Source: a virus. Taken from it: a stretch of 27,243 nucleotides of DNA. Location: the IMG/VR virus record IMGVR_UViG_3300005843_000031, positions 1 to 27,243 of that record. The stretch is one strand, 5' to 3'. This document shows, one piece after another, positions 1-27,243 of the stretch (positions within the stretch are counted from its first letter, which is position 1; each line of letters begins with the position of its first letter). The notes under the pieces are model-generated. The model worked only from the letters and a program-made list of their open reading frames with translations. It was not told where the DNA came from and made no database searches. The translations under genes were made by a program, and so were the position numbers.

Positions 1-143
1 GCGTAGAGAGGCTCGTCATTGGCCGCCGTCTTCTCAAGGCTCACGGTGACGGCTTTGCCATCAATCACCCGGCCCCATGCGACCGGTACTCCTTCGGTAC
101 TCTCATGGCCGTTTGTTCTTGAGTCGTTCATGTCGTTTTGCAT
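1..143 (-). CDS. Hypothetical protein, N-terminal part only (runs off left edge)
   Basis: An open frame begins at an ATG on the minus strand (bases 143-141) and stays open to base 1, giving 47 codons without a stop. GGAG lies 6 nt upstream of the ATG, a good ribosome binding site. The visible residues start MQNDMNDSRT and include VAWGRVIDGKAV. No signal peptide or domain is recognisable. It has the same orientation as the integrase and lies 121 bp beyond its stop codon, so it could be the first host gene past the attachment site or one more phage gene. The fragment contains one copy of the 22-bp repeat found at the integrase stop. Function is not recognised. Confidence 0.55.
   Translation of the reverse strand, partial: MQNDMNDSRTNGHESTEGVPVAWGRVIDGKAVTVSLEKTAANDEPLY
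85..106. repeat. Direct repeat copy 1 (paired heptamers)
   Basis: This 22-bp segment matches bases 247-268 at 20 of 22 positions. On the minus strand each copy reads GAGTACC-GAA(A/G)-GAGTACC, two identical heptamers spaced 11 bp start to start, about one helical turn. This copy lies inside the partial leftward gene. Paired short repeats beside an integrase gene are the usual form of arm-type integrase or Xis binding sites. That role is inferred from position only. Confidence 0.55.
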
Positions 144-264
144 TGACAACTCCAATTAGATCAATGATTTAAGGCCAGTCACGGGAGTAGCAGATACTGC
201 TGTCTTACTCGAATTTCAGCTATTATACGCTAGTTTTTGTTGGTTTGGTACTCTTTCGGTACTC
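144..264. other. Integrase-downstream intergenic region, candidate attachment region
   Basis: No gene fits here. A perfect TATAAT lies on the minus strand at 227-222, with no good -35 at normal spacing (TACCAA at 17 bp), so it is only a weak promoter candidate for the leftward gene starting at 143. A dyad, AGCAG-ATA-CTGCT, sits at 189-201 and is framed by GAGTA (185-189) and TACTC (206-210). Lying between two repeat copies and next to the integrase, the dyad is a candidate recombination core or binding site. No host tRNA-gene end is visible. Confidence 0.3.
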
Positions 265-268
265 TTAT
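247..268. repeat. Direct repeat copy 2, overlapping the integrase stop
   Basis: Second copy of the GAGTACC-GAA(A/G)-GAGTACC paired-heptamer repeat (minus strand). It differs from bases 85-106 at two positions and overlaps the integrase TAA codon at 265-267. The two copies are 162 bp apart and bracket a dyad at 189-201. A role as integrase arm sites is inferred from the arrangement. Confidence 0.55.
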
Positions 269-1266
269 TCAGCGTTTGATGCGTCGGTTTGCCAGTCCGG
301 CCGGTGGTGTCCATAGGTCGTTTCGAGCAGCTTGATCGACATCCCCAGGAACTGCGCTGCGCTCCATGGATCGATGCCTTGGCGCATCATGTGCGTGGCG
401 CGGGAATGCCGCAGGACGTGAGGGGTCACATCGGTCCCGAGCTTCGCCGCAACCCGCGCCTTCTTCCAGGCCCGGTCGATCTGCTTGATCGCCTTCCCGC
501 GGTTGGCGCCAGCAAAGCGGATCAGAAGCTCCTTATCCCCGTCGAGCCGTTTCCAGCGCCTCAGGTGTGACAAAAGCCGGTCCCCGATGCGCAGCGGCGG
601 CGCGCGCTTCTTCGTCTGTACGGAGCCCGGAGGCTTCCGGAACATGATCCGGTCCTCGATCTTGATGAGTGACCACTTCATGTTGAGGATCACGGTCCGC
701 CGGCTGCCGGTGTACCAGCCGATAATAAAGAAGCGGGCGAGGTGAGGGGAGCGCCGGGCCGCCCATAGGAACCGCGCCGCCTCGGATCTGGTCAGCCAGC
801 GTTCGCGGGCCGGCGGCCTGTCCGGCATCGTAATGGTCGGGATCAGGATGGGCGCATGGTTCTTGTGCCAGTGCTTCAGGGCCGCCCTCAGGTAGCCGAG
901 TTCGGAGCGGGATATCGTCTTGCCGCCTCGGTGCGCAATGTAGGCCTTGCACTTCGCCGGGGTGATATCAGCGATGAACTTGTCGCCCCACCATGCATTG
1001 AGGCGGCGGATCATCATCAGCGAATCCGGCTCGCTGACCTTCCCGGTGATCACCTCGTCGATATAGGCCATGAGGATGTCCGCAATCGCGGTCGAAGTTT
1101 TCTCGACCGTGTGCTTCTCGGCTATGTATGCTTTAAGCTCTTTTTCCGCTGCTCTAATTTCATCGCGACGGCAGTTTGTGCGGCGCTTGCTTTTGCCGTC
1201 GCTGATCGTCCATCGATCACGCGCCTTGTCGAACCAGAGCTTGGGGCCTGAGCTGCTACGCGGCAT
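265..1266 (-). CDS. int: Phage tyrosine recombinase (integrase)
   Basis: Site-specific tyrosine recombinase of 333 residues that would integrate and excise the prophage. Residues about 35-145 form the SAM-like core-binding domain and 155-325 the catalytic domain. Visible catalytic residues are R189 (TGSR), a beta-hairpin lysine at K219 or K220, H283 and R286 in HVLRH, and the nucleophile Y318 (TTYGHH). The position usually filled by His or Trp before the tyrosine is Met (FLGMS); I recall this as common in alphaproteobacterial phage integrases, so it does not imply inactivity. The ATG lies inside the 3' part of the Xis-like gene in another frame, which suggests translational coupling. AAAGG lies about 13 nt upstream, a weak ribosome site. 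It is the last recognised gene of the leftward operon. Confidence 0.95.
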   Translation of the reverse strand: MPRSSSGPKLWFDKARDRWTISDGKSKRRTNCRRDEIRAAEKELKAYIAEKHTVEKTSTAIADILMAYIDEVITGKVSEPDSLMMIRRLNAWWGDKFIADITPAKCKAYIAHRGGKTISRSELGYLRAALKHWHKNHAPILIPTITMPDRPPARERWLTRSEAARFLWAARRSPHLARFFIIGWYTGSRRTVILNMKWSLIKIEDRIMFRKPPGSVQTKKRAPPLRIGDRLLSHLRRWKRLDGDKELLIRFAGANRGKAIKQIDRAWKKARVAAKLGTDVTPHVLRHSRATHMMRQGIDPWSAAQFLGMSIKLLETTYGHHRPDWQTDASNAE

Positions 1267-1454
1267 TTTTGTTGCATCGCCTTTAGGTCGCTGATCGTGG
1301 TGAAGTCGCGCCGGCCGATCCGGTAAATATCTAGCTTATCCGCCTTGTGAAGCACGCGCAAAGTCGCAACCGTGACCTTGCCGCCCAAGAAGTGTTTGCA
1401 CGCGTCTTCAAGCGTAATCAAATCCGAGAAGTTCAGGTCAGCGTCGCGTGTCAC
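1122..1454 (-). CDS. Small helix-turn-helix protein, excisionase-like, overlapping int
   Basis: A 110-residue protein beginning with GTG, one base after the preceding stop, with AGGAG 7-8 nt upstream. Residues 10-60 (LITLEDACKHF, ATLRVLHKADKL, IYRIGRRDFTT) look like the compact winged-helix fold of excisionases and MerR/AlpA-type DNA-binding proteins. The last 48 residues overlap the first 145 bases of the integrase gene in another frame and look low-complexity (Ala, Lys, Arg rich), so the functional domain ends about where int begins. An xis-int overlap is known from phage lambda. The Xis role is inferred from fold and position; a small regulator is the alternative. Confidence 0.7.
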   Translation of the reverse strand: MTRDADLNFSDLITLEDACKHFLGGKVTVATLRVLHKADKLDIYRIGRRDFTTISDLKAMQQKCRVAAQAPSSGSTRRVIDGRSATAKASAAQTAVAMKLEQRKKSLKHT

Positions 1455-1455
1455 C

Positions 1456-1875
1456 TCAGGGCTCCTTCGACGAGACCGAGTATGAGGCGATTACCTCGCG
1501 GATCGTGGCTGCGAGCGCGTTCAAACCTTCCTGCGTATCGACATGATACCGGCCGACCGCAAAGCCCTTGTGCCACTCCAGGGGCGATGGGCAGCCACAG
1601 TGGCCATCAACGCGAACATCTTTGCCGTGCGTCGCGTGCAGTTTCTCGGCAATGTCGGGCGGGATGCCGGGGCCTTCTGCGATCCAGTAGTACCAGGCGC
1701 GCTGGAATCCCCATGAGGCTAGACCGCCAACGGCTTTCGAGGGGACCTCCCCGTGTTTGGCAAAGATGTCGTATTCAGATACGGCGATGCCGGCAGCCTC
1801 AAGCTCGGCACGGCAGATCGCCGTGACTTCTTCGATCACTTCAGGAGTCGGATCGCGGCGCGCGAGGTTCTGCAT
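1456..1875 (-). CDS. Conserved prophage hypothetical protein
   Basis: A 139-residue soluble protein starting at ATG. It contains an aromatic stretch (GLASWGFQRAWYYW) at about residues 51-64 and a short Cys pair (HCGCPSPLEW) near 92-101, and no signal peptide or transmembrane segment. I recall similar proteins from rhizobial prophages without a function. It sits between two leftward early genes: the next gene starts one base after its stop, and the previous one ends 7 bases before its start. The ribosome site is weak, so it may depend on translation of the gene before it. Function unknown. Confidence 0.75.
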   Translation of the reverse strand: MQNLARRDPTPEVIEEVTAICRAELEAAGIAVSEYDIFAKHGEVPSKAVGGLASWGFQRAWYYWIAEGPGIPPDIAEKLHATHGKDVRVDGHCGCPSPLEWHKGFAVGRYHVDTQEGLNALAATIREVIASYSVSSKEP

Positions 1876-1882
1876 TGCATGC

Positions 1883-2143
1883 CTACTTGTTTGAGGAGAT
1901 CGAGGGCGGGCGCTCCAAAAGCTCCCACGCGGTGAGTTCTTCGAGCCCTTCTGTCGAGATCACGTACAGTTTGTACGGCCACATCACTGAGATGCCAGCC
2001 TCCTTGATAAGGCCGCGCTTACGCAGGCGCTCTGCACGGGCAAAAACGCCTCGCCATGGCCGCCATGTCCCGGCGGCTGATGCGAGCCTTACCGACTCCA
2101 AACATTCTCGGTCGGCCGATGAGGTGATGACCCAATCTCTCAC
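1883..2143 (-). CDS. Small winged-helix-like protein
   Basis: An 86-residue protein starting with GTG; the GTGA overlaps the stop of the preceding gene by 4 bases. Residues about 33-70 (ARAERLRKRGLI, then LYVISTEGLEEL) match the pattern of the recognition helix and wing of small winged-helix proteins, in which a GLI segment precedes the wing and an ISTEGLEEL helix follows. It is therefore probably a DNA-binding regulator or accessory factor. No catalytic motif is seen. The fold call is inference from pattern. Confidence 0.65.
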   Translation of the reverse strand: MRDWVITSSADRECLESVRLASAAGTWRPWRGVFARAERLRKRGLIKEAGISVMWPYKLYVISTEGLEELTAWELLERPPSISSNK

Positions 2144-2343
2144 TTTTCACCACCCAACTGTTCTGAAGGCAAAGCAAGTGCAGCGCGGGCCTCGCGCTCA
2201 AGCTTCGTGCCCTGGATGTAAGGGTGATCGATTGAGAACTTGATCGGGTTGATGTCGTCGCTCGCAATGATGACCGATTGCGTCGAGCGATCGATCAGCA
2301 CCTTGGCGCCGTGCAAGATACCGATGATTTCAGGCTCAGCCAT
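2140..2343 (-). CDS. Hypothetical protein, 67 residues
   Basis: A small soluble protein starting at ATG with GGAGGCGAGA just upstream, a strong ribosome binding site. It begins MAEPEIIGIL and has alternating hydrophobic residues in its first half (AKVLIDRST, SVIIASDD) that suggest a small beta sheet. Its start overlaps the previous stop by 8 bases and its stop overlaps the next start by 4, so it is firmly inside the operon. Function not recognised. Confidence 0.65.
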   Translation of the reverse strand: MAEPEIIGILHGAKVLIDRSTQSVIIASDDINPIKFSIDHPYIQGTKLEREARAALALPSEQLGGEK

Positions 2344-2635
2344 TCTCGCCTCCGCTCACTGGAGCAGATCCCACAACAGCCGCCATGCGTTCCAGCTCGC
2401 GTTGCGCCATCCGGGCTCGCTTGCCGTCGCTCTTGGCGATCTGCTCAAGCCAGGAACGGTGCTCCTCGTCGGTGCTGCTTTTCTTGAGCCAGCAATCTGC
2501 AGTCATGGCCTCGCCGGCAGGCCAGCCGCACCACGCGATGCGCTCGCCATCGAGGTAGGCAACCACCCAATCCTCGCCGGTCGGCTCGTGATGCACGATA
2601 TCGCCGGCCCGATAGATATAGCCGCCATCAGTCAT
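2336..2635 (-). CDS. Conserved phage hypothetical (GDIV-WVVAY-WCGWP type)
   Basis: A 99-residue protein. I chose the ATG at 2635 because GGAGAG lies just upstream, although the frame is open for 10 more codons. The N-terminal half has a barrel-like pattern with AGDIVHHEPTGEDW, VVAYLDG and IAWCGWPAGEA; the C-terminal half is helical and charged (EQIAKSDGKRARMAQREL). I recall the first motif set from small proteins in rhizobial and other alphaproteobacterial prophages, without a known function. It overlaps both neighbours by 8 bases (ATGACTGA at its start, ATGGCTGA at its end). Confidence 0.7.
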   Translation of the reverse strand: MTDGGYIYRAGDIVHHEPTGEDWVVAYLDGERIAWCGWPAGEAMTADCWLKKSSTDEEHRSWLEQIAKSDGKRARMAQRELERMAAVVGSAPVSGGENG

Positions 2636-2795
2636 CGCTTCTCTCCATCGCTGCGGACACATCATCGCCGAAGTCGTGGTCCCGATAGGCCCATGCGCCA
2701 GCGTGCCGCAAACACCAGTTTACGAATGCGTTGTTGCGCCGCATGACCCACCAAGGGCCGTGAACGTAGAGATGGTATCCAAGCCAATCAGCCAT
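2628..2795 (-). CDS. Small Trp-rich hypothetical protein
   Basis: A 55-residue protein beginning MADWLGYHLYVHG. The ATG at 2795 is preceded by GAGGTG at normal spacing and overlaps the previous stop by 8 bases (ATGGCTGA). The open frame extends upstream, but that part overlaps the preceding gene and lacks a ribosome site. It has five tryptophans in 55 residues and no clear transmembrane segment. Function unknown. Confidence 0.6.
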   Translation of the reverse strand: MADWLGYHLYVHGPWWVMRRNNAFVNWCLRHAGAWAYRDHDFGDDVSAAMERSDD

Positions 2796-3081
2796 TTTCA
2801 GCACCTCGGTCGTGCGAAGACATTGAGCGTGAGGTTGTGCGGCCTTCCGGCGTGCAGCAATATCCGCTCCCTGCGAGTGAGCCGTCGTCGCGAAAAATCC
2901 CGCGCACAAGCTCGGCGTAGCCACGGCGCTGCAACGACTTCACGGCTCGTCGAGCCTGTAACAAGCTCAGATCAGTCAGCGTTGCGATAAAGCCTGATGG
3001 GAGGCAATTCTCGTCATGACTGGAATGCTCCTCCAGGCACTTGAGCACCGCTCGCTCGCTTTTGGTGAACGGCTTGTTCAT
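2788..3081 (-). CDS. Winged-helix DNA-binding protein, MarR-like fold
   Basis: A 97-residue protein starting at the ATG in the ATGA overlap with the HNH gene; GGTGG is upstream. Residues about 7-75 read as a winged helix: a first helix (ERAVLKCLEEH), a second (FIATLTDLS), a recognition helix (LLQARRAVKSLQRRGYAEL), then a wing with an FRDDGSLAGSGY turn. The tail is short and polar. It is likely a transcriptional or replication accessory regulator. No ligand-binding domain is present. Targets cannot be read from the sequence. Confidence 0.7.
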   Translation of the reverse strand: MNKPFTKSERAVLKCLEEHSSHDENCLPSGFIATLTDLSLLQARRAVKSLQRRGYAELVRGIFRDDGSLAGSGYCCTPEGRTTSRSMSSHDRGAENG

Positions 3082-3755
3082 TTGCCACCGCCATGTGGGC
3101 GCGTGAGCGTGGACGAGGCTTCGCAATCAAGATGCCGGTAGGATTGAGCGTTGCGGATGCGATAGATGGTCGAGTCCGTGACGCCAAATTCCTTGGCTAA
3201 ATCCTTGACCAGCCCTTTGATACCAACCGGCGAGCTGCGAATCCTCTTGATCTCCTCGTCCGTCCATTGCCGGATATCCGGCCGATCCTTCTTCCAAGTC
3301 TTGCCAGACTGGATGAGGCGGACGTTCGATTCCCGAATTCCGTACCGAGCCGCTGTATCCTTGGTGTGCTCAAGGCCCTTCAGATCGCGGATCTCTCTCG
3401 CCTGCTCTGGCGTGAGTTTGTAGCGAGGTCGCGGGGCGGCGCCGTCCCTGTATCGGTCGTACTGGTTATCGCTTGGCGTCTTCCAGTCCAGATGCCACGG
3501 GTTTACACAGCCGTCGTGTCCACGGTCGCACGAATGCGCGGCGTGATGCTCTGGCGTCGGCGCCGGCCCGTGGCGATGCTCGCACATGAGGCGGTGAACC
3601 TTGCGCGGCGGCTCCCCGAAAATGGCATAGCCTGTATCACTTCTCGCGAACGGCCAGATCAGGCACCAGTCCTTGTGCGGGAAGTCGAGATTTGCGCGTA
3701 TCCAGGCCGCGCGCTGGCCGTTGTTGCCGTTGAGGCGATCGAGCAAGCTGCTCAT
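3078..3755 (-). CDS. HNH endonuclease with C-terminal HTH repeats
   Basis: A 225-residue protein. Residues about 53-98 form an HNH_3-type nuclease domain with H54, H74, N85 and H88, and Cys residues (C58, C76, C83) that could bind zinc. Residues about 114-152 and 164-202 are two related helix-turn-helix segments (LTPEQAREIRDLK, and WTDEEIKRIRSS to VTDSTIYRIRN), the layout of free-standing homing-type endonucleases of phages. Such enzymes cut DNA and can promote their own spread. The gene is joined to both neighbours by ATGA overlaps, so it is well adapted to the operon instead of interrupting a gene. Confidence 0.88.
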   Translation of the reverse strand: MSSLLDRLNGNNGQRAAWIRANLDFPHKDWCLIWPFARSDTGYAIFGEPPRKVHRLMCEHRHGPAPTPEHHAAHSCDRGHDGCVNPWHLDWKTPSDNQYDRYRDGAAPRPRYKLTPEQAREIRDLKGLEHTKDTAARYGIRESNVRLIQSGKTWKKDRPDIRQWTDEEIKRIRSSPVGIKGLVKDLAKEFGVTDSTIYRIRNAQSYRHLDCEASSTLTRPHGGGK

Positions 3756-4270
3756 TTCTCACCCCCATTGGCGGCAGATGAGCGCCGGTGCCGTTCAACC
3801 TCATGAGTGCAGCCGAGGCCGCACCCACCGTTGCAGTTGGGATAAGATGGGCATTCGGCGCCGTAGAACGGTTTCGTCTCGACCGGAGCGGCCGGCGGCT
3901 GGGCGATAGCCGCCTCGACGGCAGCGCGTGCCGCGGATAGGGCTGGCCGACCAATCCTTCCAGCTTCATAATCCACCGCGGCCTGGATCAGGCTCTCGGT
4001 CAATGCGGCAGCGTTCACTGGTGCAGATTGGGCATCATCTGGGATGCGACGAACCATGGACGAATGCTCGATTGCGTTGGCGAACCAGGTAATCATCAGC
4101 CCTTGGTCGATGTCGTCCACGCCCCAGCCCTGCGCCTCCTTGATCTTGCAGAATGCCTCCGCCCATTTGCTGGCGTCGGCACCGCAATAGTCGAGAAGGT
4201 CGGGGCCGGACATATCGTAGAAGTCCTTGGCACTTTTGCTCTCAGCGGATCTATCGTTATGCTCGATCAT
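3752..4270 (-). CDS. Hypothetical protein with Cys-rich C-terminus
   Basis: A 172-residue protein with AGGGG and AGGG just upstream of its ATG. The N-terminal part (about 15-75; DMSGPDLLDYCG, WAEAFCKIKEAQG, LMITWFANAIEHS) resembles a small helical domain recalled from alphaproteobacterial phages. An Ala-rich linker (about 100-130) follows, then a Cys cluster (CPSYPNCNGGCGLGC, about 142-156) that could bind metal. Its stop overlaps the HNH gene start by 4 bases. Function unknown. Confidence 0.7.
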   Translation of the reverse strand: MIEHNDRSAESKSAKDFYDMSGPDLLDYCGADASKWAEAFCKIKEAQGWGVDDIDQGLMITWFANAIEHSSMVRRIPDDAQSAPVNAAALTESLIQAAVDYEAGRIGRPALSAARAAVEAAIAQPPAAPVETKPFYGAECPSYPNCNGGCGLGCTHEVERHRRSSAANGGEK

Positions 4271-4272
4271 CC

Positions 4273-4380
4273 CTATTCCCCTAAGTTCGTGCTGCCGAAG
4301 TGGCCGGGATCGCGCTTTGTTGCAAAGGCTGCAACCGCGATCAGGATGGCGAGGCAGGCTATGGTTACGAGCGTGATCAT
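4273..4380 (-). CDS. Very small single-pass membrane protein, 35 residues
   Basis: A 35-residue reading frame from ATG (4380) to TAG (4273). The ATG overlaps the preceding stop as ATGA, and GGGGA lies about 6 nt upstream. It starts MITLVTIACLAILIAVAAF, one hydrophobic helix covering residues 3-20, followed by a short polar tail (KRDPGHFGS). It fills the gap between two larger genes exactly. Coding is supported by the overlap, ribosome site and hydrophobic profile. Role unknown; it is one of several tiny membrane proteins in the early operons. Confidence 0.6.
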   Translation of the reverse strand: MITLVTIACLAILIAVAAFATKRDPGHFGSTNLGE

Positions 4381-4694
4381 GTCGTCCCCGGTCGGATGAG
4401 ATCAGTGAGGATAGCCATGGCGTCGGACCGCCGGCTGTCGCGTTTTTCCTGCCAGTTCAGATCGTATCCGGTGCCGGGGATGAACCCACTTTGAGCATCG
4501 TCAAGAACCGCAAGAAGGTCTTCGACCATCCTGACTAGCCGATCGTGATTGTTCACGGCCTTCGCAATAAATTCCGCATCGTCATCGCTAGCAGTCGTGC
4601 AAACGATGTGTCCGGCCGGCGCAAGGACGGCAGGAGGGCCTTCCTCAATATGCCAGGGTGATAACTTCCACGGCGTCGGCGTGTGCTCAGACAT
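4377..4694 (-). CDS. Conserved phage hypothetical (TPTPW ... DAEFIAKAVN type)
   Basis: A 105-residue protein beginning MSEHTPTPWKL. The ATG at 4694 overlaps the methyltransferase stop by 8 bases (ATGTCTGA) and has GGATC upstream; the longer in-frame start would overlap much more. The pattern of an N-terminal TPTPW, a middle SDDDAEFIAKAVNNHDRLV and a helical segment after it is a widespread small phage family with no assigned activity. The C-terminal part (about 65-105) is polar and helical. Confidence 0.75.
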   Translation of the reverse strand: MSEHTPTPWKLSPWHIEEGPPAVLAPAGHIVCTTASDDDAEFIAKAVNNHDRLVRMVEDLLAVLDDAQSGFIPGTGYDLNWQEKRDSRRSDAMAILTDLIRPGTT

Positions 4695-5472
4695 TTTCAG
4701 ATCCAAACTGTTGTTGAGTGAGCGACGGACACGCAAAGGAGACGACGACGGAATTCACCATCGTTCCGGACTCCTTGAAGGAGCCGGCCGGCAAGTGACC
4801 GTGGCTCGCGCCGCGCGCATTGATGAACTCGCGGAAGGCCTCGGTTTTAGCGTCTGTCCTGAAAGTCACGCTCGCCGACATGATCGAGACCAAGCGACCT
4901 TCGGGTTTCAGGAACCTGGCAGCATGCAGGACGTGATCGATATCGGCCTGCCGGGCAAACGGCGGGTTCATCACGACGCGGTCAAAGATAGGTTCAGGCT
5001 TTGATGTCAGGAAGTCTGAGAGGCGGATGCCGCCAGCGAGTATGCAGCGTTCCTTGCACGCGTGCAGGCGCTTGGCGTCGATCTCGAACGCCTCGACCCT
5101 TCCGCCAGCCTTCTCGACGGCGTCCACGATGTTGCCAATGCCTGCGCTCGGCTCCAGAACATGCATGCCGGGCTCGATCTGCGCGCGCCGTACCACGTCT
5201 AGCGCGACCTCCTCGGGTGTGTCGAACTGGCCAAAGTCCTGCTTCGTCCTGGTGTATTCGCCTGTGAGCAAGATCGGCTCAATGGTTTCGATCGCCTCGC
5301 CTTCGAAAACGTGGGCACGATCCTTGCGGCTCCACTTTCCCCCAGCAGCCTCGATCACTTTGTTGACTGCCTGATAGGTATTGCGGTCAAGCTGCGTCGC
5401 AGGTAGGCGCAACAAGGCGCCTTCGACCACGCTACGCTCCAGGATTTCGAGAATGTTCTGTTCGACGCGCAT
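4687..5472 (-). CDS. SAM-dependent DNA methyltransferase (N6-adenine type)
   Basis: A 261-residue enzyme expected to methylate adenines (or possibly cytosine N4) in phage DNA. The SAM-binding motif I is VLEPSAGIGN at residues 105-114, the acidic end of the next strand is FEIDAKR at about 129-135, and the catalytic motif IV is NPPF at 169-172. Residues 21-60 form the short N-terminal module common in phage methyltransferases (YQAVNKVIEAAGGKW, HVFEGEA). No target-recognition domain or restriction partner is evident, so it is best read as an orphan methyltransferase. AGGA lies 7 nt before the ATG. The radical SAM gene lies directly upstream, 38 bases away. Confidence 0.9.
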   Translation of the reverse strand: MRVEQNILEILERSVVEGALLRLPATQLDRNTYQAVNKVIEAAGGKWSRKDRAHVFEGEAIETIEPILLTGEYTRTKQDFGQFDTPEEVALDVVRRAQIEPGMHVLEPSAGIGNIVDAVEKAGGRVEAFEIDAKRLHACKERCILAGGIRLSDFLTSKPEPIFDRVVMNPPFARQADIDHVLHAARFLKPEGRLVSIMSASVTFRTDAKTEAFREFINARGASHGHLPAGSFKESGTMVNSVVVSFACPSLTQQQFGSENV

Positions 5473-5510
5473 TATTGTTCCTAGGGTTTGAGGTCAGAGA
5501 TGTGGCGATG

Positions 5511-6380
5511 TCAGTGGGGACGAGGCGAGTTAGTTTTTATTGACGCGTTATATTCGCTGAATGGTGCCTTGCGCCAAATGCGACGGTTCACCCAGCGCTG
5601 GACCTGCTTGAGCTTCAGAAGCGTCCAATCGTGGCGAACAGCTGGCTCCTTGATCAGTGCGTTCAGCTTTAAGAAGGGTTGCGCATATGGCTCGCCGCCG
5701 CTCGCAATTACCTTCTGAATGCGGTCCATGCACACATCGAACGGCTCATGTCCGATCATCGTGTAGACCTGTTTTTTACGGGGCGAAACGTCCTTGAGAA
5801 TGCGGAAGGCGCGGGCGACCGCTTCGCCCTCGGTATTCTCGTCGTACCCGAACCGCCACGGTCCCTTCAGCACAGGCTTCCAGCGCGCGAAAACATCCTC
5901 ATCAAAGGTGGCCGGCTCAAAGCCTGAGTTGGCGTCGAGCAACGGCACGCCAGCCGCGATATAGCGGTCAATGATGTGTTGCTGGTAATCCGCCGGTAGC
6001 GCGGATAGGTTGTCGTCGCACAGCACGGGGCGGACAGGGAAATCCGGCAGGAAGGTAAAGGTTTTGCCATCCATCTTCGGAACGATGCAGAACCAGCAGC
6101 CCACGGGGCAGCCGTAGCTTGCCCTGGTGGCCATCGGATTGTGGCGCGCGATCGCGTCCGGGATCGAGCCTCCGATCTCTGCAAACTCCGCGACATACTT
6201 CTTCTGGGTGAACGTGCCGGGTCCGCCGGCGCGCACGGTAGTGCAGCCGATCGCGCGGTAATACTCGGCTATCTTTCTGGCCTCGGGCAGGCGCCAAGTG
6301 AAAGCAATGGAGATGAACGCAGTTTTCCCCTCGCGCCAGTGCGCGACCCCCTTCACCCATTCTCCCTTTTCGATATTCAC
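5511..6380 (-). CDS. Radical SAM superfamily protein
   Basis: A 289-residue protein with the 4Fe-4S-binding CxxxCxxC motif (YGCPVGCWFC; Cys 91, 95, 98), the hallmark of radical SAM enzymes, which cleave S-adenosylmethionine to start radical chemistry. Before it, residues about 20-80 have a Rossmann-like pattern (TAFISIAFTW, IAEYYRAIGC, RAGGPG) resembling the N-terminal domain of B12-binding radical SAM proteins, but with no cobalamin DxHxxG motif. After it, the partial barrel includes VPLLDANSGFEP and RFGYDENTE. The substrate is unknown. I chose the GTG at 6380; a TTG one codon upstream has better ribosome spacing (GGGGA), and a GTG 8 codons downstream is possible. Confidence 0.85.
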   Translation of the reverse strand: MNIEKGEWVKGVAHWREGKTAFISIAFTWRLPEARKIAEYYRAIGCTTVRAGGPGTFTQKKYVAEFAEIGGSIPDAIARHNPMATRASYGCPVGCWFCIVPKMDGKTFTFLPDFPVRPVLCDDNLSALPADYQQHIIDRYIAAGVPLLDANSGFEPATFDEDVFARWKPVLKGPWRFGYDENTEGEAVARAFRILKDVSPRKKQVYTMIGHEPFDVCMDRIQKVIASGGEPYAQPFLKLNALIKEPAVRHDWTLLKLKQVQRWVNRRIWRKAPFSEYNASIKTNSPRPH

Positions 6381-6407
6381 CAATTTCTCATCCCCGATGT
6401 CGTAGCG

Positions 6408-6515
6408 TCATTCCCGATGCGGCCAGCGGCCACCGTTCGGGCTCCCATAGGCAAGCCAGAAACAGAACATCAAAAGAAGGCCGACCATGGCGATGACGAG
6501 CGCAATGTTGGTCAT
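6408..6515 (-). CDS. Very small single-pass membrane protein, 35 residues
   Basis: Begins MTNIALVIAMVGLLLMFCFW at an ATG sharing ATGA with the RecT stop. One transmembrane helix covers residues 4-22, with a basic, Gly/Pro tail (SPNGGRWPHRE). The frame is open further upstream, but that portion is antisense-like arginine-rich sequence inside the recT gene. Placed between recT and the radical SAM gene. No function is recognised. Confidence 0.6.
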   Translation of the reverse strand: MTNIALVIAMVGLLLMFCFWLAYGSPNGGRWPHRE

Positions 6516-7546
6516 GCCGGCGCCTTTGCTTTGTCGGCTTCCGCTGCCGTGAGCTTGTGGCGCCGATCCAGGGCAGCCTTCAGCGTCGGCTTGTGCTCGC
6601 GCGGGATTTTCTCCCATAGGGCGACGAGCGAGACGTTGCCTTGCTTGGCTGCCTTGTCGAGCTCGATGTCCCACTCGGCGGCGGTCAATTCGTCAGCGGC
6701 ACCGGTAGCCGCGGGGCTGGATGCGGGTGAGGCCGGTGCCGCTGACGTCGCCGTGCGGGATTGCACGGGCGATAGCAATTCCATGGTGCCGCGCTGTTCG
6801 TGGTTGATGGTCGGGACATCGCGATCCTCTCCCTCGATCTGGAGGCCGCGGTGCGGATCGATCCACGACGTCTTGCCGCGCTCCTCGACGGCCTCCTCCA
6901 TCGCGGCGGCGAGATGGAAGCGGGGATCGGCGTTCAGCGGCATCGCGCGCGACAGGCGACGCTTAGCCGACTTCGATGCCATCGCGGGGAAGCCGATCTT
7001 CGGATCGCTCCACGGGCTATCGCTGCGGCTGGCGCCGGGCGACTTCGCCTTGATTGCCATGATGTCGTCGATGCCGAGCACCGAGATGATCGGGGGGCGA
7101 TTGTTCGCCGATGCGGTGGCCCAGGCTGCGATGATCGGCCGGTCGGTGCCGGCCAGCCGCGGCTTGTGGCGAACGAACCCCTTGTCTCCGAGTTCGTAAT
7201 CGAAGGCGTCGCCCTCGCGCACGACCTCGCCCTGCACCGTGAAACCGGAGCGCGCGGCGAGCGTGTTCATGCCCTTGTAGCCGATGATGAGCTGCGCCTG
7301 CCCCTTGAACGGCACGAAGAATGCCTGCCCGGTGACGCCGTCGACCTCCAGCGCCAGGCAGGCGGCCGACATCGAGGCGTTGAGCAAGCTCTGGCGGTTG
7401 GCCTCCAGCAGCCGCGGGTTGCGCTCGACCGACACCATGATCGACCGCATCAGCCGCTCGACCGGGACGGCGCCGGCGAGCGCCTGTTCGAAATGCGGGG
7501 CGAGCGGGCGCAGGGTGTTCTCGAAAAGGATGAGTTCGGAAGCCAT
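6512..7546 (-). CDS. recT: RecT-family single-strand annealing protein
   Basis: A 344-residue phage recombinase that anneals complementary single strands after a partner exonuclease resects DNA. The RecT domain covers about residues 10-225 and shows the family signatures SAACLALEVDG, FVPFKGQAQLIIGYKGM and a RFHLAAAMEEA helix. A Pro/Ala/Ser-rich linker (about 250-285) leads to a small helical C-terminal domain (LTAAEWDIELDKAAKQG to LKAALDRRHKL). The ATG at 7546 overlaps the exonuclease stop by one base (TGATG), so the pair is translationally coupled. The TTG one codon earlier is less likely. Confidence 0.93.
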   Translation of the reverse strand: MASELILFENTLRPLAPHFEQALAGAVPVERLMRSIMVSVERNPRLLEANRQSLLNASMSAACLALEVDGVTGQAFFVPFKGQAQLIIGYKGMNTLAARSGFTVQGEVVREGDAFDYELGDKGFVRHKPRLAGTDRPIIAAWATASANNRPPIISVLGIDDIMAIKAKSPGASRSDSPWSDPKIGFPAMASKSAKRRLSRAMPLNADPRFHLAAAMEEAVEERGKTSWIDPHRGLQIEGEDRDVPTINHEQRGTMELLSPVQSRTATSAAPASPASSPAATGAADELTAAEWDIELDKAAKQGNVSLVALWEKIPREHKPTLKAALDRRHKLTAAEADKAKAPA

Positions 7547-8472
7547 CAAAAGTCCCCGTTGATCTGGTGCGGAATGTGAGCCTTGACCGAGACGACAGTG
7601 GTCGGCTTGACGCTGTAGCCGGCGCGCGGCGAGCGGCTGATCTTGACCCGGATGCCCTGCGGCAGTTCGAGTTCGTCGGCATCCTTGGCGAGGCCGAGCA
7701 GCTTGGCCTGGACATCCTTCTCGACCTTCTCGGCCGCGAGCCTGACCACGCGCTGGTAGTCGGCGTCGACCACGCGCTGCGCAAGCTTGGTGGCCTCGAC
7801 CTCGCCGAGCGCCTCGGTGACGTTGACGACCTCGCCCGTCGGCACGGAGAACAGTTGCTTGAGCAGCGGCACCTCGACCGGGGCGCCGAACGGGGAGGGC
7901 TCATTGCTGACGGCGACATCGGCGAAGAAGAATTCCGCCTCGTGCTCGAAGGTCTCCCACAGGTCCGGCATCGGCTTGCGGTGAAAATAGGTCATGTCGC
8001 CGCCGCACCACAGCGCAATCGAGCCCCACTCGTAGGACTTCACGCCGTCGCCGACGTACATCTGCTGCTGAAGCTGGATCTCATGCTGGCGGGGCGGGGT
8101 CTTGCCGCCGTCCCATTCCTGCATGAGCACCTTGTAATCGAAGCAGCACTTGGTTTCGAGTGCGCCGTACCCGCGCTGCGGATCGTAGATGTCAGCATCG
8201 CGCGAGCAGCCGAGAAGCCCGCGGCGCAGATAGACCTGCGATCCGTCGGTCTGGCGGTTGGTCTTGACCTCGAGCCGGAGATCCTGCGCGGCCTGGTCGA
8301 GCAGCAGGGGCTCCATCTTCGTTCCCCAGTCCAGCCGGTTATGCTCCGGGCCGGGCGCCTCAATGCCCTTGGCGAAGCGCTGGTAGAGCATCCACTTCGT
8401 GCCGTAGGGCGAGACGCCGAGCAGCATGGACATTTCGGTGGCGCTGATGGTTTTGCGGGTCGGATCAGGCAT
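7546..8472 (-). CDS. YqaJ-like phage exonuclease
   Basis: A 308-residue nuclease of the YqaJ/lambda-exonuclease superfamily (PD-(D/E)XK fold), expected to degrade one strand from double-strand ends and hand the other to RecT. Seen: ISATEMSMLLGVSPYGT near the N-terminus, LDWGTKMEPLLL (about 48-59), then the active-site region SRDADIYD and GALETKC (about 89-110; acidic D, E and K), and HEIQLQQQMYV (about 130-140). The C-terminal 100 residues are a helical extension. The start is the ATG sharing TGATG with the preceding gene; a GTG one codon upstream is also in frame. Confidence 0.93.
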   Translation of the reverse strand: MPDPTRKTISATEMSMLLGVSPYGTKWMLYQRFAKGIEAPGPEHNRLDWGTKMEPLLLDQAAQDLRLEVKTNRQTDGSQVYLRRGLLGCSRDADIYDPQRGYGALETKCCFDYKVLMQEWDGGKTPPRQHEIQLQQQMYVGDGVKSYEWGSIALWCGGDMTYFHRKPMPDLWETFEHEAEFFFADVAVSNEPSPFGAPVEVPLLKQLFSVPTGEVVNVTEALGEVEATKLAQRVVDADYQRVVRLAAEKVEKDVQAKLLGLAKDADELELPQGIRVKISRSPRAGYSVKPTTVVSVKAHIPHQINGDF

Positions 8473-8681
8473 CACGCGGCCTCATGGCAGGCGATGGCGT
8501 TCGCGCGGGCCGCCAGCCGCTTCTCCGTCGCATCCAGCCGCTCGTAGAATTGAGCGCGCTGGGCCTCGTAGCGCAGCTCGCGGCACACTTCGCAGTAGAC
8601 GCGGGGACGCTTGCCGTAGCGGATGAAGCGGAACGGCTGCTCGCACTGGCGGCAGACGGCGGATTCGACGGGGGCGTTCAT
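8472..8681 (-). CDS. Small zinc-ribbon-like protein
   Basis: A 69-residue protein with two Cys pairs, CRQC at about 10-13 and CEVC at about 29-32, separated by a basic aromatic loop (FRFIRYGKRPRVY). This is a short zinc-ribbon or finger pattern. The C-terminal half is a charged amphipathic helix (EAQRAQFYERLDATEKRL). I used the ATG at 8681, which shares ATGA with the small membrane-protein gene before it. It lies directly before the exonuclease gene and could be a nucleic-acid or protein-binding accessory factor; that role is inference. Confidence 0.75.
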   Translation of the reverse strand: MNAPVESAVCRQCEQPFRFIRYGKRPRVYCEVCRELRYEAQRAQFYERLDATEKRLAARANAIACHEAA

Positions 8682-8809
8682 GCCGGCACCGGCGTCGCGA
8701 GGATGATCATCACGACCATGCACATGCCGATGAACAGCGAGACGGCGACCACTTCGATCAGCACGGGGGCGGCAATCGCGACGATCTCGACGGGGTCAGG
8801 CTTCTTCAT
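8678..8809 (-). CDS. Very small membrane protein, 43 residues
   Basis: A 43-residue frame running from the ATG at 8809 to a TGA at 8678, joined to both neighbours by ATGA overlaps. It starts MKKPDPVEIVAIAAPVLIEV and is hydrophobic through residues 8-40 (VVAVSLFIGMCMVVMIILA), one long or two short transmembrane helices. The double overlap leaves no unexplained bases, which supports coding. Function unknown. Confidence 0.6.
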   Translation of the reverse strand: MKKPDPVEIVAIAAPVLIEVVAVSLFIGMCMVVMIILATPVPA

Positions 8810-9042
8810 GCCCCGGCTCCCGCGCGCACGGCTTCCATGCGGGCTTCGTCAGCCCTGCTCGCGGCGTAGAGGTCGATCAGCGCGGCGGCGTCCTCGACGT
8901 TGTCCATGAGGCGGACGAGGAGCACGATGTCGATTGCGGTGCTGATCTTGCGGTCGAGGCGATGCGGCAGGCTGTCGTGCTTGCGCTCGTCGCGGCGGTG
9001 ATCCCAGTATTCGGCGGTGTAGCGGCGGGAATGATCGGACAT
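8806..9042 (-). CDS. First gene of the leftward early operon, hypothetical
   Basis: A 78-residue soluble protein with basic N-terminal sequence (SDHSRRYTAEYWDHRRDERKH), then a helical segment (ISTAIDIVLLVRLMDNVEDAAALIDLYAA). GGAG lies 6 nt before the ATG. The leftward promoter predicted at 9066-9095 would start transcription about 17 nt upstream, making this the first product made after derepression. The composition suggests a small helical protein, with no known family recognised. Confidence 0.7.
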   Translation of the reverse strand: MSDHSRRYTAEYWDHRRDERKHDSLPHRLDRKISTAIDIVLLVRLMDNVEDAAALIDLYAASRADEARMEAVRAGAGA

Positions 9043-9065
9043 GGCGTGCTCCGTGGTGATGGAGC

Positions 9066-9095
9066 ACCCTAGTTCACATGGCGTGAACCTGTCAA
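9066..9095 (-). promoter_or_regulatory. Leftward early promoter (PL-like)
   Basis: On the minus strand, TTGACA (9095-9090) is followed by an 18-bp spacer and TAGGGT (9071-9066) as a weak -10. The spacer is filled by operator O1. The layout mirrors the rightward promoter at 9436-9465: the two 18-bp spacers agree at 14 of 18 positions. The predicted start near 9059 leaves a 17-nt leader before the first gene. Confidence 0.65.
9072..9088. promoter_or_regulatory. Operator O1 (in the PL-like spacer)
   Basis: GTTCAC-ATGGC-GTGAAC, a perfect 6-bp dyad with a 5-bp centre. It occupies the spacer between the -35 and -10 of the leftward promoter, where a bound repressor would block RNA polymerase. It is one of four related dyads found only around the repressor gene. 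Confidence 0.7.
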
Positions 9096-9102
9096 CCTAT
9101 AA

Positions 9103-9119
9103 AATCACAAAATGTGAAC
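9103..9119. promoter_or_regulatory. Operator O2 (upstream of PL)
   Basis: AATCAC-AAAAT-GTGAAC matches the O1 pattern at 10 of the 12 arm positions. It lies upstream of the leftward -35, centred 31 bp from O1 (three helical turns), and touches the first base of the repressor stop codon. The spacing suits cooperative binding of two repressor dimers; that is inference. Confidence 0.55.
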
Positions 9120-9382
9120 TATGCCACTTCGGACGGCAGCCGCATGCGGATATCATGCGGCAGGCGCGAGGGATCGGCACGGTAGATCCAGTCGAGCGTC
9201 AGTCCGTACTCGGCGCAGAACTTGATGGCGACCTGAAGGGTGATCCGGCGCTCGCCGCTTTCATATTGAGACCAGGCGTTCGCTCCGACCTTCAGCCTTT
9301 TGCACACGTCGGCCGGCTTCACCCCGAGCGCCTCGCGGGTGAATTTCAGTCGGTTTGACAGCGCTTTATTGGATTCAGGCAT
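9119..9382 (-). CDS. Phage repressor, CI-like, DNA-binding domain only
   Basis: An 87-residue XRE-family helix-turn-helix protein. Residues about 8-60 form the domain, with VKPADVCKRLKVGANAWSQY as the helix-turn-helix. After it come only about 25 residues (LTLDWIYRADPSRL), so the LexA-like autoprotease domain of lambda CI is absent; RecA-stimulated self-cleavage cannot be how it is removed. The start is the ATG at 9382; GGGG is only 1 nt upstream, so the message may be leaderless, or a GTG 12 codons upstream may be used. The gene lies between two divergent operator-containing promoters, the classic immunity position. Confidence 0.85.
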   Translation of the reverse strand: MPESNKALSNRLKFTREALGVKPADVCKRLKVGANAWSQYESGERRITLQVAIKFCAEYGLTLDWIYRADPSRLPHDIRMRLPSEVA

Positions 9383-9396
9383 GCCCCATTTTGGCA

Positions 9397-9413
9397 GTTC
9401 ACAGGGGGTGAAA
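9397..9413. promoter_or_regulatory. Operator O3 (upstream of the repressor gene)
   Basis: GTTCAC-AGGGG-GTGAAA, the same dyad pattern with one arm mismatch. It lies 15-31 bp upstream of the repressor ATG, where the repressor's own promoter should be, so it could give autoregulation. No convincing -35 or -10 for the repressor gene itself is visible. Confidence 0.6.
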
Positions 9414-9435
9414 TCCACTCTCCTTGCGTGAAGGC

Positions 9436-9465
9436 TTGACACCTTCACGGAATGTGAACTATCTA
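9436..9465 (+). promoter_or_regulatory. Rightward early promoter (PR-like)
   Basis: TTGACA (9436-9441), an 18-bp spacer holding operator O4, then TATCTA (9460-9465). The expected start, 6-7 nt after the -10, falls at or next to the A of the cro-like ATG at 9471. The -35 also lies inside a GTGAAGG/CCTTCAC inverted repeat (9428-9434, 9442-9448). Confidence 0.7.
9443..9459. promoter_or_regulatory. Operator O4 (in the PR-like spacer)
   Basis: CTTCAC-GGAAT-GTGAAC fills the spacer of the rightward promoter, as O1 does in the leftward one. It lies 46 bp centre to centre from O3. Occupation by the repressor or by the Cro-like protein would shut off the rightward operon. Confidence 0.7.
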
Positions 9466-9470
9466 GGAGC

Positions 9471-9686
9471 ATGCTGACCACAGTCGAAGCCGTCGTTGAA
9501 GCCCTGGGCGGCACCACCGCCGCAGCGTCCGCCGTTGGCGTGGGCGCATCCGCAGTGAGCAATTGGCTCGACCGCGGCAAGATCGCCCCCGACAAGTTCT
9601 TGCTTGTCCGGGAAGCCCTCGCTGCTTTGGGGAAAGAGGCTGATCCTTGCGTGTTCGCCTTCAAGCCGATCGAGGCAAGCGCGTGA
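9471..9686 (+). CDS. Cro/YdaS-like DNA-binding protein, probably leaderless
   Basis: A 71-residue helix-turn-helix protein. Residues about 5-50 contain EALGGTTAAASAVGVG followed by ASAVSNWLDRGKI, the pattern of Cro-like and YdaS-type regulators in which the second helix contacts DNA. As the first gene rightward of the repressor it most likely competes for the same operators and commits the phage to lytic growth. AGGAG ends only 1 nt before the ATG, too close for normal ribosome use, and the predicted transcription start coincides with the ATG, so the mRNA is probably leaderless. No other in-frame start exists nearby. Confidence 0.8.
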   Translation: MLTTVEAVVEALGGTTAAASAVGVGASAVSNWLDRGKIAPDKFLLVREALAALGKEADPCVFAFKPIEASA

Positions 9687-9822
9687 CGTGTCGGGAACAA
9701 AATAATCGAGCCCATGAGCGGCCCCCCGCATTACTGAGGCACCTATTCTGCGCTCTGTCACGATCAAGACACAATGAAAATCGTCTGCGCACTTTGACCT
9801 ATATCGGGACAGGCTCGCTGAC

Positions 9823-9838
9823 TGAGCAAAATTGCTCA
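9823..9838. repeat. Short inverted repeat
   Basis: TGAGCAA-AA-TTGCTCA, a perfect 7-bp dyad with a 2-bp centre, between the cro-like gene and the convergent small gene. With so short a centre it is more likely a protein-binding site than a terminator hairpin. The rest of 9687-9853 shows no gene or clear promoter. Confidence 0.4.
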
Positions 9839-9853
9839 CTTCCGGTTTTCCGA

Positions 9854-10012
9854 TCATCTGGTCTTGCACACCGGCGCGATCAACGAGATGAGGCTGTCGG
9901 CATCGGCGGCGCAGTCTTCCGCCGTTTGATACAGGCCGGCGATCACGATCAAGGCGCCGATCAGCGCGGCGATGGCAATAGCTCTCACCGCGCTCCAGTT
10001 CTGTTCGCTCAT
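9854..10012 (-). CDS. Small membrane protein on the opposite strand, 52 residues
   Basis: A 52-residue frame on the minus strand inside an otherwise rightward operon, starting MSEQNWSAVRAIAIAALIGA. Residues 9-27 form one transmembrane helix (AIAIAALIGALIVIAGLY). The short C-terminal domain carries two cysteines (C34 and C49; AEDCAAD, APVCKTR) that could form a disulfide outside the cytoplasm. AAGGGG precedes the ATG by about 8 nt. Convergent to the cro-like gene and divergent from 10087. Expression in the lysogen is possible but not shown. No family recognised. Confidence 0.5.
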   Translation of the reverse strand: MSEQNWSAVRAIAIAALIGALIVIAGLYQTAEDCAADADSLISLIAPVCKTR

Positions 10013-10086
10013 ATCCGGCCCCTTCAATCGGCGGTTGTAGCACGGGCGAGTTCCTTTTTTCCAGCGTGTAACGAGTAGGAGAAGCG

Positions 10087-10431
10087 ATGAGCTTTTTATT
10101 TGCCGGTGGTGTTGGGAGTTCTCCCAATTTCGTTGGGAACGACTTTTCCGAGGCCCTCAAAGAGCTGTCGAAGCCGTGGCCTGAGGGCGACAAGCTGAAG
10201 CGCCGACTTGAGCGGGTCGCACGCGCAACCGGCCTCACTTACTGGCGCGCGTTCGACATTTGGTACGGCAAGGCGCGCCGCATCGACGCCCACGAAGCTG
10301 CACGGATCAACGAAGCCCTTCGCCTCAAGCGAGAGAAAGCCGTCGCCAATGAATACCACGACCTCAAGGCCCGGTTGGCAAAGCTCGAAAGCTCGCTTGT
10401 TTTGCAGGGAAATCCGAACGTTCGTCGCTAA
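10087..10431 (+). CDS. Phage DNA-binding-type protein, possibly an early regulator
   Basis: A 114-residue protein with AGGAG 5 nt before the ATG. Residues about 40-85 look like a helix-turn-helix (LERVARATGLTYWRAFDIW, then YGKARRIDAHEAARINEAL). The C-terminal 30 residues form a heptad-like helix (YHDLKARLAKLESSL) suited to oligomerisation. I recall similar proteins after the Cro-like gene in rhizobial prophages. A CII-like activator role is a guess from position. The 80 bases that follow contain no supported gene. Confidence 0.75.
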   Translation: MSFLFAGGVGSSPNFVGNDFSEALKELSKPWPEGDKLKRRLERVARATGLTYWRAFDIWYGKARRIDAHEAARINEALRLKREKAVANEYHDLKARLAKLESSLVLQGNPNVRR

Positions 10432-10511
10432 GCGCCTCGTTCGGTTCGGCTCGCGGTGTGCGGCGCTCGCAGTGTGGATCGCGCCATGGATCGATGAGGA
10501 CTGATCAACTG

Positions 10512-11012
10512 ATGAATTGGAGCGAGAAGCAACTCACCGAGTACCTGGAGAAGCGCGGGATTCCCTCCGTTTTGCCCCGTGTCGACACCAGTGCACCCCC
10601 GTTCGCCGCCCCCATGGACAAGCCGGGCGGCGAACGGTTGGCGCTGCCGGGTGAGGATATCGTTCTGGATCTCCCCCGCCCGATTTCCGTGAACAAGCTG
10701 CGTCGGATCAATTGGGCCGCACGCAAGCGCGCCGCTGCATGGCGCCAGATGGCGGACAATTACATCCTTCAGGCCAAATCGCAGGGGCTGAAGTTCAACC
10801 GCATCCCGCGGTTCGAGCTCGCGATCGTACTCGACGAATCCAAGGTGTTCATCGACTTGGACAACACGCTCAAGCTGCTGATCGACTACCTGCACGCGGT
10901 CCACATCGTCGAGAACGACGCGCCGAAGAACATGCGCGGCATCGCCGTGACGTGGGGGACAACCCTGGATGCGCCTTCCGGGTGTCGGGTGATAGTGAGG
11001 CCCTGCGCATGA
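10512..11012 (+). CDS. RusA-like Holliday-junction endonuclease
   Basis: A 166-residue protein. The RusA-type domain covers about residues 55-166. Key residues are in the FIDLDNTLKLLIDYL segment (acidic D, D, then K and D) and the following IVENDAPKN, which together form the metal-binding site that cuts four-way junctions. The first 20 residues (MNWSEKQLTEYLEKRGI) are a separate short helix, joined by a Pro-rich linker. The ATG at 10512 has AGGA about 11 nt upstream; an ATG 6 codons earlier lacks a ribosome site. It would resolve recombination or replication intermediates before packaging. Confidence 0.82.
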   Translation: MNWSEKQLTEYLEKRGIPSVLPRVDTSAPPFAAPMDKPGGERLALPGEDIVLDLPRPISVNKLRRINWAARKRAAAWRQMADNYILQAKSQGLKFNRIPRFELAIVLDESKVFIDLDNTLKLLIDYLHAVHIVENDAPKNMRGIAVTWGTTLDAPSGCRVIVRPCA

Positions 11013-11164
11013 AGAAGCTCTCCACAGAGGCCCGGGCCGGCCTGCACGAGGTGCTGCTCCAGGCCGCGCTCCGCGCCGAACGTCTGAAGACGATGGAGAA
11101 GGCGGACGAGATCGCTTCCGAGATCGCGCGCCGGCAGGATACTCGCGCGCGGGAGGCATCATGA
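11009..11164 (+). CDS. Small helical hypothetical protein, 51 residues
   Basis: A 51-residue frame locked by ATGA overlaps on both sides, starting MKKLSTEARAGLHEVLLQAA. Almost entirely predicted helix with alternating charge (ERLKTMEKADEIASEIARR). The strict overlap with the resolvase stop and with the replication-protein start supports translation. No function recognised. Confidence 0.65.
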   Translation: MKKLSTEARAGLHEVLLQAALRAERLKTMEKADEIASEIARRQDTRAREAS

Positions 11165-12099
11165 GCAGGTGGTTCCGCTTCTACGACGACGCGATAAACG
11201 ATCCGAAAATCCTTCGGCTGAGCGATGCAAACTTCCGCGCGTGGGTCACTTTGCTCTGCCTTGCGTCTAAAAATGATGGCGTGTTGCCGAGCACAAATGA
11301 CATCGCGTTGGTGCTGCGGATGAAGCCGAACAAGGTCGCTGAATGGCTTGCCATGCTCACTGCGGCCGGCCTCGTCGACAACGACAACGGTTTGTTTTGT
11401 CCGCACAATTGGAATGCTCGGCAGTTCAAGAGCGACGTTTCAAACGAGCGCGTGAAACGCCACAGGGAACGCCAGCGTAACGGCGATTGTAACGTTACAG
11501 AGGCCGTTACGGTAACGCCCCCAGAGACAGAACAGAAACAGATAACAGATACAGAGCAGAAATCCTCACTTCGTTCGGAGGCGCGCAAGCGCGGCACTCG
11601 ACTGCCGGAGGATTGGGCTCCATGCGCTGAGGACTGGCGAGAAGCGACCGAAAAGCTCGGCGCTCACGGTTCGGTCTTCGAGCTCAGCAAATTCCGAGAT
11701 CACTGGAAAGCGCAGCCCGGTCAGCGAGGCGTGAAACTCGACTGGGACGCAACGTGGCGAAACTGGATCAGAAACGCTCGAGGAGCGGGAGGAGCAACGC
11801 ATGGCAACCGAACTGGAAATCCGCGCACATCTGGACACGATGCGATCCTTGCCGTCGCGACTCGGAAAGCTCGCGAGCTCGATCGGAACGACCCAATGGC
11901 CGGGGCAGCCGGAACGCCTGGATTTGCCTTCGGGGATGGAACTGACAGCGCAGGATCGCAAGGACGCCGAGCAGCGCCTGAAGGAGCTGGAGGCGATCAT
12001 CACGGGGACGAATCTGACGATCAACGAGTCCGCGAAGGCGAGATTATCCCTCCTGACCAGGATGCTGCTGGCATTCCCGGCCGCCGGCAGTTTCTCTGA
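11161..12099 (+). CDS. Phage replication initiator-type protein with overlapping C-terminal tail
   Basis: A 312-residue protein. Residues 1-95 form the winged-helix domain typical of phage replication proteins (WFRFYDDAINDPKI, FRAWVTLLCLAS, LRMKPNKVAEWLAML, AAGLVDNDNGLF), followed by a basic helix (NERVKRHRERQRN). A polar linker (about 105-140) leads to a small helical part ending DWDATWRNWIRNAR near 212. The last 100 residues overlap the next gene in another frame and are Gly/Asp/Arg rich with poorer third-position GC, so they are probably a read-through tail. It most likely binds the phage origin and recruits helicase. Confidence 0.8.
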   Translation: MSRWFRFYDDAINDPKILRLSDANFRAWVTLLCLASKNDGVLPSTNDIALVLRMKPNKVAEWLAMLTAAGLVDNDNGLFCPHNWNARQFKSDVSNERVKRHRERQRNGDCNVTEAVTVTPPETEQKQITDTEQKSSLRSEARKRGTRLPEDWAPCAEDWREATEKLGAHGSVFELSKFRDHWKAQPGQRGVKLDWDATWRNWIRNARGAGGATHGNRTGNPRTSGHDAILAVATRKARELDRNDPMAGAAGTPGFAFGDGTDSAGSQGRRAAPEGAGGDHHGDESDDQRVREGEIIPPDQDAAGIPGRRQFL

Positions 12100-12430
12100 A
12101 GCCGCAGCAGCGGCGCGCAGCGATGTTTACGACGACGCGCTATCCGACATTCCGCCATGGGCGCTGAATGCCGCGATCAAGCGCTGGTCGCGCGGTGAGA
12201 TGCCCTACGACCTCAACCTCGGCACGGTCAATTTCACCTTTGCACCACCGCCCGCGATCCTGCGCAAGTTGGCCAAGCACGAGCTGCGGCCGTTCGAGGA
12301 TCAGGCGCATCGGCTTCGCCGGCTGCTCAAGGTGGTTTCGATCGAGCGCGCCATGGACCCGACGCCAATCCCGCAGGAGGTCAAATCCGATGACGGCAAG
12401 GTGGTGGCCATCAGTGTGAGGCGCATGTGA
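11801..12430 (+). CDS. Conserved phage protein, candidate helicase loader
   Basis: A 209-residue protein starting at ATG after GGAGGAGCAACGC, a very strong ribosome site inside the 3' part of the replication gene. Codon third positions are GC-rich in this frame across the overlap, which supports it as the selected frame. Residues about 83-125 (LSLLTRMLLAFPAAG, DVYDDALSDIPPWALNAAIKRWSRGE) and FTFAPPPAILRKLAKHEL (about 147-164) form a helical domain seen in alphaproteobacterial prophages next to replication initiators. The lambda P-like loader role is inferred from that position only. Confidence 0.78.
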   Translation: MATELEIRAHLDTMRSLPSRLGKLASSIGTTQWPGQPERLDLPSGMELTAQDRKDAEQRLKELEAIITGTNLTINESAKARLSLLTRMLLAFPAAGSFSEAAAAARSDVYDDALSDIPPWALNAAIKRWSRGEMPYDLNLGTVNFTFAPPPAILRKLAKHELRPFEDQAHRLRRLLKVVSIERAMDPTPIPQEVKSDDGKVVAISVRRM

Positions 12431-12684
12431 GCTATTCAGACGCGCGCATCGCCAAGGGCTTCGAGGATCTGCTGAGCCTGCTGCGCAAGGACGGCGTGAA
12501 CGAAGACGTCGGCGCCCGCATCAGATCGAACACAGCCGCCCGTGAGGCCGCCGTGGAGCGCGTGAGGCGCGAATACGCGGCATACGGCATCAAGCCACCG
12601 TCCGAGCTTGCGCTGAGCATGACAACGCGAAAGGCGTGCATGATTGGCATCGTGTGGGCCTACGACGAGGAGCAGGCAGCATGA
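12427..12684 (+). CDS. Hypothetical protein, 85 residues
   Basis: A helical soluble protein starting at GTG in a GTGA overlap with the preceding stop. Residues 1-60 are charged helices (ARIAKGFEDLLSLLRKDG, AAREAAVERVRREYAAYG), then a more hydrophobic C-terminus (TRKACMIGIVWAYDEEQ). The next gene starts in an ATGA overlap. No family recognised; likely an accessory protein of the early operon. Confidence 0.65.
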   Translation: MSYSDARIAKGFEDLLSLLRKDGVNEDVGARIRSNTAAREAAVERVRREYAAYGIKPPSELALSMTTRKACMIGIVWAYDEEQAA

Positions 12685-12818
12685 TCTTGCTCGGCACAGG
12701 ATGGGGCGAGGGGCTCGCGGCGTTCGAGGTTGTCTCGCATAATCTGCAATGGACGCTCTGGACGATCCTCGCGGTCGTCGCGCTGTGGATGGCTTATCAA
12801 GCATGGAGGGATGCATGA
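12681..12818 (+). CDS. Very small membrane protein, 45 residues
   Basis: Begins MILLGTGWGEGLAAFEVVSH and continues with one transmembrane helix (LWTILAVVALWMAYQAW, about 25-42). Joined by ATGA overlaps to the genes on both sides. An upstream in-frame extension inside the preceding gene is not needed. Role unknown; it is followed by a larger membrane-anchored protein, so the two may act together. Confidence 0.6.
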   Translation: MILLGTGWGEGLAAFEVVSHNLQWTLWTILAVVALWMAYQAWRDA

Positions 12819-13150
12819 GCAAGAATTTAATCCTGATCGGATCGCTGCTTTTCGCAGCGTTTGGCGTCTACCATTTCATCGAGCGCATGCCGGATTCCAC
12901 GATACCGCTGATGATCTACGGCAACACGTTTCACGTCGAAAAACCCGTTTACATATTCTCTCTTCCAGCAACCTACTTTGGCTGCGTCCGCTATCGCATG
13001 CACGACGGGGAGCATTTTGATGGGTGGAATATCGAACAGCCGATGTCGCTCAGCGTGGGTGAGCATGTGAGCCCCGTCTGGATCACCAACAATCATTTCC
13101 GTGTCGACGCGTGGTGCGGAGACACAACTGTTTTTGGAGACGCCGAATGA
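12815..13150 (+). CDS. Membrane-anchored or exported protein, 111 residues
   Basis: Starts MSKNLILIGSLLFAAFGVYH, an N-terminal hydrophobic helix (residues 4-20) that is either a signal anchor or a signal peptide. The remainder is a beta-rich soluble domain (MIYGNTFHVEKPVYIFSL, GCVRYRMHDGEHFDGW) with two cysteines (GCVRY, AWCGD) that could pair in the periplasm. The start is set by the ATGA overlap with the preceding gene. Possible envelope function such as exclusion or lysis control, but nothing specific is recognised. Confidence 0.65.
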   Translation: MSKNLILIGSLLFAAFGVYHFIERMPDSTIPLMIYGNTFHVEKPVYIFSLPATYFGCVRYRMHDGEHFDGWNIEQPMSLSVGEHVSPVWITNNHFRVDAWCGDTTVFGDAE

Positions 13151-13187
13151 CCTGACGTGCCTGCACCCCTTTCACCGGAGCAATTTC

Positions 13188-13379
13188 ATGAGCACCCAGC
13201 CGCGCGAACGGTTGTCCTCTCCGCGATATCTCAAGATCCAAGGCAAATGGTACGTCTCGAAGGAGCACATGGCAGAGCAGTTGCAGTCAGCAATCCTATC
13301 CGCGTTCAGGGACGGGCAGGAGCACGCTGGGCGGCCGCGCGGTCCGTGCGCCCTTCCAGCATTGGAGATTGCGCTATGA
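13188..13379 (+). CDS. Hypothetical protein, 63 residues
   Basis: Starts at an ATG with CGGAG about 8 nt upstream, after a 37-bp gap from the preceding stop. The sequence begins MSTQPRERLSSPRYLKIQG and has a short beta-type segment (YLKIQGKWYVSKEHMAEQL) then a helix. It is soluble and basic. The stop overlaps the next start as ATGA. Function unknown. Confidence 0.55.
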   Translation: MSTQPRERLSSPRYLKIQGKWYVSKEHMAEQLQSAILSAFRDGQEHAGRPRGPCALPALEIAL

Positions 13380-13609
13380 ACATGGTCAAAGCGATGCTGT
13401 TTGGAGTCCTGCTTTACGCGGCTGGTGTCGCCACAGGGCACATGCTCTCGACCAAGCGTACAGTCGAGCGCGGCGTGATCGCGTGCTTCGAGGATGGCAC
13501 GGCTGATATGCGGAATATTACGATATCAGGGCCAGGCTTCGACAAACTACCGATGAAGGAATTGCTTGGACGGGTGCTCCGCGTGCTGTGCGAGGAGCAC
13601 AACGCATGA
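13376..13609 (+). CDS. Small membrane-anchored protein, 77 residues
   Basis: Begins MNMVKAMLFGVLLYAAGVAT, a hydrophobic helix over residues 5-22 that acts as signal anchor or signal peptide. It is followed by a polar domain of about 50 residues with cysteines at ACFED and VLCEE. Held by ATGA overlaps on both sides. It resembles the 12815-13150 protein in general plan (N-terminal helix, small Cys-containing domain) though not in sequence. Function unknown. Confidence 0.6.
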   Translation: MNMVKAMLFGVLLYAAGVATGHMLSTKRTVERGVIACFEDGTADMRNITISGPGFDKLPMKELLGRVLRVLCEEHNA

Positions 13610-13935
13610 CCGACCACACCATCGTCGAGCACCGCCCGCCGCTCAAGCGCATCGACTTCGCCCCAAAGATGCGAGCCACACCACCCGACCCATACGCGGG
13701 CTATGAGGTCGACCGCACGGCCGAGATCGCGGAGCAGGATCGCGTGTGGGCGATCATCCGGCAATGCGCAGAAGGATGTAATCCGAGAGGCAATGATGCT
13801 GACCGTTCCGCTCGCCAGCATTTTGGAGAGTTTGCCGCCGAGGGATGCAATCAGTTGGAGGCCACAGCAGCGCCCAGCGTTTATCGGGATGACACCAGCC
13901 TATGGCAGGCGATGATCGATGAGGCGGGGCGATGA
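13606..13935 (+). CDS. Hypothetical protein, 109 residues
   Basis: Soluble protein beginning MTDHTIVEHRPPLKRIDFAP. The middle (EIAEQDRVWAIIRQCAEGC) is helical. The C-terminal half is polar with a second Cys-containing repeat-like element (AEGCNPRG at about 61-68 and AEGCNQLE at about 84-91), so a short motif is used twice. The start comes from the ATGA overlap; a longer in-frame start lies inside the previous gene. No known family. Confidence 0.6.
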   Translation: MTDHTIVEHRPPLKRIDFAPKMRATPPDPYAGYEVDRTAEIAEQDRVWAIIRQCAEGCNPRGNDADRSARQHFGEFAAEGCNQLEATAAPSVYRDDTSLWQAMIDEAGR

Positions 13936-14438
13936 CTGCGCCGATCCGCTCCATGGCCGACCTGGTCGAGGCGCTGCGGTCAACACAGGTCGAGCGCGAG
14001 CTCAGCTATGAGATGCTGGACGCCATCAGCGGGCTCCAGCAGGGCTATGTGGCCAAACTGCTTGGCCCGTCGCAGTCCAAGCGGCTCGGGCCCGTGTCGA
14101 CGTTTCCGCTGCTCGGTGCGCTCGGTAAGGCGCTCGCCCTCGTCGACGACCCCGAGCAGATCGCAATGGTCAAGGGACGGTGGAAACAGCGCAAGATCGT
14201 CGGGGGTTCAGCGCGCCAGATCAGGCTGAGAAATGGCCGATCTGAGCAGGCAAGCATCGACTCAAATCTGCAAAAACTGGCTGTAATACTGACCAAAATG
14301 ACGCGCGAGGAGCGTATTCTGATGGGGGCAAGCATCGGAGGGAAGCAGCGCGCCAAGAAGCTCGGAAAGCGCCAGCGCCAGCGTATCGCATCTCATGCCG
14401 CGCGCGCAAGGTGGTCCAAGCAGGCCAGTACGTTGTAG
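13932..14438 (+). CDS. Helix-turn-helix (XRE-like) regulatory protein
   Basis: A 168-residue protein. Residues about 10-70 form an XRE-like domain (LVEALRSTQVERELSYEML, then AISGLQQGYVAKLLG), where the GLQQGYVAKLL segment fits a recognition helix. The C-terminal 60 residues are very basic (KRQRQRIASHAARARW), suited to nucleic-acid binding, and include an ASIGGKQRAKKLGK segment. As one of the last genes of the rightward early operon it is a candidate activator or antiterminator for the late genes. That role is inferred from position. Confidence 0.7.
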   Translation: MTAPIRSMADLVEALRSTQVERELSYEMLDAISGLQQGYVAKLLGPSQSKRLGPVSTFPLLGALGKALALVDDPEQIAMVKGRWKQRKIVGGSARQIRLRNGRSEQASIDSNLQKLAVILTKMTREERILMGASIGGKQRAKKLGKRQRQRIASHAARARWSKQASTL

Positions 14439-14466
14439 CCAATCCACAGCCTGCCATGCTGTTCCC

Positions 14467-14994
14467 ATGAACATTCGCAGGCCACCACCAGAGCTGATCC
14501 GCGCGCGCCAGTGGGAGATCAAGCGACGCTATGAGCACCACACCAAGGTCTCCAAGCGATCGAGATCAATGGCTGCAATCCGCATCGCAGACCTATTGCG
14601 GTGGCTTGCCGATGTGTCAGGTGGTGGGGCCGAGCTTGAGCCGAGCCAGTGGTCAGAAGGCATCGCCAGGATCTTCGTGCATCATTTCGTGGTGCTCGCC
14701 GACGGAAATCGCAGGGCAGCCGAATGGCTGGCGACCTACTGTCCGTGGATCGAGACGCGCGACCGCGAATACATGATCACCGAGGCCAACCATTGCCCGC
14801 TCAAATGGTCTGCCGATAAGCTCGCATGGAAGCTCGCCCTCACCGATGCCAGGCGAACCCACCTCAAGATCACCACCATCGGCGCCATCGATGTTAGCAA
14901 GGAACAACGGGCCAAGCGCCGCAAGGCCAAGCAGGCTGAGTTGCAGCGAGCCCTCCGAGCCAAGCGCAAAGCCGACCGCGTCAACACCATATAG
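14467..14994 (+). CDS. Conserved alphaproteobacterial phage protein, basic C-terminus
   Basis: A 175-residue protein beginning MNIRRPPPELIRARQWEIKR. No ribosome binding site is visible before the ATG at 14467; an in-frame ATG 24 codons upstream overlaps the preceding gene and also lacks one. The central part (IARIFVHHFVVLADGNRRA to ETRDREYMITEANHCPLKW) and a segment reading KITTIGAIDVSKEQRAKRR are recalled from uncharacterised rhizobial proteins. The last 35 residues are a strongly basic helix. It may bind DNA or RNA; function is otherwise unknown. It is the last rightward early gene. Confidence 0.7.
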   Translation: MNIRRPPPELIRARQWEIKRRYEHHTKVSKRSRSMAAIRIADLLRWLADVSGGGAELEPSQWSEGIARIFVHHFVVLADGNRRAAEWLATYCPWIETRDREYMITEANHCPLKWSADKLAWKLALTDARRTHLKITTIGAIDVSKEQRAKRRKAKQAELQRALRAKRKADRVNTI

Positions 14995-15021
14995 GTGATA
15001 TATATGCTGTTGACGCATCGC

Positions 15022-15165
15022 TCATCGTGTCCCGAGCCGGTCCACCGTCCAGCACACCGCAAAGATGCCCGTGAACATCAGCACCATCTGAACGTACTCG
15101 CTCAGCGCTGCCACCCACAGCAGTGCCAGGAATAGGCCGATCACCGCAACCGCTCGAACCACCAT
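15022..15165 (-). CDS. Small two-helix membrane protein on the opposite strand, 47 residues
   Basis: A 47-residue minus-strand frame starting MVVRAVAVIGLFLALLWVAA with GAGG 5 nt before the ATG; a GTG two codons upstream is also possible. Two hydrophobic helices (about 4-21 and 26-42; VQMVLMFTGIFAVCW) end in a short basic tail (DRLGTR). The size and topology resemble small holin-like or toxin-like peptides, but nothing proves either. It converges with the end of the rightward early operon. No clear promoter is seen. Confidence 0.45.
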   Translation of the reverse strand: MVVRAVAVIGLFLALLWVAALSEYVQMVLMFTGIFAVCWTVDRLGTR

Positions 15166-15276
15166 CCGCACCTCAGCCTGCCTGATCAGCCCATGATCGT
15201 AGCATTGACCTCGTTGCCCGCGTGTGTGACGTAACCCCCATATTACGCTGCGTCTAAAACCTCAGTGATTTCAAGA

Positions 15277-15356
15277 ACATCACACATAGATATTCCATAA
15301 TAGAGGTTATGCGAAATGTGGAACACAACAATATCAATGACTTAGCTGTGTGATGT
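15277..15356. repeat. Long-range inverted repeat with AT-rich loop
   Basis: ACATCACACA (15277-15286) and its exact reverse complement TGTGTGATGT (15347-15356) flank 60 bases that are clearly richer in A and T than the surroundings. It could be a pair of protein-binding sites or a cruciform-forming element. Confidence 0.5.
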
Positions 15357-15423
15357 GCGTGGGCTATGCGGTCAGGGCATGCGGTCGATAGGTAGATAGC
15401 CAGGTTTGCCCTTCGAAAAGACC

Positions 15424-15444
15424 GGGGTGGGGTGGGGGTGGGGG
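15424..15444 (+). other. G-quadruplex-forming motif
   Basis: Four G-runs of 4, 4, 5 and 5 separated by single T residues on the plus strand. Single-nucleotide loops give the most stable type of quadruplex. It lies 147 bases upstream of the small terminase start codon, on the non-template strand for late transcription. Confidence 0.7.
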
Positions 15445-15550
15445 CAGATCATCCCACGCTCGCCATTTATGAGCTATCCCCTTCATTTCGCGGCCAGTTC
15501 TGTGGGGCCTGTTGTATTTATGCCACGACTGTTTTTCTGTCGAATGTGCG

Positions 15551-15560
15551 GTGCGTTGTT
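15551..15560 (+). promoter_or_regulatory. Late-operon 10-mer motif, copy 1
   Basis: GTGCGTTGTT, identical to copies at 17680, 21987 and 24199. It is 30 bases upstream of the small terminase ATG and is followed at 15565-15575 by the palindrome GTAAC-C-GTTAC. It is a candidate late promoter or RNA signal. Confidence 0.55.
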
Positions 15561-15590
15561 TTGAGTAACCGTTACGAGGACTGTCCGAGT

Positions 15591-16157
15591 ATGGATTTCT
15601 CGGAAATTGAGCTTGGGCCGAAGATGCAGGCCTGTTCGGAGCGGGAGCGGAAGTTCGTCTGGTTTTACGTGACGAACGAGGGTCCGCCGAATGGGGCGCA
15701 AGCTGCGCGGGACGCTGGGTATGGGGATAGTTCGGAGGCCGCGAAGGTGCGGGCGAGCGAGCTCATGCACCGCGACCGGGTGCTGGCGGCGCTGGAGGAG
15801 GTCGGCAAGAAGGCGTTCCGCGGGCTGCTCGGGCCGGCGGTGAAGGCGGCGGCCCAGCTGATCCAGAACGAGCGGCACGTCGACCACAGCAAGGCGGTGT
15901 TCACGACGCTGGCGCGGCTGGGGCTTGGGGAGAAGTCGACCGTTGACGTCAATCTCGGCGGGGAGGTGACCGTCAACCACACGGACCAGGCGCTGAACGA
16001 TCTGCGGGTGCTGATCGGGCTTGGCGTGGCTGAGGAGAAGCTGATCGAGGTGTTCGGCTTCACGGGCCTGTCGCGGTACCGGAAGATGCTGGCCGAGCAG
16101 GAGGCGCGGGCACCGAGGGTGATCGAGCACCGTTCCGACGAGGTTGCTGGTGGCTGA
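15591..16157 (+). CDS. terS: Terminase small subunit
   Basis: A 188-residue DNA-recognition subunit of the packaging motor, which would bind the phage pac or cos site and recruit the large subunit. Residues about 15-75 carry the terminase small-subunit helix-turn-helix (FVWFYVTNEGPPNGAQAA, ARDAGYGDSSEAAKVRASEL), the usual pattern of this family. Residues about 80-150 give the oligomerisation helices and a short beta segment (VDVNLGGEVTVNH). I use the ATG at 15591 with GAGGA about 11 nt upstream. The frame is open for 53 more codons, but these do not look coding. The end overlaps the large-subunit start. Confidence 0.9.
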   Translation: MDFSEIELGPKMQACSERERKFVWFYVTNEGPPNGAQAARDAGYGDSSEAAKVRASELMHRDRVLAALEEVGKKAFRGLLGPAVKAAAQLIQNERHVDHSKAVFTTLARLGLGEKSTVDVNLGGEVTVNHTDQALNDLRVLIGLGVAEEKLIEVFGFTGLSRYRKMLAEQEARAPRVIEHRSDEVAGG

Positions 16158-17679
16158 CGACCCCGAGGAAGGCCCGGACCCGAACGACGTCCGCCGGCAC
16201 GCCAAGAAGATGCTGACCGAGATGCAGTACCGGCAGAAATACCGGCGCATTGATTTTTACATGCCGAACTTCAAGCAGGAGGAATTCCACAACCTGACCG
16301 CCGACCGGGCGATTGGCGAGAAGATGCTGCGCGCCGGCAACCAGCAGGGCAAGACGCACGCGACGTCGGCCGAGGATGCGATGCATGCGATCGCGCTTTA
16401 CCCGGACTGGTACCGTGGGCGCAAGTTCCTGAAGCCGCCAGCGATCGAGCGGGCCTATGAGTTTGTCGGCTGGTACGGCTGCACCACGTCGGGCATGACG
16501 CGCGACGGCGTGCAGACCAAGCTGCTGGGGGACTTGCGGACGGCGGGCGGGCTCGGGACCGGGATGATCCCGCTCGACAACATCGTTGGCCGTCCGACCA
16601 TGGCGCGAGGCATTTCCGATTTCGTCGACACGATCAACATCACCCGGGAGACCGGGGGCAAGGCCATCTTCCGCGGCAAGACGTTCGAGATGGGCCGCGA
16701 GGCATGGCAGGTCGAGGCGGTCGACCTGATCCACGGTGACGAGGACCCCGGCGATTTCGAAATCTACGAGGAATGCCAGGCGCGGCTGACGACCACGAAC
16801 GGGATGATCATCTGGTCGATGACGCCGGTGATGGGCGCCACGCCGGTCCGCAAGCATTTCAAGAACAAGACCCCGGGGACCGCCGAGGTCCTGATGACGA
16901 TCTGGGATGCCGCGGTGTCGAAGCGCGGGCACATTCCCGACGAGGATATTCCCAGGCTGATTGCGCGCGCCGGCCGCAAGGCGGCAACCCGCATTTTCGG
17001 CGGCGATGCACAGGGGCAGGGTGCGGTGTTCGAGACCGAGTCCGACCAGATCAAGCACAAGCTGGACCCGGCATCGGTGCCGGCATACTGGCCATGGCTA
17101 TGGGCCCTGGACTTTCGTCACTCCGGGCAGGAGTCGGGCGGCCACCCTTTCGCGGCCGTGCTGCTGACGTGGGATCGCGACAACGACGTAGTCTACGTGA
17201 TGGATGCGGTGCGGATGTTCGGCATGGCCGCGAACCACGTTGCCAGGATCAAGGAAAGCCCGATGCGGCTCGCGCCGGTGGCATGGCCGCACGACGGCGG
17301 GACCGGGGGCGGGGTGCAGACCAACGACACGGTGGCGACGATCTACAAGAAACTGGGCCTGAGCATGCGGCCGACGCACGCCACGTTTTCGGACGGCGGA
17401 TACAATTTCGAAGCCGGCATCACCGTCATGGAGGAGCGCCTTGCCGGGAAAAAGCTGCTTGTGGCTGAGCACCTGTTCGACTGGTTCGACGAATACAGCG
17501 GCTACCACCGCAAGGACGGCAAGGTCGTCAAGGTCGACGACGACCTTCTGAGCGCGACGCGGGTGGGCCTGATGGACCTCAGGTTCGCAAGGACCTTTGA
17601 CAAGTTCCCGGCGATGGTGCGCGCCGACCTCGCTGCCGCCCCTGTTGCCGCCGGGATGGACTTCGACGTCTTCGGCTGA
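16150..17679 (+). CDS. terL: Terminase large subunit
   Basis: A 509-residue packaging ATPase and nuclease. The ATPase Walker A is GNQQGKT at about residue 63, and the Walker B is the hydrophobic-acidic segment VDLIHGDEDP at about 192-201. The C-terminal RuvC-like nuclease starts with WALDFRHSG (about 317) and continues with HPFAAVLLTWD and WPHDGGTGGG. The first codon is most likely GTG at 16150, 7 nt after GAGG and overlapping the small-subunit stop; TTG at 16144 would touch its ribosome site. The late motif begins on the base right after the stop codon. Confidence 0.95.
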   Translation: MADDPEEGPDPNDVRRHAKKMLTEMQYRQKYRRIDFYMPNFKQEEFHNLTADRAIGEKMLRAGNQQGKTHATSAEDAMHAIALYPDWYRGRKFLKPPAIERAYEFVGWYGCTTSGMTRDGVQTKLLGDLRTAGGLGTGMIPLDNIVGRPTMARGISDFVDTINITRETGGKAIFRGKTFEMGREAWQVEAVDLIHGDEDPGDFEIYEECQARLTTTNGMIIWSMTPVMGATPVRKHFKNKTPGTAEVLMTIWDAAVSKRGHIPDEDIPRLIARAGRKAATRIFGGDAQGQGAVFETESDQIKHKLDPASVPAYWPWLWALDFRHSGQESGGHPFAAVLLTWDRDNDVVYVMDAVRMFGMAANHVARIKESPMRLAPVAWPHDGGTGGGVQTNDTVATIYKKLGLSMRPTHATFSDGGYNFEAGITVMEERLAGKKLLVAEHLFDWFDEYSGYHRKDGKVVKVDDDLLSATRVGLMDLRFARTFDKFPAMVRADLAAAPVAAGMDFDVFG

Positions 17680-17689
17680 GTGCGTTGTT
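17680..17689 (+). promoter_or_regulatory. Late-operon 10-mer motif, copy 2
   Basis: GTGCGTTGTT immediately after the terL stop codon. Here it overlaps a hairpin, TGCGTT-GTTGGG-AACGCA (17681-17698). The remaining gap to 17755 also holds a GCTCCAG/CTGGAGC inverted repeat ahead of the next ribosome site. Confidence 0.55.
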
Positions 17690-17755
17690 GGGAACGCATG
17701 GCTCGCCGCATCTTCCGCTCCAGCATCACACCCCATTTGACTGGAGCCTTCCCCC

Positions 17756-18133
17756 ATGGCCGATCTCACCGAAACCGAACTGGCGCAGCAGGCCGAGCAG
17801 GAGCGCCTTGATCGCGAGCGGGCCGAGGCCGTCGTCGATGATCCCGAGCCCGAAAGCACCGGCGTCGCGCGCCTGCGTGCGTTCGAGGACGAGCATTTCG
17901 GCAAGGATGCGGTGCGCATCAATGGCCGCGTCGAGCGTGGGTCCGGCTCGCGCTATCAGGCGCTGCCCGAGCCCAAGCGCCGGCATTACCAGGCCCTCGA
18001 AAAGCTGGTCGAGGCGGACGAGAAGCTTGTCGCCGCCCACACCGCGCTGATGACCGCCGACGCCGCGCATGAGGCGGCGATGGAAGCCGTCGCGCTTGCG
18101 GAGAAGGAAGCCGATGCCGTTGCCGAACAATAG
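17756..18133 (+). CDS. Late hypothetical protein, coiled-coil type
   Basis: A 125-residue acidic protein with GGAG about 10 nt upstream of the ATG. The first 30 residues are a charged helix (ETELAQQAEQERLDRERAE), the last 55 an Ala/Glu-rich helix (KLVEADEKLVAAHTALM, AHEAAMEAVALAEKEAD) typical of coiled coils. Its position between terminase and portal suggests a minor virion or assembly protein. Unrecognised otherwise. Confidence 0.7.
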   Translation: MADLTETELAQQAEQERLDRERAEAVVDDPEPESTGVARLRAFEDEHFGKDAVRINGRVERGSGSRYQALPEPKRRHYQALEKLVEADEKLVAAHTALMTADAAHEAAMEAVALAEKEADAVAEQ

Positions 18134-18320
18134 CGCTGGCTTTCCCAGCGCCGCGGATTCGCTTGGCCTCGGAGGCGACCTGTCGCAGCAGGTCAAGACC
18201 GAGACCGACGAGGAGCGCAAGAAGCGGATGGCGCAGATCCAGCAGCAGCGCGCCTTGGGACCTTCGGGCTCCATGGCCGTGGCGTCCATTTTCGGACCGG
18301 CGGGAGACCTTGGTGCTTGA
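18114..18320 (+). CDS. Late hypothetical protein, 68 residues
   Basis: Begins MPLPNNSAGFPSAADSLGLG; the ATG at 18114 has GAAGGA just upstream and overlaps the preceding gene by 20 bases. The pattern GGDLSQQVKTETDEERKKR followed by GPSGSMAVASIFG, with a helical centre and flexible Gly/Ala ends, is recalled from small proteins before the portal in podovirus-like prophages. Possibly a minor virion component; function unknown. Confidence 0.7.
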   Translation: MPLPNNSAGFPSAADSLGLGGDLSQQVKTETDEERKKRMAQIQQQRALGPSGSMAVASIFGPAGDLGA

Positions 18321-18774
18321 AAGCCGGTTCGAGCAGATGCTGTCCTTCGACCTGCGCAAGAGCTGGCAGGCCCGCGCGCTCGCCGAGGCAAAGGGGCAGA
18401 CCGGCATGGTGCTGCTGTCGATGATCGACCACACCTACGGTACCGACACGCTGCGCGTTCTGCTGCCGCTGATATTCCCCGGCTACGTCGAGCCTTCGCT
18501 GCCGTGCCTGGCGAGCTGTGGAAAGGTGGCAAAGTCCGGCGCGGTGGTCGCCGACGTGATCATGAAGGACCACGCGTTCATCAAGGATCAGGTCGTCTAC
18601 CCCAGCGAACTTGCATTGCGCGACGATTTCCGCCGGCTGGCCGATCACATGAAGCTGGCCGACGCCGAGCGTGTCGAGCTTTTCAAATGCGTGCAGCGCT
18701 GGCTGGTCGCCGACCACCGGCTCGATCCGTCGTTCGACCCGCAGGACCCCGATGCCAAGCGCCTCGTCCACTAG
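18313..18774 (+). CDS. Late hypothetical protein, 153 residues
   Basis: Start taken at GTG (18313), 6 nt after GGGAG and overlapping the previous stop; a TTG one codon earlier is possible. The sequence begins VLESRFEQMLSFDLRKSW and is mostly helical, with a hydrophobic stretch (LRVLLPLIFPGYVE, about 44-57) not long enough to be a clear membrane segment, then an HMKLADAERVELFKCVQRW helix near the end. It overlaps the portal start by 23 bases. No family assigned. Confidence 0.65.
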   Translation: MLESRFEQMLSFDLRKSWQARALAEAKGQTGMVLLSMIDHTYGTDTLRVLLPLIFPGYVEPSLPCLASCGKVAKSGAVVADVIMKDHAFIKDQVVYPSELALRDDFRRLADHMKLADAERVELFKCVQRWLVADHRLDPSFDPQDPDAKRLVH

Positions 18775-20497
18775 CGTCGTTGCGATCCAGACCGGCGCGG
18801 CCCTCAACGGGCAGGGCCGCCGCGTCAGCGACCGCGAGATGGAGAAGGTCAACAAGTCCAAGCGGACCTTCAGCCAATATCAGACCCGCCGCTCCCTGTT
18901 CGCAGGCCAGTGGGAGGAGGTCGCCCAGCTCATCCTGCCGACCTCGCGCAACACGTTTTTCTATCAGAACTACAACACGCCCGGCCAGAAGAAGACGCAG
19001 CAGCAGGTCGACGCCACCGGCGCGCTGGCGCTGCACCGTTTCTGCGCGATCGCGGATTCGCTGGTGACGCCGCGCAACATGCTGTGGCACGGCCTGCAAG
19101 GCGATGACTACGTGATGAAGGACCGCGCCACCCGGCTGTGGTTCGAGAACACGACCAAGATGCTGTTCCGCCAACGCTACGACGCGAATGCCAATTTTGC
19201 GGCGCAGAACTACAACAACTGGCAGTCGCTCGGCGCGTTCGGCAACGCCACCATGTATGTCGACAAGTTCGACAATCGCTGGCACGGCGGCGGCCGGGGC
19301 CTGCGCTACAAATCGGTGCCGCTCGGCGAGACCTATTTCGGGGAGAACCATCAGGGCAAGGTCGACCGGATGATCCGGTGGTTCAAGCTGACCGCCTATC
19401 AGGCCGTGCAGAAGTTCGGCGAGGAATGGCTGCCCGGCACCGTGGCTGCCGCCGCAGGCAAGGACGAGACCACGCTGTTCAACTTCCTGCACTGCGTCCA
19501 CCCGCGCGACGATGACTACGATGCCGAGGCGCTGGACGAGCGCTCGCTGCCGTTCGCGTCCTACTACATCTGCATCGAGGGCAATTGCCTGATGGCGCCG
19601 GAGAGTGGCTACCGCGTGTTCCCCTACGCGGTGTCGCGCTACGACCAGACCCCGGGCGAGGTCGAGGGCCGCGGTCCCGCGCAGATCGTGCTGCCGTCGC
19701 TGAAGACCCTCAACGCGCAAAAGATCACCTTCCTCAAACAGGGACATCGGGCCGCCGATCCCGTGCTGCTGATGGCCGACGACGGCATTGTCGGCATGGA
19801 TCTGCGGCCCGGTGCCCAGAACAAGGGCGGCGTCACCTCCGACGGCAAGCTGCTGGTGCACACGCTCCCCACTGGCGACATCGGCATTTCCGAGAAGATG
19901 ATGGGCGAGGAGCGCGGCATCATCGACGACGTGTTCCTGGTGTCGCTGTTCAAGGTGCTGTCCGAGCACCCGAACATGACGGCCACCCAGGTCATCGAGC
20001 TCGTCAACGAAAAGGGCATGCTGGTCGCGCCCACGCTCGGCCGGCAGCACACCGAATATGTCGGGGGCCTCGTCGAGCGCGAACTCGACCTGCTGGTCGA
20101 CATGCGCATGGTCGACCCGATGCCGCCGCGGCTGCGCGAGGCCAAGGGCGCCTACGAGGTCACCGACACCTCGCCGCTGTCGCTGGCCGCCAGCGCTGGT
20201 CGCGCCGCCGGCTTCCTGCGCTCGCTCGAACAGGTCCGCGAACTCGTCAACATCACGCAGGACATGAGCCTGCTCGATCCCTTCGACTTCGACACCGCGA
20301 TTCCGGAGATCTCGCGTATCAACAACGTGCCCGAGGCATGGATGGCCGACCCGCAGGCGGTCGCCGCCAAGCGCAAGAACCGTGCCGCGCAGCAGCAGCG
20401 GCAGGAGCAGATCCAGGCCGCGCCCGCTGAAGCCGCCATCATCAAGGCGCGTGCGGTTGCCGCCAAGGCCGGCCCGGCCCAGGGCCTGCCCGCATGA
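18752..20497 (+). CDS. Head-to-tail connector (portal) protein, T7 gp8-like
   Basis: A 581-residue portal forming the dodecameric ring through which DNA enters and leaves the capsid. It belongs to the podovirus head-tail connector family, recognisable from RTFSQYQTRRSLFAGQWEEVAQL near the N-terminus (read here in two parts: RTFSQYQTRRSLF, GQWEEVAQLILP), DSLVTPRNMLWHGL, a central PYAVSRYDQTPGEVEGRGPA and a C-terminal MTATQVIELVNEKGML segment. The end (about 540-581) is an Ala/Gln-rich tail. Start chosen at the ATG at 18752 with AGGA upstream; the longer frame overlaps the preceding gene. Confidence 0.92.
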   Translation: MPSASSTSVVAIQTGAALNGQGRRVSDREMEKVNKSKRTFSQYQTRRSLFAGQWEEVAQLILPTSRNTFFYQNYNTPGQKKTQQQVDATGALALHRFCAIADSLVTPRNMLWHGLQGDDYVMKDRATRLWFENTTKMLFRQRYDANANFAAQNYNNWQSLGAFGNATMYVDKFDNRWHGGGRGLRYKSVPLGETYFGENHQGKVDRMIRWFKLTAYQAVQKFGEEWLPGTVAAAAGKDETTLFNFLHCVHPRDDDYDAEALDERSLPFASYYICIEGNCLMAPESGYRVFPYAVSRYDQTPGEVEGRGPAQIVLPSLKTLNAQKITFLKQGHRAADPVLLMADDGIVGMDLRPGAQNKGGVTSDGKLLVHTLPTGDIGISEKMMGEERGIIDDVFLVSLFKVLSEHPNMTATQVIELVNEKGMLVAPTLGRQHTEYVGGLVERELDLLVDMRMVDPMPPRLREAKGAYEVTDTSPLSLAASAGRAAGFLRSLEQVRELVNITQDMSLLDPFDFDTAIPEISRINNVPEAWMADPQAVAAKRKNRAAQQQRQEQIQAAPAEAAIIKARAVAAKAGPAQGLPA

Positions 20498-20796
20498 CCG
20501 AATCCGACCTGAAAATCCAGGAGGCCCTGACCGATCGCCAGCGCGCCTACATGCTCGCCTTCAAGGAGGCCGCCGGCGCCGCTGTGCTGGCCGACCTCGC
20601 GACCTTTTGCCGGGCCACCGAGACCTGCGTGGTCCCCGGCAATCGAGACCTCACCTACGTCCTTGAAGGGCGGCGGGAGGTTTACCTACGCATTCGAGCC
20701 CACCTCGATCTCCACATCGAGGAGCTTGTCCAGCGCTTTACCCGGCCCGCCAAAGGAGCGATAAGCCATGACGACCGAAACGACCCTCCCGAGTAG
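20494..20796 (+). CDS. Bbp19-like small virion-associated protein
   Basis: A 100-residue protein starting in an ATGA overlap with the portal. The core (VLADLATFCRATETCV, then LEGRREVYLRIRAHLDL) matches the Bbp19-like domain of podovirus-type phages such as Bordetella BPP-1 relatives: a helix with LA.FCR, then GRR.VYLRI. Its precise role is unknown; it always sits between portal and scaffold or capsid genes as far as I recall. The 3' end overlaps the scaffold start by 29 bases. Confidence 0.8.
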   Translation: MTESDLKIQEALTDRQRAYMLAFKEAAGAAVLADLATFCRATETCVVPGNRDLTYVLEGRREVYLRIRAHLDLHIEELVQRFTRPAKGAISHDDRNDPPE

Positions 20797-21673
20797 CCAC
20801 CTCCATTTCTTCAATCACCACACCGGCCGGCCTCGATTTCATTTCGATGAAGCGAGCGATGCGGCTGCGGCATCTGCCGCCGCTGCTGCGGCTGCCGCCG
20901 GCGCAAAGCCGTGGCACGACGGCGTCGACCCCGCCGTCAAAGGCTTCTGGGAAACCAAGGGCCTGAAGCTCGACAATCCCCGCGATTTCGGCGTCAAGCT
21001 GACCGAGATGTACCAGGGTGCCGAGCGCTTGATCGGCGTGCCTCCGGACCGCGTCGTCAAGCTGCCGGCCGCCGACGCCAAGCCGGAGGACCTGCGCGCC
21101 TATTACGAGCGCCTCGGCGCGCCGAAAGAGGCCAAGGACTACGACCTCTCGCCGATCAAGGACCCCGCGATCTCGGACAGTCTGCGCGCCACGCTGCACG
21201 ACCAAGGTGTGCCAAAGAGCGCGGCCAATATCATTGCGACCAATCTCGCCAAGACGCTCGAATCCAAGACCACCACCGACAACTCGGCGCTGACCACCAA
21301 GCTCGCCGAGCAGAAGGAAGCCCTGACCAAGAACTGGGGCGACAAGTTCGCGTACAACCACCTCCAGGCGATCGAGGGCGCGCGCCGGCTCGGCATCGAC
21401 AAGGAGGCGGTCGCGGCGCTCGAAGGCACCATCGGCTACGACAAGGTGATGGAGGCGATGCGCAAGATCGGCGCCAACACCCGCGAGGACACGTTCGTCG
21501 AGCGCGGCGCGGGCGGGCCGGTCGGTGACGTCACCACCATGGAAGGCGCCCATGCGCGCAAGTCCGAACTGATGGCCGACAAGGGATGGGTCGAGCGCTA
21601 CAACGCCGGCGGTGCCGCGGAGAAGCGCGAGATGACACGGCTTAACCAGATGATCACGGGGGCCACGTCATGA
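20768..21673 (+). CDS. Capsid assembly scaffold protein
   Basis: A 301-residue protein; GGAG lies 11 nt before the ATG. Residues about 30-50 are an Ala-run (low complexity), followed by a mainly helical acidic body (DLRAYYERLGAPKEAKDYD, AANIIATNLAKTLE, KEALTKNWGDKF). A short C-terminal MTRLNQMITG helix could contact the capsid. The APKEAKDYDLS motif and position immediately before the capsid are typical of scaffolds in podoviruses. It would be lost from the mature virion. Confidence 0.8.
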   Translation: MTTETTLPSSHLHFFNHHTGRPRFHFDEASDAAAASAAAAAAAAGAKPWHDGVDPAVKGFWETKGLKLDNPRDFGVKLTEMYQGAERLIGVPPDRVVKLPAADAKPEDLRAYYERLGAPKEAKDYDLSPIKDPAISDSLRATLHDQGVPKSAANIIATNLAKTLESKTTTDNSALTTKLAEQKEALTKNWGDKFAYNHLQAIEGARRLGIDKEAVAALEGTIGYDKVMEAMRKIGANTREDTFVERGAGGPVGDVTTMEGAHARKSELMADKGWVERYNAGGAAEKREMTRLNQMITGATS

Positions 21674-21978
21674 GCGAGCCCGATGAAGTGATCTTCGACG
21701 CGCCGGTCACAAAGCCCGTCAAGGCCAAGAAGAAGACCACAAAGAAGGTGGCCAGGCCGAAGGCCGCGGTCTCGCAATTCTCCGGGCTGACCAAGACCGC
21801 ATGCGCCGACGGCTGCAATGCCAGGGGCTGCGTCATCAGCGGCAAGCCGTACTGCGCGCACCCGACCAAGGGCGCGTTGCAGACCGGCGACATGAACAAC
21901 GCGGCCGCGCTGAAGCGGCTGCGCGACGCGCGCGAATTCCTCAACATCAAGATCGATCCGAACCGCTTCAAGGACTGA
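21670..21978 (+). CDS. Late hypothetical protein with four cysteines
   Basis: A 102-residue protein joined to the scaffold gene by ATGA. Residues 15-35 are Lys-rich (KPVKAKKKTTKKVARPK), then a compact Cys cluster (TACADGCNARGCVISG, PYCAHPT; about 45-66) that could bind zinc, then a polar helix (ALKRLRDAREFLN). It might bind DNA or the capsid. No family is recognised. The late motif and a 190-bp leader follow. Confidence 0.65.
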   Translation: MSEPDEVIFDAPVTKPVKAKKKTTKKVARPKAAVSQFSGLTKTACADGCNARGCVISGKPYCAHPTKGALQTGDMNNAAALKRLRDAREFLNIKIDPNRFKD

Positions 21979-21986
21979 TCCGGTTG

Positions 21987-21996
21987 GTGCGTTGTT
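21987..21996 (+). promoter_or_regulatory. Late-operon 10-mer motif, copy 3
   Basis: GTGCGTTGTT, 9 bases after the preceding stop codon. It opens a 182-base leader before the major capsid start, which contains a strong hairpin (22006-22029) and three 40-bp tandem units. Confidence 0.55.
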
Positions 21997-22005
21997 CCGG
22001 TTTGG

Positions 22006-22029
22006 CGGGCGCGGCTAGGTTCGCGCCCG
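22006..22029 (+). other. Stem-loop in the capsid leader
   Basis: CGGGCGCG / CGCGCCCG, an 8-bp perfect stem with an 8-base loop. No U-run follows, so it is not a normal intrinsic terminator; it could be an RNA processing or stability element in the capsid mRNA. Confidence 0.5.
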
Positions 22030-22047
22030 TTGAACCTGAGCACCGGT

Positions 22048-22145
22048 CCCCGCAAGGGCAAGGCCGACAGGTTTGAAAGTGACGGCCCCCGCAAGGACAA
22101 GGCTGAAAGTTTGATGGCCCCTGTGCATTCGCACGGACAAGGCCG
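22048..22145 (+). repeat. Tandem 40-bp repeats in the capsid leader
   Basis: The core GCAAGGGCAAGGC (22052), GCAAGGACAAGGC (22091) and GCACGGACAAGGC (22131) recurs at 39- and 40-base spacing. The first two units also share the preceding CCCC and a following TTTGA segment; the third keeps only the core. It is untranslated (frame changes between units) and lies before the major capsid gene. Confidence 0.65.
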
Positions 22146-22177
22146 CCGACCATTCAACCTCTCAAGGCGGGATAGCC

Positions 22178-23101
22178 ATGTCCGAAAATCTACCGCAACT
22201 GTTTACGACCGAATTCTCCACCATGCTGGCGCTCAAGCTCCAGCAGAAGCAGTCGAAGCTGCGTGGCCGTGTGATGGAAGGCTATCACGTCGGCAAGCAG
22301 GCTTCGCCCATCCAGTATTTCGGCGCCGTCCAGATGAAGCCGCCGCAGGGCCGCTTCGCCCCGATCGGCCGGCAGGATGGCAGCATGACCCGGCGCTGGG
22401 TTTTCCCGGTCGACCGTGACTGCAACCAGCTCATCGACACCTTCGACAAGCTCAAGACCGCGATCGATCCGCAGTCGCAGGAAGTCGCCGCTGCCGCTGC
22501 CGCCGTCGCCCGTGAATGGGACGACCGGCTGATTGCCGCCGCATTCGGCACCTCGCAGCTCGGCACCGACGGCGCAAGCTTCTCGGCCGAGACCTGGGCC
22601 TCGATCTCGTCCGCGTGGACGGTGTCCTCGACCTTCGGCTCATCGGCTGCCTCCGGCCTCACCGTCGCCAAGATGATCGAAGCCAAGCGCATCATGCGCA
22701 AGGCACAGGTCGACATGGAGGAGGAGACCCTGACCTGGGTCACGAACTCCCAGGGCGAAAGCGATCTGCTCAACCAGGTGCAGGTGGTCTCCACCGAGTT
22801 CTCCGAGCGCCCGGTCCTCCAGGAGGGCAAGGTCACGCGTTTCCTCGGCTGGGACATCGTCTACAGCGAGCGCCTGCCGTCGGCCTCGTCGGTTCGCTCG
22901 AACATCCCCTTCGCCAAGTCCGGCCTCTACCTCGGCATCTGGAAGGACACCGAGAACGATGTCGACCGCCGCAAGGACCTGAGCGGCCTGCCCTGGCAGA
23001 TCTACACCATGATGTCGTCCGGCGCGACCCGACTGGAGCCCGGCCGTCTCCTCGAATGCGACTGCGCCGACACCTCGGCCGCAGCCGACGTCACGCCGTA
23101 A
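22178..23101 (+). CDS. Major capsid protein
   Basis: A 307-residue capsid protein, with AAGGCGGG before the ATG. The start (MSENLPQLFTTEF, then TMLALKLQQKQSKLRGRV) is an N-terminal arm; the middle (AVAREWDDRLIAAAFG, about 108-123, and VAKMIEAKRIMRKAQV) is the helical spine and the C-terminal part (KSGLYLGIWKDTENDVDRR, then GLPWQIYTMMSSGATRL) completes a HK97-like fold as in related podovirus capsids. The position right after the scaffold fits. Identification rests on recalled family pattern and order. Confidence 0.88.
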   Translation: MSENLPQLFTTEFSTMLALKLQQKQSKLRGRVMEGYHVGKQASPIQYFGAVQMKPPQGRFAPIGRQDGSMTRRWVFPVDRDCNQLIDTFDKLKTAIDPQSQEVAAAAAAVAREWDDRLIAAAFGTSQLGTDGASFSAETWASISSAWTVSSTFGSSAASGLTVAKMIEAKRIMRKAQVDMEEETLTWVTNSQGESDLLNQVQVVSTEFSERPVLQEGKVTRFLGWDIVYSERLPSASSVRSNIPFAKSGLYLGIWKDTENDVDRRKDLSGLPWQIYTMMSSGATRLEPGRLLECDCADTSAAADVTP

Positions 23102-23113
23102 GGAGCAACCCAC

Positions 23114-23647
23114 ATGGCTGTCGATCACGTCAAATCCACGATCATCACCGCCCTCGATGCTACGCCGGTTGTTCAGCCGACGGCCGGCGAGGGCGCCCCG
23201 GCGCCGCTCAAGTCGGTAACCGGCATCGCCACGGGCATTGCATCTTCCTCGATCGACGCGACCTATCAGATGGTTCGCGTGCCCTCGAACTCGAAGATCA
23301 AGAACCTGAGTTTCCAGACCCAGACCCAGGCGGCCGGCGTCACCGACATCGGCCTCTACTATGCGACCGATGGCGAAGGTAACCGACCGACGTCGCTGCT
23401 GGTTGCTGCCGCGATCAGCCGAACGTTCTTTGCCTCTGCGATCGCCCTTACCACCACCACGCGTCAGGACGTGCTCGGCAACCCGATCGCATCGCCCTAC
23501 ACCCCGGACAAGCGCAACATGCCGCTCTGGCAGGCTGCTGGCCTTGCTTCCGATCCCGGCGGCTACTTCGACATTGTCCTGTCGCTGACCACCGCCATCA
23601 CCACCGGCACTGGGATCATGGTGCTGGAATGCACCTACACGGATTGA
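23114..23647 (+). CDS. Probable capsid decoration or minor virion protein
   Basis: A 177-residue protein with AGGAG before the ATG, 12 bases after the capsid stop. It is rich in Thr, Ser and Ala with alternating hydrophobic residues typical of beta sheets (IGLYYATDGEGN, GIMVLECTYTD) and short loops. The location directly after the capsid gene fits a head decoration or stabilising protein. No conserved enzyme motif is visible. Confidence 0.65.
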   Translation: MAVDHVKSTIITALDATPVVQPTAGEGAPAPLKSVTGIATGIASSSIDATYQMVRVPSNSKIKNLSFQTQTQAAGVTDIGLYYATDGEGNRPTSLLVAAAISRTFFASAIALTTTTRQDVLGNPIASPYTPDKRNMPLWQAAGLASDPGGYFDIVLSLTTAITTGTGIMVLECTYTD

Positions 23648-23655
23648 GGTGAGCC

Positions 23656-23898
23656 ATGGCCGCTGAAGCAATCGGACTGTTGAAGGCCTCGGTCACCAAT
23701 CTTAGTTCACCCGGATCAATCAGTGTTCCGGGCTTGAAGGTCGGAGACAAGGTCATCGGTACATGGCTGATGTCCAACGGAAGTTGGGTTGCTCCCGACG
23801 TGGAGTTTGAAGCCGTCATCTCCGTCAATGACGAGATTCAACAGGTTGGAAATATTTCCGTCCCAAGCCAGTCTTGGGACATCCTTTTGGTGAGGTGA
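23656..23898 (+). CDS. Late hypothetical protein, beta-rich, 80 residues
   Basis: An 80-residue protein preceded by TGAGGTGAG. Two alternating beta patterns (ASVTNLSSPGSISVPGLKVG, EFEAVISVNDEIQQVG) and a C-terminal SQSWDILLVR suggest a small beta domain as in decoration or spike-type proteins. Third-codon GC is lower than in its neighbours, possibly a recent addition. Unrecognised otherwise. Confidence 0.65.
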   Translation: MAAEAIGLLKASVTNLSSPGSISVPGLKVGDKVIGTWLMSNGSWVAPDVEFEAVISVNDEIQQVGNISVPSQSWDILLVR

Positions 23899-23901
23899 AC
23901 C

Positions 23902-24132
23902 ATGGCTGACCACTTCGTGAGCATTCCTCGTGGCGTCGAAGGCATGAAGTATTCGGACTTCACGACCGGAACCTCTACGAGCGGCGCCACCATCGAACTG
24001 CGCCTGTTCGACGCGACCACGCCGGCGACGACCTACTCCAAGGTTGATGTCCTGAAGGCGCTGAAGGCGTTCGAACGATTCTTCGAGAATGCGCAGCAGG
24101 CCAGCGCAGCCGGGTTCATCGTCTCCGGATAG
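23902..24132 (+). CDS. Late hypothetical protein, 76 residues
   Basis: A 76-residue protein with GAGGTG upstream and only 3 bases between the previous stop and its ATG. It begins MADHFVSIPRGVEGMKYSDF, has a beta pattern (SGATIELRLFDA) and ends in a helix (VLKALKAFERFFENAQQ). It is followed by an intrinsic terminator, so it closes the head transcription block. Function unknown. Confidence 0.65.
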   Translation: MADHFVSIPRGVEGMKYSDFTTGTSTSGATIELRLFDATTPATTYSKVDVLKALKAFERFFENAQQASAAGFIVSG

Positions 24133-24162
24133 TCGCCGAGCGTACCTCCGAGGGAGTAAACT

Positions 24163-24192
24163 GGCGGCGGGATTTCGGTCCCGCCGCCTTTT
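24163..24192 (+). terminator. Intrinsic terminator between head and tail genes
   Basis: GGCGGCGGGA (24163-24172), loop TTTCGG, TCCCGCCGCC (24179-24188): a perfect 10-bp GC-rich stem followed by TTTT (24189-24192). It is the only textbook rho-independent terminator seen in the window. Tail genes downstream need either read-through or a new promoter. Confidence 0.85.
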
Positions 24193-24198
24193 GTCGTG

Positions 24199-24208
24199 GT
24201 GCGTTGTT
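24199..24208 (+). promoter_or_regulatory. Late-operon 10-mer motif, copy 4
   Basis: GTGCGTTGTT starting 6 bases after the terminator T-run and 31 bases before the tail gene ATG. This placement right behind a terminator makes a transcription-start role the simplest explanation. Confidence 0.6.
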
Positions 24209-24239
24209 GGGCTGGAACCCCGTCCGCATTGTCCGCGCC

Positions 24240-25385
24240 ATGGTCGCCTTCACCTCCGCAGTCGATATCGGCAATCGCGCGCTGCAACATTGCGGTGCCG
24301 ATCGCATTTCGAGCTTCACCGAGAATTCGAAACGCGCCTCCGAGGTGGCCTTCGTCTATGACAAGGTCCGCGTTGCCGAGCTTCAGCGAAACATCTGGAC
24401 CTTCGCGACCCGCCGCGCCTCGATGCGCGCGGTCGACACCACGACGATGATGCTGAGCCCCGCTATGTGGGCGCCCGCGACGACCTATTATCGCGGCTCG
24501 ATCGTGATGGACGCGCTCGGAAATTTCTGGATCTCGAACATCGTCAACAACACCGGAAACGACCCGCTTCTCACCAATTACTGGGAGCCGTATTTCGGGC
24601 CGCTGACCGTGTCGCTGTACAGTTCGACCGGCACCTACGGCTCGGGCGAGGTCGTCTACACCTTCGCCGGTGACGGCACCTATCGGGTTTACCTGTCGCT
24701 CCAGGACGCCAATTCGGACAACCCTGCGACCGCGACGCCGTGGGACGCGACGGTCACATACTGGCAGGACCAGATAGTGACCTATTCCGCGGTCGCCTAC
24801 AAAAGCCTGGTCGACCTCAATCTCGCGCAGCAGCCGGACACGCATCCGTCGCAGTGGACCTCGACATTCGTCGGCGGCACCGGATCGCTCAAATGGCTCG
24901 AGATCGGCGGCGCCGAGTTTCCCAGCGGCGTTGCACTCGTGCGCCCGAACATCGTTTATCCGCTCGGCGCGGGTCCGTCGTCGCAGTCCTACAGCCAGAA
25001 CATCTACAAGCTGCCGGCCGGCTTCCTGCGCTTTGCGCCGCAGAACCCCAAGGTCGCGGTGCCGATGCTCGGCGGACCCACTGGCAACAGCTACACCGAC
25101 TGGCAGGTCGAGAACGGCTATATCGTCTCGTCCGACGTCGGGCCGGTCCGCCTGCGCTTCGTCGCGGATGTGACCGACGTCTCCAAGATGGATGCGATGT
25201 TCTGCGAGGGTCTCGCTGCGCGGATCGGCATCGAGGTTTGTCAGCCCATCACCCAGTCGGACGGCCGCCTCCAGACGATCGCCTCCAAATACAAGCGCTT
25301 CATGGACGAGGCGCGCACGATCAACGCGATCGAGGCCGGCTATGACGATCCGCCGGATGACGTCTACGTGTCCGTGAGGCAATAA
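24240..25385 (+). CDS. Tail tubular protein A (T7 gp11-like) with inserted carbohydrate-binding-like modules
   Basis: A 381-residue tail protein that would form the ring between portal and nozzle. Residues 1-65 (VDIGNRALQHCGADRISSF, YDKVRVAELQRNIWTFA) and about 235-381 are the gp11 family core, split by about 145 residues containing three tandem segments with aromatic-Gly-Val-Tyr-Trp spacing (about 77-120, 128-168, 168-209), similar to CBM5/12-type modules. No ribosome site is visible before the ATG at 24240. An in-frame TTG lies within the late motif. The core family call is strong, the modules are inference. Confidence 0.85.
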   Translation: MVAFTSAVDIGNRALQHCGADRISSFTENSKRASEVAFVYDKVRVAELQRNIWTFATRRASMRAVDTTTMMLSPAMWAPATTYYRGSIVMDALGNFWISNIVNNTGNDPLLTNYWEPYFGPLTVSLYSSTGTYGSGEVVYTFAGDGTYRVYLSLQDANSDNPATATPWDATVTYWQDQIVTYSAVAYKSLVDLNLAQQPDTHPSQWTSTFVGGTGSLKWLEIGGAEFPSGVALVRPNIVYPLGAGPSSQSYSQNIYKLPAGFLRFAPQNPKVAVPMLGGPTGNSYTDWQVENGYIVSSDVGPVRLRFVADVTDVSKMDAMFCEGLAARIGIEVCQPITQSDGRLQTIASKYKRFMDEARTINAIEAGYDDPPDDVYVSVRQ

Positions 25386-27243
25386 TGCCGGCGGCCACGC
25401 AGATCCTCACCTCGTTCCTCGGCGGCGAGATCAGCCAATACGCGCAGGGTCGCTACGACCGGCCGGACTACCGCACGTCGATGCGCGTCTGCTTCAACAG
25501 CATGCCGCTGGAGAGTGGCGCGTGGACGCGGCGGCCGGGGACGCAGTACAGCGGCCACACCCGTGGGGGCACGCCGGGCCGTGTCATCAAGTTCGATTTT
25601 CAGCAGTCCGCTCCGATCACGATGGAGTTCACGGACAACTATGTTCGCTTCCGCAACGGCGCCGTGCTGATCACCACGAACGATGACCAGACCATTGTCT
25701 CGATCTCAACGGCAAACCCGGCCGTTGTCCAGACGCTGGGGGCGGTGGCGTGGGCGACGGGCGACACGGCGATCTTCCCTGTTGCGTCGATTCCGCAGCT
25801 TGAAAATCGGCAAGTCGTATTGACGAAGATCGACACGACGCATTTTTCCATTGCGGATGCGCTGACCGGACTTTCGATCGACGGATCGACATTCGGGGCA
25901 CTCGCCACCGGCGCCTATATCGCGCGCGTGCTTGAGGTGCAGACCGGCTACGCGGGGTCGACCTGGGAAAATCTCCGCGTCATCCAAGCCGAAACGACAG
26001 GAATTTTTCTGGCGCCGGCGTCGGCTCCCCAGGTGCTGACCGCCACGATCTATCCCTATGTGAACTTCAAGCCGTCGTTTGCGCTGAGCCCAGCGGTGTT
26101 TCTCGACGGTCCCTATCTCGATCCGTTCACCAATGGAGCGCAGGCCACGCCCAGCGCGGCCAAGGGGATCATCACGCTCACGGTGTCGTTCTCTGCATAC
26201 GACGCGAGCAAGGCCTATAAGCTCGGCGACTTCGTCACATCGGCCGGCGTCAATTACAAATCACTGATCGACCAGAACGTCGGCAACACGCCAGTGTCGA
26301 GCCCGACGGCATGGCAGGCCACATCGGCCGGCGCGGCCATCAACAACGGGCAGGGCTTCCTCGGCACGGATGTCGGGCGACTGGTTCGCCTGCTATCGGA
26401 ACCGGCGCCATGGGTAGCTGCAACCGCGTACACGACGGGAAATGTCGTCTCCTATAACCCGAGTGGAGATCCCGGCGCGACCACCTACTGGCAGGCAATT
26501 GCGGCGACCACCGGACACGCGCCCGGCAGCGATATCATACACTGGTCGCTGCTGACGCAAAATGCGGCGATCTGGACCTGGGGCAAGATTACGTCGCTGA
26601 CGAACATCATCAGTCCGACGCTGGTCGGCTCGGTCAACATCGGCGACATGACGCTCGGTGGTGGCATCAATAGTGTATTCGATAGCGTCTTTACGAAGGC
26701 GTCATCGGCTAGCGCTGGCAAGCAGGACTTTCAGAGCGGCGGATTTTTCCCGCCGTCTACAAGGATCGGCCTGAGTTCGTACGTCGGCAAGAATTATTCC
26801 GGGGCGAGTGCGCAGGCTATCCAGCAGGCGACCGTTTACCCCACGTCGAACTTCGGCTTTGGCGCCGGCGTGTGCACGACCGGCGGCGTTCAGGGGCCGA
26901 TGTCAAGCCCGACGTTTACCTTCAATTTGCGCGGCAAGTCGACTGCGCCGACATCGGCATCAGACGGCACGCTGCTTGGAACATCGGGGGCTGTCTTTAA
27001 TCCGACGTCTCCTGTCACGGTCATCTCGTCCGATACAGCAACGACATGGAACTACGTTTGGATCGAGCAGATCGGTTCCTACCCGATCGGCGGCGTTCTG
27101 AACGCTTCTGCCTATCAAATCATTTCTCTCATTTCCCAAGTCTCGTTCTTCACGCCGACGGGGACGGGTACGTCGAGCGGGGCGTTCGTCGAAATACTTG
27201 GGCCCGCATTGCTCTATCCCAGCGTTTCGATCGCGACGTGGCG
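25385..27243 (+). CDS. Tail tubular protein B-like (T7 gp12-like) nozzle protein, 3' truncated by window
   Basis: The ATG at 25385 uses the last A of the preceding TAA stop, and the frame stays open to the right edge (619 codons). It begins MPAATQILTSFLGGEISQYA, followed by QGRYDRPDYRTSMRVCFN and WTRRPGTQYSG: the pattern of the tail nozzle family (GGE near the start, GR.D...Y, C.N, RRPGT). Two internal segments (about 272-310 and 343-387; AYKLGDFVTSAGVNYKSL, AYTTGNVVSYN, with Trp at the ends) again resemble CBM5/12-type modules. It would form the tail nozzle on the cell surface. The C-terminus is outside the window. Confidence 0.85.
   Translation, partial: MPAATQILTSFLGGEISQYAQGRYDRPDYRTSMRVCFNSMPLESGAWTRRPGTQYSGHTRGGTPGRVIKFDFQQSAPITMEFTDNYVRFRNGAVLITTNDDQTIVSISTANPAVVQTLGAVAWATGDTAIFPVASIPQLENRQVVLTKIDTTHFSIADALTGLSIDGSTFGALATGAYIARVLEVQTGYAGSTWENLRVIQAETTGIFLAPASAPQVLTATIYPYVNFKPSFALSPAVFLDGPYLDPFTNGAQATPSAAKGIITLTVSFSAYDASKAYKLGDFVTSAGVNYKSLIDQNVGNTPVSSPTAWQATSAGAAINNGQGFLGTDVGRLVRLLSEPAPWVAATAYTTGNVVSYNPSGDPGATTYWQAIAATTGHAPGSDIIHWSLLTQNAAIWTWGKITSLTNIISPTLVGSVNIGDMTLGGGINSVFDSVFTKASSASAGKQDFQSGGFFPPSTRIGLSSYVGKNYSGASAQAIQQATVYPTSNFGFGAGVCTTGGVQGPMSSPTFTFNLRGKSTAPTSASDGTLLGTSGAVFNPTSPVTVISSDTATTWNYVWIEQIGSYPIGGVLNASAYQIISLISQVSFFTPTGTGTSSGAFVEILGPALLYPSVSIATW

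Follow-up and report, generated by a model that had tools for sequence, protein, structure and literature searches.

The 10-nt word GTGCGTTGTT, which recurs along the late genes of an uncultured virus, is strongly supported by sequence comparison as the upstream half of a promoter shared by the late-gene blocks, and standing before each of them, in a large group of uncultured soil phages. The window, that is, the whole stretch of 27,243 nt that was analysed, is a 100% identical part of a 44,804-base IMG/VR record (G001). It contains exactly four perfect copies of the word, all on the plus strand, at 15551, 17680, 21987 and 24199, as the original prediction had it. The start of the terminase small subunit gene (15591) is 40 nt downstream of copy 1, copy 2 is immediately 3' of the terL stop codon (17677-17679), the capsid ATG (22178) is 191 nt downstream of copy 3, and the tail-gene ATG (24240) is 41 nt downstream of copy 4; the intrinsic terminator predicted to precede copy 4 is present as well (stem 24163-24188). 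These copies are, nevertheless, neither the complete set nor the whole element. A fifth, variant copy in the window, GTACGTTG at 14428-14435, fits the element pattern, and three more exact copies lie beyond the window, in the tail/lysis region, so that the 44.8-kb genome carries seven exact copies, all on the plus (late) strand and each ahead of late genes. The 10-mer itself is one part of a longer, two-box element. The same site before each late block (seven exact copies in G001) matches the arrangement of activator-dependent late promoter sets such as those of Mu C and P2 Ogr.

At no more than one mismatch, the word has six matches in the window, compared with a mean of 1.55 in 100 shuffled sequences, none of which reached six. 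No 10-mer is repeated more than four times in the window, and the raw count of GTGCGTTGTT alone is weak evidence because this GC-rich sequence has five further 10-mers with four occurrences each. Whether the word is real is decided by its position in the gaps and by its conservation, rather than by the count. The promoters, genes and other features along the window are the following; all promoters and start points are predicted.

13932-14438, plus strand: gene A, candidate late activator (168 aa), with an XRE-type HTH N-terminal domain and a basic C-terminal tail; last gene before promoter 1
14428-14460, plus strand: promoter 1 (variant), GTACGTTG at 14428-14435, -10 box CATGCT at 14455-14460; start at 14467, the ATG of gene B
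14467-14994, plus strand: gene B, 175 aa from the ATG at 14467, function unassigned, found in 5 of 15 near-complete genomes
15551-15584, plus strand: promoter 2, GTGCGTTGTT at 15551-15560, -10 box GACTGT at 15579-15584; start at 15591, the terS ATG
15591-16157, plus strand: terminase small subunit, terS (phrog_51, E 3e-9)
16150-17679, plus strand: terminase large subunit, terL (Terminase_6C, E 2.1e-6; phrog_5653, E 1.2e-10)
17680-17714, plus strand: promoter 3, GTGCGTTGTT at 17680-17689, -10 box CATCTT at 17709-17714; start at about 17721, then a 35-nt leader with GGAG and the ATG of the post-terL gene at 17756
21987-22021, plus strand: promoter 4 (capsid), GTGCGTTGTT at 21987-21996, -10 box TAGGTT at 22016-22021; start at about 22028, leader of 150 nt
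22006-22029, no strand assigned: inverted repeat with the -10 box of the capsid promoter in its loop, covarying in relatives
22178-23101, plus strand: major capsid protein, 307 aa (phrog_3437, E 5e-49)
24163-24192, plus strand: intrinsic terminator (stem 24163-24188) at the end of the capsid block, just before promoter 5
24199-24232, plus strand: promoter 5, GTGCGTTGTT at 24199-24208, -10 box CATTGT at 24227-24232; start at 24239-24240, at the tail-gene ATG (24240)
24240-25385, plus strand: tail (tubular-like) protein (phrog_394, E 5e-37)

When 145 distinct sites were aligned by GTGCGTTG, a second box, CAnnTTCC, was seen 28 nt downstream, and the element reads GTGCG-TTG followed by an nAnnnT box 17±1 bp after the TTG hexamer. 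In the pattern searched for, nAnnnT, the A and the T are spaced like A(-11) and T(-7) in a -10 hexamer. The pattern is present at offset 28 in 74 of the 145 sites and at offsets 27-29, that is, at the sigma70-type distance of 16-18 bp after the TTGnnn hexamer, in 115 of the 145 (chance expectation, about 10%), compared with about 4 of 145 per offset elsewhere. All seven exact copies in G001 have the second box (about 1e-7 at base composition); the variant copy at 14428 has it too, but because the pattern that picked it included the -10 box, the test is confined to the seven exact copies. Across the aligned sites, the TTG, A(-11) and T(-7) are conserved, the remaining -35 and -10 positions are poor, and -12 is mostly C. 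A scan with the sigma70 consensus (TTGACA/TATAAT type) recovered none of the motif sites. The initial impression that the word is not sigma70-like does not extend to the whole element, with TTG at -35, a 17±1 bp spacing and nAnnnT at -10. By its spacing, this is -35/-10 promoter geometry, and the repeated element is very probably a promoter.

Relatives of the phage (80 in total) were fetched by capsid protein. In these capsid-bearing relatives, GTGCGTTG occurs 167 times in the forward and 12 times in the reverse orientation, in the same gaps as in the window, and in 57 of 79 loci it is found no more than 400 nt ahead of the capsid ATG. Conservation in the late gaps of relatives had been set beforehand as the refutation test, and the motif passed it, both in the capsid gaps and in the strand bias. 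Some minus-strand copies adjoin a small HTH gene (family C), near 23078-23122 in oriented G003 (L106) and near 7217 in G018; in G003, the motif is about 41 nt before the ATG of this gene. No repeated copy of the motif was found in the gaps of HTVC010P and MW202898, two distant capsid relatives, and no shared repeated substitute word was found in the motif-less group (L038, L044 and others), where the capsid promoter looks ordinary (TTGCAA-17-TAAGGT). An ordinary-looking sigma70 promoter is located upstream of the capsid gene in L033, L038 and L044, and in L033 and L044 it is overlapped by the inverted repeat AGTGGGTC...GACCCACT, possibly a repressor or activator site.

The word is rewritten consistently in individual phages. 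In G018, GTGTGTTG (GTGTG, five copies) occupies the terS, post-terL, capsid and tail gaps; G013 and G017 have GTACGTTG (GTACG, six and three copies, respectively) at the corresponding gaps; and in G010, ATACGTTG (ATACG, three copies) replaces the GTGCG form there. Conversely, GTGCGTTG occupies the A-B intergenic position of promoter 1 in G004, G006, G007 and G011. With the five bases before the TTG left open in the search, most motif-bearing genomes gave GTGCG as the top-ranking word, and G018, G013, G017 and G010 gave their private variants. Variants are shared within genomes by 226 pairs of sites, compared with a mean of 154 and more than in all 5000 permutations, which ignore genome relatedness. 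The TTG is constant across genomes and the preceding five bases vary, which fits a scheme in which sigma recognises the TTG and the other bases are recognised by a phage protein that itself changes; likewise, one private variant per genome would follow from co-evolution of a phage-encoded factor and its sites. This consistent rewriting points to a phage-made protein as the probable switch for the late genes, and the genomes without GTGCG are the best evidence for such a factor, with the proviso that sites in related genomes are not independent, that the rewritten-site genomes number four and that the informative motif-less genomes number two.

Gene A is the only non-structural gene of G001 that was detected, using iterated profiles, in all 15 near-complete motif-bearing genomes; the next most widespread one is present in 11 of the 15. 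It was found in none of three motif-less genomes that share the head genes (G012, G019 and G023), even at E 10. All three are fragments; G019 and G023 carry terS/terL and are informative, and G012, which ends upstream of the head genes, is a weaker case. Gene A directly precedes the first promoter. Its N-terminal domain was modelled by AlphaFold with a pLDDT of about 90, and the top Foldseek matches of the N-terminal 70 residues in the PDB are XRE folds (HipB and C-protein structures; TMt up to about 0.8, probability 1.0, best E only 0.011), so that, in the model, these residues have an XRE/lambda-repressor-like fold. No Pfam or NCBIfam match of note was obtained for gene A among the curated family models, the one PHROG match of the window protein covers the C-terminal tail only, and a tblastn search of annotated phages and plasmids produced no match. 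The protein is very divergent (20-46% identity). In G005, gene A looks truncated, yet six sites are present. The GTGCG word has no obvious dyad; a site without a dyad is unusual for XRE dimers. The predicted recognition helices of G035 and G018 are near-identical, KGQLQKAL (GTGCG sites) and KNQLQKCL (GTGTG sites), with Asn in place of Gly at the beginning of the helix alongside the change from GTGCG to GTGTG. The correlation between recognition helix and site variant is suggestive in three genomes, too few for a test. On balance, we favor the gene A protein as the activator of the late promoters. The products of genes B and C were considered as the factor and rejected: these genes are present in only 5 and 3 genomes, respectively, and some of their copies are themselves behind the motif.

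Taken as a whole, we consider it probable that these are late promoters served by host RNA polymerase and its housekeeping sigma factor, with the gene A protein as the activator. At each copy, GTGCG (about -40 to -36) would be joined to a TTG -35 core, followed, 17±1 bp downstream, by a weak -10 box (cAnnTT), and GTGCG would most likely be where an activator encoded by the phage makes contact and offsets the poor -35 and -10 boxes. The best candidate for this activator is the XRE-type protein encoded at 13932-14438. Made early, protein A would switch on gene B, the terS/terL block and the blocks for head, capsid and tail, as well as the tail-fibre and lysis blocks that lie beyond the window. 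The phage-specific rewriting of the sites argues against host sigma acting alone. An unlikely alternative is that the same promoter is read by polymerase with a sigma factor, either alternative or altered by the phage, that recognises GTGCGTTG plus CAnnTTCC, in which case gene A would have another role or encode a sigma-remodelling partner. The strong conservation of the first box, the non-consensus -10 with C preferred at -12 and the trailing CC are all compatible with this explanation, whereas the 15 genomes yielded no match to sigma-70 region 2 and only sub-threshold matches to region 4, in six of them.

The position of the start codons bears on where transcription would begin. ATGs are most frequent at positions +39 to +42 relative to the motif, some 12-13 nt past the start of the -10 box. 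Transcription would be expected to begin here, about 7 nt beyond the box, so the start codon gives independent, if indirect, support to the predicted start point. A 5-nt Shine-Dalgarno sequence precedes none of the 75 ATGs at +38 to +43, whereas two internal late genes have one in 33 of their 40 homologues. Because the predicted start falls on the ATG and this sequence is missing, several late mRNAs are predicted to be leaderless, a conclusion that we regard as quite likely; the genes concerned are terS, gene B and the tail and tail-fibre genes, whose ATGs would coincide with the start point. The post-terL and capsid transcripts, by comparison, are predicted to have leaders. The capsid gene has a 5-nt Shine-Dalgarno sequence in 0 of 23 cases, yet a long leader precedes its ATG.

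It is improbable that the word is instead an RNA element in read-through transcripts, either a processing site or a put/nut-like antitermination signal by which the terminator before copy 4 would be bypassed. The copies do lie just past stop codons or a terminator, and a co-varying hairpin follows the capsid copy: the inverted repeat at 22006-22029 shows compensatory changes in 7 of 9 pairs, with both sides changing in relatives, and its covariation score is 0.273, compared with 0.126 for shuffled and at most 0.166 for slid alignments. The hairpins, however, are enriched at capsid sites only, with no enrichment at the 99 other sites, and we rejected them as a general part of the promoter element. 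Furthermore, an RNA word would need neither an nAnnnT box at DNA spacing nor an ATG at +40, and a search of 12000-27243 against Rfam found nothing near the gathering score. With a predicted start at +40, the capsid inverted repeat cannot form in the RNA of that promoter, and it would then act in read-through RNA or in DNA. Among the functions originally proposed for the word, a late promoter read with a phage factor gained strong support, and an RNA processing site and an antitermination signal did not. The capsid leader (22028-22177) folds modestly better than shuffled sequences (z -1.9). It contains tandem hairpin-like units of the GGCCCCCGCAAGGACAAGGCC type, the last one with a longer stem, which are present in most capsid relatives (L005-L084), including those without the promoter motif, and may represent a new structured phage leader RNA.

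A promoter for a phage-encoded single-subunit RNA polymerase is very unlikely. The T7-like order of the head and tail genes and a short conserved word with a start close to the ATG would suit such an enzyme; the 17±1 bp spacing of the two boxes, however, is typical of a sigma-dependent holoenzyme, and no RNA_pol match or candidate was found in the 15 near-complete genomes, although control genomes were also without a match and this is no proof of absence. A chance repeat or homologous carry-over of conserved flanks, for which the other fourfold 10-mers might be cited, has almost nothing left in its favor: it is refuted by the conservation test, the strand bias of the copies, their location in gaps and the rewriting of sites that are not homologous speak against it, and the sequences flanking the four copies in the window are mutually unrelated, hence no duplicated segment was carried over.

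The capsid protein (22178-23101) is 35% identical to those of HTVC010P-type pelagiphages, hinting at a terrestrial branch of this group. No prophage turned up when the capsid protein and its alignment were searched against 84,980 genomes of bacteria and archaea; no cultured member of the phage group and no transcript were found, and in a literature search for the motif word, only unrelated papers were among the matches listed. To our knowledge, late control in this soil phage group capsid-related to HTVC010P-type pelagiphages has not been described. With this analysis, a widespread group of uncultured soil phages has a consensus for its late promoters and a single named candidate for their activator. 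Natural variants of the site come paired with variants of this candidate, so that the specificity of protein-DNA recognition can be tested directly. For the control of translation in phages, a first packaging gene that starts without a leader is an unusual and clear-cut prediction. In its most general form, which we hold slightly more probable than its opposite, the proposal is that an undescribed, fast-evolving family of XRE-fold activators reads an asymmetric site fused to the -35 box of about 5-9 late promoters per phage, many of them giving leaderless mRNAs, and that the activator changes together with its sites from phage to phage.

Several known systems resemble this scheme in role. In P2 and P4, one small phage protein, Ogr or delta, switches on several late operons of a temperate phage, as the candidate would here; Ogr, however, is a zinc-binding protein that acts at a dyad near -55, whereas the candidate is an HTH protein and the site abuts the -35 box. 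The C protein of phage Mu likewise serves four late promoters (lys, I, P and mom) with non-consensus -10 and -35 boxes, from a site just upstream of or overlapping -35 (PMC4461284), an arrangement close to the one proposed for our candidate activator. Mu C binds as a dimer, unlike the asymmetric GTGCG fused to TTG, and the XRE-fold candidate is likened to it by role alone. GafY/GafZ and GafA, which activate gene transfer agents in Caulobacter and Rhodobacter, respectively, represent an alphaproteobacterial, phage-derived type of activator: it contacts RpoD and makes up for a degenerate -35 element (PMC11150451). Compensation for a poor -35 is also what we propose here, although the GafY site is some 120 bp upstream and GafY depends on IHF, whereas the present site is at -40. 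The predicted leaderless mRNAs have a counterpart in Sinorhizobium meliloti, where leaderless transcripts start exactly on the AUG and RpoD promoters have a conserved TTG and a poorly conserved -10 (PMC3616915). There, scattered host genes are leaderless, whereas here the arrangement recurs at the late promoters of one phage group.
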